Assembly: GCF_900104055.1 (NCBI RefSeq)
Contig: NZ_FNJQ01000008.1
Location: forward strand, 1-64,000
Direction: 5' to 3'
From: Pseudoselenomonas ruminantium
Lineage (GTDB): Bacteria > Bacillota > Negativicutes > Selenomonadales > Selenomonadaceae
Length of the DNA: 64,000 nucleotides
Part shown: piece after piece, positions 1 through 64,000 of the stretch
How positions within the stretch are numbered: position 1 is the stretch's first letter
Layout of the letters: each line of letters begins with the position of its first letter
Position numbers and translations under genes: made by a program
Notes under the pieces: model-generated
The model's database searches: none
Told to the model about the DNA's origin: nothing
The model's input: only the letters and a program-made list of their open reading frames with translations

Positions 1-115
1 CGTTTAGCGCAACCAGAAAAAGTACTCCCCCGTGAACCCCTGACTGCGCATGAGCGGGATACCTTTGCCACGAACTCCCCGATAAACTGCAATTTGTAAC
101 AGTCCGTTTTACAGG

Positions 116-144
116 TTGACACTCTTAGAATATTGTTCTATAAT
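116..144 (+). promoter_or_regulatory. Consensus housekeeping promoter of the amino-acid ABC operon
   Basis: TTGACA at 116-121 and TATAAT at 139-144 are separated by exactly 17 bases, a perfect sigma-70/sigma-A consensus. The first gene starts 40 bases downstream, so the permease-ATPase pair has its own strong promoter and is not an extension of an upstream operon. Confidence 0.85.
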
Positions 145-184
145 TATACATGTTTAGTGAATAAATATAAGCAGGGTGAGAGAT

Positions 185-850
185 ATGGATTTTAATTTTG
201 ACTTGGTTGTGCAGTCGTTCCCTTTGCTGTTGTTAGGCGCGGGGATTACCATCAAGATTACGGCATTGTCCGTGGCTGTTGGTATCATCATTGGTCTGTT
301 CATGGGTATTGCCCGGATTGGCCGCATCCGGATTTTCCGCTGGATTGCGGCGGTGTATGTGGACTTCTTCCGCGGGACGCCGCTGCTCATCCAGATCTTC
401 CTCGTCTATTTTGCCCTGCCGCTCATGACCGGTCAGCGCAGCGATCCCTATGTGGCTGCCATCAGCGCCTGCGGCCTGAACTCCGGTGCCTATGTGGCGG
501 AAATCTTCCGCTCGGGCATCCAGTCCATCGACAAGGGGCAGATGGAAGCTGGGCGGTCGCTGGGCATGACCTGGGTGCAGACCATGCGCTATATCGTCGT
601 GCCGCAGGCTTTCAAGCGGGTTATCCCGCAGCTGGGCAATGAGTTCATTGCCCTGCTCAAAGATTCCTCGCTGGTATCGGTTATCGGTTTTGAGGAACTC
701 ACCCGCCGTGGTCAGCTGATTATCGCCAAGACCTATGCCTCGGTGGAAATCTGGACCTGCGTGGCCATTATCTATCTCGTCATGACATTGACCATTTCCC
801 GCTTTGTGGCATTCTTGGAGTGGAGGTTTGCAAAAGATGATCGTCATTGA
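185..850 (+). CDS. Polar amino-acid ABC transporter, permease subunit (GlnP/HisM type)
   Basis: Inner-membrane subunit of a polar amino-acid uptake (PAAT) ABC importer. About 221 residues, normal for the family, with several hydrophobic segments, the early DFFRGTPLL segment and the cytoplasmic EAA-type loop ([22 protein letters not shown]) typical of His/Glu/Gln permeases that contacts the ATPase. I chose the ATG at 185 because AGGGTGAG lies a few bases upstream; an in-frame GTG at 176 overlaps that site. The gene overlaps the ATPase gene by 14 bases, indicating translational coupling. No solute-binding protein gene is visible and the promoter lies directly upstream, so the binding protein must be encoded elsewhere. 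Substrate (Gln, Glu, Cys or other) cannot be fixed from sequence. Confidence 0.92.
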
Positions 851-1556
851 AAATTTACATAAGGCCTTTGGTAAGGTGGAAGTCCTCAAAGGTGTCAATC
901 TCCATATCAAACCGAAAGAAGTCGTGGCGCTTATTGGTCCTTCCGGTTCCGGCAAGAGTACGCTGCTGCGCTGCATGAATTATCTCGAAGAACCCACCGA
1001 CGGCAAGGTCACGGTGGCTGGCACTCCGCTGGATGGCGAAGCCAATATCAACAAGGTACGCGAAGAAGTGGGCATGGTGTTCCAGCGCTTCAACCTGTTT
1101 CCGCATATGACAGCGCTTGAAAACATCATGCTGGCCCCGCTGAAGGTCAAGAAGGTCAGCAAGGAAGAGGCCAGGAAGAAGGCCGAAGAACTTCTGGCAC
1201 GGGTTGGCCTGGCCGATAAGGCCGGCAACTATCCCAGCCAGCTGTCCGGTGGCCAGCAGCAGCGCGTGGCCATCGCCCGGGCATTGGCCATGGAACCGAA
1301 GGTTATGCTTTTTGACGAGCCGACTTCGGCTTTGGACCCGGAAATGGTCGGCGAAGTTCTCGACGTTATGCGCAGCCTCGCAAAAGAGGGGATGACCATG
1401 GCCATCGTCACCCATGAGATGGGCTTTGCCCGGGAAGTTGCCGACCGGGTGCTCTTCATTGACGGCGGCGGCATCTTAGAGCAGGGCACGCCCGCAGAAC
1501 TCTTCGAACATCCGCAGCAGGAAAGAACCAAAAGTTTCCTCTCCAAGGTATTGTAA
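837..1556 (+). CDS. Polar amino-acid ABC transporter, ATP-binding subunit (GlnQ type)
   Basis: Cytoplasmic ATPase powering the importer encoded just upstream. 239 residues. Walker A GPSGSGKS (about residues 31-38), Q-loop [14 protein letters not shown] signature [15 protein letters not shown], Walker [15 protein letters not shown] and the switch histidine in VTHEM are all present, so it should be active. The ATG at 837 is preceded by TGGAGGT at 821-827; an upstream in-frame ATG at 804 would add residues that do not look like the family. No clear terminator follows; the cold-shock gene downstream has its own promoter. Confidence 0.95.
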
Positions 1557-1600
1557 CAGCGAAAAGATTGTGTACATTTGTATACATGTATAAGAAAACA

Positions 1601-1629
1601 TTGACAATTCAATAAGTAACAATTATAAT
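1601..1629 (+). promoter_or_regulatory. Consensus promoter of the cold-shock gene, -10 inside a palindrome
   Basis: TTGACA at 1601-1606, 17-base spacer, TATAAT at 1624-1629. The -10 hexamer sits inside a perfect 18-base palindrome, TAACAATTATAATTGTTA, at 1617-1634. This resembles MarR/OhrR-type operators (ACAATT..AATTGT), so a repressor could occlude the -10; that part is inference. Confidence 0.8.
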
Positions 1630-1686
1630 TGTTATTGAGCCGTCGGAAAGTTAGGCGGCAGGTTTTAAGCAACAGGAGGAATCTCA

Positions 1687-1887
1687 ATGGTCGGTAAAGT
1701 TAAATGGTTCAGCGCTGAAAAAGGTTATGGCTTCATTGCCCGCGAGGATGGGGACGATGTGTTCGTACATTTTTCCGCAATCAATGACGAAGGCTTCAAG
1801 ACTCTGAACGAAGGTCAGGAAGTTGAGTTTGAAATCGTGGAAGGTGCCCGTGGTCCGCAGGCTTCCAACGTAGTCAAAACGGCATAA
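1687..1887 (+). CDS. Cold-shock protein (CspA/CspB family RNA chaperone)
   Basis: 66-residue single cold-shock domain that binds single-stranded RNA and DNA and melts RNA structure. RNP1 (KGYGFI) and RNP2 (VFVHFSAI) are intact and the N terminus MVGKVKWF is canonical. AGGAGG at 1674-1679 sits 7 bases before the ATG. The leader from the promoter is only about 50 bases, shorter than the long thermosensing leader of E. coli cspA. A terminator follows, so it is monocistronic. Other Csp paralogues may exist, so no specific symbol is given. Confidence 0.95.
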
Positions 1888-1908
1888 TTCATTTTATAAC
1901 GCCATAAT

Positions 1909-1939
1909 AACCGCTGGAGAAATCCGGCGGTTTTGTTAT
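1909..1939 (+). terminator. Rho-independent terminator after the cold-shock gene
   Basis: AACCGCTGGA and TCCGGCGGTT pair over ten positions (one G-T wobble) around a GAAA tetraloop, followed by TTTGTTATTTTT. Confidence 0.8.
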
Positions 1940-2062
1940 TTTTAAATAAAAAAGAAGGGTTTTATTCGTTGGCGGCGAATACTAAGAATATAAACCAATA
2001 TAGTTGCTATTTTTACCACAGCAAAATAAGTCTGTGGCAGCATAAGAAAGGGGATGTGTCAT

Positions 2063-2605
2063 ATGGCAACATTCACTGTAAGAGGCAAGAACATCGAGAT
2101 CACTCCTTCCCTGCGTGAATATGTGGAGAAGCGTGTGGGCAAGGTCACCAAGTATTTTGAAAAGGTTGGTGAGATCACAGTCCTCCTTACCGTGTCCAAG
2201 GGACGTCACATCGTAGAGGTTACGGTTCCCGTGCAGAATGGCATTCTGTTGCGCGGTGAAGAAGCCACGATGGATATGTACACGTCGATTGACTTAGTGG
2301 TAGAGAAACTGGAACGTCAGATCCATAAACAGAAAACGAAACTGGCCCGCCGTTTCCGTGGTGGCGGCTTCAAGGCAGAAGCGCTGAAGACACCGCCAAT
2401 GGAAGGTCCGGCCGATGATGATGAATATCAGGTAGTCAAGACCAAGAAATTCGTGGTCAAGCCTATGGATGTACAGGAAGCCATCATGCAGATGAACCTG
2501 CTGAACCATAACTTCTTCGTCTTCCGCAACGCAGAGACGGAGGATGTGCAGGTGGTCTACAAACGCACCGATGGCAATTACGGACTGATTGAATCCGGTA
2601 ACTGA
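2063..2605 (+). CDS. hpf: Ribosome hibernation-promoting factor, long form
   Basis: About 180 residues. The N-terminal HPF/YfiA domain (MATFTVRGKNIEITPSLREY, about 1-100) binds the decoding region of idle 30S subunits. The C-terminal domain (VVKTKKFVVKPMDVQEAIMQ, about 120-180) is found only in long-form HPF and mediates 100S ribosome dimers. The ATG at 2063 has AAAGGGG 9 bases upstream; the in-frame ATG at 2054 touches that site and is unlikely. In many Firmicutes hpf lies next to secA; here about 12.5 kb of signalling genes separate them. Confidence 0.95.
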   Translation: MATFTVRGKNIEITPSLREYVEKRVGKVTKYFEKVGEITVLLTVSKGRHIVEVTVPVQNGILLRGEEATMDMYTSIDLVVEKLERQIHKQKTKLARRFRGGGFKAEALKTPPMEGPADDDEYQVVKTKKFVVKPMDVQEAIMQMNLLNHNFFVFRNAETEDVQVVYKRTDGNYGLIESGN

Positions 2606-2614
2606 ATATAAAAG

Positions 2615-2655
2615 AAGCCTGTGGCAGATGTGATTTTGCCGCAGGCTTTTTTTAT
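2615..2655 (+). terminator. Terminator after hpf
   Basis: AAGCCTGTGGCA pairs with TTGCCGCAGGCTT (one wobble) and is followed by a seven-T run. Confidence 0.85.
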
Positions 2656-2741
2656 ATTCAGGCAGGAATAATATCAGTTGAGCACGAAATGATAGGTAGA
2701 AATTTTATCTGCCTCAACAACGTTGTAAAGGAGGGCATCAT

Positions 2742-4802
2742 ATGAGAAAACCTGACGGCAGTATAAAAACATTGTTCATTGCCTGTATCATCATCATCAC
2801 AGGCGTATTGCTCACCATTCAGACCTTCATCAATGTTGCTCAGTTTCAGGACGGCATGGAAAATCAGGTCAAGAACAGCTTAGGACAGCAGGCGACAGCC
2901 ATCACGAATAAGCTGGACCAGCGTCTGATGCAGGTGGAGCAGAAAACCGCCGGCCTGGAGCTGACGGCCACCCAGCTGAAAGTCTATGATCTGGATATCC
3001 TGTACGGTATGGCCAAGGGCTATATCGAATCGGACAATCTGGTAGTGGGCAGCGGTTATTGGTTTGCACCCAATGCCTATCAGGAGGGACAGGCTTATTT
3101 TGGTCCTTATCTGATTCGTGACGGCGGCACGGTCAAGCTCACGATGGATTACAGCGATACCAGCAAGGGCTATGATTATCAGAAGGAAAAATATTACACA
3201 GAGGCCATGGCTTCGCCGGGCAAGAATATCGTCATCGGCCCCTATCATGAAGAAATTTCCGGACGCAATATGATGACCAGTGCCAGGGCTTTCTCGCAGA
3301 ATGGGCATATCGATGGCGTCATCACCATCACCATGAATATCGATGAGCTCGAAGATTATGTCAAGAATATCCAGGTGGGAGATACGGGCTATGCGTTCCT
3401 CGTCACCCATGATGGTTATTACCTGGCCAGTCGCGATGACAATAAGAACATGAAGGCCAAGATAACGGAAGACAGCAATGCCGAAGTGGCCGCTATTGGG
3501 CAGAAGGCCATCAACGCGCAGGAGCTTATCTTCATGGAGACCTCTGCCTTAGGTGAGGACAGCTATATCATGATTGCGCCATTATACATTGACAATCTGA
3601 AGATTGTTCTCGTGGCGCCTGTGGCCGATTATGCCGGCCCCATCAATAAGGCCAGATACACCAGCATTGTCATGGCTATTGTCGTTATGTTGGTGCTCTG
3701 TGTGGTCCTGATTGGTGTATTCAACCGCCGGGTGGGCAATCCGATCGAACATCTGATGACGGAAGCCGGCAAGATTGCCGATGGCGACCTGCGGGGCCGT
3801 TCGAACATTGCGGCTCGTGATGAAATGGGGGCGCTCGGGGATTCGCTTAATAATATGATTGAAAACCTGCGCAAGGTTATTGGGGATGTCAACAGTATGT
3901 CGGATCAGGTGGCCGCTGCCAGTGAAGAACTGACCGCCAGCGCCGAACAGTCGGCCCAGGCTGCCCATATGGTAGCCGATAGCGTGGTCAGCATAGCCGA
4001 GGGGGCCAGTGAGCAGGCCGTCGAGGCGGGCAATATCCAGGCTACCGCCGAAGATGTTACGCAGCATGCCCAGAATATCGTGAAGGATACCAATACCGTG
4101 CTGCAGAATGCCGTGGCGGCCAAGGAAAAAATCAATGGCGGACGCCGCTCCATACAGGAGGCAGTAGCCCAGATGAATAATATCACGGCCAGCACGGACA
4201 GCATCCAGGTATCCATTGAGAAATTGAACGACAGCTCCAAGCAGATTTCGGACATTGTCCAGATGATTACGAGCATTGCCGAGCAGACGAACCTGCTGGC
4301 ATTGAATGCGGCGATTGAAGCTGCCAGAGCTGGTGAGGCTGGCCGTGGGTTTGCGGTAGTGGCCGATGAAGTGCGCAAGCTGGCTGAAAGTTCCAACCAG
4401 TCTTCTCAGCAGATTGCTGATCTGGTCAAGGGAAACCTGCAGGATATGAAACTGGCGGTAGAGGCCAGTGCCAGTGGCGCCCAGAGCGTGCAGGCGGGGA
4501 TTGATACCGTTCAGTCTGCGGATATCGTCTTCCAGGAAATCGTCAACGTCATTGATGACCTGACCAGACAGATCCAGCGGATTGCCAAGGGCATCGATAC
4601 CATGGCCCAGGAAAATGAACAGATGCTGCAGGCTAGCGTCAATATCGCGAAGACCAGCGGCAAGAATTCGGACGAAGCCCAGTCGGTATCAGCTGCCGGA
4701 CAGGAGCAGAGTGCTTCCATGCATGAGATTTCTGATGCGGCCAGAAGCCTGGCCCAGCTGGCCAGCGACCTGCAGGCTGAGATGCAGAGATTCAAACTTT
4801 AA
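2742..4802 (+). CDS. Methyl-accepting chemotaxis protein with double-Cache sensor
   Basis: 686-residue transmembrane chemoreceptor. TM1 at about 11-30, a periplasmic Cache-type sensor at about 35-300 (contains the GYWFAPN and [10 protein letters not shown] segments usual in dCache), TM2 at about 305-325, HAMP at about 328-382, then a long cytoplasmic coiled coil. The signalling tip [19 protein letters not shown] near residues 513-531 is the hallmark that binds CheA and CheW. AAGGAGGG precedes the ATG. It is followed by a strong terminator, so it is transcribed alone. Ligand unknown; dCache receptors often bind amino acids or organic acids. Confidence 0.93.
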
Positions 4803-4824
4803 AAGAAAATAAGGCAATATAAGG

Positions 4825-4873
4825 AGATGCTGAAAAGATGCGCGCTCAGATGCAGGCTTTTCAGCATCTTTTT
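4825..4873 (+). terminator. Terminator after the first chemoreceptor gene
   Basis: AGATGCTGAAAAG at 4825-4837 and CTTTTCAGCATCT at 4857-4869 form a perfect 13-base stem followed by TTTTC. Confidence 0.9.
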
Positions 4874-5018
4874 CGCTGTTTTCCGTACCCGATGTACCCG
4901 CTAGTTTTTAGAAAATTTTTAGTCTTTAAAAGGATTTGCCTCTTTGATGTAGAAGTAAAAATACACGGATATTTATGGATTTAGGGAGATAATTATAAAA
5001 GAAGAGAGGATGGTTATT

Positions 5019-6998
5019 ATGGGAATACGGCAAAAGTTCTATGTTTTGGCCGGTATCATCGGTGTACTCATGGCTGTCATCTCCATTATCGGCTTCTATA
5101 CAGCGGATAAGAATCTGGAATCCGCTGTCGAGCAGGAACTCAAGTCGACGATGGGCGATGCTGCTTCGCAGATGGATGGCTGGCTGCAGGCCAAGGGGAG
5201 TTCGGCCCAGTACGCCGCAGATCTGATGACGGAATTCAACGGCGATGAAACCCGCCTCAAGAGCATAGCTTCGCTGGCTATCGGTGCCTCGGACAAGGAG
5301 ATCTTGGATCTCAATGTGGGCATGGAGGATGGCTATTTTGCCTCCTACCGCACGCAGAACAAGAGCACAGGCACGTTAGATCCCCGTACCCGTCCCTGGT
5401 ATAATGATGCCAAGAATGCCGGCAAGATGGTCTTCACTGACCCTTATGTGGATAAGAACACGGGCAAGCTCGTGGTATCGGCCGTGGCTCCGTTCAAGAA
5501 AGATGGCCAATTCTATGGTTCGATCTGCACGGATATCGATCTGGCCGTAGTGGATGCCCAGGTGGATAAGGTCAAATACCATGGTGAGGCCGGTATGGCC
5601 GCCGTAGCAGATAAGACGGGCATGATCTTAGGTGTGGGCACCGATGAAGCCATCGGTTCCAAATTTCAGGACCTGCCGGGCATTGGTAGCCGTTTTGAGG
5701 AAATGATGCAAAAGGGTGATGGTGTCTTTGTCTTTGACAGCCCCCGCGATGGCGCGATGATCTGTGGTTACACCAAGGTGCCCAGCACGGGCTGGCTTTT
5801 TGCCATGAGCGTGCCTTATGATTATGTGTTTGCCTCTGTCAGCACGCTGAAACTTGTCTATGGTGTTTTGACCGTAGTGGGGCTTATTCTGGTGCTGGCT
5901 GTCTGCTTCCAGTTCGCCCGCAGGATCACCAATCCCATCGAGGCATTGGAACGCCATGCTCGGGAGATGGCCAAGGGCAATCTGTCTCAGGATAAGCTGG
6001 CGGTTAGCTCCAGTGATGAAATCGGCTCGCTGACGCAGGCCTTCAATACCATGAGCGAGAATTTGAGCGGCCTCATCCGGCAGATGGCCACGACCTCGGA
6101 GCAGGTGGCCGCTTCATCGGAAGAGCTTACCGCCAATGCCCAGCAGTCGGCGGATGCTTCCGTGCATGTAGCAGAGACTGTGGGCGATGTGGTGGGGAAT
6201 GTGGCCCAGCAGCTCAGTGATATCAGCAGTGCCAAGGACAGTGTCGATGGCGTCTACCATGATATTGCGGATATGTCTGCGCAGGCCAAGCATATCACCA
6301 CGGCTTCCCAGCAGACGGCCGAAGCGGCTAAGAAGGGGGCCGACCTGATGGAAGAAGCCATCAAGAAGATGGGCGCCATCGAGCAGAGTGTGCTCTCGTC
6401 CTCGGAAGTCGTCAAGACTCTGGGCGAAAGCTCCCAGCAGATCGGGCAGATTGTCGAGGCCATTTCCTCCATCGCCCAGCAGACGAACCTCCTGTCGCTC
6501 AATGCGGCGATTGAAGCCGCCCGTGCCGGTGAGCAGGGGCGTGGCTTTGCCGTCGTCGCCGAGGAAGTACGCAAGCTGGCCGCTGAATCCCAGGAATCGG
6601 CTGAACAGATCAAAGAGCGCATTGCCTCCATTCAGAACGAGACCAACCGGGCCGTCGAGTCCATGCAGAGCGGTACGGAAGAAGTTACGCTGGGCACGAG
6701 GGCCATCCGGGATGTGGGTGAGCAGTTTGAAGATATCATGAGCAAGGTGGATTCCATCAACAGCCAGATGGAGGCTATCAATACTGCGGTATCTCAGGTA
6801 TCCATTGGTGCCGAACATATCGTCACGGCTGTCGATGCCATCGACAGCATCAGCAACAAGACTTCGGACAGCATGCAGACGATTTCCTCGGCCACTGAAG
6901 AGCAATCGGCTTCCAATGAGGAGATTGCTGCCGCTTCGCAGGCGCTGGCAACGCTGGCCGGCAAGATGCAGGAAGCCGTAGGCAAGTTCCGGGTATAA
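5019..6998 (+). CDS. Methyl-accepting chemotaxis protein with double-Cache sensor
   Basis: 659-residue chemoreceptor. TM1 at about 9-30; Cache sensor to about 270 with the family segment [22 protein letters not shown], which occurs in amino-acid-type dCache domains; TM2 at about 277-297; HAMP to about 350; signalling tip [19 protein letters not shown] near 487-505 (Leu-Ala-Leu is replaced by Leu-Ser-Leu). The ATG at 5019 lies about 9 bases after AGAGAGGA; the in-frame ATG at 5010 overlaps that site. Only 40 bases separate it from the next receptor gene, so the two are probably co-transcribed. Ligand unknown. Confidence 0.92.
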
Positions 6999-7038
6999 CC
7001 GCAGGGGAGCAGGAATAAGGTAGGAAGGAGAAGTTATT

Positions 7039-8772
7039 ATGGGATTCGTGAGGAATTTGAAGGTGGCGCATAAGCTGGCGATTATCGGCGTGCTGGCATT
7101 CATTGCTACCGTGATTGTGGGCTGGGTAGGCTACAGTTCCATCAGGGCCGCCCAGGCGGACATGGAAGAGCTATACAATGAAGACACCATGAGTATTTAC
7201 TACTGTGCCAAGGTACGGTATAACACCCGTTATTCACAGATTCAGGCCAGCCTGCAGCCGTACACCATCCAGCCAGAACGGCGGCAGGACCGGATCAAGA
7301 AATTCAATACCGCCATTGATGAAGCAGAAGAATACATGAAGAAGTATGAGGCCTTGCATGCCAATCATCCCAAGCGGGCTGAGATGGCGGCCAAGGTGCG
7401 CAAGGACTTTGATGTCTATGTGGTAAATGCCAAGAAATTGTTGGAAATGAGTGCCTATGGCGAAGGTGTGGATGAACGCGCACCGATGAACTATTATCAG
7501 GAAAATGTCATGCCGCTGGCCGTGAGCATGTCCTCAGATCTCGAAGCTGTCCAGAGCAGTAATCTGGAAAATGCGCAGCAGGGAATACAAAAAGGCAAAG
7601 AGGATATGAACTCTGCGATTTTTCGCATGACCGTGACCTGTGTGGCCATTATCGTCATCCTGACACTGGCGATCTTCTTCGTGACCAAGCAGATTACCGA
7701 TCCGCTGCAGCTGGTTATCATGGTCTGCGAGAAGCTTTCCCGCGGTGACTTCCGCACGGGCGGCAAGATTGGTACCATCGAGCGCGGCGATGAATTTGGC
7801 CGTATGGAAGCGGCAGTGCGTGATATGCGCATTACCGTCAACAACCTCATCAAGAAGGTCATCACCTCCACCGAGCAGCTGGCAGCTTCCTCGCAGGAGC
7901 TGACGGCCACGGCCCATCAGTCGGCTCTGGCTTCCGAGCAGGTGGCTCAGCGTGTTACGAGCTCTGCCGGTGCAGTCATTGAGCAGCAGAAGGATGTTGA
8001 GGAAGCGATGGACTCCATCGACAATACCATGCACTCCATCGATAATCTCAACCAGACGGCCAGTGAGGTCACGGCCAATGTTACGGAATCCCATAAGCAG
8101 GCGCAGGATGGCAGCAGTGCCATCGGTCATGCTGTCGATAAGATTGTCAGCGTCGAAGAAATTGTCAACAGTTCCACGATTACCGTGGATAAGCTCGGTC
8201 AGCGTTCCCAGGAAATCGGTCAGATCGTCGAGACAATCTCGGGGATCGCCGAGCAGACCAATCTTTTGGCGCTCAACGCTGCTATCGAAGCAGCCCGTGC
8301 CGGTGAGCATGGCCGGGGCTTTGCGGTGGTAGCAGATGAAGTCCGTAAGCTTGCCGAGGAGTCGCAGAATGCCGCCAAACGCATTACCGACCTTATCGGT
8401 GCCATCCAGCATGATACCACGGATGCAGTCAATTCCATGCAGAAGGGCAATACCGCTGTCAAGGAAGGCACGGAATCCGTCAGCCAGCTCAAGGCGGCCT
8501 TTGATAAGATCCTCGAAGCTTCTGATGCTGTGGCCGATAAGGCTCATGGTATGAGCGGCGACCTCAAGATTGTATCCGACGATACGGAAAATGTCCGTAA
8601 CCGTTCCAGCAAGATTTCTGAGAACAGCCGCCGGGTGGCAGCCGATATGGAAAGCGTTTCGGCAGCTGCCGAAGAGCAGTCCGCCGCCGCCGAAGAAATC
8701 GCTTCGGCCAGTGAAGCGCTGGCGCAGCTCGCACACGGCTTGCAGACGGCTGTGGGTGAATTCAAGGTATGA
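7039..8772 (+). CDS. Methyl-accepting chemotaxis protein with four-helix-bundle sensor
   Basis: 577-residue chemoreceptor. TM1 at about 14-33, an all-helical periplasmic region at about 35-190 (4HB_MCP type), TM2 at about 198-215, HAMP, and the signalling tip [19 protein letters not shown] near residue 404. AAGGAG precedes the ATG. It is the second gene of a likely two-receptor operon and ends at a bidirectional terminator shared with the converging permease-kinase gene. Confidence 0.92.
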
Positions 8773-8796
8773 TCACCTCCATGTGACACAATATGA

Positions 8797-8829
8797 AAGG
8801 CGGTGGCCACAATTGCGGCCACCGCTTTT
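8797..8829. terminator. Bidirectional terminator between converging genes
   Basis: GCGGTGGCC-type arm and GGCCACCGC form a 9-base GC-rich stem, with AAAGG on the left and TTTT on the right, placed between the converging genes ending at 8772 and 8843. Confidence 0.75.
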
Positions 8830-8842
8830 CAGCTGCTTTTCT

Positions 8843-11347
8843 TCAGATTGTATTGGCTGCTCCCAGCTCGACATGGATAGGAACCGTGGATTGTTTGGCC
8901 AGCGGCAGGGTCAGGGCAATGATGATTTCGGTGCCCTGACCGTCTTCGGTGTTGATGCTTAGAGTACCATGGAAGAGGTCTATCAGATGCTTGGTAATGG
9001 CCAGACTTTTTTCCGGGCCTTCCAGACGGAAGAGCTGATTCCAATCGCTTTCCTTGAGGATTAGTTCCTTGACTTCAGGGGGCATTATTGCATCAGAATT
9101 GCGGATGCGCAGTTCATAATCAGCGTAAAGCTGGAAGTGGTGATGACTAAAAGCCGCTGATTCCTCGTGATAGGCAAAGCCCTTCTGTGCCAGCGTGACG
9201 GCGATGCTGCCGCCGACAGGTGTGAACATATAGGCCAGACTGATGAGATTCAGCAGGATGCGCTGCAGGCGGTTCTTATCGCAGTAGACGTAGGGATTTT
9301 CAAGCTTTGCGGTATAGACCATGAAATCGATGTTCTTGTCCTGCATCTGTTCCGTGAAGATATCCTTGACCTGTTTGAGGTTGTAGCGGATATCGGTGGG
9401 CACCGGATACAGTTTCAAGGTACTGTCCTGAATGCGGTCTACATGTTCCATTTCCCTGACCAGATGGAGGAAATAATGGCTGATGGAATCGGTATGGACA
9501 ATGCATTCGTAGAGTCCGTTCAGAGCCTCATGGGGACAGCTGGCGGCATTGTTTTTATAGTGTTCGCCGTTTTCCCGCGCCAGATCCACATAACTCATGA
9601 TGGCGTTCATGGTCAGGCTGATGTCATGGGTCATGTTCGACAGGTAAGCTCCACGAGTGCGGCTGGCCATCTGCTGGGCGATGACCGCCTTGTTCATCGC
9701 ATGTTCCCGCTTGCGCATGGTGGTGAAGATATCGGCCATGAACAAAAGGATCAATAGCATAAGTATGATCTGGATCATACTGCTTTGCGTGAGCATCTCG
9801 CGGACAGGTGCATAGCCGCCCATCTGTGCGAGCGGAATCCTTGTGACCATGACCTGTCGCAGCCAGAGGGCTGTGGAAAAGAAGTTCAGGAACAGGAGCA
9901 CGGTACACAGGGAGAAGGACCTGCCAAAGCGTCCCTTTTGGTCATGCTTGAAGACATACCAGTAATAGATAAGGCCCAGCACGCTCCAGACGGCCAGCAG
10001 CAGGTAAGATTCTGTATCCAGCGTGCTGCCGAGCAGCAGATCTGGGACGATGGGGCAGAAGAAAAAGAACAGGGAGAGCACAAGACCGGTAATCCCCATG
10101 AATCTGCCGCCGGTATCCTGCGCAGCCTTTGCTTCCCGGTAGCGGCACAACGAGATATAGGCATAGGCGATGGAGCCGCTGATGGTGATGGCATCCACGA
10201 GCCAGACAATGGCCGTGCGGCCGAGAAACGGAATGGGCAAAGAGACCAAAAGGATCAGGAACACGGTCTTGCGGGGCGTGCCATCTTCGGCCTGACTGGC
10301 AAAGACAGCAGGCAGCAGCTCATCTTTGGCCATGGCCTGCAGCAGGAAGGAACAGCCCCGGTAGAGGCCGTTTATGCCTGTGAAGATACCCGCCAGCACG
10401 GTTGCGGCCAGCAGGGCCATACCGCCCTGGCCCAGCAAGGCATCAACCCCGTGGAAGACGGGCAGGGCATCAAAGCCGTGCAGGTGACTAAGCGAGCTGA
10501 TATACTCGTGCCAGGTGGCAAATTCAGCGGGACTGCCCATGACCGCAATGGCAATGGGCAGGCTGTAGGCCAGGAAGGTGGCGATGACAGCGCCCACGAT
10601 GATGGGAAAGATGCGCTGGATGGGAAAGCGGAATTCCTCACCGCCATGGGTGATGGATTCAAAGCCGAAGAACATCCAGGGAGTCACCATCAGCATACTG
10701 AAAATCTGCAGAAATGGCGTGCCGCCGATATCCGGGTTGAAGGCCGGATAGAAACTGGCATGGCGGGGACTCATGGCCAGAACGCCACTAAAGAGCAGGA
10801 GGATGCCAATGAAAAGCAGTAGGGCCATCAGGGTGTTGACGGGGCGTTTGGCCTTGCCCGCAAAGGCGGAAAAGCAGCCAAAGGCCATCAGCACCAGCCA
10901 GGTGGTGATGATTTCGCCCAGGTAAACATCGAAGCCGGCCAGCTGATAATGGAAGCCCCATTGCAGCACGCTACCAAAGTAGAAGCGCACGAGCACCACC
11001 ACGGCAGTTGCATTGGCCCAGATGATGGACAGGTAGGTGACAATGAGCGCCCAGGCCACGAGAAAGGCGTGGTCATGGCCCATCGCCTCCCGCACATAGG
11101 CGAAGAAGCCGCCGTTATCACGGTATTTCTGCGCCAGCTTGCAGAAGTTGGCCCCGATGATCAGCATGGCGGCACTGCCCAGGGCGATGGCGATGATACT
11201 GCCCACGGGGCCGGCATGAGATAAAAAGAGGTTGCCCGGCATCATGAAGGCCCCCCAGCCCACGGCACAACCGAAGGACAGACCCCAGACGTTCAGGGGA
11301 TAGAGTAGCCGCACATTGGTGTTTTCACTATCTTTGCTCGTGTTCAT
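8843..11347 (-). CDS. APC-family amino-acid permease fused to a degenerate histidine-kinase domain (copy 1)
   Basis: 834 residues. Residues about 14-450 form a multi-spanning APC-superfamily permease (FGCAVGWGAFMMPGN in TM1, the FFGFESITHGGE segment in TM6). More membrane segments follow to about 545, then a cytoplasmic dimerisation and histidine-kinase-like ATPase region. The H-box is SNMTHDISLTM with the candidate phospho-His at 574. The N-box reads NLISLAYMFTP, so the second Asn that coordinates Mg-ATP is Leu; the DxGxG motif is replaced by RNSDAIM; the GxGxG loop is reduced to GPEKSLAI. It therefore looks like a pseudokinase. AGGAG lies 8 bases before the ATG at 11347. It follows its paralogue by 13 bases in one operon. 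Role inferred: amino-acid transport or sensing coupled to signalling. Confidence 0.85.
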   Translation of the reverse strand: MNTSKDSENTNVRLLYPLNVWGLSFGCAVGWGAFMMPGNLFLSHAGPVGSIIAIALGSAAMLIIGANFCKLAQKYRDNGGFFAYVREAMGHDHAFLVAWALIVTYLSIIWANATAVVVLVRFYFGSVLQWGFHYQLAGFDVYLGEIITTWLVLMAFGCFSAFAGKAKRPVNTLMALLLFIGILLLFSGVLAMSPRHASFYPAFNPDIGGTPFLQIFSMLMVTPWMFFGFESITHGGEEFRFPIQRIFPIIVGAVIATFLAYSLPIAIAVMGSPAEFATWHEYISSLSHLHGFDALPVFHGVDALLGQGGMALLAATVLAGIFTGINGLYRGCSFLLQAMAKDELLPAVFASQAEDGTPRKTVFLILLVSLPIPFLGRTAIVWLVDAITISGSIAYAYISLCRYREAKAAQDTGGRFMGITGLVLSLFFFFCPIVPDLLLGSTLDTESYLLLAVWSVLGLIYYWYVFKHDQKGRFGRSFSLCTVLLFLNFFSTALWLRQVMVTRIPLAQMGGYAPVREMLTQSSMIQIILMLLILLFMADIFTTMRKREHAMNKAVIAQQMASRTRGAYLSNMTHDISLTMNAIMSYVDLARENGEHYKNNAASCPHEALNGLYECIVHTDSISHYFLHLVREMEHVDRIQDSTLKLYPVPTDIRYNLKQVKDIFTEQMQDKNIDFMVYTAKLENPYVYCDKNRLQRILLNLISLAYMFTPVGGSIAVTLAQKGFAYHEESAAFSHHHFQLYADYELRIRNSDAIMPPEVKELILKESDWNQLFRLEGPEKSLAITKHLIDLFHGTLSINTEDGQGTEIIIALTLPLAKQSTVPIHVELGAANTI

Positions 11348-11360
11348 AAGCATCTCTCCT

Positions 11361-13829
11361 TTATCCTTCTGCCAGCGGTCCTGTGCCTGCCCAGGCAGGT
11401 TCCGTGGCTGCAAGTGGCAGAGACAGTGTAACGACGATATCCTTGCCCACACTCTGTCCGGGGGCAGTGGTTACTTTGATGGTGCCGCCCAGCAGGGTGA
11501 TAAGTCCCTTGGCGATGCAGAGTCCGCCGAGACCTGTGTCTTCGATTTCGAAGGGTTCGGCCAGATGGGCGATGATGTCCGGGGGCATATTGGCCGCCGA
11601 ATCATTGATATGGATTTCGTAGCTGGCCCCGGGGACAGCCTGTCCCTGATAATTTACGGTGGCCGGGCCGGTCTCGAGCAATGTCACCATGACACCGCCC
11701 CCATTGGGGGTGAATTCGCAGGCGTTGCTGACCAGATTGATGAGGGCGCGCTCCAGGCGTTGACCGTCACAGAGCACATCCGGGTGTGGCAGGTCGATGG
11801 GGTAGACTTCGAAGAAGATGTTCTTGGCCTGCATCTGCAGGGCAAAGATATCCTTGATATGCTGCAAGGTGTGCCGCCAATCCATACGGGCAAAATCCAA
11901 GGGTATTTTGCCCGTATCTATATCGCCCATATTCATATTGCGTTTATCGAGCATGCTGTTGATGAGCTGCATGAGGTACTGGCTGTGGTTATCCAACTGT
12001 CCGAGACAGTTGGATAACCGGTCGGGAATGCGGTTAGGGCAGTTATCCACAGGGCAGGCGGAACAGATAGTACAGTTTTCAAGGGAATGATGCACGGAGG
12101 TCTGGGCCGCTTCCATGGGAATGCGGATATCATGGGCCAGATTGCGCAAATAGGTGTTCTGGGCATGATTGATTTCATGCTGATGGCGCAGTGAATGGAT
12201 CATCCTGCGTTCGCGCCGCTTCAGCGTGATGAAGATATTGGTCATGAGCAGCAGGATGATCATGATCATGACCATCTGTACCATATTGTCAGTGGCCAGC
12301 ACGCTATAATCGGTGGTGGAATCACCGGAAACGGATTCGCGCAGCCGCCGTTCCATGACCTGCTGCAGCCAGAGGCTGGTGGAGAAGAAGTTCAGAAAGA
12401 GGATCATGATGCACATGGAAGTGCTGTGGCCGAAGCGGTCATGACTGTCGTATTTGAATACATACCAATAATAGATGAAGCCCAGGATGCTCCAGACGGA
12501 GAGCATGAGATAGGATTCCGTTTCCAGAGAGCCGCCTAAGAGCAGTCCCGGCAGCAGTGGACAGAAGAAGAACAGGCAGGAAATAAATACACCGAACAGG
12601 CCCAGATACTGGCCACGCTGGCTGCCTTCTCTTTTGGCCAACAGATAGGCACAGTAGGAAGCATAGCCATAAGCGACAGAACCAACTACGGTAATGACAT
12701 CGCAGAGCCAGACAATGGATACGCGTCCCAGGAAGGGAATCAACAGGGAAATGAGCATCACAAAGATAATGGCATTGCGGGGCGTTTCATCGGCGGCCCG
12801 CTTATTGAACCAGGCAGGCAGTATTTCGCATCTGGCCATGAAATGCAGCAGACGCCCGCAGGTGCGGTAAAACCCCATCAGGCTGGTGATGATGGCGCAA
12901 TCGATGGACAGAAAGAGAAAAATCAGTCCATCTGCCCCGAATACCGCATACACACTATGGAAAACCGGCAGCCCGGCCAGACCTTCGAGATTTGGGCGCT
13001 GGGCGATATAGCTTGTCCAGGAGGAAAATTCCGGCGGAATGGACATAATGGCCATGGCAGCCAGCAGAATGTAGATAAGGCCGCCGCTGAGTACGGCCGT
13101 TATGATGATGGGAAAGAGTTTTTTGCTGGGAAAATTAAAATCGTCACAGGCATGGGTAACGGCTTCAAAGCCGAAGAACATCCAGGGAGCCAGCATTACC
13201 ATGCTGAAGACCTGCATGGCGGGATTGGTATAGGTTTGGAAGGCCGGCTTGAATACGCTCGTACCTACCTGACTGAACATGGCTGCGAACAGGATAATGA
13301 CAGACATGAAAAAGAGGATGGCGCAAAAGGTGTTCAAATAGCGGGCCAGCTTGCCGCTATAGCAGGTGAACAGACCGAAGACGATAATGAACATCCAGAC
13401 CGCCAGTACCTCACCAAAGTAGATGTCAAAGCCGGCAATGCTGTAGAGATAGCCCCAGGAGAGGATATCCCCGATAAGGAAGCGGAATAGCAGAACATTG
13501 GCGGTGGCGTTGGCCCAGAGGATGGAAAGATAGGCAATCAGGAGAATCCAGGCCGCCAGGAAGGCGTGGTCATGGCCGATGATGTTGCGGACATAGGCCA
13601 CGATGCCGCCGTCGTCATGGTATTTTTCGGCCAGCCGGCAGAAATTGGCGCCGATAACCAGAAGCAGCGCCGTACTGATGCCCATGGCCAGTATGGTCCC
13701 CAGCGGCCCTGCCGTGGGGATGAAGAGATTGGCCGGCACCATAAAAGCACCCCAGCCCACAGCACAGCCCAGGGAAAGAGCCCAGACATGGATGGGGGAG
13801 AGCAAATGAGACGAATCGCGATTAACCAT
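11361..13829 (-). CDS. APC-family amino-acid permease fused to a histidine-kinase domain (copy 2)
   Basis: 822 residues with the same plan as the following gene: APC permease (LGCAVGWGAFMVPAN, APWMFFGFEAVTHACDD), extra membrane helices to about 540, then HisKA-like helix and HATPase. The candidate phospho-His is 566 in RNLAHDIRIPM. The N-box NLVSNACEFTPNGG keeps both asparagines; the DxGxG motif is weak (NDSAANMPP); the glycine loop GLGGLCIAKGL is largely kept. ATP binding is therefore more plausible here than in copy 1. A Cys-rich stretch CTICSACPVDNCP lies just after the H-box helix. AAGGAG precedes the ATG by about 11 bases. No response-regulator gene is adjacent. First gene of a two-gene operon. 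Confidence 0.85.
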   Translation of the reverse strand: MVNRDSSHLLSPIHVWALSLGCAVGWGAFMVPANLFIPTAGPLGTILAMGISTALLLVIGANFCRLAEKYHDDGGIVAYVRNIIGHDHAFLAAWILLIAYLSILWANATANVLLFRFLIGDILSWGYLYSIAGFDIYFGEVLAVWMFIIVFGLFTCYSGKLARYLNTFCAILFFMSVIILFAAMFSQVGTSVFKPAFQTYTNPAMQVFSMVMLAPWMFFGFEAVTHACDDFNFPSKKLFPIIITAVLSGGLIYILLAAMAIMSIPPEFSSWTSYIAQRPNLEGLAGLPVFHSVYAVFGADGLIFLFLSIDCAIITSLMGFYRTCGRLLHFMARCEILPAWFNKRAADETPRNAIIFVMLISLLIPFLGRVSIVWLCDVITVVGSVAYGYASYCAYLLAKREGSQRGQYLGLFGVFISCLFFFCPLLPGLLLGGSLETESYLMLSVWSILGFIYYWYVFKYDSHDRFGHSTSMCIMILFLNFFSTSLWLQQVMERRLRESVSGDSTTDYSVLATDNMVQMVMIMIILLLMTNIFITLKRRERRMIHSLRHQHEINHAQNTYLRNLAHDIRIPMEAAQTSVHHSLENCTICSACPVDNCPNRIPDRLSNCLGQLDNHSQYLMQLINSMLDKRNMNMGDIDTGKIPLDFARMDWRHTLQHIKDIFALQMQAKNIFFEVYPIDLPHPDVLCDGQRLERALINLVSNACEFTPNGGGVMVTLLETGPATVNYQGQAVPGASYEIHINDSAANMPPDIIAHLAEPFEIEDTGLGGLCIAKGLITLLGGTIKVTTAPGQSVGKDIVVTLSLPLAATEPAWAGTGPLAEG

Positions 13830-13921
13830 TTATAACAACGCTCCTTCCAATGATTTGAGCATACAGACAAAAATATATTTTTGCATAATTTCGCTTTTAA
13901 AGTCGAAAATTCCTTCCATAA

Positions 13922-13952
13922 ACGAAAAAAAGCCTTCCCCATTGGGGAAGGC
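13922..13952 (-). terminator. Terminator after cheB
   Basis: On the minus strand AGCCTTCCCC and GGGGAAGGCT form a 10-base stem followed by TTTTTTTCG. It separates cheB from the permease-kinase operon. Confidence 0.88.
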
Positions 13953-13959
13953 TATATTA

Positions 13960-15078
13960 TTATCGTGCAATCTTGCAGATTGCGTCGGGAATGCTAAGCA
14001 GAGGCAGCTGCTGTTGTACGGCGCCCATTTCAAAGGCAGCCTTGGGCATGCCGTAGACAGTGGAGCTGGCGGCATCCTGGCCGATGGTGGGGGAGCCGAG
14101 CTGGCGCATCTTGAGGAGACCTGCAGCGCCATCCTTGCCAATACCCGTGAGGATGATTCCCATGGCATGATTGCCGGCCACGTCGGCCACGCTGTCAAAG
14201 AGTACGTCAACGGACGGACATACACTGTGTACCGGCGGCCCGGGCTTGCATTCGAGCATATAGCGCGTGCCCATGCGGGAGATGGTCATATGCTTGGCAC
14301 CCGGAGCGATGTAGACGTGATTGGGCAGCACCACATCACCGCTGACGGCTTCCTTGACGGTCAGCCGGCTTTCCGTATTGAGGCGCTCGGAAAACAGCTT
14401 GGAGAACATCGGCGGGATATGCTGGACGATGACGATGCCCGGCAGGGGCGGTTCGAGTTTCGTGATTATGGCAGACAGGGCCTCGGTGCCGCCGGTGGAG
14501 GCGCCGATGGCAATCAGGTCGATATGGGCCGCGTTGGGAGGTACGTTGATCATGGGCTCGATGGGAGACGGCGCCGGTTTGGGCGGTGGAGGCGGCTGCA
14601 CCGGCCGGGAGGCGCGCCAGATTTCCCGGGTGACCACGGCCCCGCCGCCGATATCCCCCGGGGGGGTGACGGCGGCCGTACCATTCTTGCTCTGGGAAAC
14701 CAGCAATGTGCGCATCAGGTTATTCAGGAACGGCTCCATAGGCTGGCCTACGGAGGGTTTTTTCAGATAATGGGCGGCACCGAGGATCTTGGCGGCTTTT
14801 TCGCCGCTTTCCAGGATGCCATAAGTGATGATGGGTACCTGAGAATACTTTTTCGCCAGCAGTGGCAGAAACTTCTCCTGATTGACCATCAGGGAGCCCA
14901 GGGCAAAGTTCAGGACGATGATATCGGGCTTGAACACAGCCATCTTGTCCAGGGCTTCGGCCGGCTGGCCAGCGTGTTCCACGAGGCTGCCGCTGGGGAG
15001 ACGCTTCGTAAGCTCTTGCACCAGAGTGTTTTGAAACATTATGGAGTTGTCAATGGCAAACACCCGTAAGTTTCGCAT
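13960..15078 (-). CDS. cheB: Chemotaxis methylesterase/glutamine deamidase CheB with an altered receiver domain
   Basis: 372 residues. CheB removes methyl groups from receptor glutamates. The C-terminal catalytic domain (about 185-370) has the triad Ser194 (GASTGGTEA), His220 (IVVQH-like IVIVQHIPP) and Asp316 (GIGKDGAAG). The N-terminal CheY-like domain (1-120) is abnormal: the phospho-acceptor Asp is Asn57 (IIVLNFAL) and the acidic pair is Asp10-Asn11, while Thr85 and Lys107 are kept. Phosphorylation by CheA should not be possible in the usual way. A Pro-rich linker (160-172) joins the domains. GGAGGAG precedes the ATG. No cheR, cheA or cheW is nearby, so this may be a specialised second CheB. 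Confidence 0.92.
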   Translation of the reverse strand: MRNLRVFAIDNSIMFQNTLVQELTKRLPSGSLVEHAGQPAEALDKMAVFKPDIIVLNFALGSLMVNQEKFLPLLAKKYSQVPIITYGILESGEKAAKILGAAHYLKKPSVGQPMEPFLNNLMRTLLVSQSKNGTAAVTPPGDIGGGAVVTREIWRASRPVQPPPPPKPAPSPIEPMINVPPNAAHIDLIAIGASTGGTEALSAIITKLEPPLPGIVIVQHIPPMFSKLFSERLNTESRLTVKEAVSGDVVLPNHVYIAPGAKHMTISRMGTRYMLECKPGPPVHSVCPSVDVLFDSVADVAGNHAMGIILTGIGKDGAAGLLKMRQLGSPTIGQDAASSTVYGMPKAAFEMGAVQQQLPLLSIPDAICKIAR

Positions 15079-15176
15079 AAGCTCCTCCAGAAAAAGATAT
15101 AACTACTCTCATCTGTACCTTATTCCACCATTGTATCATAAAATCCTGCTCGCAGGTAGCCGATTTTGCGTATCAA

Positions 15177-15205
15177 TTGACTTATGCAGGCTTCTTTGTT
15201 AATAT
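15177..15205 (+). promoter_or_regulatory. Probable secA promoter
   Basis: TTGACT at 15177-15182 and TAATAT at 15200-15205 with a 17-base spacer, about 40 bases before the secA start codon. Confidence 0.6.
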
Positions 15206-15245
15206 TGATAAGTGAGTTTATAATTAATGTTAGGAGTGATTTTGT

Positions 15246-17852
<2,607 letters not shown>

Positions 17853-17866
17853 GAAAGGTGTAAAGA

Positions 17867-18973
17867 ATGCTTGAAGATTTGAAACCCCGCTTAGGCGAAC
17901 TCAAGGAAAAGCTCGACCATATGGGCGAAGCCTTGGAAATTCCCCGCAAGGAAGAAAAAATCGCCGAGCTGGAATATAAGATGGGCGAGCCCACGTTCTG
18001 GGATGATGCGGAAGCTGCCCAGAAACTCAATCAGGAACTGGCGGATCTAAAATCCGGCGTGGATAAGTATAAAGCTCTCGTGGCTAAGCACGAGGATGCC
18101 GAAACCCTGCTGGAAATGGGGCTTGAAGAGGACGATCCCAGCATGGAAGATGACGTCAAGGCAGAACTCGACGAAGTGGCTGAAGGCCTTGAAGCCCTGC
18201 AGCTCGAAGTCCTGCTCTCCGGTCCCTATGATGCCAACAACGCCATCCTGACGCTGCATGCTGGTGCGGGCGGAACGGAGGCCCAGGACTGGACGCAGAT
18301 GCTGTTGCGCATGTATGGCCGCTGGGCTGAACGCCATGGCTTCACCGTGGAGACGGCAGATCTGCTGCCCGGTGATGAAGCAGGCGTCAAATCCGCGACG
18401 CTGTTCATCAAAGGCCATAATGCCTATGGCTTCCTGAAGTCGGAAAAGGGCGTACACCGCCTCGTGCGCATCTCGCCGTTTGATGCCAATGCCCGCCGTC
18501 ATACGTCGTTCTCGGCCTGCGATATCATGCCGGAAATCGATGATACGGTGGAAGTGGAAATCAATATGGCCGATGTGCGTGTGGATACCTACCGCGCCTC
18601 CGGTGCCGGCGGTCAGCACATCAACAAGACTTCTTCGGCCGTGCGTATGACACATGAGCCGACCGGCATCGTGGTACAGTGCCAGAACGAACGTTCCCAG
18701 CTGCAGAATCGCGAACAGTGCATGAAGATGCTGCGCGCCAAGCTCTTTGAGCTGGAAATGGAGAAGAAGGAAGCCGAGCTGGCCAAGCTCGAGGGTGACC
18801 AGCAGAATATCGAATGGGGCAGCCAGATCCGCTCCTATGTATTCCAGCCCTATACGATGGTCAAGGACCACCGCACGAGCCAGGAAACCGGCAACGTGCA
18901 GGCTGTGATGGATGGCGATATCGATCCTTTCATCCGGGCATTCCTGGCGGCCAAGGCCAATCATGAAATTTAA
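17867..18973 (+). CDS. prfB: Peptide chain release factor 2, encoded without programmed frameshift
   Basis: 368-residue RF2, which recognises UGA and UAA stop codons and triggers peptide release. The stop-recognition motif SPF is at 203-205 and the catalytic GGQ at 248-250. The N-terminal region MLEDLKPRLGELKEKLDHM runs straight into the remainder of domain 1 in one frame; the in-frame UGA and +1 slip site (CTTTGA) that autoregulates most bacterial prfB genes is absent, the equivalent positions coding GEALEIPRK. AAAGGTG precedes the ATG. Co-transcribed with secA. Confidence 0.97.
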   Translation: MLEDLKPRLGELKEKLDHMGEALEIPRKEEKIAELEYKMGEPTFWDDAEAAQKLNQELADLKSGVDKYKALVAKHEDAETLLEMGLEEDDPSMEDDVKAELDEVAEGLEALQLEVLLSGPYDANNAILTLHAGAGGTEAQDWTQMLLRMYGRWAERHGFTVETADLLPGDEAGVKSATLFIKGHNAYGFLKSEKGVHRLVRISPFDANARRHTSFSACDIMPEIDDTVEVEINMADVRVDTYRASGAGGQHINKTSSAVRMTHEPTGIVVQCQNERSQLQNREQCMKMLRAKLFELEMEKKEAELAKLEGDQQNIEWGSQIRSYVFQPYTMVKDHRTSQETGNVQAVMDGDIDPFIRAFLAAKANHEI

Positions 18974-18985
18974 TTAGTTCTTTAC

Positions 18986-19020
18986 GGAGTCAGGATGCAA
19001 CAAGCTCCTGACTCCTTCTT
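18986..19020 (+). terminator. Probable terminator after secA-prfB
   Basis: GGAGTCAGGA and TCCTGACTCC form a perfect 10-base stem with a 10-base loop, followed by a short TTCTTAT tract. Confidence 0.65.
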
Positions 19021-19038
19021 ATGGGGGAGGCACTGATT

Positions 19039-19734
19039 TTGCGAAAGGGCTTGACTATTGCAGGTGCTTTATTCATAATTATAATCGTGTTCAGCGAGAC
19101 GGTGCTGCCCTGGCTGGCCCAGGAGACACTGCAGACGCGCATGAGCGAGCGGCTGGCCACCCATGATACCCAGGTGTCCGTAGACAGCCGTCCGGGAATA
19201 TTGCTGGCCATGGGGGTGGCTCAACATGTTCATGGTGTAGCCCATCAGGCCAAGGTCGGACAGGTATACTTCCGGGAACTCAGCCTGACTGGTGAGAACG
19301 TGCGCCTCAATGTCGGCGATCTGCTGACTGCGGGCAAGGTGGCGATGAAATCTGCCGATGAACTTACCCTGACTGGTTCCATCGATGAGGAGAACCTGCG
19401 GGAGGTTTTGGCCCGCAAGCTGGACAAGGTGGAAAATGTGCAGGTGACTATCGAGCCTGCGGGCATCATGGTCACGGCGAATGCGAAAATCTTTGGCCGG
19501 ACCGTGGATATTGACCTGGAAGGCAATGTGGTGGAAGATGCCGGTTCTCTGTATTTTCAGATGACGCATCTGGCCCTGAAGAACAGCCGTTTGGGTACGG
19601 CCAAACTGAATGATATGTTTGGCAATATCCAGCTGGCAGCGCCGGGCAGGCTCCCCATGGGAATGCAGTTCCAAAGTGTCCGGCAGACACGGGGAGCCAT
19701 CGTCATTACGGCTGGCTTAGATAATGTGGAATAA
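19039..19734 (+). CDS. DUF2993 (LmeA-like) envelope protein
   Basis: About 231 residues: a single N-terminal membrane or signal segment (about 5-25) and a conserved extracytoplasmic region of the DUF2993 type, which in other bacteria includes phospholipid-binding proteins such as mycobacterial LmeA. The likely start is TTG at 19039, 8 bases after GGGGGAGG; the in-frame ATG at 19021 lies in front of that ribosome-binding site. It is the first gene of an operon with the DUF5693 gene and csaB (15-base gap, then 1-base overlap), suggesting an envelope-polymer role. No enzymatic motif is visible. Confidence 0.75.
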   Translation: MRKGLTIAGALFIIIIVFSETVLPWLAQETLQTRMSERLATHDTQVSVDSRPGILLAMGVAQHVHGVAHQAKVGQVYFRELSLTGENVRLNVGDLLTAGKVAMKSADELTLTGSIDEENLREVLARKLDKVENVQVTIEPAGIMVTANAKIFGRTVDIDLEGNVVEDAGSLYFQMTHLALKNSRLGTAKLNDMFGNIQLAAPGRLPMGMQFQSVRQTRGAIVITAGLDNVE

Positions 19735-19749
19735 GGTGGAAGAAGGATA

Positions 19750-21807
19750 ATGAAGGATTTTAGCTACAACCGGGGGCTGGTGCTGGTCATCATCGTGGGA
19801 TTGATAGCAGCGCTGACCATCGGTTTTGCCCGTCATGGGGTGGAACAGAACAACCGTCAGGTGGATATGGCCATCGACTATGAAGGTTTGCTGGAGCTGG
19901 CCGAGCGCGAAGGCCTGCCGGCAGATGAGGTGCTCGCCAAGGCTAAGGAGGCCGGCATTACCTCGCTGGCGGTATATGACACGACCTTCAAGAAACTCAA
20001 TGCCAACGGCAAGGCTACTGCCATTGCCGGCAGTGAAATCCTGGCTAACTATCATAGCGGTTCCCTGGCTGATCCTCTGTGGCGGCAGCTGGTGGCTGAA
20101 GGCAAGATCTTAGGCAATGAGGTCTATATCGTCGGCCATGATGCCCGTACCTGGAAAGAGCTCAAGGAGGATGTGCCCCGACGCCTGGGTAAGGACCGGG
20201 TGCAGATCCTGCAGGTAGGCGCGGAAGAAGTGATGGCCGTGAAGGCACATTACGAATCCTTCCTCAAGATGAATATCGGCATGCCTACGGATGAGATGGA
20301 AGCGGTCAACAAGGCCGGCTTCTATGTGCTGGCACGTCCGAGCAATTATGAAGACTGTCAGAAAGATGATGTGGAGGCCGTATTTGCTCGCCTCCATGAC
20401 TATAAGATCTCCGAAGTAGTATTTTCGGGCTCACAGAGCTTAGGTGCGAACAAGGCACTGCAGGCTACCATCGACGAGATGAAGAAGCGGGATATGACGC
20501 TGGGCCTTATCGAAGGCGTGACGCAGTTGCAGTTCTACAAGCAGGATGGCATGGAAGAGATTGCCAAGGGCATTGGCTATGACAAGATTGCCCGTGTCTA
20601 TTCCATCCCGAAGGATGAACAGCCCAAGCTGAAGATCGCTACGGCGGTGGAGCGCTGGTCCAATACGGATGAGGAACGCAATATCCGCGTGGACCTGCTG
20701 CGTATCTACGATAAACCATCGCCTAATATGAGCCTGATGGAAACCAATATGAAGTATTTCCAGGATACTCATGATATCCTGACAGCGCATGGCTATACCA
20801 TCGGCCCGGCTGCTACCTTTGCGGATTTCTATCCCAGCAAGGTCCTGCGGGCACTAGTTATGGCTGGTGTGGCGGCCGCAGCTGTGCTCTATCTGAGCCT
20901 CGTGATTCCGGCGCTGAATGTTTCTGTGAAGAAACAATGGCTGCTCTTTGCCGTCTTTGCACTGTGTGCGGCGGTACCGGTGCTGCTGGGCAATGGCAGC
21001 AAGATCCGTGTGTTGGCAGCACTGGCCAGCGCCAACCTGTTCCCGGCGATTGCTGTGATCTTCCAGCTCGATCGCATCCGTTACCTGCGTGATAAGATGA
21101 CGCTGGGCTTTGGCAAGATGCTCGTCACGGGCGTATTGGCCCTGTTTGTCACGGGGGCGTTGTCCTATGTGGGTGCAGCTTATCTGTCCGCTTCTTTGGC
21201 TGATACGGAATATTTGCTGGAATTCCAGATTTTCCGGGGCATCAAGCTGACCTTCGTACTGCCGCTGATCCTGGTAGGCATTGCCTTCCTGCAGCGTTTC
21301 GATGTATTCGATGGCCGCATGGATGATACCGAAGGCGTCATGAACCAGATGAAGAAGATCCTGGATATGCCGGTGAAGATCAAGACGCTCTTCTTGATGT
21401 TCCTTGTCCTGATTGCCGGTGTGGTCTTTGTGGCTCGCAGCGGCCATACCTCCGGGATGCCGGTATCGGCAACGGAACTGAAGTTCCGCGCCTTCCTGGA
21501 GCAGGCATTCTATGCCCGTCCCCGCACCAAGGAGCTCATGATTGGTCATCCGGCCTTCATGCTGGCAGTCATGGCCTTCTGGCGCAAGTGGCCGACGATG
21601 ATCTTCTTCGGTCTGGTGCTGATTGCCACCATTGGCCAGGGTTCTATGGTAGAGACTTTCGCCCATATGCGTACGCCGGTCTATATGTCCTTTATGCGGG
21701 GCATTGGCGGTATCGTTCTGGGTGCAGGTATTGGTGCCGTGGCCATGATGCTGGTACAGCTGTGGCAGACGGTTATTTCACGAGCAAAGGAGCGTAAGGC
21801 AGCGTAA
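19750..21807 (+). CDS. DUF5693 family membrane protein
   Basis: 685 residues. One N-terminal membrane helix (about 8-26), a large extracytoplasmic region to about 360, then roughly eight membrane helices to the C terminus. This matches proteins commonly encoded just upstream of csaB in diderm Firmicutes and relatives. The function is not established; the context points to handling, flipping or display of a pyruvylated cell-wall polymer. The stop codon overlaps the csaB start by one base, showing tight coupling. Confidence 0.75.
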   Translation: MKDFSYNRGLVLVIIVGLIAALTIGFARHGVEQNNRQVDMAIDYEGLLELAEREGLPADEVLAKAKEAGITSLAVYDTTFKKLNANGKATAIAGSEILANYHSGSLADPLWRQLVAEGKILGNEVYIVGHDARTWKELKEDVPRRLGKDRVQILQVGAEEVMAVKAHYESFLKMNIGMPTDEMEAVNKAGFYVLARPSNYEDCQKDDVEAVFARLHDYKISEVVFSGSQSLGANKALQATIDEMKKRDMTLGLIEGVTQLQFYKQDGMEEIAKGIGYDKIARVYSIPKDEQPKLKIATAVERWSNTDEERNIRVDLLRIYDKPSPNMSLMETNMKYFQDTHDILTAHGYTIGPAATFADFYPSKVLRALVMAGVAAAAVLYLSLVIPALNVSVKKQWLLFAVFALCAAVPVLLGNGSKIRVLAALASANLFPAIAVIFQLDRIRYLRDKMTLGFGKMLVTGVLALFVTGALSYVGAAYLSASLADTEYLLEFQIFRGIKLTFVLPLILVGIAFLQRFDVFDGRMDDTEGVMNQMKKILDMPVKIKTLFLMFLVLIAGVVFVARSGHTSGMPVSATELKFRAFLEQAFYARPRTKELMIGHPAFMLAVMAFWRKWPTMIFFGLVLIATIGQGSMVETFAHMRTPVYMSFMRGIGGIVLGAGIGAVAMMLVQLWQTVISRAKERKAA

Positions 21808-22898
21808 TGAGCAGAATCGTCGTATCGGGATACTACGGCTCGAAAAATGCCGGGGATGAGGCCATGCTGGCCGCCATGTTGGAAGTCCTCGGTGATCTCG
21901 ATCCCAAACTACATATTACGGTGATTTCTGCCGATCCGGAGGATACGCGCAAGCGCCATGGGGTAGATGCCATTTCCTGGCTGGGGTTCCCGGCCATCAT
22001 CAGGGAACTGCGGCAGGCTGACCTGCTTATCAGCGGCGGTGGCAGCCTCCTGCAGAATGTCACCAGCCGCCGCAGCCTCTATTACTACATGGTCATTATC
22101 ATGCTGGCGCATCTGCTGGGGACAAGAGTGATGCTCTATGCGCAGGGAATTGGCCCCATCATCGGCCGCCTGGCTCAATATGCTATGCGCTACCTGGGCA
22201 ATCATGTGGACCTGATTACCGTACGGGATGAAGGTTCATTAAAGGAACTGGCTCGTTTAGGCATCAACAAGACCATCATCGAATGTACGGCCGATCCGGT
22301 GTTGGCTATCCATCCCGTGGGGAAGGAAGCTGGCCGGGCAATCTTCAAGGCCTACCATGCGGATGGTGCCAAACCCGTGTTGGGCATCTCGGTACGGGAA
22401 TGGCAGGGCTGGCGCCACTATAAGGAAGTGCTGGCAGAGGTTTCCGATATGGTGGTGCGGGAGCTGGGGGCCAGAGTGGTATTCATCCCTATGCAGTTCC
22501 CCGATGATGTCAAGGCGGCGCAGGCAATCGCGGCGATGACCAAGGAAGAGTGTACGGTCCTCAAAGACGAGTATACGACCAGCGAGTTCCTGTCCCTCGT
22601 GGGCAATATGGATCTGGTGTTGGGCATCCGCCTGCATGCACTGATTTTTGCCGGGGTGATGGGAGTACCCATGCTGGGCATCTCCTACGATCCCAAGATC
22701 GATCGTTTCCTGGCCTCCATCGGAGAGGAGCCTGTGGGCAACCTTCGGGATGTCACGGCAGAGGAACTGATGAAGGAAATCCGTCGCAAGTGGAACGACA
22801 AGCAGACCTTCCGCCAGCGGAATGGTGAATTGCTGACCACCCTGCGGGATATGGCCGCTCATAATGCAGAACTGGCCGTAAATCTGGCACATAAGTAA
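21807..22898 (+). CDS. csaB: Polysaccharide pyruvyl transferase CsaB
   Basis: 363 residues of the PS_pyruv_trans family. Begins MSRIVVSGYYGSKNAGDEAM, the family glycine-rich start, and carries LISGGGSLLQNVT and IRLHALIFAGVMGVP. CsaB adds ketal-linked pyruvate to wall polysaccharide; in monoderm Firmicutes this anchors SLH-domain S-layer proteins. In Negativicutes SLH-bearing porins link the outer membrane to peptidoglycan, so the target here may differ. Third gene of the operon; a terminator follows. Confidence 0.92.
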   Translation: MSRIVVSGYYGSKNAGDEAMLAAMLEVLGDLDPKLHITVISADPEDTRKRHGVDAISWLGFPAIIRELRQADLLISGGGSLLQNVTSRRSLYYYMVIIMLAHLLGTRVMLYAQGIGPIIGRLAQYAMRYLGNHVDLITVRDEGSLKELARLGINKTIIECTADPVLAIHPVGKEAGRAIFKAYHADGAKPVLGISVREWQGWRHYKEVLAEVSDMVVRELGARVVFIPMQFPDDVKAAQAIAAMTKEECTVLKDEYTTSEFLSLVGNMDLVLGIRLHALIFAGVMGVPMLGISYDPKIDRFLASIGEEPVGNLRDVTAEELMKEIRRKWNDKQTFRQRNGELLTTLRDMAAHNAELAVNLAHK

Positions 22899-22965
22899 TT
22901 TCTTCATCGTGTTATTAAAAGAAAACTACACGTAAGTTTGTGTGGTTCGTTATATTCAGGTTAAT

Positions 22966-23002
22966 AACCGCCTTCCTAAGAAAAGGAAGGCGGTTTTCGT
23001 TT
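22966..23002 (+). terminator. Terminator after csaB
   Basis: AACCGCCTTCCT and AGGAAGGCGGTT form a 12-base stem followed by TTCGTTT. Confidence 0.85.
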
Positions 23003-23049
23003 ATAATGTAAAAAAATACAAAGAAATGCCGTTTTTTAGTGAAAATTTA

Positions 23050-23168
23050 TAGTGCAAAAGTCCTAAGTACATGATATTGTAAGGTAGTGTTTTGGGAGAC
23101 ACGAAAAGATGTAAATGAGAACCGAGCGGCCGTCGGGATACGGCCAACGTAGAAAGGCAAGTGAGGAA
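23050..23168 (+). promoter_or_regulatory. Conserved 5' leader of a four-helix-bundle receptor gene (copy A)
   Basis: Starts with TAGTGCAAAAGTCCTAA, identical to 25055-25071 before the next receptor. Near the gene, GGCCGT and ACGGCC flank a CGGGAT loop (hairpin around 23129-23146), followed by AGAAAGGCAAGTGAGGAAATGAG, nearly identical in copy B. The hairpin is kept with base changes on both sides, which favours a structured RNA leader, though recent duplication also explains similarity. Confidence 0.5.
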
Positions 23169-24875
23169 ATGAGATTGAAGGACATTCGTATTGGAGCTAA
23201 GATTTTGGTGCTGGTGATTATCGGTATTATCGGCATGGGGGTACTGAGTTTTTCCGGGTATAGCGCCATGAGCAAGGCCGGGGATGACCTTGACAATATG
23301 TACCACCGGAAATTGAAGGCAACGCGTTTGCTGGGAAGTGAAATCAACTACACCCGCAAGGTACAGTTGGGGGTTACGAAACATATCATCGATCCCCAGG
23401 ATGAGCAGGTTACAGCCTATGTAAAAGAGGCTTTGGACAGCTATGAAAAGACCTGGCCGCAGTATAAGGAACTGGCTGTTCAGGCTGATAATGTTGCCCC
23501 TCATATTCCTGAAGTGGAGAAACAGTGGACTGAATTCCGCCAGGGACTTATGGAAGTAAAGCGGCTTACGGACGCAGGCAAGAAGCAGGAAGCATGGGAA
23601 CTTTACAAGAAGATGGAAGCGGGCATCACCAAGGATTTAGTGGCCAGCCTGCATAAACTGGAGAAACTGGCCAATGACAATGCTGATGCCCTCAATGAGG
23701 AAGTATCGGCCAACAATACCCATGAAATGTACATGATGATCGTGACCACGATCCTGTGCTTTGCCGCTCTGTTGGGCGTGGCCTTCTTCATTATCCGTGA
23801 CATCATGATCACTTTGGACAATATGGTGGCAGAGTGCAATCAGATGAAGGATGGTGACTTCCGTCTCAATGAAAACTATGAACCGCGTGGCGACGAGTTG
23901 GGGCAGATGGAAGCTGCCATGCAGGAAATGCGCCGGGAGCTCAACGTGCTGATGCGTACGGTCAGTGAATCTGCAGAGCGGATGGCGGCTTCGTCAGAGG
24001 AACTTTCTGCCAGCGCCGGACAGGCAGCGCAGGCCGCAGGTCAGGTGGCCCAGTCGGCGACGGAAGTCGTGGATTCCGTGGAACATCAGCAGCAAGCTGT
24101 GATGGAAAGCAACGAGTCGGTGCAGAACGCAGAAGCTTCTGTAGAGGAAATCCGTCAGAAATCCGCCAAGGTGGAGGAAAATTCTGCTGCGGTTGCCCAG
24201 CGTGCCGAAGACGGCAATGCGTCCATTGATGCTTCTGTCCGTCAGATCAAGGACGTGGAAGAGACAGTGACCGCTTCTGCGGTGATGGTAGATCGTTTGG
24301 GCGAGCGTTCCAAGCAGATTGGAGAAATCGTGGATACCATGACGGGCATTGCTGAGCAGACCAACCTGCTCGCCCTGAATGCGTCCATTGAGGCTGCCCG
24401 TGCTGGTGACCATGGCCGCGGCTTCAAGGTCGTGGCTGAAGAAGTGGGTAAGCTGGCGCAGGAATCCAAGGAATCCGCGGAGAAGATTGCCAGTCTGGTC
24501 AAGGAAATCCAGGATGATACGGAAAATGCCGTGAATTCCATGCGTTCCGGCAAGACTGCAGTGATCGAGGGTGCACAGAGCGTGGAATCCCTGCGGACTA
24601 TGTTCGAGGAAATCAATCAGCTGGTAGTGGGGGTATCCGGAGAGATCAGCCATGTTACGGACGCAATCCATTCTGTCGCGGATGCGACCAGCGAGATTGC
24701 CGGCGAAATGAATGATATCAACGGTTACAGCGGCAAGGTGGCCAGTGAGATGCAGGCCGTGTCTGCTGCAACCGAGGAGCAGTCTGCATCGGCCGAAGAA
24801 ATCGCTGCGGCCAGCGAGGCACTGGCAACTCTGGCACAGAGCCAGCAGGAGGCTTTGTCCCACTTCCGTTTTTAA
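23169..24875 (+). CDS. Methyl-accepting chemotaxis protein with four-helix-bundle sensor (paralogue A)
   Basis: 568 residues. Begins [20 protein letters not shown]1 about 12-32; helical periplasmic region to about 185; TM2 about 190-209; HAMP; signalling tip [19 protein letters not shown] near residue 396, with Ala-Ser in place of the usual Ala-Ala. Same length as the following receptor and very similar along the whole protein, so they are tandem duplicates. The ATG at 23169 is chosen because both paralogues become alike there; the reading frame is open farther upstream but that part is the shared leader. The ribosome-binding site is AAAGG or GAGG. Confidence 0.92.
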
Positions 24876-24970
24876 GTGGCAGCAAAAAAGTATACAATAA
24901 ACATCGACTGCTAATATTAGGACTAAATACCTTGATGAGGTAATATAGGATAGAGATATCCGCGGGAATG

Positions 24971-25005
24971 ACCGTCAATCAAAAAATGATTGGCGGTTTT
25001 TCTTT
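24971..25005 (+). terminator. Terminator between the paired receptor genes
   Basis: ACCGTCAATCA and TGATTGGCGGT form an 11-base stem with one wobble, followed by TTTTCTTT. Confidence 0.82.
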
Positions 25006-25054
25006 AATTTATACGAAAATAATAATCAATTAGCCGATTGTGAATAAACTTTCC

Positions 25055-25173
25055 TAGTGCAAAAGTCCTAAATTCATGCTATGTTTAAATTGTATTTTTG
25101 ATAAAGTACAGAGAAGACGTAAGTGGAATCGAGTGGCCACAGGGAATGGCTGCGCAGAAAGGCAAGTGAGGAA
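25055..25173 (+). promoter_or_regulatory. Conserved 5' leader of a four-helix-bundle receptor gene (copy B)
   Basis: Shares TAGTGCAAAAGTCCTAA and the proximal AGAAAGGCAAGTGAGGAAATGAGA with copy A. The hairpin is TGGCCA..TGGCTG around CAGGGAA, at the same place as the GGCCGT..ACGGCC hairpin of copy A but with different bases in both arms. Confidence 0.5.
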
Positions 25174-26880
25174 ATGAGACTGAAAGACATTCGTATTGGG
25201 TACAAAATCCTGGTGCTGGTAGTTATCGGCATCGTTGGTATGGCAATCCTGAGTTTTTCCGGTTATAGTGCTATGAGTCAGGCCGGGGATGACCTGGACA
25301 ATATGTACAGCCGCAAGTTGAAGGCAACCCGCATGCTGGGAGATGAAATCAATTATATGCGCATGATACAGGTGCGTATTGTCAAGCATATCCTCGATCC
25401 GAAGGATGCCAAAATCAATGCCTCGATCGATGAAGCTATGAACAGCTATGAGAAGACCTGGCCGGATTATAAAGCATTGGGGATGCGGGCGGAAAAAGCA
25501 GCTGCAGAGATCCCAAACACGGAGAAGAAATGGGCCGAATACAAGAGCGGGATTGAACAGGCCCGGAAATTGGCCGATGCAGGCAAGACGCAGGAAGCCT
25601 GGAGCTATTACAAAGGCGTGGAAGCCGGTGTAACCCAGGATCTTCTGCACAGCCTTGTGGCACTGCAGAAGGTAGCGGACGACAATGCCGATGCCCTCAA
25701 TGAAGAGATTGCACAGCGCAATCAGAGTGAGATGTTCCTGATGATCATCACGACGGTCGTATGCTTCGTGGTGCTGATGGCGATTGCGGGCTTCATCATC
25801 CGGGATATCATGACGTCTCTGGACAAGATGGTCGCAGAATGCCGCCGCATGAAAGATGGGGACTTCAGACTTAATAATGACTATGAGCCGCGTGGCGATG
25901 AGCTGGGACATATGAGCGAGGCCATGCAGGCGATGCGCAAATCTCTCAACAAGCTCATGCGTCAGGTCAGCGAATCCTCCGAGCAGCTGGCAGCTTCCTC
26001 TGAGGAACTCACGGCCAGTGCTGGTCAGGCTGCACAGGCCGCAACTCAGGTGGCCCAGTCCGCTACGGAAGTGGTGGAATCCGTGGAACATCAGCAGCAG
26101 GCTGTGATGGGAAGCAATGAGTCGGTTCAGAGTGCTGAAGCCTCGATTGAGGAAATCCGTCAGAAATCTGCCCAGGTAGAGGAGAATTCCTCCATGGTGG
26201 CCAAGCGGGCCGATGAGGGCAATATGTCCATCGATGCTTCCGTCCGTCAGATCAAGGATGTGGAAGTGACGGTAACATCTTCGGCGATGATGGTGGATCG
26301 TCTGGGTGAGCGCTCCAAACAGATCGGGGAAATCGTGGATGCCATGACGGGAATCGCCGAGCAGACCAACCTGCTGGCGCTGAATGCCTCCATTGAGGCC
26401 GCCCGTGCTGGCGAACATGGCCGCGGGTTCAAGGTCGTGGCCGAGGAAGTTGGCAAGCTGGCGCAGGAATCCAAGGAATCCGCTGAAAAGATTGCCGGCC
26501 TTGTCAAAGAAATCCAGAACGATACGGAAAATGCCGTGATTGCCATGCGTTCCGGCAAGGCTGCCGTTATCGAAGGTGCCCATAGTGTAGAAGCACTGCG
26601 CACCATGTTCGAGGAAATCAACCAGCTGGTGGCGGGCGTATCCGGCGAGATCAGCCATGTGACGGAAGCCATCAATGCTACGGCAGATGCGACCAATGAG
26701 ATTGCCGCTGAGATGAGCAATATCAACAGCTACAGTGGCAAGGTGGCCAGCGAGATGCAGGCCGTATCCGCTGCGACGGAAGAACAGTCTGCCTCCGCCG
26801 AGGAGATCGCTTCGGCCAGTGATGCCCTGGCCACACTGGCTCAGAGTCAGCAGGCGGCCCTGTCCCACTTCAGATTCTAA
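25174..26880 (+). CDS. Methyl-accepting chemotaxis protein with four-helix-bundle sensor (paralogue B)
   Basis: 568 residues, tandem paralogue of the preceding receptor. [20 protein letters not shown]1 about 12-32; helical periplasmic domain to about 185; TM2 about 190-210; HAMP; signalling tip [19 protein letters not shown]. Most differences lie in the periplasmic helices (for instance the region around KIMHILDP-like [15 protein letters not shown]), so the two copies may sense different ligands while feeding the same kinase array. Separate terminators before and after make it a single-gene unit. Confidence 0.92.
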
Positions 26881-26890
26881 ATGCAGTTAA

Positions 26891-26937
26891 AAAGCTGTTG
26901 CATGAGTGATTTCTCACTCATGCAACAGCTTTTTTTA
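26891..26937. terminator. Strong bidirectional terminator
   Basis: AAGCTGTTGCATGAGTGA and TCACTCATGCAACAGCTT form an 18-base perfect stem; T-run on the right and A-run on the left. It ends both the receptor gene and the converging autotransporter gene. Confidence 0.93.
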
Positions 26938-26960
26938 TTGTTTGCTCTCCCATTTACATG

Positions 26961-29447
26961 TCAGAACGTCCAGGTCGCGCCAAGCTGCACGTTGCCGCCA
27001 CGCTGTTTTCCGGCCCAGCCCGTCACGCCGAGGTCGAGCTTCAGCGGGCCTTCGCCCGGCTTTACCTGCCACCCCAGTTCGAGGAGTCCGCTGCTGCCTT
27101 TGAGGCTCGGACTAGGAACTCCGTTGCCGCTGAAGGTCGCACGGGCATCGCCGTTGAACTCGTACTGATAGGCAAGGCCCCCGTAAAAGCTATTCCGCTC
27201 GTTGACCTTGTGGGTGAGCCTTGCTCCGATGCGGATGCGATGGCTGTCCACCGCGTCGAAGTGCCCGCGCTCGTCGGCCATGCCCGCGATGTGGATGGTA
27301 GTGTCGTCTCCAGTCTGATGGCTGTAGAAATATTTGAAGTAGCCGTCGAGGGTGTTGCCTTTGCCAAGGTCGAAGGCTTTGCCTACACCGAGATGCGCCG
27401 CGAAATAGTTGGACGAACTGTCGTAGTTCACCCTGCCGATACTGTCGAGGTCTCCCTTGTAGTCCGAGGTTACGCGGCCGCCGCGAAGGCTGCCTTCATA
27501 ATAGAAGCCGTCATGATTGACCTGCCGTGCCATGACGCCGACGCCGAAGTAGTGTGCCTTGCCGTCTCCCCGGGTGCCGTCGTTGAGGTGGCTGTCATAG
27601 TTGCCGCCTCCGTATTCAACGACAGGGCCGAAGAGCAGCTTGCCCTGCGAGTTGGGAAGTTCGCGGGCGAAGCCAACATTCAGCCCGAAACCTTTTGTAT
27701 CGACATAGGAGCCACTTTCTGCCCGCATAGATGACCCGCCAAACGCGGCAAAGGGGGTGAAGCCGCCAGCGTTCTGCGCACCTGGCGCGCCGTTTTTCGC
27801 GTTCTCCGCCGCTTTGAGGGCGACGGCGTTCGCCGCTTGCGTGAAGCCCTGCGAAGCGAGCATATCGGCACCCGCGTTCACAAAGGTCGTAGTCGCCGCG
27901 CGCGTCTCGACGAGGGACTTTGCGCGATCGCCGTTCTGTTCTTCTTCCTTGTCTGTAATTGTGGCAATGATCGTGTTCGCGTCCTTCTGGGAAACTTCCA
28001 GTTTATAGGACTGGTCCGTCGTCAGTGTCTTTGCCGTCGGTTTCGTCTGAATGGTTACCGTCTCGTCCGTGATCTGCTTCAGGGTTGTTGTCCCGTCTGT
28101 GGTCAGGCCGCTGGGGTTCGTAATCAGGTTCACGGTGTCGCCTTTGTTGAAATTCGCGCCCGCCTGCACCGCCGCGCCAATGGTTACGCCCGTCAGGTCG
28201 GTGGCCACGCCGTTCTCATACTCATCTTTCTCGTTGACCGTCAGCATCGTCTTGCCCGCCGCGCCGTCCGGCAGGAAGAAGTTCATGTTCTGGAACCCCG
28301 TAACGCCGCAGTCTCCGACCGTCACGCCTATCGCACTGATGTTCAGCGCATTGCCCGTTCCCGCCGTCGCATTCGAGCCGCCCACGATTTGCTTAACGGT
28401 AATGGCTTTCAGGATATTGACTGTATTGTTGTTAGTAGTGCCCGGTGTTTGATAGCCCCAACCACTCGCCGCATAGCCGCCCAAAATGCACGTATCACTG
28501 CCAAGCGTCGCGTCCTTTTCGATGGTGACGGTGTTGCCGCTGGCTTCGGTGTCGACAACCGACGTAATTCTGCCGGCGGAGCCGCCGTAGATGCGCTTGA
28601 CGTTGACAGTGCCGCCGTCGATGGTGACGGTGTTACCGCTGGCTTCGTTGCCGTTAGCCCCCAATATACTGCTAGCGCAGCCGCCGAAGATGACGCTGGC
28701 GGTCGACGGCCCGTTGACAGTGCCGCCGTGGATGGTTACAACATTTCCGTTTGCTTTTTTTCCACTGCCTGCCGTAGAGCCGCCACGTATATCGCTAGCA
28801 TTTATCTCGCCACCACTGATAGTTACGGTATTATTTTCAGCATCTCCGTAAAGGGCACCATTCCCGCCATATATAATACCACCATATCCGCCAGGATTTA
28901 TCGTTCCGCCGGTGATGTTCACATGATTACCTAAGGCACTGCCTGAGGCACTGTCTAATGTGAGTTTGTCTACCAATCCACCTTCAATACTAGATATTGT
29001 GATTGTTCCAGATGCAACATTGACTGTGTTCCCTTCAACATTGCCCGATTCATTCACTCCTCCACAAATGCCATTAACGAAAATAGTTGTCCCATTGATA
29101 TTGACCGTTTTCCCGCTAACACATGTGCCCGGATTGCGATTGTAGCCACCATAAAAACGTATATTATTTGCACTGATAGCGCCTGTAATATTCAAGACGT
29201 CGGCAGTGGGAGCGTAAAACCAATTCGTAGGATTACCAGGAGGTGTTATAGATAATATCTGTTGCATGGCCCCGTCCGGTATGGAAGTGACAGTATACGC
29301 CCCCGAAGAACCTCCTACACCCGTAACCGTAACCTCCTCCGCCGACGCTACAGACGGCGGGCTAAACAGTCCTCCTCCCGCGCATATCAGTGCCGTAGTG
29401 ACGAGCTTTGCCAACTGTTTTTGATGCTTCTTGCCCAACTTTGTCAT
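26961..29447 (-). CDS. Autotransporter outer-membrane protein (type Va-like)
   Basis: 828 residues. Signal peptide at about 1-36 (basic start, hydrophobic core, SVASA cleavage region). The passenger (about 40-480) consists of short repeats of the GNTVTIDGGTVN / IYGG kind, expected to fold as a beta-helix. The last 270 residues match an autotransporter beta-barrel and end in aromatic ATWTF. The barrel implies an outer membrane. GGGAGG precedes the ATG. It is likely co-transcribed with the upstream U32-like gene (57-base gap, no terminator seen). Base composition looks richer in CGC/GCG codons than the chemoreceptor genes, a hint of transfer that I did not quantify. Passenger function unknown. 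Confidence 0.88.
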   Translation of the reverse strand: MTKLGKKHQKQLAKLVTTALICAGGGLFSPPSVASAEEVTVTGVGGSSGAYTVTSIPDGAMQQILSITPPGNPTNWFYAPTADVLNITGAISANNIRFYGGYNRNPGTCVSGKTVNINGTTIFVNGICGGVNESGNVEGNTVNVASGTITISSIEGGLVDKLTLDSASGSALGNHVNITGGTINPGGYGGIIYGGNGALYGDAENNTVTISGGEINASDIRGGSTAGSGKKANGNVVTIHGGTVNGPSTASVIFGGCASSILGANGNEASGNTVTIDGGTVNVKRIYGGSAGRITSVVDTEASGNTVTIEKDATLGSDTCILGGYAASGWGYQTPGTTNNNTVNILKAITVKQIVGGSNATAGTGNALNISAIGVTVGDCGVTGFQNMNFFLPDGAAGKTMLTVNEKDEYENGVATDLTGVTIGAAVQAGANFNKGDTVNLITNPSGLTTDGTTTLKQITDETVTIQTKPTAKTLTTDQSYKLEVSQKDANTIIATITDKEEEQNGDRAKSLVETRAATTTFVNAGADMLASQGFTQAANAVALKAAENAKNGAPGAQNAGGFTPFAAFGGSSMRAESGSYVDTKGFGLNVGFARELPNSQGKLLFGPVVEYGGGNYDSHLNDGTRGDGKAHYFGVGVMARQVNHDGFYYEGSLRGGRVTSDYKGDLDSIGRVNYDSSSNYFAAHLGVGKAFDLGKGNTLDGYFKYFYSHQTGDDTTIHIAGMADERGHFDAVDSHRIRIGARLTHKVNERNSFYGGLAYQYEFNGDARATFSGNGVPSPSLKGSSGLLELGWQVKPGEGPLKLDLGVTGWAGKQRGGNVQLGATWTF

Positions 29448-29504
29448 ACTTTCTGCCTCCCTTGGCTCTAGCCGTTTATAGTAGATTTTTGATGATACCT
29501 GATA

Positions 29505-30566
29505 CTATGTCACCTTGACCTTGAACCGGAACGATTCCCGATATTCCTTCGGGATCAGCTCCGACAGGATCTTTTCGCAAAGGCCGCAGCGCTCGCACTC
29601 CCTGCACTCGCAGGTCAAGAGCTTGTCCGGTACTTTGTTGATGGTTATTTTTCGCAGGATTTCCCCAGGCAGCATGTACGAAGCGAACATTAACGTACCG
29701 GAGATCATCAGCTCCGCCAGCGGCAGGCTGTCATCCTCCGCAAGATACGCGTCGATGGTCTTGAACGGGTAATCGCCCGCAGCGTTTCGTCCCGCGATTT
29801 TGTAAATGTCCACAACGTCGTCGTAGTGCTTCTGCCAGCGAGGCAAGATCCAATTGGCGCGGAACAGGTCCGCGATGCCGTTTTGACAGCAGCTCAGGAG
29901 CACCGGACGCCGCCCCATGGCAATCGACAAATTATGATTGAAGGAATTCGGGCATCCCATCAGGCAAGCCTCGTTTACCAGGCATTTCAGCTTGAAGCCC
30001 GCGTCGTGCATCTCTTTCAGCCTCGTCGGCGTGCGCAGGATTTCCCGCGGCGGGTTGAACACAGCGACGCCGCATTTCTTCTGCCAGATTTCCATTTGCC
30101 GCAGGTTCCACTGGTAGGCGTTGCACGAGGTGTGTATCTCCGCCTCCGGCAAGAGCGCGTGCAAGAGCGCCGCCACCCGATAGTCGGAAAGGATAAATCC
30201 TTCGATCTGAAGCTCGTTTGCCGCCCGCGCCAGTGTGACGACGAAATTCTTAACTTCGTCGTCGGTGGCGAAGGGATAACACATGGCGTTGACGGGACAG
30301 ATACGGCGCACCTTGCCCTTGGAAAGCCGCAGGAACTCGAAGCAGTTTTTCAGGTAAAGAGCGCGCATCGCGTCCACATTGGCAGGATTTTCTCCCGACG
30401 ATTTTCTATCATCAAAGGCGAATCTCACGTGAGAGATCATCTCTTTGAACGGCAGCTCGCAATAGACGTGGTCGATGTGTTTTTTGCGTTTCTCCACCTC
30501 CTGCAGGAACCATTCGGGATCAACGCCGTTATATGGAACGGAGTAGATTCGACAGTCCGGGTTCAT
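29505..30566 (-). CDS. Peptidase U32-like, cysteine-rich protein of unknown function
   Basis: About 353 residues resembling the U32 peptidase/collagenase TIM-barrel family (IEGFILSDYRVAALLHALLPEAEIHTSCNAYQ; LKCLVNEACLMGCPNS). Cysteines are numerous: CLMGCP, a CC pair in VLLSCCQNG and a C-terminal CECRECERCGLC cluster. Some U32 proteins (UbiU/UbiV) bind an iron-sulfur cluster, so a metal or Fe-S site is plausible but inferred. The ATG at 30566 lies about 8 bases after AAAAGGGGG; in-frame ATGs at 30587 and 30608 lie at or before that site. Neighbour of the autotransporter on the same strand; divergent from a LuxR regulator. It might modify or mature the autotransporter; there is no direct evidence. 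Confidence 0.6.
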   Translation of the reverse strand: MNPDCRIYSVPYNGVDPEWFLQEVEKRKKHIDHVYCELPFKEMISHVRFAFDDRKSSGENPANVDAMRALYLKNCFEFLRLSKGKVRRICPVNAMCYPFATDDEVKNFVVTLARAANELQIEGFILSDYRVAALLHALLPEAEIHTSCNAYQWNLRQMEIWQKKCGVAVFNPPREILRTPTRLKEMHDAGFKLKCLVNEACLMGCPNSFNHNLSIAMGRRPVLLSCCQNGIADLFRANWILPRWQKHYDDVVDIYKIAGRNAAGDYPFKTIDAYLAEDDSLPLAELMISGTLMFASYMLPGEILRKITINKVPDKLLTCECRECERCGLCEKILSELIPKEYRESFRFKVKVT

Positions 30567-30639
30567 GACAACGTCCCCCTTTTCCATTTTATATACTCCG
30601 CTATTCAATGACGACAGGAAAATTTCCTTTTGCCCTTTC

Positions 30640-30698
30640 GTACAGTTTTGCCGTGTAAGCAGGGGAGAAGGGGAAAATCGACCTGTACCCGCGTACAG
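30640..30698. promoter_or_regulatory. Candidate operator in the divergent U32/LuxR promoter region
   Basis: CTGTAC at 30683-30688 and GTACAG at 30693-30698 form a perfect inverted repeat with a CCGC spacer, and a further GTACAG half-site lies at 30640-30645. This is the sort of two-fold site bound by a LuxR-type HTH dimer, and the adjacent gene encodes one. The rest of the 298-base divergent region is AT-rich with no other clear feature. Confidence 0.5.
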
Positions 30699-30864
30699 TA
30701 TTGCAATTATATCTGCTGATCATTGCTTTCTTATTGCCGATACAGAATTTTTTGCTTATAATATTTATGTGCGATTGTTATCCTTAACAAGAAATTATTT
30801 TCATTTTATTTTTTCATTCGAATTGCCAATTTGTTGATTGATAATTTGAATATAAAAGGATTTG

Positions 30865-32310
30865 ATGAACATGACTCCTACATCTTTATCGCCGATATTG
30901 CGTTCCATTATCTTACAAAAAGCTGTCGGCGCAGATAGATGCACCGTTTCCTTGTTCGTGGCCAATGCGTTGTACTTTTTCTGGGCCACCACGGTGTACA
31001 TGGCACTTCATTTTGCCGGCATCGACTGGCCACAAAATTTTTTCTCGTCCATTATCCCCGGTACGGAAATGTTACCGGATCTTTGCATGATGTTGGCGGT
31101 TTTCTCCGGCACCTTGTGCTACGGGCTCAGGCCTCCATACTGGCAGCGGTATCTGCTTCCGGTGTTGGCGACGATCATGCTTTCCGTAATGGCGTTCCCA
31201 TTCGTGGCAGCTGGCTCTCGCCTGTTGCTGCTTGCCTTCTTTATGGCACTTTCAGGGGGCGTGTTTGCGCTGATTTTCCATCTGATTTCCCTGCACGTGG
31301 CGCCGGACGTGACCGGTCGCTTCTTCGGTTTTTCGACCGCCTTTTCTCTGCTGTTGCAGTCTGGTTTCCATGCTGCTTTTGACGCTTCGTTGATCGGCTT
31401 TCTGACTGCCTCGGTGTTGTGCATGGGCGGTCTGGCAATGCTATTGCCCCAATGCCTGAAACAACCTGCCTCAAGGGAAACGCCGGCGGCTGAACAACCT
31501 GCGGAACAAACGCCTCCCCGTGTCGATATATCCGATTTCCGCTGGTCCGTACCCATGACGCTTTTGATTGTCGTCCTGCTGTCCCTGCTCCATGGCATTG
31601 GGGACCTGTATATGGACGCTTATCACAATTTTAATGATTTGTTTGGACTCTCTCGTCTGTCCTATGGCGCAGGTTCCATCGCCGCCGGTTATTTTGCCGA
31701 CCGCAACCGGCTGTATTTGCCCTTGGCCGCACTGTTTGCCAAAGCACAGGACATTTTGGATATCTGGATCGGACAAGAACAGGTTTTATATTACCCACTC
31801 CATTATTTTGGCGATTTCATGAATGGCTTCTTTACCCTGTTCATCATTCTAGCCTTTGTAGACCTTGCCGCCCACAAGCCATCGCTGAAACCCTGGGCCG
31901 TAATCGGTCGTTCCACGCAGATGTTTACCGTCAGCGTAGCCACTGTTTTCGGCGCTTTTATACTGGATGCGGACAAACTATTCTTTACTTTGTTGTATAT
32001 ATTAGCCATTGCCGGGTGTCTGGTCATTGTTCTCTACAGCGGTGCCCTGCGTTTTAACCTTGGTTCCGCCGCAGCGGAGGTGACACTCCCGTTACCTGCC
32101 CCGGATTACTGCACCCGCTACGGACTGACCCAGCGAGAGACCGAGGTGCTGGATTGCATTCTTTCTGGCCAAAACATTGCCGAAATCAGCGAAGCGCTTT
32201 TCATCAGCCAGCGAACGGTCAAGTTTCACATTACCGGCCTGCTGCGCAAAACTGGCACCACTTCGCAAAAGGAATTGCTCCTGCTGCTGTACGAAAAGCA
32301 GGGAAAGTAA
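30865..32310 (+). CDS. LuxR-type transcription regulator with an MFS-like 12-helix membrane domain
   Basis: About 481 residues. Residues about 20-400 are strongly hydrophobic with about 12 membrane helices and resemble an MFS transporter fold; the C terminus (about 415-475) is a LuxR/FixJ helix-turn-helix (LTQRETEVLDCILSGQNIAE, ISQRTVKFHITGLLRKTG). The regulator is therefore membrane-bound and may sense a small molecule in its transporter-like part. Such MFS-LuxR proteins are numerous in Eggerthella-type Actinobacteria and occur in other anaerobes. AAAAGGA precedes two candidate ATGs (30865 and 30871); the choice is uncertain by two residues. Likely controls the divergent U32-like/autotransporter pair. 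Confidence 0.85.
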   Translation: MNMTPTSLSPILRSIILQKAVGADRCTVSLFVANALYFFWATTVYMALHFAGIDWPQNFFSSIIPGTEMLPDLCMMLAVFSGTLCYGLRPPYWQRYLLPVLATIMLSVMAFPFVAAGSRLLLLAFFMALSGGVFALIFHLISLHVAPDVTGRFFGFSTAFSLLLQSGFHAAFDASLIGFLTASVLCMGGLAMLLPQCLKQPASRETPAAEQPAEQTPPRVDISDFRWSVPMTLLIVVLLSLLHGIGDLYMDAYHNFNDLFGLSRLSYGAGSIAAGYFADRNRLYLPLAALFAKAQDILDIWIGQEQVLYYPLHYFGDFMNGFFTLFIILAFVDLAAHKPSLKPWAVIGRSTQMFTVSVATVFGAFILDADKLFFTLLYILAIAGCLVIVLYSGALRFNLGSAAAEVTLPLPAPDYCTRYGLTQRETEVLDCILSGQNIAEISEALFISQRTVKFHITGLLRKTGTTSQKELLLLLYEKQGK

Positions 32311-32332
32311 ATTACAAAGGGAATAACAGACT

Positions 32333-32383
32333 AAAGGGGCTATCGCATGAATGTTTTTGTCTTCATGCGATAGCCCCTTTTGC
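32333..32383 (+). terminator. Terminator after the LuxR gene
   Basis: AAAGGGGCTATCGCATGAA and TTCATGCGATAGCCCCTTT form a 19-base perfect stem with a T-rich tail. Confidence 0.92.
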
Positions 32384-32455
32384 TTTGCGTAGCAGGATTA
32401 TGGCTTTGGGAGGCGAAGTAATATAATTTAGAAGAAAAATACAGGGGGCTTTATC

Positions 32456-32995
32456 ATGGGAACGATCATGTTAGTGGGGGCAGGAATCTTTATCGGCTGG
32501 CTGCTGTTTCGCCCGCAGGGTAATCCAAAGTATTCGCAGCCGGAGCAGGCAAGAACTGCTAAAGGGCTGACAGCAGATACACAGATGAGGGCGGAAAAGA
32601 ATCCTGCGCAGGGAATACAAGCGGGAGGCCGTTATCCTTCTGAGCGCCCGCAGGCCAGACCGGAAAGCCATACCCTGCGCAATGTGGCTGGCGGCATGGT
32701 GGCCGGGGCAGTGCTCGGTCATCTGCTCACGAATGAGCATCGGGCAGAAGCTCATCAGACCACAAATAACTACAATACCTACAATGATTATTATGACTAT
32801 GATGAACTGAATCGCGAGGACTATGACGAGGATGAAGACTATGCCCGCGATTATGATTATGACAGTGATGACGATGACAGCGATGATTACGATAGCTATG
32901 ACAGTTATGATGATGACTGCGACGGCGGCTATGACAGTGATTATGACAGCTCGGACTGGGGTGGAGATTCCTACGACGATGGCGGTGATTGGTAG
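32456..32995 (+). CDS. Membrane-anchored protein with an Asp/Tyr/Ser-rich acidic tail
   Basis: 179 residues, not assigned to a family. One N-terminal hydrophobic helix (about 3-17), a polar linker, a short glycine-rich hydrophobic stretch (NVAGGMVAGAVLGHLL, about 80-95), then about 75 residues made almost only of Asp, Tyr, Ser, Gly, Asn and Glu, ending in GGDW. The tail is extremely acidic and of low complexity, the type that binds divalent cations or forms flexible surface structures. AGGGGG lies before the ATG. Its 3' end overlaps the converging DUF4127 gene by 25 bases. Function unknown. Confidence 0.65.
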   Translation: MGTIMLVGAGIFIGWLLFRPQGNPKYSQPEQARTAKGLTADTQMRAEKNPAQGIQAGGRYPSERPQARPESHTLRNVAGGMVAGAVLGHLLTNEHRAEAHQTTNNYNTYNDYYDYDELNREDYDEDEDYARDYDYDSDDDDSDDYDSYDSYDDDCDGGYDSDYDSSDWGGDSYDDGGDW

Positions 32996-34656
32996 ATATA
33001 GGGCGTGGTTTCTAAATAGATCTCGAAGGTCCTGGGCCAGGGGTAACTGAGTTCCATGGTCAGATCATCGACAAAGATGGTGAAAGCCCCCTGTTCTGTA
33101 TGCAGCTGTACCGGCTTTTTCAAGGACTGGCTCTGCTTATAGGCGGCCAGATGTTTCTGCATGCTGGCTTGCAGCATGGCATTGGCCCAGCGCCAGTTAT
33201 GCTCGAGGTCCAGGTCTGCGGTATTGCGGTAGCCGGCTTTTTTGAGCGTGTGATTGACCGTATCGATGTCTTCCTTGAGATAGAAGTAATCCTCTAGGAT
33301 CCGGTTCTGCAAGAAACGGATATTGCTGGCGACGATGCCCAAAGCCTCTTTTTGGCTCGGGGCATTTTTTTGTGCGCTCAGATAGAGACTGGCTGAGGCG
33401 GCTGCCGTGCCGATGGCGTTGCTGGCCGTATTCCAGCCGGCATAGGCCGTCAGGGAGTTTATGGGGAAATCGTTTTCGAGCAGCAGCGGCAGGATGGTTT
33501 CCTGCGCCGTGAAGTGTTTGGAAAGGTCCACGAGGGCCAGTTTCCTGGACTGGTCGAGATAATCTCGGAGCTCCTGCACGTTCTGGCTGCGAAGGCTTAC
33601 GGTGTCTTTTTCATAGTCGTTGGTGGAGAGATAGAGGATAAGATCTGCTTCGTCAGCAGAGACTGCTTCCTGACCACCGAGCAGGGCAATCTTCTCGCGA
33701 GCCGTAGCGGCCATGTCGATTGCCATATAGGGCATGATGGTTTCGCGTGTCGTTGGATGATTATAGGCGATATAGACCTGCGGCCGATAGCCGGTTCTTT
33801 CGTTCTGATAGGCAGCCAGCATGGTCAGGGCAATCTCATCGGCGCCGTGAGTGATGACCGCCTTTTCTTCGGGCAGTCCTTCCTGCTGCATAAAAGCCCA
33901 AAGGTGTGATTTTTCGATATTGGGGATGCTGTATTCCTCACCGTCGTCCTGCCCCAAGACCAATCTCGTCAGGACGCCTTCTTTGACTAGCGCGATAAGC
34001 TTGCGGTTCAGGGCTTCGTTTTCGGCGAAGTGCTGCAGATATTTCTGCATGTTCTCCGGGCTGATGGCCGCTTCGAGCCGCGCAAGCTCCGTTTCGTCAA
34101 CCGCAAGGCCGGCGGCCTGCCGCCCCTTGAGACGGGAATAGGCCAGCAGGTCTTTTTTCTCCTGATAGCCGTCGATGGTATCCTGCGGCGTTTGCCGGGG
34201 CAGGATGCTGAAGGCCAGCAGCGGCTTATCCGGATTTTGGGCATGGAGCTGCCGCAGGAAGGCGATGAGTTCATCCTGCTGGGCAGGTGTGGCTTCTTTT
34301 TCGCGGGCGGCCAGCAGGCCTCCGTAGAGCAGCTGGTCGATGGAGATAATGGCCGCTTCCTGCTCAGGTAAATTTTCCTGCAGCCACTGGCGCATACCGG
34401 CGGTATCTCCGGGGGCCGAGTAATAGTCCTGTAGTTCTGATGGCGGTGTATGGATGGCATACCCCGCGATGGTGCCGGCGTCAATCACGAACTGGCGGCA
34501 GGGAGGGCGGCCATCCAGCGGCACGAGCAGGAGGTTTTGGGACGGCGCGTTGGGCTGGATATTGATGCCGGCAGGCGCAGCCGGATGCAGAAAGGTATGC
34601 CAGCACGCAAAGGCGAGGCAGAGCATGAGTCCCAGCAATATATATATTCGCTTCAC
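32971..34656 (-). CDS. DUF4127 family exported protein
   Basis: 561 residues. N-terminal signal or membrane segment (about 4-21) followed by a large domain that starts LLLVPLDGRPPCRQFV, the hallmark of DUF4127. The family has no settled function; a soluble, extracytoplasmic location is inferred from the N terminus. The start is GTG at 34656 with TGAGGT 8 bases upstream. It follows the AEC transporter gene by 10 bases, so the two form an operon. The 3' end overlaps a converging gene. Confidence 0.8.
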   Translation of the reverse strand: MKRIYILLGLMLCLAFACWHTFLHPAAPAGINIQPNAPSQNLLLVPLDGRPPCRQFVIDAGTIAGYAIHTPPSELQDYYSAPGDTAGMRQWLQENLPEQEAAIISIDQLLYGGLLAAREKEATPAQQDELIAFLRQLHAQNPDKPLLAFSILPRQTPQDTIDGYQEKKDLLAYSRLKGRQAAGLAVDETELARLEAAISPENMQKYLQHFAENEALNRKLIALVKEGVLTRLVLGQDDGEEYSIPNIEKSHLWAFMQQEGLPEEKAVITHGADEIALTMLAAYQNERTGYRPQVYIAYNHPTTRETIMPYMAIDMAATAREKIALLGGQEAVSADEADLILYLSTNDYEKDTVSLRSQNVQELRDYLDQSRKLALVDLSKHFTAQETILPLLLENDFPINSLTAYAGWNTASNAIGTAAASASLYLSAQKNAPSQKEALGIVASNIRFLQNRILEDYFYLKEDIDTVNHTLKKAGYRNTADLDLEHNWRWANAMLQASMQKHLAAYKQSQSLKKPVQLHTEQGAFTIFVDDLTMELSYPWPRTFEIYLETTPYIYQSPPSS

Positions 34657-34666
34657 GATGCAAACC

Positions 34667-35620
34667 TCAATGCAGGCAGAAAAACAACAGCGGGAAGATT
34701 ACCAGCAGGAATGCCGCGGTGGTGATGACGAAGGAGGAAACGCAAAGGTCCACATTGAGCTTGTAGAGCTTGCAGGCCAGCACGGCATTGATGGCCGTGG
34801 GGCAGAAGGTCAGGACCATCAGCGTGCCGCGCAGCAGGGAATCGCTGACGAAAAAATAGGTGACGGCATTGAAGATCAGCGGCGTGATGACAAAACGCAG
34901 GATGGTCAAGGTCTGGATATTCCCGGCATAGCGGCGCACCTGCCGGAAGTCGATCAGGAAGCCCACGGGCAGCATGGCAATCCAGGCGCCGATATGCACA
35001 AGGCTCTGGAAGATCTCGCCGAGTTCAGGCGGGCGCTGGACGCCGCCCGCGTTGAGGATCAGGCCGGCAGCCATGCCCAGCAGGCTCAGCTGGTTGATGG
35101 AGAAGAACATTTCCCGGAAATTATGGCCGGGACTGGATTTGCGCAGGGAGGCCGTATGCTTGAGGTAAAAATACTGAGCCATGGGGAAGACCACGATGCA
35201 GAGCAGGATGTTCTGTGTCGTGCCAATCAGCTGGGCATAGGCATAGCCCTGCTCATTGTAGAGGATGAAGGCACAGACGCCGCCCAGGGTTCCGAGATTG
35301 GCCAGCATGGCGCTCGCGATGAAGGCCCCGCGGTCCAGGAGGTTTTCCATGTGGCTGGCAAAGAACAGCCAGCCGATAGCTCCGGGCAGGAGCACCAGGG
35401 CAGCGCCAAATAATGGCACAAGCAGCAAGTTCCAGGATAGGGGAAGCACCCAGAAGCTCAAAAGCGACAGGGTGGTGTAGACGCAGATGACATTGAAGCG
35501 GATGACCTTGTTGATGATGTTATCGGACACCCAGTGCCGGTGGTGCATGAAATAGCCCACCACCAAAGGGCAGATCAGGTCAGTCAGCACATAGAGGATA
35601 CGCAGGGAAGCACCGTCCAA
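34667..35620 (-). CDS. AEC (auxin efflux carrier) family transporter
   Basis: About 317 residues with roughly ten membrane helices in two halves; segments such as FNVICVYTTLSLLSFWVLPL and LILNAGGVQRPPEL are typical of bacterial AEC proteins, many of which export or import malate and other carboxylates. The start is probably TTG at 35620, 8 bases after AAGGAG; the in-frame GTG at 35629 overlaps that ribosome-binding site. First gene of an operon with the DUF4127 gene. Substrate unknown. Confidence 0.8.
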   Translation of the reverse strand: MDGASLRILYVLTDLICPLVVGYFMHHRHWVSDNIINKVIRFNVICVYTTLSLLSFWVLPLSWNLLLVPLFGAALVLLPGAIGWLFFASHMENLLDRGAFIASAMLANLGTLGGVCAFILYNEQGYAYAQLIGTTQNILLCIVVFPMAQYFYLKHTASLRKSSPGHNFREMFFSINQLSLLGMAAGLILNAGGVQRPPELGEIFQSLVHIGAWIAMLPVGFLIDFRQVRRYAGNIQTLTILRFVITPLIFNAVTYFFVSDSLLRGTLMVLTFCPTAINAVLACKLYKLNVDLCVSSFVITTAAFLLVIFPLLFFCLH

Positions 35621-35753
35621 AATTTTCACTCCTTCATGTAAATAGGAAATATTATACTTATCCTAACATTTTTCCCGGATGGTGTAAACAAAACATTGCC
35701 TGAGGCTTAGTGGTAGTGTTATAATAGCCCAAGATACGAGAAAGGAGATTGTA

Positions 35754-36371
35754 ATGGAACATTTTTCAACGATTTTTTTGGATTTCATCGCTTCCTGGGG
35801 ATATGTAGCAGTGGCCATCCTGATGGCAGCGGAGAACGCCTGCATTCCCATTCCCAGTGAGCTGATTCTGGGCTTTGCCGGTTATCTGATCTTCGCCGAC
35901 CAGATGACGTTCACGGGGGCGCTTATCGCCGGTATGGTGGGCGGCATGGCCGGCTCCATCTTTGCTTATGCGGTAGGCCATTATGGCGGCCGCACCTTCG
36001 TGGATAAATATGGGCATTATTTCTTCGTCAAGAAATCCCATGTGGATATCGCCCAGAACTGGTTTGATAAATATGGCCTCAAGGCCGTGTTCTTCAGCCG
36101 CATGCTGCCGGTGGTGCGCACCTTTATTTCCCTGCCCGCAGGCTTTGCCCATGTGGATATGAAGAAATTCCTGTCGCTGACCTTCCTGGGTTCGCTGCCT
36201 TGGACGGCACTGATCCTCTTTGCCGGCATGGTGCTGGGCAAGAGCTGGGAAGTCATGCTGGCCATCGGTCATCAGGCCAGCCTCATCTTCGTGGCTATCT
36301 GTGCCGTGGTGATTGCCGTAATGTACCTGCGCTATCGCAAGCGCAAGCAGCAGAAACAAGTGCTGGAATAA
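35754..36371 (+). CDS. DedA family membrane protein
   Basis: 205 residues with about five hydrophobic segments. The DedA/SNARE-associated signature is clear: ENACIPIPSELILGFAGYL near residue 28 and FSRMLPVVRTFISLPAGFA near 118. DedA proteins act in membrane lipid homeostasis; several recycle undecaprenyl phosphate or flip phosphatidylethanolamine. AAAGGAG precedes the ATG and a terminator follows, so it is a single-gene unit. Confidence 0.92.
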   Translation: MEHFSTIFLDFIASWGYVAVAILMAAENACIPIPSELILGFAGYLIFADQMTFTGALIAGMVGGMAGSIFAYAVGHYGGRTFVDKYGHYFFVKKSHVDIAQNWFDKYGLKAVFFSRMLPVVRTFISLPAGFAHVDMKKFLSLTFLGSLPWTALILFAGMVLGKSWEVMLAIGHQASLIFVAICAVVIAVMYLRYRKRKQQKQVLE

Positions 36372-36373
36372 AA

Positions 36374-36405
36374 AATCGCTGGCTTTTGCAGCCAGCGATT
36401 TTTTA
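36374..36405 (+). terminator. Terminator after the dedA-family gene
   Basis: AATCGCTGGCT and AGCCAGCGATT form an 11-base perfect stem, then a T-run. Confidence 0.9.
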
Positions 36406-36426
36406 TTCTTGTTTTATGAGAAAACG

Positions 36427-36453
36427 CAAAAAAGGAGCCGCGATGCGACTCCT
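36427..36453 (-). terminator. Terminator of the tRNA-Gln gene
   Basis: On the minus strand AGGAGTCGC and GCGGCTCCT pair (one wobble) around a three-base loop, followed by TTTTTTGCG. Confidence 0.82.
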
Positions 36454-36465
36454 TGAAGTTTCATA

Positions 36466-36541
36466 TGGCAGGGGTAGCTGGACTCGAACCAACGCATGCG
36501 GGATTCAGAGACCCGTGCCTTACCAACTTGGCGATACCCCT
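36466..36541 (-). tRNA. tRNA-Gln (anticodon CUG)
   Basis: Minus strand. The acceptor arms AGGGGTA and TACCCCT pair fully, the discriminator is G and CCA is encoded. D-stem GCC/GGC, anticodon stem CGGGT/TCCCG (last pair a T-T mismatch) with loop CTCTGAA giving anticodon CTG, five-base variable loop, T-arm GTTGG-TTCGAGT-CCAGC. CTG reads CAG codons, hence glutamine. Confidence 0.93.
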
Positions 36542-36622
36542 GTGTGACGTCTGTCAACAGAAATATATTATACGGATGTCTGGCCTGTTTGTCAACACTT
36601 TTTTGCAAAAAAATTTACAGCT

Positions 36623-38095
36623 TTATATTTGAGCCTGTCTGCGGCGCAAAAGCTGGGCCAGCAGGTTCCATTCCCGCTGGTTGAAGGCGGTATGGATGGA
36701 CAAGGTCAGATGCCCCGCGGTCACGATCTTTACCGGCAGGTTGGTGATCAGGATATCATAATGGCTGCAGGTTCCCTGCGGTGTTACGAATTGCAGATGG
36801 AAATCGTCTCCGAAGCGGGAGAGGATTTCCTTTTTTATTTTCTCCTCGTAGATGGGACCGTAGTCGGTGAGCAGGGCCAGCCGGATCAGGGGCTCGCCGG
36901 CAGCCAGGTCGAAATACTGGCTGCAGAGCAGGATGTAGTGGGGGAGCAGGTAACGCTCATCGGCAAAACAGCGTCCGCAGGAGTGCGGAGCAAGCGAGGC
37001 AAAGAGCTTGTCCATGCGCTGGGCAAAGGCCGGGAAGTTCTGGCGATAGCTCTTGAGGAAGGGATAGCGTTCCAATAGGTCCGAACTGCCGCTGAGCAGG
37101 GCCCCGTGAAAATGCAGGCGATGGAGTTTCAGGCGGAAGCTCGGCGAGCCCATGCCCATCCACTGGGGAAAATAACGGGCAAAGACCGCCAGAAAGTGGT
37201 CGGTAGCCGTCAGCGGCAGGCAGTCAAAGCCGCGCACGTCGCGGGCGGCGGCAAAGAGTCGCTGCTGCACGTTCATGCCGAAGGGAAAGGCGTGCAGCAG
37301 ATAAAAGATGAACTGGCATTCAGCAGGACTGGCCGGCAGATGCAGGCGCTGGAAGAAGCGCTGGATGGCAGGCAGGGCCGTATGGTAGGCCTCGTTGTCC
37401 AGTCCGAGTTCCGCGGGCAGCGGCGTGGTCAGACAGTGGCGCAGGCTCAGCCGATGGGCGATGACTGCCAGCCAGTAGGAGAAATGCTTGCGGTCGCTGA
37501 TGGACATGGGGGCATCCAAAGCGCCTGAGATATCATCAATCGCATTCATCACGAGCTGGCGGGAGATGGAAGGAAAGGGCCAGGCATAGCCGCGGTAGAT
37601 CTGCAGGTAGAAGTTGTTGTAGAAATAGCGGATCTGCATTTCCCCACCGTCAAGGCGCATATCGGCGGCGTCCAGTGTCAGGGAAAAAGCCGCGAGCGTT
37701 TCCCGCATGGGCGAAAGCGCCCGGTAAAGGGAGGCGGAACTGATGAAATGGGCCAGGCAGAATGCCGTCGTGGTATCTGTGGTTTCGAGAAACAGGCTAT
37801 GGAAGAAATCATAGGTCAGGGACTGGCGGGCCAGACTGGTATAGACGCTGTGGATGCTGAGCCAGGGAGCACGCTGCAGGCGGATGCCCAATGCGGTGCT
37901 ACGCTCGATGGCCAGTTCTTCAGCGGGATAGTGCTTGAGCTGCCCGGTGAGGTTCTGTAGGTATTTGTAGATGGTACGCTCGGATAACCCCAGTTTGTCA
38001 GCCAGTTCCTGACAGGAGAAATAGCGCTCGTCAGAATCCAGCAGGCTCAGCAGGGCATATTCTTTTTGGAAGTTCTTGTCCAGGATTGGGAGCAT
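36623..38095 (-). CDS. Mga/BglG-type helix-turn-helix transcription regulator
   Basis: 490 residues. N-terminal winged helix (FSCQELADKLGLSERTIYKY, about 27-46) of the Mga/HTH_DeoR type; a long helical middle region like PRD-containing or Mga regulators; a C-terminal part (about 400-470, KIKKEILSRFGDD and HYDILITNLPV) that resembles a PTS EIIB-like fold without an obvious phosphorylatable Cys. Divergent from larA across 183 bases, so it is the best candidate for controlling the lactate racemase genes. Known LarR of Lactiplantibacillus belongs to a different family (Crp-Fnr). AAGGA precedes the ATG. Confidence 0.75.
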   Translation of the reverse strand: MLPILDKNFQKEYALLSLLDSDERYFSCQELADKLGLSERTIYKYLQNLTGQLKHYPAEELAIERSTALGIRLQRAPWLSIHSVYTSLARQSLTYDFFHSLFLETTDTTTAFCLAHFISSASLYRALSPMRETLAAFSLTLDAADMRLDGGEMQIRYFYNNFYLQIYRGYAWPFPSISRQLVMNAIDDISGALDAPMSISDRKHFSYWLAVIAHRLSLRHCLTTPLPAELGLDNEAYHTALPAIQRFFQRLHLPASPAECQFIFYLLHAFPFGMNVQQRLFAAARDVRGFDCLPLTATDHFLAVFARYFPQWMGMGSPSFRLKLHRLHFHGALLSGSSDLLERYPFLKSYRQNFPAFAQRMDKLFASLAPHSCGRCFADERYLLPHYILLCSQYFDLAAGEPLIRLALLTDYGPIYEEKIKKEILSRFGDDFHLQFVTPQGTCSHYDILITNLPVKIVTAGHLTLSIHTAFNQREWNLLAQLLRRRQAQI

Positions 38096-38129
38096 GGGAG
38101 TCCTTCTTTCTTATCGGGGAGTGATTTCC

Positions 38130-38170
38130 ATTTGCAATATTTGCCGTATATTGTGGCAAGTATTGATGAA
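38130..38170. promoter_or_regulatory. Candidate operator between the Mga-like regulator and larA
   Basis: The divergent region contains interleaved dyads: CAATAT-TTGCCGT-ATATTG and TTGCC-N9-GGCAA. Either could be the binding site of the neighbouring regulator. No test was possible and the rest of the region shows no clear consensus promoter. Confidence 0.35.
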
Positions 38171-38278
38171 AATATGATGGCTTGCTGTGTTAAGCTTATA
38201 TGCGTGCAAGCGGGAACAGAAAAAGTTACTCCCTATTGTAATGGAAATATATGAATTTGAAAAGAGAGGTTTTGGAAA

Positions 38279-39550
38279 ATGAAATTTTCTCTGCCCTATG
38301 ACAAAGGTGTGATGACGGCTGAAGTAGAGGACAAGAATGTCCTGGCTGTGCTGGAATCCAAGGCTGCCAGCTACAAGGCAGACAAGGGACAGCAGGAACT
38401 CGTGGAAGCGTCCCTGGACAATCCCATCGGTTCCCCGCACCTTGAGGAACTGGTGAAAGGCAAGAAGAACATCACGATCATCAGTTCAGACCATACGCGG
38501 CCGGTGCCGTCCCATATCACGATGCCGATACTGTTGCGCCGCATCCGTTCCGTGGAACCGGATGCCAACATCAGCATCCTGATCGCCACGGGATTCCATC
38601 GTCCCTCCACCCATGAGGAACTGGTGAACAAGTACGGTGAGGAAATCGTCAAGAATGAGAACATCGTGATGCATGTATCCACGGATGATTCCTCCATGGT
38701 CAAGATTGGTACCCTGCCCAGTGGCGGTGCCTGCATCGTGAACCGCACGGCAGTGGAAGCGGATCTTTTGATTGCCGAAGGCTTTATCGAGTCCCATTTC
38801 TTTGCAGGTTTCTCGGGCGGCCGCAAGGCTGTGCTGCCAGGCGTGGCTTCCTATAAGACCATCATGGCCAACCACTGCGGTGAGTTCATCAATGACCACC
38901 ATGCCCGCACAGGCAACCTGCTGGACAACCCAATCCATCGGGATATGGTCTATGCGGCCCGCACGGCTGGCCTCAAGTTCATCCTCAACGTCGTGCTCAA
39001 TGAGGACAAGGAAATCATCGGCTCCTTTGCCGGCGAGCTGGAACGCGCGCATGAAAAGGGCTGTGAGTTCGTGGCAGATCTTGCGCATGTGCAGAAGGTG
39101 CAGGCCGATATCACGGTTTCCACCAATGGCGGCTATCCCCTCGACCAGAACATCTATCAGGCCGTCAAGGGCATGACGGCTGCGGAAGCAGCCAACAAGG
39201 AAGGCGGCACTATCATCATGGTAGCAGGTTGTGCAGACGGTCATGGCGGCGAAGGTTTCTACCATAATCTGGCCGATGCCAAAACGCCGCAGGAATTCTT
39301 GGACAAGGCCATCGCTACGCCGAGACTGGAGACCATTCCCGACCAGTGGACTTCTCAGATTCTCGCGCGTATCCTGGCTCATCACCGGGTGATCATGGTG
39401 TCAGATCTGGTGCAGCCAAACCTCATCACGGACATGCATATGGAACTGGCCAAGAGCTTTGATGAAGCGCTGGCCAAGGCTTACGCGTATGAAGGCAAAG
39501 ATGCCAAGGTGGCCGTTATCCCCGACGGTCTGGCCGTAATCGTAGGTTAA
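38279..39550 (+). CDS. larA: Nickel-pincer lactate racemase LarA
   Basis: 423 residues. Interconverts D- and L-lactate using the nickel pincer nucleotide cofactor. The residues known in Lactiplantibacillus LarA as His108, His174, Lys184 and His200 appear here one position lower: His107 (ATGFHRP), His173 (ESHFFAGFSGG), Lys183 (GGRKAVLPG, covalent cofactor attachment) and His199 (MANHC). DHTRPVP near residue 71 is also conserved. Some LarA homologues racemise other 2-hydroxy acids; the lactate permease gene in the window supports lactate. First gene of larADBC. Confidence 0.93.
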   Translation: MKFSLPYDKGVMTAEVEDKNVLAVLESKAASYKADKGQQELVEASLDNPIGSPHLEELVKGKKNITIISSDHTRPVPSHITMPILLRRIRSVEPDANISILIATGFHRPSTHEELVNKYGEEIVKNENIVMHVSTDDSSMVKIGTLPSGGACIVNRTAVEADLLIAEGFIESHFFAGFSGGRKAVLPGVASYKTIMANHCGEFINDHHARTGNLLDNPIHRDMVYAARTAGLKFILNVVLNEDKEIIGSFAGELERAHEKGCEFVADLAHVQKVQADITVSTNGGYPLDQNIYQAVKGMTAAEAANKEGGTIIMVAGCADGHGGEGFYHNLADAKTPQEFLDKAIATPRLETIPDQWTSQILARILAHHRVIMVSDLVQPNLITDMHMELAKSFDEALAKAYAYEGKDAKVAVIPDGLAVIVG

Positions 39551-39586
39551 GAACAGATATAAGGAAAGATGGGAGTTTAGTATTTC

Positions 39587-40309
39587 ATGGAACATCAAAT
39601 GTTAGCAGAATTCATGGGCACGGCCCTGATGATTATCTTCGGTATCGGCGTGCACTGTGATGATACGCTGGTCAATACCAAATACAATGGCACGGGCCAT
39701 ATTTTTGCCATCACGACATGGTCTTTCGGTATCACCGTTTCCCTGTATCTCTTCGGTGATGTCTGCATCAACCCTGCTATGGTTGTAGCACAGGCCGTGC
39801 TGGGCAATATCCCCTGGAGTATGGTGGTGCCAATCTCCCTCGTGGAACTGGCTGGCGGCTTCTTCGGTGCCGTGATCATGTGGTTCTGTTACGCCGATCA
39901 CTTCAAGGCTTCTGTGGGCAAGATCGATCCGGTACGTATTCGCAATATCTTCTCCACGACGCCGGGCATCCGCAACCTGCCCCGTAATTTCTTCTGCGAG
40001 TTCTTCGCAACTTTCGTGTTCATCGCCGGTATCCTGGGTATCCTGAATGCCTGCAAGGGCCCGGAAGCGGTGCTGGCTCCGATTGCCATCGGCCTGCTGG
40101 TCTGGGCTGTCGGCATGGGCATGGGCGGTACGACTGGGTTTGCCATGAACCTGGCCCGCGATATGGGCCCTCGCATTGCTCATGCGGTGCTGCCCATTGA
40201 GAACAAGGCCGACAACGACTGGCAGTACGGTATCCTCGTACCGGGCATCGCCCCGTTCGTGGGCGGTGCGGCAGCGGCCATCTTCATGCGGGCGTTCTTC
40301 AATATCTGA
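39587..40309 (+). CDS. larD: LarD-type lactate/glycerol facilitator (MIP/aquaporin family)
   Basis: 240 residues, six membrane helices, MIP family. The first pore motif is NPA in CINPAMVVAQA; the second reads NLA in FAMNLARDMGPR, a change from canonical NPA. LarD-type channels pass undissociated lactic acid as well as glycerol. Located between larA and larB, as expected for a racemase pathway that moves both isomers across the membrane. A hairpin terminator lies after the gene. Confidence 0.88.
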   Translation: MEHQMLAEFMGTALMIIFGIGVHCDDTLVNTKYNGTGHIFAITTWSFGITVSLYLFGDVCINPAMVVAQAVLGNIPWSMVVPISLVELAGGFFGAVIMWFCYADHFKASVGKIDPVRIRNIFSTTPGIRNLPRNFFCEFFATFVFIAGILGILNACKGPEAVLAPIAIGLLVWAVGMGMGGTTGFAMNLARDMGPRIAHAVLPIENKADNDWQYGILVPGIAPFVGGAAAAIFMRAFFNI

Positions 40310-40328
40310 TTTCGCTTGTTTGCCATTT

Positions 40329-40368
40329 ACTTCGCCAAAGGATATTTTCTTCCTTTGGCGAAGTTTGT
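40329..40368 (+). terminator. Hairpin terminator or attenuator between larD and larB
   Basis: ACTTCGCCAAAGGA and TCCTTTGGCGAAGT form a 14-base perfect stem followed by TTGTTAT. A TATAAT overlaps the tail at 40369-40374, so larBC could be re-initiated from there, though no good -35 is visible. Confidence 0.7.
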
Positions 40369-40403
40369 TATAATGTAAGGAAATGAGAAAATGAGGTGGA
40401 CGG

Positions 40404-41162
40404 ATGAAACGTGAAGATATAGTCAGCATCCTGCAGGCTTATAAAGCGGGAAGTTTGCCTGAGGGCGAGGCACTGGACAAGCTGGCAGAAATGCCCTTTG
40501 AGGAGATGCGCTTTGCTGAGATTGACCACCATCGGGAATTGCGGCAGGGCATGCCCGAAGTCATCTATGCCGCAGGCAAGACGCCGGAACAGGTGCGGGA
40601 TATATTTGCCTCGCTCTATGCACATAGCGAGGGTAATCTGCTGGCCACCAGAGCCACGCGGGAGCATTATGAAAAGGTGCTCGAAAAGGTGCCGGAGGCA
40701 CAGTTCGATGAAATGGCGAGAGCCGTTTATCTGGACCGGGACAAGCGTATCATGCGGGATGAAACGCATAATATCCTGATCATGACCGCCGGCACCAGTG
40801 ATGTGCCTGTGGCCGAGGAGGCAAGGCTTACCGCCTATCTCTTTGGCAACAGCGTACATACCTGCTATGACTGCGGTGTGGCGGGCATCCATCGGCTCTT
40901 TGCCCATCTGCCGGAAATCAAGGCGGCCAATGTGATCATCGTGATTGCCGGCATGGAAGGTGCGCTGGCCAGCGTGGTGGGCGGCTTGACCAATAAACCG
41001 GTCATTGCCGTGCCGACCAGCGTGGGCTATGGGGCATCCTTTCAGGGCGTGGCGGCACTCTTGTCCATGCTCAACAGCTGCGCCATGGGTGTATCCGTGG
41101 TCAATATCGACAATGGCTTTGGTGCAGGTGCGCTGGCCAGCAAGATCAACAAACTGAGGTGA
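40404..41162 (+). CDS. larB: LarB, cofactor biosynthesis carboxylase/hydrolase
   Basis: 252 residues. LarB carboxylates and hydrolyses nicotinic acid adenine dinucleotide, the first step in making the nickel pincer nucleotide. The C-terminal half resembles AIR carboxylase/PurE (ILIMTAGTSDVPVAEEA; IAGMEGALASVVGGL). GAGGTGGA precedes the ATG. It is spaced 3 bases from larC. LarE, the sulfur transferase needed between LarB and LarC, is not in this window. Confidence 0.93.
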   Translation: MKREDIVSILQAYKAGSLPEGEALDKLAEMPFEEMRFAEIDHHRELRQGMPEVIYAAGKTPEQVRDIFASLYAHSEGNLLATRATREHYEKVLEKVPEAQFDEMARAVYLDRDKRIMRDETHNILIMTAGTSDVPVAEEARLTAYLFGNSVHTCYDCGVAGIHRLFAHLPEIKAANVIIVIAGMEGALASVVGGLTNKPVIAVPTSVGYGASFQGVAALLSMLNSCAMGVSVVNIDNGFGAGALASKINKLR

Positions 41163-41165
41163 CGT

Positions 41166-42362
41166 ATGAAAGCGATATATTTGGATTGTTTTGCCGGCAT
41201 CAGCGGCAATATGTTTTTGGGCGCGATGCTGCAGGCCGGTGTACCATTGGGGTATCTCGAAAAGGAACTGCAGAAGCTGCCCATGGCGGATGAATTCCGG
41301 CTGGAGGTCAGTGAAGCCAATCAGAAGGGCATTCATGCCCTGTACGTGGATGTGAAGCTGACGGCCGCAGAGCATCACGGCCATCATCACCATGTACATC
41401 GCACGCTGAAGGATATCCGGGAGCTTTTGGAGCATGCAGCTCTTTCCATGGCGGTGAAGCAGCAGGCTTTGGCCATCTTTATGGAAATTGCCCAAGCGGA
41501 AGCCAAGGTCCATGGCAAGCCTGTGGATGAGGTGGCCTTCCATGAGGTCGGTGCTGTGGACTCCATCGTGGATATCGTGGGCGCGGCCATCTGCCTCGAC
41601 TATCTGGAAATCGAAAAGGTCTTTGTCTCCAAGCTCGTTACGGGCAGCGGCTTTGTGCAGTGTGCGCATGGACTGATGCCGGTACCGGCTCCTGCGGTGG
41701 CAGAACTTTTGCTGGGCTGGCAGACGGAGCCGGGCATGGAGAAGAAGGAGCTGGTCACGCCCACAGGTGCCGGGATTGTCAAGGCTTTGGGCACATACAG
41801 CGAAGGCCTGCCCAAGGGCTTTACGGCTGCCGGCATCGGCTACGGCGCTGGCAGTCATGAGCTGAGTATGCCCAATGTATTGCGGCTCTATCTGGGTGAG
41901 TACAATGGCGTCACGGAAAGCAGGCTGGTCATCCTGGAAGCCAATATCGACGATATGAATCCGCAGATCTATGGCTATCTCTATGAACGGCTCCTGAATG
42001 CCGGCGCTTTGGATGTCTGGACTACCCCCATCTTCATGAAGAAGAATCGGCCGGCGCAGATGTTGTCCGTGCTGATGGAGGAAGAGAAAAAGCAGGTTTG
42101 TGCCGGCATCATCTTTGCCGAGACCACGAGCATTGGCTTGCGCGTCATGCCGGTGGGGGAACGCTTGGAGGCTGCTCGTCATTTGGCAAAGGTGGAGACG
42201 AAATACGGTCTGGTGAATTGCAAGGTCAGTGCTTGGGAAGGCAGCCTTTGCAGCGTGTCGCCGGAATACGAGGATTGCCGTAAGTTGGCAGAGGAACAGC
42301 GTATTCCGCTGAAAATCGTCCAGCAGGAGGCAATCCGGGCGTTCAATGACATCATTGGCTGA
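41166..42362 (+). CDS. larC: LarC, nickel insertase for the pincer cofactor, single reading frame
   Basis: 398 residues. Uses CTP to insert nickel into the pyridinium dithiocarboxylate mononucleotide. Begins with the family segment DCFAGISGNMFLGAML; a His-rich stretch HHGHHHHVH near residue 75 may handle nickel. In Lactiplantibacillus LarC is made from two reading frames by programmed frameshifting; here it is continuous. Last gene of the cluster; rnpB follows with its own promoter. Confidence 0.93.
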   Translation: MKAIYLDCFAGISGNMFLGAMLQAGVPLGYLEKELQKLPMADEFRLEVSEANQKGIHALYVDVKLTAAEHHGHHHHVHRTLKDIRELLEHAALSMAVKQQALAIFMEIAQAEAKVHGKPVDEVAFHEVGAVDSIVDIVGAAICLDYLEIEKVFVSKLVTGSGFVQCAHGLMPVPAPAVAELLLGWQTEPGMEKKELVTPTGAGIVKALGTYSEGLPKGFTAAGIGYGAGSHELSMPNVLRLYLGEYNGVTESRLVILEANIDDMNPQIYGYLYERLLNAGALDVWTTPIFMKKNRPAQMLSVLMEEEKKQVCAGIIFAETTSIGLRVMPVGERLEAARHLAKVETKYGLVNCKVSAWEGSLCSVSPEYEDCRKLAEEQRIPLKIVQQEAIRAFNDIIG

Positions 42363-42395
42363 ATTTCGTATTGCAAGTTTATTTTAGCACCTGAT

Positions 42396-42425
42396 TTGAC
42401 AAATACCTACTAAATGTGCTATAAT
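42396..42425 (+). promoter_or_regulatory. Promoter of rnpB
   Basis: TTGACA at 42396-42401, 18-base spacer, TATAAT at 42420-42425; transcription would start close to the RNA 5' end. Confidence 0.85.
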
Positions 42426-42437
42426 CACGGATGTTGA

Positions 42438-42791
42438 AATAAGTTGTCAAGACAATCGCGGCTGGTGCTTGACACCAGATGAGGAAAGTCCGGGCTCCAC
42501 AGGGCAGTGTGCTGGATAACGTCCAGCGAGGGTGACCTTAGGGATAGTGCCATAGAGATTTAGACCGCCAGTTTCGGCTGGTAAGGGTGGAAAGGTGCGG
42601 TAAGAGCGCACCAGCGGTCAGGTGACTGGCCGGCTTGGGTAAACCCCACACGGAGCAAGACCAAATAGGGAAGGGATGATGCGGCCCGCGGAACCTTCCG
42701 GGTTGAGTCGCTTGAGCCGGCAGGCAACTGCCGTGCCTAGATAAATGATTGTCGCCGCCACATAAGTGGCCGGAACAAAACTCGGCTTATT
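42438..42791 (+). ncRNA. rnpB: RNase P RNA (catalytic subunit)
   Basis: About 354 bases. Contains the universal blocks GAGGAAAGTCCGGGCTCC and, near the 3' end, AACAAAACTCGGCTTA. Terminal P1 pairing AATAAG/CTTATT closes the molecule. The GGTAAACCCCACACGGAGCAA and AGAGATTTAGACCGCC regions fit the expected J and P elements; it looks like the ancestral A type. A terminator follows. Confidence 0.96.
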
Positions 42792-42822
42792 GATTGCTTA
42801 TTCAACTTAATTGAGAATAGGT

Positions 42823-42849
42823 TGGCTGTCGTAATGACAGCCACTTTTC
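42823..42849 (+). terminator. Terminator after rnpB
   Basis: TGGCTGTC and GACAGCCA form an 8-base stem with a five-base loop, followed by CTTTTC. Confidence 0.7.
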
Positions 42850-42979
42850 ATGTCAGCATGAATTCTGAAAAGAAACTGAAAATTGTTTAGAGTTATACAG
42901 GATTTCGTGTTGTAAAAAAATATTTGCAGGATTACGGCGATTTTTGTCGTATATCTATAAATGGGTGAAAAAAACAACA

Positions 42980-43127
42980 TAAGATCAAGCTGAATCCAGC
43001 CCAGGAGCGGGGGAACCAGGTTTTTGGGGCGAACGTCAGATTGTACCGGTTCACGGTACAAGTAATGAAGCGGGTGGTCTTCTCTACCCGAGCCCGGCAG
43101 CTAACCTCGTAAGCGAACAGAGAGAGG
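42980..43127 (+). promoter_or_regulatory. Cyclic di-AMP riboswitch (ydaO/yuaA class)
   Basis: The conserved blocks of the ydaO aptamer occur in order: CTGAATCC (near 42990), GCGGGGGAACCA (43008-43018), TTTGGGGCGAA, a hairpin GGGTGGTCTTCTCTACCCG, and CAGCTAACCTCGTAAGCG (43098-43114), followed by GAGAGAGGAG. The downstream gene is an NlpC/P60 wall hydrolase, the commonest target of this class. c-di-AMP binding normally turns expression off. The ribosome-binding site lies at the 3' edge of the aptamer, and GCTTTTTTGTTTAAAAAAGC at 43133-43152 can fold over the start. Confidence 0.9.
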
Positions 43128-43138
43128 AGTTGGCTTTT

Positions 43139-43801
43139 TTGTTTAAAAAAGCAACAAAGCGTGTATTTGCGCTGTCCATGATCCTTATGTCCATGTTTTC
43201 CGTGTGTAGTGCGTCTGCATTCCGCGTGGGGGACCAGGGCACAGCTGTAGCCGAGATACAGGGACAATTGGTCCGTCTTGGTTATGACGTATCAGCAGAT
43301 GGAGACTTCGGTCCGGCAACTGCTGAAGCAGTAAAGGCATTTCAGTCTTCCCATGGGATGGCTGCAGATGGGCAGGTAGGTTCGTCGACTTATACGGCGC
43401 TCTTAGGCAAATCCATGCCGGTGGTTTCCCACGGTGGCAATTACATCAACCGTACGATCATTTCCGAATCCATGCAGTATCTTGGTGTACCTTATGTGTT
43501 CGGTGGTACCAGTCCCAGCGGTTTTGACTGCTCCGGCTATGTACAGTACGTGTTTGCCCATGCTGGCGTACATCTGCCGCGCACGGCTGATGTGCAGTAC
43601 GAGGTAGGTTCGCCGGTCGGTGAAATGATGCCAGGGGATTTAGTATTCTTTTCGACGTATTGCCCGGGCGTGTCTCATGTAGGCATTTATCTTGGCGATC
43701 GTCAATTCATTCATGCGTCCTCCAGCCGTGGTGTCAGCGTAGCGTCTTTGGACAGCTCTTATTGGAGCAATTGCTATGTTGGTGCCCGCCGGGTGATGTA
43801 A
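43139..43801 (+). CDS. Secreted NlpC/P60 peptidoglycan endopeptidase with PG-binding domain
   Basis: About 220 residues. Signal peptide (LFKKATKRVFALSMILMSMF, cleaved near CSASA), a PG_binding_1 repeat (AEIQGQLVRLGYDVSADGDF and following), then NlpC/P60. The catalytic triad is visible as Cys in FDCSGYV, His in VSHVGIYLG and the third His in FIHAS. It cuts D-glutamyl-diaminopimelate links in wall peptides. The start is probably TTG at 43139, nine bases after AGGAG; the TTG at 43130 touches the ribosome-binding site. Controlled by the c-di-AMP riboswitch directly upstream. Confidence 0.93.
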   Translation: MFKKATKRVFALSMILMSMFSVCSASAFRVGDQGTAVAEIQGQLVRLGYDVSADGDFGPATAEAVKAFQSSHGMAADGQVGSSTYTALLGKSMPVVSHGGNYINRTIISESMQYLGVPYVFGGTSPSGFDCSGYVQYVFAHAGVHLPRTADVQYEVGSPVGEMMPGDLVFFSTYCPGVSHVGIYLGDRQFIHASSSRGVSVASLDSSYWSNCYVGARRVM

Positions 43802-43813
43802 TGGGCGTTTTAA

Positions 43814-43840
43814 AGGAGAGGCTGGGCCTCTCCTATTTTT
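43814..43840 (+). terminator. Terminator after the NlpC/P60 gene
   Basis: AGGAGAGGC and GCCTCTCCT form a 9-base perfect stem with a three-base loop and an ATTTTTC tail. Confidence 0.85.
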
Positions 43841-43858
43841 CTATGAGGAGGAAAGGGT

Positions 43859-43936
43859 ATGGGGGATCTTTTTTTAGCCGGGCTGATCTTTCTGACTTGT
43901 GCCTATGCCTGCTGGGAAGAAATGTTCAGTGACTGA
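43859..43936 (+). CDS. Possible 25-residue membrane peptide
   Basis: Short frame with a strong AGGAGG at 43845-43850, 8 bases before the ATG. It encodes a hydrophobic helix (LFLAGLIFLTCAYAC) ended by WEEMFSD. The size and plan fit bacterial single-helix small proteins. It sits just after a terminator, so it needs read-through or a promoter I cannot see. Too short to prove from one sequence. Confidence 0.4.
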   Translation: MGDLFLAGLIFLTCAYACWEEMFSD

Positions 43937-44053
43937 TCGGTAAAATTTATTATAGTGGCAGGAATTTGTCGTGGTTTAGCGAAATACACATGTAGAAAAC
44001 CCTGTAATCAATCTACAGGCAAAGCTGGATTATATGTGATAGGAGTGACCACA

Positions 44054-44416
44054 ATGGCAAAAGTGAGAATTCTCAACATGATGTTCTATGGTTTCCACGG
44101 TGTTTACGAATACGAACGCGAGCAGGGGCAGAAATTCTACATTGATGTGGAAATCGAAACACAGGACGATAAGCTGGTAGAGACGGATGAGCTCAAAGAT
44201 GGTGTTGATACGGCTGCTGTCTATGACATTGTCCGGGATATCACGGAAAACAAACGCTATACCATGCTGGGCACTTTGTCCGCAGCTATCGGTGATAAGC
44301 TGCTGGCGAAATACCCGCATTTCAAGACGGCTATGGCCCGCATCCGCAAACCCTCGGTACCGATTTCCGGTCCGATGGATTACGTTGAGGTAGAAGTGGT
44401 TCGCCATCAAAAGTAA
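44054..44416 (+). CDS. folB: Dihydroneopterin aldolase FolB
   Basis: 120 residues, normal for FolB, which converts dihydroneopterin to 6-hydroxymethyl-dihydropterin in folate synthesis. YGFHGVYEYEREQGQKFYID is the family N-terminal signature, with the active-site Glu and later Tyr (DTAAVYDIV) and Lys (RIRKPS) in place. The ATG at 44054 has TAGGAGTG 6-8 bases upstream; the frame is open farther upstream but lacks similarity. No other folate genes are adjacent. Confidence 0.9.
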   Translation: MAKVRILNMMFYGFHGVYEYEREQGQKFYIDVEIETQDDKLVETDELKDGVDTAAVYDIVRDITENKRYTMLGTLSAAIGDKLLAKYPHFKTAMARIRKPSVPISGPMDYVEVEVVRHQK

Positions 44417-44430
44417 TTGCATATGGTAAC

Positions 44431-44472
44431 AAGGGGCTGTTGCATATCATTGGGCTGCAACAGTCCTTTTTT
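44431..44472 (+). terminator. Terminator after folB
   Basis: GGCTGTTGCA pairs with TGCAACAGTC (one wobble) and is followed by CTTTTTT. Confidence 0.85.
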
Positions 44473-44571
44473 ATATGTGCTTGTCGAATTACTGCGAATT
44501 TAGAGGTTTTTTTCTTTTGGACGCCGAATATCTCTACAGTTAGGATTGTCATAGAGAGGAATGGGGCTTTG

Positions 44572-46821
44572 ATGGATACAATTATGCAAATCAACGGGGT
44601 GATAAATCACTTTGTTTGGGGGGCTCCCGGTCTGACCTTGCTCGTGGGGACAGGCGTCTATCTGACACTTTTGCTGGGAATCCCTCAGCTCCGCTATTTT
44701 TTCCCAGCAGTGGCTGAAGTCTTCAGCTTCCGGGAAAAAAGCGAAGAGGATAAATCGATTTCATCATTTGCGGCGATGACTACGGCTATGGCCGCTACAG
44801 TGGGTACGGGCAACGTGGCAGGGGTAGCCACAGCACTTCATCTGGGGGGGCCGGGAGCATTGGTCTGGATGCTCATTTCGGCCTTCTTTGGCATGAGTAC
44901 CAAGTTCGCTGAAGTTACGCTGGCCATGCATTTCCGGCAAAGGGATGCCCATGGCGATTGGCGCGGCGGCCCCATGTATATCCTAGAACATGGCTTGGGG
45001 CTGTGGGGTGGCGCATGGAAGCATATCGGGAAGCTGCTGGCGGTCTTGTTCGCCCTGTTTGTGTCCGTGGGATCCCTGGGGATTGGGGCGGCTGTGCAGG
45101 CGAACTCCGCAGCTGAGGTGCTGTTCATGGGCTGGAATATAGACCCGATAAACAGCGGTGTCATTATGGCGGTGGCGGTAGGGATGGTCATTATCGGCGG
45201 CATCGTGAGCCTCTCCCGTGTGACGGTGATTGTTGTTCCCTTCATGATTGTTTTTTATCTGGTGAGCACCAGCATCATTCTGGTGGGGCATGCAGGTCAA
45301 ATTCCTGCGGTTATTGCCGAAACCTTCCGCATGGCTTTTACCCCGGATACATCGGTTATTGCCGGGGGCGTGGCAGGCTGGGTCGTTATGCAAGCTGTTC
45401 AGCGGGGGATCGCTCGCGGCGTATTTTCCAATGAGGCTGGGATGGGGTCTGCCCCTATGGCCTATGCTACGGCGGAAAGCATTCATCCTGTGCAGACGGG
45501 ATTTTATGGCATTTTTGAAGTGTTCCTGGATACCTTTGTCATCTGCACCGTTACGGGACTGGCCATCCTGGTGACCGGCGCTATGACCTACTACCCGGAC
45601 CTGACGGGGGGGCAGCTGGCACTTCAGTCATTTGAGATGGCGCTGGGACAGGCTGGCAAGTACATCCTTTCCATTGGGGTGATGCTCTTTGCCGTTACGA
45701 CGATATTGGGGTGGTATTGGTACGCAGAGACAGCATCGACATATCTGCTGGGGGTGCGATTCAAGCCAGTCATGAAACTGCTGTTTATCGTCATGATTAT
45801 CCTTGGTGCCTCCGGCGCACAGTTGTTTGATGCTTCCGGCAATGAATACCTGAACAATGTATGGGATATCTCGGATACGCTCAACGGGCTCATGGCCGTT
45901 CCCAACCTGATAGGCCTGCTGCTTCTTTCCTTGATGCTCAAGCGGATTGTCAAGGATTATGATGCGTTGAATGAAGGTGTCAGACCAGAGAGAAATCCGC
46001 GCTCACAGGAACTGCGGAAGCTGCTACTGGTGTCTGTTTGTGCGGTATTGCTGCCGATAGCCATAATCACCTATGGGGGCGGTTCGCAAAATGTTGTCCA
46101 TGAAAAAGATGTTTCCCTGCAAAAAGTGTTGGACAGCGGACGGCTTGTTTTCGGTTTTGATGACAATTTTCCACCCATGAGCTATCCCGACGAAAATGGA
46201 GAAATGGTCGGATTTGACATCGATTTGGGCCGCGAGATTTGTTCCCGGCTGGGGGTGGAGTACGTAGCACGGCCAATCGCTTGGAAAGACAGGGATGATG
46301 AACTGTATGGCAGGAATATAGACTGCGTCTGCGGTATGTCGGTGTTCCACAAGGTAATCCCCGATATGTGCCTGTCGGAAACCTATGTAAAGGATAATTT
46401 GGTTTTTGTGGTTCGCGGCGATAGCAGCATTATGTGGATGCGCGATATCAAAGGCAAAGTGATTGGTGTGCAGGAGGGCTCCACAACATTATATGCCCTG
46501 AAGGAAGCGGATATCTATAAGGACTCTAAGGTTGTACTTTTGGCTGACAATATGGTGGTTCTCCAGAAGTTGAAGGAGGGAAAACTGGATGCGGGCTTGG
46601 TGGATTCGTTGGCCGCATTTTATTTTATCCGTTCCAGCAGTGAGCGGTATTTTATCCTTCAGGAAATCCTGGGCGAAGAGGATTTGGCCTTGGGATTCAG
46701 GCGTGATGACAAAGAGCTGCGAGACAGGGTGCAGAACATCATCAGTGAGATGAGAGCTGACGGGACCTTGGGGAAAATCTCCCAAAAGTGGTTTGGCAGT
46801 GATATTATGCTCGTTCGGTAA
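44572..46821 (+). CDS. Sodium:alanine symporter (AGCS) fused to a periplasmic solute-binding domain (SBP family 3)
   Basis: 749 residues. Residues about 1-465 are a full AGCS symporter (GNVAGVATALHLGGPGALVWM, NEAGMGSAPMAYATA). An extra hydrophobic helix at about 484-503 (LLLVSVCAVLLPIAIITY) is followed by a complete SBP_bac_3 domain at about 517-745 (RLVFGFDDNFPPMSYPDENG; VIGVQEGSTTLYALKEA). The extra helix would place the binding domain outside the membrane. In the binding domain the ITxER motif whose Arg holds the amino-acid carboxylate reads SVFHKV, so Arg is missing. AGAGAGGA precedes the ATG by 11 bases. Operon with a hybrid kinase and a GGDEF regulator. I know of no standard family with this architecture. 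Confidence 0.85.
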   Translation: MDTIMQINGVINHFVWGAPGLTLLVGTGVYLTLLLGIPQLRYFFPAVAEVFSFREKSEEDKSISSFAAMTTAMAATVGTGNVAGVATALHLGGPGALVWMLISAFFGMSTKFAEVTLAMHFRQRDAHGDWRGGPMYILEHGLGLWGGAWKHIGKLLAVLFALFVSVGSLGIGAAVQANSAAEVLFMGWNIDPINSGVIMAVAVGMVIIGGIVSLSRVTVIVVPFMIVFYLVSTSIILVGHAGQIPAVIAETFRMAFTPDTSVIAGGVAGWVVMQAVQRGIARGVFSNEAGMGSAPMAYATAESIHPVQTGFYGIFEVFLDTFVICTVTGLAILVTGAMTYYPDLTGGQLALQSFEMALGQAGKYILSIGVMLFAVTTILGWYWYAETASTYLLGVRFKPVMKLLFIVMIILGASGAQLFDASGNEYLNNVWDISDTLNGLMAVPNLIGLLLLSLMLKRIVKDYDALNEGVRPERNPRSQELRKLLLVSVCAVLLPIAIITYGGGSQNVVHEKDVSLQKVLDSGRLVFGFDDNFPPMSYPDENGEMVGFDIDLGREICSRLGVEYVARPIAWKDRDDELYGRNIDCVCGMSVFHKVIPDMCLSETYVKDNLVFVVRGDSSIMWMRDIKGKVIGVQEGSTTLYALKEADIYKDSKVVLLADNMVVLQKLKEGKLDAGLVDSLAAFYFIRSSSERYFILQEILGEEDLALGFRRDDKELRDRVQNIISEMRADGTLGKISQKWFGSDIMLVR

Positions 46822-46841
46822 TCTCTGTCAGGAGGAATAAA

Positions 46842-49640
46842 ATGGATGCGAAAAAAGAGAAAAAAGCAGATTCTGTCCTGAAGAGAGTGGATATTACCAC
46901 GATTATCCTGCTGTTTTTTCTGGCGGTAGTCATGAGCTATTACACCATGCTGCAGTCGGAGATGAAGCAGAAAGTCATCTTGAACCAGGAGCTTATCGCC
47001 ACCAAGTCGGCGAATCAGATTAATGGATATCTTTCCACAGGCATTGACATCATGCGGATGGCGTCCTACACATTGGACGACATGATTCGTGAAGGGCGCT
47101 CCCCTGAGGAAATGCATGACTTTCTGGTGAGCCAGTCCGTTGCAGCCGAATATATCTCTGAGGGAAATGCGCCCGCCATATACGCCGTGGTGGATGGTGT
47201 TTTGCTTGATGGCGACAACTGGGTTCCCGGTGATGATTTCGTTCCGCAGGAACGCCCCTGGTACATCGATGCAATGGCTAATATCGGGCAGGTCGCTGTC
47301 GTAGACCCCTATCTCGATGCGAAAACCCATACCATGATGCTCACGCTGTCCAAGTCGCTCTGTGATGTAAAAAGCGTGGCGGCAATGGATATGTCGCTGG
47401 CACATCTGCAGGCCATGACGGAGGATTTGGTGGCCAATGACGATTCGGATATTGAGATTGTCATAGACCGCAAGTATCGGGTCATTGCCCACTCGGATAA
47501 GAAAGAAGTGGGGAAAAGCTATATTATGGAGGAAGGAACCTTTGGCCGGGCACTGGTCGATAAGCTGCGTTCCTCCCATGATAAATATTTTTCGTTACGG
47601 TATGGCGATGCAGATTACATCGTCTACACAATGCCGGTGGCAAATAGCTGGATATGCCTGTCGGTGTTTGATACAACGGCTACTTTTGCCCAGCTTAGAA
47701 GAACATTTCTCCTGACCCTATGCGTGTCATTTGTGGTTGTTTCCATCCTACTGTTCCTCATGGCGCGTTATGAAAAGAAAAACCGCCTGGCGCAGGAGTA
47801 CAACCGCAAAGCTGAGAATGCGGCTGCAGCAAGCGAAGCGAAGTCTGCATTCCTGTCCAACATGTCCCACGAGATACGTACACCGATCAATGCGGTGCTT
47901 GGGATGAACGAGATGATCTTGCGGGAGAGCCGCGAGCCGAACGTCATCGAGTACTCTGAGAACATCCGGACAGCGGGTAATACGCTCTTAGGGATTATCA
48001 ATGATATCCTTGATTTCTCCAAGATTGAAGCGGGGAAGATGGAAATCATCCCCGTGGACTATGACCTTTCATCGGTGTTCAACGATCTGGTGAATATGAT
48101 TCACACTCGGGCTGATGCCAAGGGGCTGGATATTCTGCTGGACTTCGACCAGGAGACGCCGAAGCTGCTCTTTGGTGATGAGGTTCGCGTCAAGCAGGTC
48201 ATAACGAATATCCTGACAAATGCGGTGAAATACACCGAAAAGGGCAGTGTGACGTTTTCCGTAGGTTTTGAGCGTATCCCGGAAGCTCCGGACAGCGTGC
48301 TGCTCTGCGTGGCGGTCAGGGATACCGGTATCGGCATCAAACCGGAGGATATGGAAAAACTATTCTCCAAGTTCGAGCGTATCGAGGAAAAGCGTAACCG
48401 CAATGTGGAAGGTACCGGGCTCGGTATGGCTATCACGATGAACCTGCTGGACAAGATGGGCTCTTCCTTGCAGGTGGAAAGCACTTACGGCGCTGGCTCT
48501 ACATTTTCCTTCAAACTGCGGCAGCGCGTGGTCAAGTGGGAGCCGTTAGGTGATTATAAGACTTCCTATCAGGCACTGCTGAAAGGGCACAAGAAATACC
48601 GTGAGAAATTCACAGCTCCGGAGGCACTGGTGCTGATGGTGGATGATAATCCGATGAATCTGACGGTGTTCAAGAGCCTCATAAAGAAGACGCAGGTGCA
48701 GGTTGATACGGCAAATGATGGTGATGAAGGCCTGTTGCTGGCTCGGGAGAAAAAATACGATATCATTTTCCTCGACCATATGATGCCGCGCAAGGATGGT
48801 ATTGAGACGCTGCATGAATTGAAGGCACAGGTGGGCGGACCGAATCTTTCGACGCCTGTGATCAGCCTGACCGCCAACGCCATTTCTGGCGCGCGGGAGC
48901 AGTACATGGAGGCCGGTTTCAACGACTATCTGACCAAGCCCATTGATGCAGGCAAGTTGGAGGATATGCTGATGACCTATCTGCCGGCGGAAAAGCTGCG
49001 GGAGGCAGGAGCAGAAGACGCTGCAGCACAGGAAAATCTGGAAATCCCGGAAAGATTGGCACCGCTCAAAGGTGCAAAATGGCTGAATCTGGAGCTCGGC
49101 ATCAAAAACAGTGGTTCACTCGAAGCCTATCTGCCCTTGCTCAAGATTTTCTATGAATCCGTGGATGAGATGGCGGCAGCTATCGAAGGCTTTTATGCGG
49201 AGCGGGACCTCAAGGACTATACCATCAAGGTCCATGCACTCAAGAGTTCGGCCAGGATTATCGGCGCCAAGGATTTCGGCGAAGAAGCGCAGCTGCTGGA
49301 AAATGCCGGCAAGGCGGGGAATATGGATTATATCCGGGCTCATCATGAAGCTTTCCTGGATACCTATCGCAGCTTCCAGATTCAGCTGGCGGAAGTCTTC
49401 GCCAAAGGGCAGTCTGTGGCGGAAGATGATAAACCTGAGGCGGATAAGGAGCTGATGGAAAGCGTCTACGAAGAATTGCGGGCAGCGGCGGAAGAAATGG
49501 ACAGCGACCGGCTGGACGATATTTTCGCTGAGATGGAGGAGTATCGAATCCCGGAGACGGAGGAGAAACTCTATCAGAAACTCAAACAGGCTGCGGATCA
49601 TTTCGATTACGAAACAATCCTGTCATCACTTGACAAATGA
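46842..49640 (+). CDS. Hybrid sensor histidine kinase: Cache sensor, HisKA, HATPase, receiver, Hpt
   Basis: 932 residues. TM1 about 20-37; extracytoplasmic Cache-type sensor about 40-285 (RPWYIDAMANIGQVAVVDPYLD-like core); TM2 about 288-307; HisKA with phospho-His343 (FLSNMSHEIRTPIN); HATPase with N-box NILTNAVKYT, DTGIGI and GTGLGMAI, all intact; receiver with acceptor Asp645 (IIFLDHMMP); Hpt with His798 (KVHALKSSARIIG). A complete internal phosphorelay His-Asp-His. CAGGAGGAA precedes the ATG and the gap from the symporter fusion gene is 20 bases. The downstream REC-GGDEF protein is the natural last acceptor. Confidence 0.93.
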   Translation: MDAKKEKKADSVLKRVDITTIILLFFLAVVMSYYTMLQSEMKQKVILNQELIATKSANQINGYLSTGIDIMRMASYTLDDMIREGRSPEEMHDFLVSQSVAAEYISEGNAPAIYAVVDGVLLDGDNWVPGDDFVPQERPWYIDAMANIGQVAVVDPYLDAKTHTMMLTLSKSLCDVKSVAAMDMSLAHLQAMTEDLVANDDSDIEIVIDRKYRVIAHSDKKEVGKSYIMEEGTFGRALVDKLRSSHDKYFSLRYGDADYIVYTMPVANSWICLSVFDTTATFAQLRRTFLLTLCVSFVVVSILLFLMARYEKKNRLAQEYNRKAENAAAASEAKSAFLSNMSHEIRTPINAVLGMNEMILRESREPNVIEYSENIRTAGNTLLGIINDILDFSKIEAGKMEIIPVDYDLSSVFNDLVNMIHTRADAKGLDILLDFDQETPKLLFGDEVRVKQVITNILTNAVKYTEKGSVTFSVGFERIPEAPDSVLLCVAVRDTGIGIKPEDMEKLFSKFERIEEKRNRNVEGTGLGMAITMNLLDKMGSSLQVESTYGAGSTFSFKLRQRVVKWEPLGDYKTSYQALLKGHKKYREKFTAPEALVLMVDDNPMNLTVFKSLIKKTQVQVDTANDGDEGLLLAREKKYDIIFLDHMMPRKDGIETLHELKAQVGGPNLSTPVISLTANAISGAREQYMEAGFNDYLTKPIDAGKLEDMLMTYLPAEKLREAGAEDAAAQENLEIPERLAPLKGAKWLNLELGIKNSGSLEAYLPLLKIFYESVDEMAAAIEGFYAERDLKDYTIKVHALKSSARIIGAKDFGEEAQLLENAGKAGNMDYIRAHHEAFLDTYRSFQIQLAEVFAKGQSVAEDDKPEADKELMESVYEELRAAAEEMDSDRLDDIFAEMEEYRIPETEEKLYQKLKQAADHFDYETILSSLDK

Positions 49641-49692
49641 AGGAGTTAAGTGGAGTCGAATGGATATAAAGCGGGAAGAAGAGGCGTGAACT

Positions 49693-51057
49693 ATGGGCTA
49701 TTGGATTGTTGTTGTGGATGATGAGACCATGACACTGACACAGGTGAAAAGCATTTTGCGGGAACAGGATATGCGAGTCAGCTGCCTGCGTTCCGGGCGG
49801 GATCTTTTGAAATTCATGGAAAAGAACACACCGGATCTGATTCTGCTGGATATACAGATGCCGGAGATGGATGGGTTTGAAGCCTATCAGGAATTGCGGC
49901 GCTTGGAGGAGGCTGCCGGGCGAGGTCCTACTCCCATCATATTCCTGAGTGGCGTAGAGACCAGTGAGGCGGAGCGGCGCAGTCTTGAGCAGGGGGCGTC
50001 CGATTTCATCCGCAAACCTATTCATAAGGAGGTTCTCTGCAAACGTATCTTGAACGCGGTCAAACATACCAAGGATATCGAAATCTTGAAAGAAGAAGCG
50101 GCCCTGGACAAGCTGACCGGCTTTTTGAACAAGGCAGCTGGAACCGTCAGACTGACCAAGCTCTGTGCTGAACAGACTGGCATGCTGCTGATTTTAGACC
50201 TCGACAATTTCAAGATGGTCAATGATATCTATGGTCATAGTATGGGCGATAAGTTCTTGGTGGCTTTCGCCGATGTCGTCCGGCGCAACATCAGGGGACA
50301 GGATGTTATGGCAAGAGTCGGCGGGGACGAATTCATGGGCTTTTTTATCAACATGAGGGATGAAACTGCGTTGCATAGCCTGCATCAGAGGCTGAATGAG
50401 CAGCTGCTCAAAGAGGCGGTCAGATTGGCCGGCGACGATTTTGACATTCCGCTGAGTATTTCCATAGGTGCAGCGTTGGTGCCGGAGCACGGACGCGATT
50501 ATGAATCTCTGTTTCCGTTGGCAGACAGTGCTCTTTACAAGGTAAAACAGAATGGCAAGAACGGCAGCAGGATATATGGGCCGGAGGGAGACGCAGCTGC
50601 GGCTGGTGATAATGATATCAAAAAGGAGTTTGATCATATCATGCAGATTGTCGAGGGCTGGCATAGAGGCGGGGGGGCGCCTGCTATGAATCTGGAGCAG
50701 TTCTCCCTGCTCTATCGTTTCGTCCAGCAGTTCTATAAGCGATATGGCGGCATGGTCGTCAAACTCATGTTCATCCTATCGGAAGAAGATACTGCCGAGC
50801 CACGCCCCTACACCCTGACAGATGCTGCGGAAAAGTTTGGGCTCTGCCTGCAGGATACACTGCGAAAAAGTGATATGATACTGCGGCATAAGCCCAATCA
50901 GTTTCTTGTGTTGCTGCAGAATCTTTCGGAGAAGGACTTTCCCATTGTTTTCCGACGGATTATGAACGTTTGGGAGGCAGGGAAAAAACACACTGGCATT
51001 CATATCGAATATCTCATGGAGTATGTCATCTATGAGAAAGAAAACTATGATAAGTGA
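49693..51057 (+). CDS. Response regulator diguanylate cyclase (REC-GGDEF, plus a degenerate GGDEF-like C terminus)
   Basis: 454 residues. Receiver 1-120 with acidic pair Asp9/Asp10, acceptor Asp53 (LILLDIQMPEMDG) and Lys108. The GGDEF domain about 135-290 has the intact active site GGDEF at 210-214 and the inhibitory I-site RGQD at 201-204 with five residues between, so it should make c-di-GMP with product feedback. The last 130 residues (SDMILRHKPNQFLVLLQNL) look like a second, degenerate GGDEF fold. It is 52 bases after the hybrid kinase gene. Output of the symporter-kinase system is therefore c-di-GMP, by inference. Confidence 0.92.
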   Translation: MGYWIVVVDDETMTLTQVKSILREQDMRVSCLRSGRDLLKFMEKNTPDLILLDIQMPEMDGFEAYQELRRLEEAAGRGPTPIIFLSGVETSEAERRSLEQGASDFIRKPIHKEVLCKRILNAVKHTKDIEILKEEAALDKLTGFLNKAAGTVRLTKLCAEQTGMLLILDLDNFKMVNDIYGHSMGDKFLVAFADVVRRNIRGQDVMARVGGDEFMGFFINMRDETALHSLHQRLNEQLLKEAVRLAGDDFDIPLSISIGAALVPEHGRDYESLFPLADSALYKVKQNGKNGSRIYGPEGDAAAAGDNDIKKEFDHIMQIVEGWHRGGGAPAMNLEQFSLLYRFVQQFYKRYGGMVVKLMFILSEEDTAEPRPYTLTDAAEKFGLCLQDTLRKSDMILRHKPNQFLVLLQNLSEKDFPIVFRRIMNVWEAGKKHTGIHIEYLMEYVIYEKENYDK

Positions 51058-51065
51058 AGAGGCAT

Positions 51066-51103
51066 AAAAAGTGGATGCTGCACGCGTGCAGCATCCACTT
51101 TTT
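51066..51103. terminator. Bidirectional terminator between the signalling operon and the lactate permease gene
   Basis: AAAAAGTGGATGCTGCAC and GTGCAGCATCCACTTTTT form a perfect hairpin of about 17 bases with A-run and T-run at its ends. Confidence 0.93.
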
Positions 51104-51118
51104 GAAGTATATATTCTA

Positions 51119-52651
51119 TTATCCAACAACAGACTGGCCGAAGTAGACGATAAGACCCATGATGATGATAAAGGGCGCATATACCTTGGCAGCAAAGGAA
51201 AGCAGTTTGCCATCTGCACCCTGTACCTGAATGGCAGCAACGGCAATGGCGATGCTCTGGATGGAGATCATCTTGCCGGCGCAGGCACCGGTAGCGTTAG
51301 CAGCAGCAATCCAGGCCTGGGCAGCCGGCGTAGCACCGATAGCTTGTGCGGCTTCTGTCTGCAGCTTACCGAAGAGCACACAGCTCGAGGTAGCGGAACC
51401 CGTGATGAAGGTACCGATGGAGCCGATAAAGGCAGCGATGCAGGGATAGGCCGTGCCCGTTGCGGCAACAGCAGCTTCTGCGATTTCGTGAGTCATGCCG
51501 GCATAGCCCATGACTTTTGCCGTAGCGATGACGGAGATGATGGTGACGATGGTGAAGCGCAGGTTGACAATCGTGGTCTTGAGCACGTTCAGCATTTCCC
51601 CAAAGCTTGCACCCTGCTTGGAACCGCCGATGAAAGCAGCCAGGAAGATAAGTACGCCCGGTGTAGCAACCCAGGTGAAGGTATAGGGGGCGCCGCCTTC
51701 ACCGTCATAGATCAGCACGGAAGACTTGATCAGGTTCAGCGGATCATGGATGGCCGGAATCAGCTTGGACGTAGCCAGCAGGAAGACGAAGATCAGGATG
51801 AACGGGAGCCATGCCTTGATGGCATCGCCAGCGGTCAGCGGCTCTTCATCTTCATGGGCCGGCATCGCATAAGCCGGATCGTTGACCGGGAACAGCTTGG
51901 CGCAGGCCACGATGGCAGCCATGGAACCGATGGAGCCGGCAACAACGGCCAGTTCCGGGCCCATGGAAACTGCAACAGCCAGTTCCGGAATCAGGAAGCC
52001 CAGCGCTGCACCCAGGCAGATGATGGTCATGCCCTTCAGCGCCTTGAGGGAGCCACCGGCTACCAGCGTCATGATGAAGGGGCAGAGAATCGTCAGCGGA
52101 GCCAGCTGCAGGCAGGTGTAAGTAGCCAGTGTCGTGGCATCCGTGCCCGTGACATTGCCCAGCGTAACCAGAGGAATACCGATGGAACCATAGGCCGTCG
52201 GTACAGAGTTGGCAACCAGGCAGACGCTGGCAGCCAGGATAGGATTCACGCCAATACCAACCAGCATGCTGGCGGGGATGGCGATAGCGGTACCGAAGCC
52301 AGCCATGCCTTCCATGAAGCCACCGAAGCCCCAGCCGATCAGCAGGATCAGCACACGGCGGTCATTGCTGACGGAGGTCAGCATCTTCTTGATGCCTTCC
52401 ATGCCCTTAGTGTATTCGGACAGATTGTAGGTGAAGATAGCGGCGATGATTACGAGCAGGATGGGCCAGCAAGCTAAGGCCACACCTTCTAAGAAAGCCT
52501 GAAAGGCATGAATGGTCGTCATGTCATAGAGGCCGATGCCCACGACTGCAGAGAGGAGCAGGGCCAGCAGACAGGCTTTATGGGGCTGCATATGCAGGAC
52601 ACATAAAGCTACCGCCAACCAAAGGATTGGGGAAAGCGCAATCAGAAACAA
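51119..52651 (-). CDS. L-lactate permease (LctP/LldP family)
   Basis: 510 residues with about twelve membrane helices. Family segments GFMEGMAGFGTAIAIPASML, ANSVPTAYGSIGIP and, near the C terminus, FIGSIGTFITGSATSSCVLF are present. Imports lactate (also glycolate in some species) with protons. The start codon is TTG at 52651 with GGAAAGGA 9 bases upstream. It has its own promoter and terminator. Functionally linked to the lar cluster some 9 kb away: uptake plus racemisation. Confidence 0.93.
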   Translation of the reverse strand: MFLIALSPILWLAVALCVLHMQPHKACLLALLLSAVVGIGLYDMTTIHAFQAFLEGVALACWPILLVIIAAIFTYNLSEYTKGMEGIKKMLTSVSNDRRVLILLIGWGFGGFMEGMAGFGTAIAIPASMLVGIGVNPILAASVCLVANSVPTAYGSIGIPLVTLGNVTGTDATTLATYTCLQLAPLTILCPFIMTLVAGGSLKALKGMTIICLGAALGFLIPELAVAVSMGPELAVVAGSIGSMAAIVACAKLFPVNDPAYAMPAHEDEEPLTAGDAIKAWLPFILIFVFLLATSKLIPAIHDPLNLIKSSVLIYDGEGGAPYTFTWVATPGVLIFLAAFIGGSKQGASFGEMLNVLKTTIVNLRFTIVTIISVIATAKVMGYAGMTHEIAEAAVAATGTAYPCIAAFIGSIGTFITGSATSSCVLFGKLQTEAAQAIGATPAAQAWIAAANATGACAGKMISIQSIAIAVAAIQVQGADGKLLSFAAKVYAPFIIIMGLIVYFGQSVVG

Positions 52652-52710
52652 GATATCAAGTCCTTTCCAAATTAAATAGAAATATGAAAAATATATGAAT
52701 AAGATAATTC

Positions 52711-52740
52711 ATTATATAAGCAGGTACTAAAAGTTGTCAA
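52711..52740 (-). promoter_or_regulatory. Promoter of the lactate permease gene
   Basis: On the minus strand TTGACA (52740-52735), 18-base spacer, TATAAT (52716-52711). The start codon lies 60 bases farther on. Confidence 0.8.
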
Positions 52741-52832
52741 TCTATATAATTGCCTTTTTTCGCCAATGAGGGGATTTTTCCTGCTAAAAATAAAAAATTT
52801 GTATGATGAATTTATAGAAAGGTAAAAAGTGT

Positions 52833-52868
52833 CCCTCAGACAGAGGTAAAGCTGTCTGAGGGCATTTT
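52833..52868. terminator. Terminator after the FAD dehydrogenase gene
   Basis: CCCTCAGACAG and CTGTCTGAGGG form an 11-base perfect stem. On the minus strand it is followed within three bases by TTTTT, on the plus strand by CATTTTT. Confidence 0.85.
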
Positions 52869-52883
52869 TCCGTTGTTATCTGT

Positions 52884-54269
52884 TCAGTGGCTCTGGCGGC
52901 GGGCAATGATTTGTCTGGCTACATATACGCCGCTGGCACCAGCCTGGGAGAGGCCGCGAGTTACGCCAGCGCCATCGCCGATGGCAAAGACGTTCTTGAG
53001 TTCCGTTTCCAGTTCGTTCGTGAGTTTTACCCGGGAACTGTAGAATTTGACCTCGACACCGTAGAGCAGGGTATCGTCATTGGTCATGCCGGGGGCGATG
53101 TTGTCAAGTGCCTGGATCATTTCGATCAGGTTATCGACATGGCGCTTGGGCAGTACCAGGGAAAGATCGCCCGGCGTAGCCTGCAGCGTCGGACGCGTGA
53201 AGCTCTTGCTCATGCGGTGGGCATTGGAGCGGCGTCCTTTCATGAGATCGCCGAAGCGCTGTACGATGATGCCGCCGCCCAGCAGGTTGGAGAAGGAGGC
53301 AATGCGCTTGCCGTACTGATGCGGGGAGTGGAAGGGTTCCGTGAAGCGGTTGCTCACGAGCAGGGCAAAGTTGGTGTTCTTGCTTTGGAGCTTCGGATCG
53401 CTGTAGGAATGACCGTTGACCGTGATGATGCCATCGGTGTTTTCCATGACCACATGGCCGTGCGGGTTCATGCAGAAGGTACGCACCTGATCGCCATAGC
53501 GCTTGGTACGGTAGACCAGTTTCGCCTCATAGACCTGGCTCGTGATGGGGTTCCAGATCTCATCGGGAACTTCCACGCGCACACCGACGTCCACGCGGTT
53601 GTTCTCCTGCTTGAGGCCCAGCGTGTCGCATTCCGTGGAGAACCATTCCGCACCGGCGCGGCCCGGAGCGACAATCAGAAATTCAGCGGCAATCTTTTCG
53701 CCGTTCGTGAGCTCGACTTCGTTCTCGCCCTGTCCGTCGGAATGAATATGAGCCACAGGGCATTCAAAGCGGAATTCAACTTTGTCCTTGAGGTATTCAT
53801 AGGTAGCCTTGAGCATCTCCAGATTGTTTTCGGTGCCCAGATGGCGTACGCTGGCAGAGAGCAGGTGCAGGTCATGCTGCAGGGCGCGATAGCCGATATC
53901 GGAATTTTCCGTGCTGAACACCTGCGCCGGAGCGCCATGCTTCATATTGATCTTATCTACATAATAGATGAGGTCCATGACTTCTTCATCGGAGAGATAC
54001 TCGTTGAGCCAGCCGCCAAACTGTGTCGTGAAGTTGTATTTGCCATCAGAGAAAGCGCCGGCGCCGCCGAAGCCGCGCATGATGCTGCAGGGTTTGCAGC
54101 CAATGCAGCTCTTTACCTTGCCAGCGGAAATGGGGCAGACGCGGGTGTAGATATCCTTGCCGCTTTCCAAAAGCAAAACTTTCAGTTCGGGAGCTTTTTC
54201 CGCCAGTTCATAGGCAGCAAACACGCCAGCCGGGCCGCCGCCCACAATCACAACATCATACTTCGTCAT
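52884..54269 (-). CDS. NAD(P)/FAD-dependent dehydrogenase of unknown substrate
   Basis: 461 residues. The N-terminal dinucleotide-binding GGGPAG (VVIVGGGPAGVFAAYELA) binds FAD; ATP/NAD region with VAPGRAGAEWF; C-terminal FAD contact in FAIGDGAGVTRGLSQAGASG. It belongs to the widespread group of uncharacterised FAD dehydrogenases with the conserved N-terminal cysteine segment CPISAGKVKSCIGCKPC (four Cys around residues 45-62) and FGGAGAFSDGKYN. AGGAGG precedes the ATG. Monocistronic. The cysteines may hold a metal or cluster or act in redox; this is unproven. Confidence 0.8.
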   Translation of the reverse strand: MTKYDVVIVGGGPAGVFAAYELAEKAPELKVLLLESGKDIYTRVCPISAGKVKSCIGCKPCSIMRGFGGAGAFSDGKYNFTTQFGGWLNEYLSDEEVMDLIYYVDKINMKHGAPAQVFSTENSDIGYRALQHDLHLLSASVRHLGTENNLEMLKATYEYLKDKVEFRFECPVAHIHSDGQGENEVELTNGEKIAAEFLIVAPGRAGAEWFSTECDTLGLKQENNRVDVGVRVEVPDEIWNPITSQVYEAKLVYRTKRYGDQVRTFCMNPHGHVVMENTDGIITVNGHSYSDPKLQSKNTNFALLVSNRFTEPFHSPHQYGKRIASFSNLLGGGIIVQRFGDLMKGRRSNAHRMSKSFTRPTLQATPGDLSLVLPKRHVDNLIEMIQALDNIAPGMTNDDTLLYGVEVKFYSSRVKLTNELETELKNVFAIGDGAGVTRGLSQAGASGVYVARQIIARRQSH

Positions 54270-54587
54270 AGGTATCCTCCTAAAATTTCACACACGAAAA
54301 GAGCGCAGATTATGCCTATAAAAATGTATAGATATATACACTAAGGCTATCTGCGTTTGTCTTGTTTTATAGCTTTTCGAAAAACCTTAGCTATTATACG
54401 GGAAGACTTTCGATAATGCAAGTGTTTTTTCCTGCAAAATCGAAAAAAATCGGAAAAAATCCGCGGAAATTGTCCACTATAACTATAATTATATAGCTAC
54501 TATAAAAATAAAGTTGCCAAAAGGGGGTGAAAACAAGTATAATTTATCCTATCATTGTAAACTTGTAAAACAAGAGGAGGAAAATCT
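54270..54587. other. Divergent intergenic region with a long hairpin
   Basis: 318 bases between the FAD dehydrogenase and the symporter gene. CGCAGATTATGCC and GGCTATCTGCG (54304-54355) form an imperfect stem with a 28-base loop, lying in the 5' leader of the dehydrogenase on the minus strand; it could be an attenuator. The remainder is AT-rich, with CTTGTAAAACAAG just before the symporter ribosome-binding site. No coding capacity is evident. Confidence 0.4.
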
Positions 54588-56066
54588 TTGACAGATCAGT
54601 TGGCAATAATCAATACGTTTATTCTGTATATCGGCCTGATGATGGCCATTGGCGTGTATTATTACCGCCGTACCCGCAATATGAGCGATTATTTTTTGGG
54701 CAACCGTAAGCTCGGGGCCTGGGTGACTTCCATGAGTGCCGAGGCTTCGGATATGAGCGGCTGGATGCTTATGGGCGTGCCGGGCTTTGCCTATCTGGCC
54801 GGGCTTAACGCAGGCTGGATTGCCGTGGGCATTGCGTTGGGAACCTGGGCAAACTGGCATTTTGTGGCCGCCCGCCTGCGCAAGTATACGGAACTGGCCA
54901 AGAATTCTTTGACCGTGCCGCAGTTCTTGGAGAACCGTTTTGAGGATAACAGTGGACTGCTCAGGACGATTCCTGCGGTGTTCATCCTGATCTTCTTTAC
55001 GATCTACACGTCTTCCGGGTTCGTGTCCTCGGGGCGTCTGTTTGAGACGGTATTTGGCCTGCCCTATCAGTATGCCATCTTCATCGGTGCCGGTTCCGTC
55101 GTGTTCTATACGCTGGTGGGCGGCTTCCTGGCGGTATCCCGTACGGATTTCATCCAGGGCGTCATGATGTTCTTTGCCATTCTCGTGGTGCCTATCACGG
55201 CGGCTATGGAAATGGGCGGCTATGCGGCGACGGTCACGGCCATCAGCAATGTGAGCCATTCCATGCTGGAACCCTTTACCAAACCGGACGGTTCCACTTT
55301 GGGTACCATTGAGCTGATTTCCCTGCTGGCTTGGGGGATTGGTTACTTTGGCCAGCCGCATATCCTCGTGCGCTTCATGGCGATTTCGAGTTCCAAGGAA
55401 ATCAAGCAGGCCACGCGCATTGCCATGACCTGGGTGGTGCTCTCGCTGGCAGCCGCAGTGGCTGTAGGCATGGTGGGGCGCGTGTTCCTTTCCCATGAGC
55501 TTACGGGCACGGAGTCGGAAACGGTATTCCTCGTGATGACCAATGAACTCTTCCCACCAATCGTGGCAGGCCTGATCCTCTCGGCGGTGCTCGCGGCTAT
55601 CATGAGTACGGCCTCGGCGCAGCTCTTGGTGGCGGCTTCGGCCTTTGCGCAGGATTTCTACCGCACGCTGATTCGCAAGGAAGCGGAGACAACGGAACTC
55701 ATCTGGATCAGCCGGGCCTCGGTCCTGATCATCGCCTCGCTGGCCATCTTTATCGGTCTGAATCCGTCGAGCTTCATCCTCGACATGGTAGCCTATGCTT
55801 GGGCTGGCTTTGGCGCGGCCTTTGGCCCGGCGCTGCTCTGTGCTCTGTTCTGGCGCCGCACCACCCGCAATGGCGTGCTGGCTGGCATCATCGTGGGTGG
55901 CATCACGGTGCTGGTTTGGAAGCAGATTGACTGGCTCGGCCTCTATGAGATCGTACCGGGTTTCCTGCTCTCGCTGCTGGCGGTTTATCTGGTGAGCAAG
56001 ATGGACAAGGAACCTTCTGCATCAATCGTAGAAACGTTTGATGCAGTCGGCAGGAGTGAAATCTAA
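54588..56066 (+). CDS. putP: Sodium:solute symporter, PutP (proline) type
   Basis: 492 residues, about 13 membrane helices. SSS-family features: MSDYFLGNRKLGAWVTSMSAEASDMSGWML near the N terminus, the ARTDFIQGV-type segment (AVSRTDFIQGVMMFF) and GYFGQPHILVRFMAI, which is typical of PutP. It imports proline with sodium. The start is TTG at 54588, 7 bases after AGAGGAGG. No proline dehydrogenase gene is nearby, so use of proline may be osmotic or anabolic. Confidence 0.9.
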   Translation: MTDQLAIINTFILYIGLMMAIGVYYYRRTRNMSDYFLGNRKLGAWVTSMSAEASDMSGWMLMGVPGFAYLAGLNAGWIAVGIALGTWANWHFVAARLRKYTELAKNSLTVPQFLENRFEDNSGLLRTIPAVFILIFFTIYTSSGFVSSGRLFETVFGLPYQYAIFIGAGSVVFYTLVGGFLAVSRTDFIQGVMMFFAILVVPITAAMEMGGYAATVTAISNVSHSMLEPFTKPDGSTLGTIELISLLAWGIGYFGQPHILVRFMAISSSKEIKQATRIAMTWVVLSLAAAVAVGMVGRVFLSHELTGTESETVFLVMTNELFPPIVAGLILSAVLAAIMSTASAQLLVAASAFAQDFYRTLIRKEAETTELIWISRASVLIIASLAIFIGLNPSSFILDMVAYAWAGFGAAFGPALLCALFWRRTTRNGVLAGIIVGGITVLVWKQIDWLGLYEIVPGFLLSLLAVYLVSKMDKEPSASIVETFDAVGRSEI

Positions 56067-56195
56067 AATTATTTTTTTGGCAGGCAGGGATTTTCTCACA
56101 GTATAGCGAAAATCTAACTTATGAAAATCGTACAGGTATCACATGATATTATGAGTAGGCAAGTGTAAGGAATGTAGAGAAGCAGGTGAGCATTT

Positions 56196-57059
56196 GTGGA
56201 GAAAGTCAAAGTAATGATCGTCGATGATTCGAAGGTCAGCCGTGCGATGATTGAGGGGAATCTATCCAAGACGAACTTCGAGGTATGTGCACAAGCCAAA
56301 AATGCTGCTGAAGCAGTGGAGCTCTATGAACAGTACAAGCCGGCTGTGGTCACCATGGATATGAATCTTCCGGATGCTGATGGTCTTGAATGCACCCGCC
56401 GGATTCGTGCCGTGGATCCCGATGCCAAGATTGTCATGATTAGTGCTATGAAGGATGCCAGTCTGGTGGCCAGGGGCCGGGAGGCAGGCATCAGTGCCTT
56501 CTTGCAGAAACCCGTCAGCATCAATGAGCTCATTGATACCCTGATGATCCTTTGCCAGAACAAGGTGGGGAAGGTGGCAGTCCTGCGGGAATCCTATGCC
56601 AAACCCTTCGTGAAAGCCTTGCAGCAGGGCATTTTCAGCATGACCGGTGTCCATAGCGAAGTGGAGCTGGAGGAAGAGGGACGCAGTTTCCTCGATATCA
56701 GCGGTATTGCCGTCATCGTGGGCCTTACAGGCATTCCCAATGGCCGGGCTATCGTCTATATGGACGATAAGACTATGAAGGATTTTGCCACGGTGATGCT
56801 GGATGCCGAGGAAGAGGATGAGATTACGGAGGATGAAGCCAGTGAATCGGTGGAAGAGGCCGTGAACATCATCGTGGGACGCGGGGTATCCAATATCAAT
56901 GATGTATTCAAGGATAAGGAAATGCGCATCACGCCGCCCGGGACCATCGTGGGCAGCAAGATCCGCATTGCCAGTCCCAAGCTTACGACCTTCCGTATAA
57001 GCGCCAAGACAAGACTGGGCGATATTAACATGAGTGTGGGATTTGCGGAAGGAGAATGA
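56196..57059 (+). CDS. Receiver domain fused to a CheX-type phosphatase domain
   Basis: 287 residues. Residues 1-120 form an intact CheY-like receiver (MIVDDSKVSRAM; acceptor Asp in VVTMDMNLPDADG; Lys in FLQKPVS). Residues about 130-287 resemble CheX/CheC phosphatases, with the Glu-x-x-Asn motif in SVEEAVNIIVGRG. CheX dephosphorylates CheY-P, so this protein could be a self-limiting or phosphorylation-gated phosphatase. The start is GTG at 56196 after AGGTGAG. Gap to the separate cheX gene is 4 bases. Confidence 0.85.
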   Translation: MEKVKVMIVDDSKVSRAMIEGNLSKTNFEVCAQAKNAAEAVELYEQYKPAVVTMDMNLPDADGLECTRRIRAVDPDAKIVMISAMKDASLVARGREAGISAFLQKPVSINELIDTLMILCQNKVGKVAVLRESYAKPFVKALQQGIFSMTGVHSEVELEEEGRSFLDISGIAVIVGLTGIPNGRAIVYMDDKTMKDFATVMLDAEEEDEITEDEASESVEEAVNIIVGRGVSNINDVFKDKEMRITPPGTIVGSKIRIASPKLTTFRISAKTRLGDINMSVGFAEGE

Positions 57060-57063
57060 TAAG

Positions 57064-57528
57064 ATGGATGCAAAATTAGTTAATCCGTTCGTCGATGCAT
57101 TCACGTCCGTAATGCCGCAGATGGGCTTTCCGGAGCCCAAGCGGCTGAAGATGGGAGTAAAGACAAAAAATGCGGTGAGCCTGGGGGTTTCGGTTATCGT
57201 GGGCTTCACCAAACAGATTCGTGGCAACGTTGTTTACAACATGTCAGAAGATACCGCTAAATTTATTGCATCGACCATGATGATGGGCATGCCTGTAGCA
57301 GAATTTGATGCTATGGCCCAAAGTGCAATCTCGGAAATGAGTAATATGCTTACAGCTAATGCCGCCACCAACCTCACGGGTATGGGGCTGGAGGTGGATA
57401 TTTCCACACCGTCCCTGTCCATCGGGGAAAATTTCCAGGTGAAGATAAGCGATGAAAATTATCTCACGGTGGAAATGGATTTGGCGGGACATGTCGTAGA
57501 ATTAGATATTGCAGTCGAACAACAGTAA
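57064..57528 (+). CDS. cheX: Chemotaxis phosphatase CheX
   Basis: 154 residues. CheX family, with the active-site Glu-x-x-Asn in SEMSNMLTANAATNL and the VSVIVGFTKQIRGNVVY strand. Acts on phosphorylated CheY to end the signal. The ATG at 57064 has AAGGAG about 10 bases upstream, inside the end of the preceding gene; an in-frame ATG at 57034 is upstream of that site. Operon with REC-CheX; a terminator separates the pair from the following chemoreceptor. Confidence 0.88.
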   Translation: MDAKLVNPFVDAFTSVMPQMGFPEPKRLKMGVKTKNAVSLGVSVIVGFTKQIRGNVVYNMSEDTAKFIASTMMMGMPVAEFDAMAQSAISEMSNMLTANAATNLTGMGLEVDISTPSLSIGENFQVKISDENYLTVEMDLAGHVVELDIAVEQQ

Positions 57529-57551
57529 TGTTATACTAAGGAGCTGGAATT

Positions 57552-57590
57552 AGCATTGTATGCAGATTAGATGTGTACAATGCTTTTTTC
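57552..57590 (+). terminator. Terminator after cheX
   Basis: AGCATTGTA and TACAATGCT form a 9-base perfect stem with a 15-base loop and a six-T tail. It lies 42 bases before the next gene, so it might also act as an attenuator. Confidence 0.75.
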
Positions 57591-57631
57591 AGATGAAGGA
57601 TTATGGGATTTATTAAAACAAGGAGGAGAAA

Positions 57632-59638
57632 ATGAAATTTAACAGTTTGCGGTTTAAGTTCCTGGCCGGGTTTATTCCCCTGTTCGTGGGGAGCTTTGCG
57701 GTGTTTTTCGCCATCAGCTATTATATGTCCAGTTCGGCACTGACCCGCAATACGGATCTGCTGGCCCAGGAAATCGGCAAGAGCACGTCAGAGCAGCTGG
57801 AAAAACTCTATCAGCAGCGGGAACTGACAGTGGAGGCTTTGACCACCAACCCTACCATTATGCATGGCACCCGGGAAGAGCGGGTGAAGGTATTGGCCGA
57901 TACGTTGGCCAAGCGCAAGAACTTTACCATGCTGGCTTATTCAGACCCGGAAGGCCATGCCATCAGCGACAAGAATAAGGATATGGACCGTACTACCCGC
58001 GATTATATCAAGCAGGTGCGGGAGACCAAGAAGCCGGTTATGACGGGGCCATCTGTATCGGGCACCAGCGGCAAGCTCATCACCATTCTGGCCTATCCTG
58101 TACTGGAAAACGGCCAGGTTACTGGTATTGTTTACGGTACCATTGAACTGGATGACCTGACGGAGCTGGTGGGCCAGATTAAGTACATGGAAAATGGCCG
58201 TGTATACCTGGCTGACCAGGACGGTCTTTGCATTGCCTATGCCCAGCTTCCTGAGGAAGTGGGCAAGATGGATTTGACCAAGGAAGTTTCCAGTAAGAAA
58301 ATCGATATTGCGCTCGTAAACGGATTTACCAGTGCTGTGCAGCAGGATAAGCAGATTTCTACGGAATACACCACCTCCAAGGGAGTAGCTTCCCAGGCTG
58401 TGTTCACGCCGGTACATCTGGGCTACCGTACCTGGATTGCTGTATCGGTAGCGCCTATTTCCGAAGTGCGGGCGGATGCCTACTCGTTGATGAAGATTAT
58501 GGGCGTTGTGGCCCTCATTATGGTGCTGATTATCAGCAGCATCATCTGGTACATGGGGAACAAACTCTGCGCTCCCGTGGAAGCTCTGCGGGAAGAGTGT
58601 AATGTCATCAATACCGGTGACCTGCGTGCCCGTCCGCTGGCGGTTGACAGCAACGACGAGCTGGGCGATTTGGCCCGGGGCTTCAAGGAAATGCGCCGTA
58701 CCATCCGGGAGCTCATCGGTCATATTCAGAAGAATGCAGAACGGGTATCGGCTTCGGCAGAGGAACTGACGGCTGCTTCCCATCAGTCGGCTAACGCCGC
58801 CAGCCAGGCCGCCCAGCAGATTTCGGATATTGCGGCAGGCATTACCAGCCAGTCCGATTCGGCTATCAGTGCGGACAGAACCGCGGTGGATATGGCAGCC
58901 CGCACCACCAAGGTGGCCGAGCATGCCGATGCCATTGCGGAAGTGACGGAAAGAACCGTGTCCAGTGTCAACACGGGCCGTGATTCCATCCAGAACGTGG
59001 TGGAATCCATGAACACCATTAACGACAGTACCACCACCGTTAAGAACTCCATCAAGGAACTGGCCAAGAGCTCCGATGAAATCGGCCGCATTGTAGAGAT
59101 GATTTCCGGCATTGCAGAACAGACCAATCTGTTGGCCTTGAATGCCGCCATCGAAGCAGCCCGCGCCGGTGAATACGGCCGCGGCTTTGCGGTAGTAGCA
59201 GATGAAGTCAGAAAGCTTGCTGAAGAGTCGGCCAGCTCCACCCAGCAGATTGCCAATCTGGTGGCCAAGATTCAGACGGATATGAAGCAGGCGGTAGCCG
59301 CCAGCGAAGAAAGCTCCGAAAGTGTTGCCAGCAGTATTGATTCGGTTAAGGAAGCAGATGGGGTATTCAAGTCCATCAAGACGGATATTGATGCTCTGGC
59401 TGCAGGGATTATGGAAGTGTCCAAGAGCATCAACTCCGTATCGGAAGGCACGGATTCCATGCAGCAGGCGGTTAAGGATATTGCAGATATCAGCACGGCT
59501 AACGCCCAGCGGGCAGAAGCAGTGTCGGCAACTACCGAAGAACAGTCTGCCTCCGCTGAAGAAATTGCAGCTGCCACCAGAGGGCTGGCAGAGCAGGCAG
59601 AACAGCTGGCTCATGAAGTGGAGAAGTTCACCATCTGA
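57632..59638 (+). CDS. Methyl-accepting chemotaxis protein with double-Cache sensor
   Basis: 668 residues. TM1 about 10-32; Cache sensor about 35-285 ([20 protein letters not shown], then [12 protein letters not shown] before TM2); TM2 about 290-308; HAMP; signalling tip [19 protein letters not shown] near residue 495; C-terminal tail ends EVEKFTI. AAGGAGGAG precedes the ATG. Its position after REC-CheX and cheX suggests a receptor with its own adaptation partners. Ligand unknown. Confidence 0.93.
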
Positions 59639-59678
59639 TTTGATTGACATCGTGGCTTGCGAAGTCGGGCTCGTGCAG

Positions 59679-59875
59679 GCGGGGCAGTGATGCTTTGCCA
59701 GTCTGCGCTTAGACCGTAAGCTAAAACCAATTTTGACCTTTTATTTAGCAGGAAAAGCCATAAACTCACTGCGTTCAGACAAATGGCTTTTCCTGCTAAT
59801 TTTATTGTAGGTCAAAATTGATTTCTTAACGCTTACGGCCAAACGCTCCGCTTTGGCAAAGCATCACTGCCCCGC
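59679..59875. repeat. 197-bp nested inverted-repeat element (MITE-like or structured RNA)
   Basis: Outer arms are perfect over 22 bases (starting GCGGGGCAGTGATGC at 59679; mirrored at 59854-59875). The homology continues imperfectly inward (CCGTAAGC / GCTTACGG, then AATTTTGACCT / AGGTCAAAATT). In the middle a 17-base perfect stem, TTAGCAGGAAAAGCCAT (59745-59761) and its mirror (59783-59799), encloses a 21-base loop. The element has no coding frame of note. It looks like a foldback element; no clear target-site duplication is visible. Confidence 0.75.
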
Positions 59876-59956
59876 CGTCCAAGGGACGGTATCGGCCTTG
59901 TGGCTCGGATGAACTTGAGGAGATAGTGGCTTTGCTGGTGAAATAGATTGTAACTT

Positions 59957-60016
59957 GCCGTGGAGGCTGGGGGCTTTTGCCAAGCGGCGCGTGTAAAAGC
60001 CCCCAGCCTTCACGGC
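59957..60016. repeat. Second long palindrome in the same intergenic region
   Basis: GCCGTGGAGGCTGGGGGCTTTT at 59957-59978 pairs with the mirror at 59995-60016 over 22 positions with one mismatch, loop of 16 bases. No T-run follows, so it is not an ordinary terminator. A small hairpin CCGTCC-AAG-GGACGG lies at 59873-59887 between this and the larger element. Confidence 0.7.
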
Positions 60017-60060
60017 GCAGCGTACTAACAAAAATAAGCCGATGAAGTGCAAAAAAACTG

Positions 60061-60089
60061 TTGGCAAGGTAGGGAGTTTGGTTTATAAT
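60061..60089 (+). promoter_or_regulatory. Promoter of the DUF1934-argS operon
   Basis: TTGGCA at 60061-60066, 17-base spacer, TATAAT at 60084-60089, about 32 bases before the first ATG. Confidence 0.75.
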
Positions 60090-60120
60090 GGTGTACAGTA
60101 TGTTTTAAAGAGGTGGCTAA

Positions 60121-60555
60121 ATGGCGGATGCTTTGGTTGCGGTGACGGTAGAAGGCGTGCAGGTTGATACGGCAGGTGAGCGGACCGTGCTGAAATCGGC
60201 CGCGCGTGGCAGGTATGCAGCGCGGGCTGGCAAGCATTATGTGCGTTATGAGGATGCCTCGCTTCACGATAAGGAAGCAGTGCCTACGGTGCTCAAGTTC
60301 AGCACGGAGGGACTGACGCTGATCCGGCGTGGAGCTGTGGATATGCAGCTGGAATTTCGGCTGGGGGAAAAGACCCGTAGTGTGTATCGAACGCCCTACG
60401 GTAATTTTGATTTACTGGTTGATTGCCGGAAGCTGGATATCTACTTCAAGGAGGGGCAGGGCACGGTGCAGGCGGAATACGATATGCACCTGAACGATGT
60501 ACTGCAAAGCCACAATACCTTGAATGTAGTGATTGAAACCCTGAGTGACAAATAA
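60121..60555 (+). CDS. DUF1934 (YwiB-like) beta-barrel protein
   Basis: 144 residues matching the DUF1934/YwiB family, small calycin-like beta-barrel proteins commonly encoded just upstream of argS in Firmicutes, as here (17-base gap). Segments YVRYEDAS, VLKFSTEGLTLIRRG and YRTPYGNFDLLVDCRKL are typical. No enzymatic function is established. AGAGGTGG precedes the ATG. Confidence 0.85.
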   Translation: MADALVAVTVEGVQVDTAGERTVLKSAARGRYAARAGKHYVRYEDASLHDKEAVPTVLKFSTEGLTLIRRGAVDMQLEFRLGEKTRSVYRTPYGNFDLLVDCRKLDIYFKEGQGTVQAEYDMHLNDVLQSHNTLNVVIETLSDK

Positions 60556-60572
60556 TGTAGGAGGATTTTGGA

Positions 60573-62228
60573 TTGGATATTAAAGATACTTTGACAGAAG
60601 CCATTGTTGCGGCTGCGAAAAGTGCTATTGCCGATGGCGTGTTCCCCGAAGGCGAACTTCCCGCGGTCGTGCTCGAAGTACCCCCGCAGAAAGAATTTGG
60701 CGACTTCGCCACGAACTTTGCCATGCAGTCGGCCCGGGTGTTCCGCAAGGCTCCCCGCCAGATTGCCGAGGAACTGGTGAAACGCATCGAGGGCGACTGG
60801 CTCGACCATGCCCAGATTGCCGGCCCGGGCTTTTTGAACTTTTACCTCAAGGGCAATGTGCTCTATGATTCCTTCCAGAAAATCCTCGAAGCAGGCGAAA
60901 GCTATGGCCAGCTGCCTAAGAAAGATGCACCGAAGATCCAGGTGGAATACGTTAGCGCTAACCCCACAGGTTTACTGCATGTCGGTCATGGCCGTGGGGC
61001 TGCGGCAGGTTCCGCTTTGGTGAACCTCCTGCGGGCGGCTGGTTACCCCGTGGAAAGCGAATACTACATCAATGACGCCGGCAATCAGATGAATAATCTG
61101 GCCCGTTCCGTCAATGCCCGTTACCTTGAACTCTTAGGTCAGGATGTCGAATTCCCCGAGGATGGCTACCATGGTCAGGACATCATCGACACGGCGCAGC
61201 GCATCATCGACAAGGAAGGCGACAAGTACCTGTCCATGAGCGATGAAGAACGCATGGATATCTTCAAGGACCTGGCTTATGTAGAAAAGCTGGCTACCCT
61301 TAAAGAAGATCTGGAAGCCTTCAACGTAACCTTCGACAAATGGTTCAGCGAGCGCACCCTGCATCCGGAAGCCGTCAAGGCTGCCGTGAAGATCCTGCAG
61401 GACAACGGCAATATCTATGAGAAGGACGGCGCTCTCTGGCTCAAGTCTACGGCTTACGGCGATGACAAGGATCGCGTGGTTATCCGCGACAACGGTGTGC
61501 CGACCTACCTGGCTGCCGATATCGCTTATCATCATAATAAATATGAGCGCGGTTTTGATCGTCTCATCAATATCTGGGGCGCTGACCACCATGGCTATGT
61601 ATGCCGCGTAAAAGCCGCTATGGATGCACTCGGCCATGACTCCGAGAAACTGACCGTCCTGCTGCTGCAGATGGTTGCCCTTTACCGTGGCGGCGAGCTC
61701 GTGAAGATGAGCAAGCGTACCGGTCAGAGCGTGACGCTCAACGAACTCATGGAAGAAGTTGGCACCGATGCTGCCCGTTATTTCTTCCTGATGCGTTCCC
61801 TGGACAGCCAGCTCGACTTTGACCTGGACCTGGCCAAGAAAAAATCCAACGACAACCCGGTGTACTACATCCAGTATGCCCATGCCCGTATTTGCAGCAT
61901 CTTCCGCCAGTGCAAGGAAACGGGGCTCGCCTTAAGCGACAAGCCGGAACTTTCCCTGCTCACGGATGAGTCGGAAATCGACCTCATCAAGAAGATCGAG
62001 GAATATCCGGAAGAAATCGAGCGTGCTGCCCGCGACTATGCACCGCAGCGCATTGCCCGTTACAGCTATGATCTGGCCAGTGCCTTCCATAGCTTCTATA
62101 ATAAATGCCGCATTGTCGGCGTAGAGCCGAAACTGGCAGAAGCCCGTTTGGCTCTGGTGACGGTTACGGCCCATGTGATCCGTCATTCTTTGGGAATTTT
62201 GGGCGTATCCGCACCGGAACAGATGTAA
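60573..62228 (+). CDS. argS: Arginyl-tRNA synthetase
   Basis: 551 residues, class I synthetase charging tRNA-Arg. HIGH-type motif HVGH in PTGLLHVGHGRG near residue 134 and KMSK in VKMSKRTGQ near 378; an N-terminal Arg-tRNA-synthetase domain precedes the catalytic core and the C-terminal DALR helical domain (ARDYAPQRIARYSYDLASAF) follows. The start is TTG at 60573, 8 bases after AGGAGG. Operon DUF1934-argS-rpoE. Confidence 0.97.
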   Translation: MDIKDTLTEAIVAAAKSAIADGVFPEGELPAVVLEVPPQKEFGDFATNFAMQSARVFRKAPRQIAEELVKRIEGDWLDHAQIAGPGFLNFYLKGNVLYDSFQKILEAGESYGQLPKKDAPKIQVEYVSANPTGLLHVGHGRGAAAGSALVNLLRAAGYPVESEYYINDAGNQMNNLARSVNARYLELLGQDVEFPEDGYHGQDIIDTAQRIIDKEGDKYLSMSDEERMDIFKDLAYVEKLATLKEDLEAFNVTFDKWFSERTLHPEAVKAAVKILQDNGNIYEKDGALWLKSTAYGDDKDRVVIRDNGVPTYLAADIAYHHNKYERGFDRLINIWGADHHGYVCRVKAAMDALGHDSEKLTVLLLQMVALYRGGELVKMSKRTGQSVTLNELMEEVGTDAARYFFLMRSLDSQLDFDLDLAKKKSNDNPVYYIQYAHARICSIFRQCKETGLALSDKPELSLLTDESEIDLIKKIEEYPEEIERAARDYAPQRIARYSYDLASAFHSFYNKCRIVGVEPKLAEARLALVTVTAHVIRHSLGILGVSAPEQM

Positions 62229-62263
62229 GGTAAATTTTAGGTTTGGAAGGAGACCATTTGATT

Positions 62264-64000
<1,737 letters not shown>

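Follow-up and report, generated by a model that had tools for sequence, protein, structure and literature searches.

Two adjacent bacterial genes, here called A and B, each join an APC-type amino acid permease to a histidine kinase-like module, and we judge, on balance and with some reserve, that their products are paralogous transporter-fold receptors (transceptors) that form a heteromer and deliver their output in trans to the motility/chemotaxis machinery. The underlying architecture is shown by sequence analysis and structure prediction: a permease, a two-helix transmembrane (TM) hairpin, a predicted unbroken helix that runs into the DHp domain, and a CA domain. The window (the whole stretch of 64,000 nucleotides analyzed) lies on contig C46 of a 3.2-Mb Selenomonadaceae genome that is 99.98% complete. 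The two genes are as follows.

11361..13829, minus strand: gene A (upstream), 822 amino acids, ATG start; permease plus kinase module (open reading frame, Pfam, AlphaFold)
Gene A, parts by residue: APC permease, ~10-470; TM hairpin, ~470-540; DHp with His566-Asp567, ~545-640; CA/HATPase, ~650-805
8843..11347, minus strand: gene B (downstream), 834 amino acids, ATG at 11347; architecture as in A; predicted pseudokinase

The first-pass annotation had described two adjacent co-directional genes with a 13-base gap, and both open reading frames were indeed found, with 13 nt between the stop codon of A and the ATG of B and an AGGAG ahead of that ATG. Its proposal that each gene couples an APC permease to a kinase-like module, with a HATPase fold that an HMM search should detect, also holds. 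In Pfam, AA_permease_2 (PF13520) scores 64.9 bits in A and 58.2 in B (cut-off 27), a second permease model, AA_permease (PF00324), scores 55.8 and 62.1 bits (cut-off 24.6), and these matches span the first ~460 residues of both proteins; HATPase_c scores 50.4 bits at residues 688-804 of A and 30.6 bits at 690-816 of B (cut-off 26.4). The HisKA model stays below its Pfam cut-off in A (18.2 versus 26.9 bits) and has no Pfam match in B, although the His-Asp pair is present in both, and no C-terminal receiver was matched by Pfam in either protein. By profile and fold, both proteins are members of the APC transporter family; amino acid transport itself is only putative.

AlphaFold models, built from 46 relatives for A and 39 for B, reach mean pLDDT values of 81.7 and 80.5. 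The modeled permease of A (residues 5-470) aligns with AdiC over 421 residues (Z 40.8, rmsd 2.9), and that of B (residues 10-478) does so over the same length (Z 39.6, rmsd 3.1), so that each N-terminus is predicted to be a complete 12-TM LeuT-type 5+5 fold. This fold is common to AdiC, BasC and the LAT-type APC transporters (Z up to 40.8 over 421 residues), but identity to these proteins is only ~14-17%, A and B carry a signaling C-terminus, and a GWG signature in TM1 and a GF[DE] signature in TM6 set their subfamily apart. Beyond the 12 permease helices, the model of A shows a TM helix (470-500), a short outer loop, and then a helix of ~83 residues (508-590) that takes in the final TM segment, the linker and the first DHp helix, which bears His566; the corresponding single long helix in B is 512-598. 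The predicted continuity from membrane to DHp leaves no space for a STAC or PAS domain, and neither was matched by Pfam between membrane and DHp at E<=1 in A or B. In Foldseek searches, the C-terminus of A matches the kinase regions of RetS, GacS and DivL as well as kinase-ATP complexes.

To our knowledge, transporter-kinase fusions have been described as rare, mainly among SSS (CbrA) and Amt proteins. The parallel with CbrA that had been drawn at the outset is sound in principle, in that a transporter fold is joined to a kinase, but the fold in A and B is APC. CbrA and CrbS, and the SLC5-STAC proteins fused to diguanylate cyclases, from Pseudomonas and others, likewise place a LeuT-fold transporter N-terminal to an output (PMC7096432, PMC13022988). 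CbrA and CrbS combine an SSS/SLC5 transporter with STAC and PAS domains, whereas in A and B an APC domain leads from the membrane helix directly into DHp; A and B also differ from CbrA in their tandem arrangement, in their degenerate catalytic motifs and in having no adjoining CbrB-type regulator. Membership of A and B in the SSS/CbrA group was rejected, since they contain no SSF domain (only the AA_permease models match) and no STAC or PAS. CbrA (SLC5-STAC-PAS-HK) is both a histidine transporter and an autophosphorylating kinase, yet its kinase activity is not altered by histidine in vitro (PMC7096432), which counts against a ligand-to-kinase reading for A and B. Ks-Amt5 of Candidatus Kuenenia, in which the Amt domain acts as an ammonium sensor (PMC5764959) and which a review of histidine kinases gives as its transporter-fusion example (PMC8534201), also uses a transporter fold as kinase input, and is a precedent for the retention of binding with loss of transport. 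It differs in its Amt trimer fold, its regulated autophosphorylation and its single gene. We judge the A/B family to be a genuine addition to the transporter-kinase receptors typified by CbrA and Ks-Amt5, with a transporter fold that is new in this role.

The permease-kinase fusion is confirmed as real, and not a chance event, by its conservation across many genomes. The near relatives of A fall on 19 contigs, all from Selenomonas or Anaerovibrio, and A of Selenomonas ruminantium HD4 is 83% identical to A of the window. Matches to A occur in 131 of 189 Selenomonadaceae genomes, the weak ones (~1e-20 to 1e-32) not being the fusion. The concern that permease and kinase halves might usually be separate genes, and the fusion rare, was not substantiated: beyond the 21 genomes with the pair, roughly 85-90 others in the Selenomonadaceae contain the fusion as one hybrid gene. 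A profile of the permease alone matches 113 of 380 genomes of the class, nearly all through fusions and a few through stand-alone permeases. Outside the Selenomonadaceae, fusions occur in a second Negativicutes family (four genomes), and in a family from another class of the same phylum 10 of 150 genomes match, mostly as fusions. A search of plasmids yielded APC permeases solely in stand-alone form, plus one kinase-like match that is unrelated.

The commonest relative is one gene of ~930-1000 amino acids with the order AA_permease_2 - HisKA - HATPase_c - Response_reg. Pairing is therefore not the rule, as might have been supposed from the window; most relatives are unpaired hybrid kinases with a receiver. 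Other relatives end in two receivers (L173, L175), in GGDEF (L183, and L121, two in tandem at 904-5593), in PAS-GGDEF (L176) or in GGDEF-REC-GGDEF-EAL (L174, L177). Because the outputs vary in this way, the permease looks like a common, exchangeable input module. In a permease tree, every fusion falls into one clade apart from the stand-alone permeases (support 100/100), and the GGDEF proteins that were included fall among the hybrid kinases. The permeases of A and B share a clade with those of the AA_permease-HisKA-HATPase-REC proteins, in which the receiver is present while A and B have none; B is monophyletic (96/86), and A forms two groups, one of them beside two hybrid kinases. The tree was rooted at its midpoint, so any direction of evolution is one that we infer.

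No description of APC-kinase or APC-GGDEF fusions was found in the literature, of which subscription papers were mostly outside coverage so that absence is unproven, and the literature on pseudokinase-CheB systems, Selenomonas and taurine-APC transport likewise gave none. The APC-fold kinase fusions form a large family, apparently not described before, whose members seem to be transporters that bacteria have converted into receptors for sensing nutrients. With them, a third transporter fold joins the modular signaling inputs, one that is widespread and has at least five output types. The GGDEF-bearing proteins (L121, L183, L176, L174, L177) are candidate transporter-gated c-di-GMP enzymes. At L189 (3574-8097), a hybrid permease kinase is directly followed by a REC-GGDEF-EAL protein that is plausibly its cognate output. 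A short rhodanese-like gene (~125-140 amino acids, lipoprotein-like start) lies directly 3' of the hybrid permease-kinase at seven loci (L057, L062, L069, L072, L127, L129 and L130), the frame at L129 being 233 amino acids.

The suggestion that the two genes of the window are duplicates was correct. Gene A was found in 21 genomes from three genus-level groups (g1, which includes S. ruminantium; g3, Anaerovibrio; and g22), and its paralogue B adjoins it in tandem in all 21, so far as contig ends permit. Identity between A and B is ~51% over the permease and 37% over the kinase portion, and the pair appears to derive from one old duplication of the single hybrid kinases of this family. The 23 hybrids all contain the His, the Asp, Thr at His+4, both N-box Asn, DxGxG and GxGxG. 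The His-Asp pair is invariant in hybrids and pair proteins together (58/58; 35/35 in the pair proteins alone), but the phosphatase-motif position His+4, Thr in 23/23 hybrids, is Ile or Leu in 35/35 A and B proteins. Among the Selenomonas/Anaerovibrio A proteins, both N-box Asn and the G1 Asp are retained (12/12), while the second G1 Gly, the two G2 Gly (12/12) and ~8 ATP-lid residues are gone. The B proteins of these genera have lost the second N-box Asn throughout (0/13 retained), the G1 Asp in 9/13 (it is kept in 4/13) and most of the G2 Gly; in B of the window the second N-box Asn is Leu, the G1 Asp is Asn and the G2 glycines are absent.

A complete set of N, G1 and G2 boxes is thus present in neither A nor B. 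From these motifs, B of the Selenomonas/Anaerovibrio lineage is a predicted pseudokinase, and A, with its lid ~8 residues shorter and its G2 glycines lost in 12/12, may be catalytically dead too. The first description of the genes as kinases accordingly needs revision: the kinase module is there, but with the phosphatase Thr and the ATP-lid/G2 glycines lost from both, these are not ordinary kinases. The g22 pair, which retains the N-box and the G1 Asp in both A and B, looks like an intermediate stage of the decay. In one lineage, then, a duplicated fusion lost catalytic motifs unequally in its two copies, giving a natural series from intact hybrid kinase through a partly decayed pair to a pair with a pseudokinase, in which one can ask how a transport cycle becomes a signal and what role a pseudokinase partner plays.

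Degenerate motifs in B might suggest an artifact or decaying pseudogenes left by a recent fusion. However, across all domains of A and B, including the degenerate CA domain of B, S. ruminantium orthologues give dN/dS values of 0.06-0.27, which argues that neither gene is a pseudogene; the frames are open except in one draft copy, and conservation is deep. A chance reading frame or pseudogene is ruled out by the conservation and dN/dS values, and we give the artifact reading virtually no credence. The one interrupted copy is A of the draft MAG RUG14411 (L015:4236-6619), split by a frameshift or stop that is possibly an assembly error. A further idea is that the kinase module serves transport, with A and B being transporters whose uptake is controlled by what was once a kinase domain at the C-terminus, signaling being minor or absent. 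An intact and well conserved permease (dN/dS 0.06-0.19 in A and B) would fit this idea, as would histidine transport by CbrA, which is independent of its kinase (PMC7096432). However, the same permease clade bears catalytically complete HK-REC, GGDEF and GGDEF-EAL outputs, which argues for an input role and makes the transport explanation quite improbable.

In the model that we favor, a small amino compound would be bound or transported and would thereby move the permease; this motion would twist or piston the continuous helix and so set the state of DHp. A and B would most likely act as a heteromeric complex, A being the subunit with residual catalytic or phospho-acceptor capacity (it retains the His, both N-box Asn and the G1 Asp) and B its regulatory pseudokinase partner. 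RetS is a precedent for a kinase fold with altered catalysis that acts through partner regulation. DivL is likewise an atypical kinase with a role in partner regulation (PMC9430884). DivL and RetS, both among the Foldseek matches, resemble A and B in retaining the DHp-CA fold with altered catalysis, but they have no transporter domain and are only ~17-22% identical in sequence. Because the internal receiver has been lost from both A and B, output would be in trans to a receiver, most plausibly within the surrounding motility/chemotaxis apparatus, where the neighboring cheB2 provides one candidate partner.

A partnership between A and B is supported by their co-retention (21/21) and by the ordered decay of motifs around an invariant His-Asp (58/58). 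A and B diverge in step (r 0.94/0.97), as expected from shared species history, so that this correlation by itself is no proof of contact. One could instead suppose that A and B each form a homodimer and act independently, as receptors or kinases that differ in ligand and output, that the tandem reflects co-regulation only, and that B alone is a phosphorylation-independent scaffold. The limited identity between them (~51% and 37%) would fit, as would the single-gene relatives, which function without a partner paralogue. Yet strict co-retention with tight spacing across three genera, together with motif loss that is asymmetric between A and B, makes independent homodimers possible but rather unlikely.

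The genes around the pair are the following.

2742..4802, plus strand: MCP1, dCache-HAMP-MCPsignal
5010..6998, plus strand: MCP2, dCache-HAMP-MCPsignal; also adjoins cheB2 in genomes without A/B
7039..8772, plus strand: MCP3, 4HB-MCPsignal; converges on B
8785..8840, minus strand: terminator-like inverted repeat, GCGGTGGCC..GGCCACCGC, following B, in the gap where B and MCP3 converge
13925..13958, minus strand: terminator-like hairpin plus T-run (from sequence), between cheB2 and A; similar element in five Selenomonas relatives
13960..15078, minus strand: cheB2, CheB-type methylesterase, directly upstream of A; Asn at the receiver phospho-Asp site

The chemotaxis setting noted earlier is therefore evident, with three MCPs and cheB2 near the pair, though MCP proximity alone does not demonstrate coupling to chemotaxis. 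The statement that no response regulator is adjacent is correct for DNA-binding regulators, of which the A/B flanks contain none, but it overlooked a CheB with a degenerate receiver directly upstream of A. The methylesterase domain of cheB2 (PF01339) scores 201.7 bits, and the catalytic Ser/His/Asp motifs are retained in all sequences aligned; the phospho-Asp site is Asn in 21/21 aligned cheB2 proteins and Asp in the canonical CheB (G000:C51:68595-69131), the only other CheB of the genome, which lies beside its only CheA. In 10 of 10 other Selenomonas/Anaerovibrio pair loci examined, cheB2 is directly upstream of A while the outer flanks vary. At four Anaerovibrio loci cheB2 and A are 12 nt apart and a ribosome-binding site is present, which makes a cheB2-A-B operon likely there; in Selenomonas ~120-150 nt with the terminator-like hairpin intervene, and the g22 pairs have no cheB2 alongside. 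The same Asn is found in genomes without A/B (G147, G159 and others) and recurs across the Selenomonadaceae, which rules out that the pair caused the decay of the cheB2 receiver. In G159 (mcp2-cheB2-secA-prfB) and G147 (mcp2-cheB2), the gene order is that of the window minus A, B and mcp3; at loci L142 and L140, which have mcp2-cheB2(-secA-prfB) and lack this block, it was either lost or inserted. The CheB neighbor of A is thus real and conserved, but a dependence of cheB2 on A/B is only putative.

This arrangement raises the idea that the A/B complex is phosphorylation-independent and that its ligand governs whether the CheB2 receiver docks on DHp, both being degenerate; this docking would gate the methylesterase and tune MCP methylation. 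The constant position of cheB2 despite differing outer flanks, the 12-nt gaps in Anaerovibrio, and the degeneracy of both partners (with the Asn in 21/21 and catalytic motifs retained) are all consistent with docking. Against it stand the Asn-bearing cheB2 of genomes without the pair, the g22 pairs that have no adjoining cheB2, the hairpin between cheB2 and A in Selenomonas, and the invariant His566, which pure docking would not need; we regard it as unlikely. The general form of the proposal, that a transporter-fold heteromeric receptor gates a non-phosphorylatable CheB by docking without phosphotransfer, is in our estimate slightly more doubtful again. If true, it would give chemotaxis an adaptation input that is coupled to nutrient uptake and independent of CheA.

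The window contains a second transporter/kinase cluster at 44440-49640, where a sodium:alanine symporter (AGCS) domain fused to an extracellular solute-binding domain (SBP_bac_3) is directly followed by a dCache-HisKA-HATPase-REC-Hpt hybrid kinase and then by a REC-GGDEF regulator (49693-51057). A stand-alone sodium:solute symporter (SSF) lies at 54588-56066.

A hint about the ligand comes from the closest stand-alone permeases, which share the TM1 G[WF]G and TM6 GF[DE] signatures. Several neighbor genes for the breakdown of omega-amino acids, of the taurine/GABA type. Five of these relatives adjoin class-III aminotransferases, among them loci that also carry sulfoacetaldehyde acetyltransferase (Xsc; L122), alanine dehydrogenase (L123), Fe-ADH (L187) or, in Ilyobacter, GabT with 4-hydroxybutyrate dehydrogenase (L192); a sixth adjoins D-cysteate sulfo-lyase (L126). 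Stand-alone relatives on Staphylococcus plasmids have uninformative neighbors. Our best guess for the ligand of A and B is an omega-amino acid such as taurine, GABA or beta-alanine, a weak suggestion because the stand-alone permeases are only ~30% identical to the fusions. At L178 (3481-6099), near a class-III aminotransferase, an APC permease is fused in frame to an iron-containing alcohol dehydrogenase, possibly a case of transporter-enzyme channeling of an omega-amino acid.
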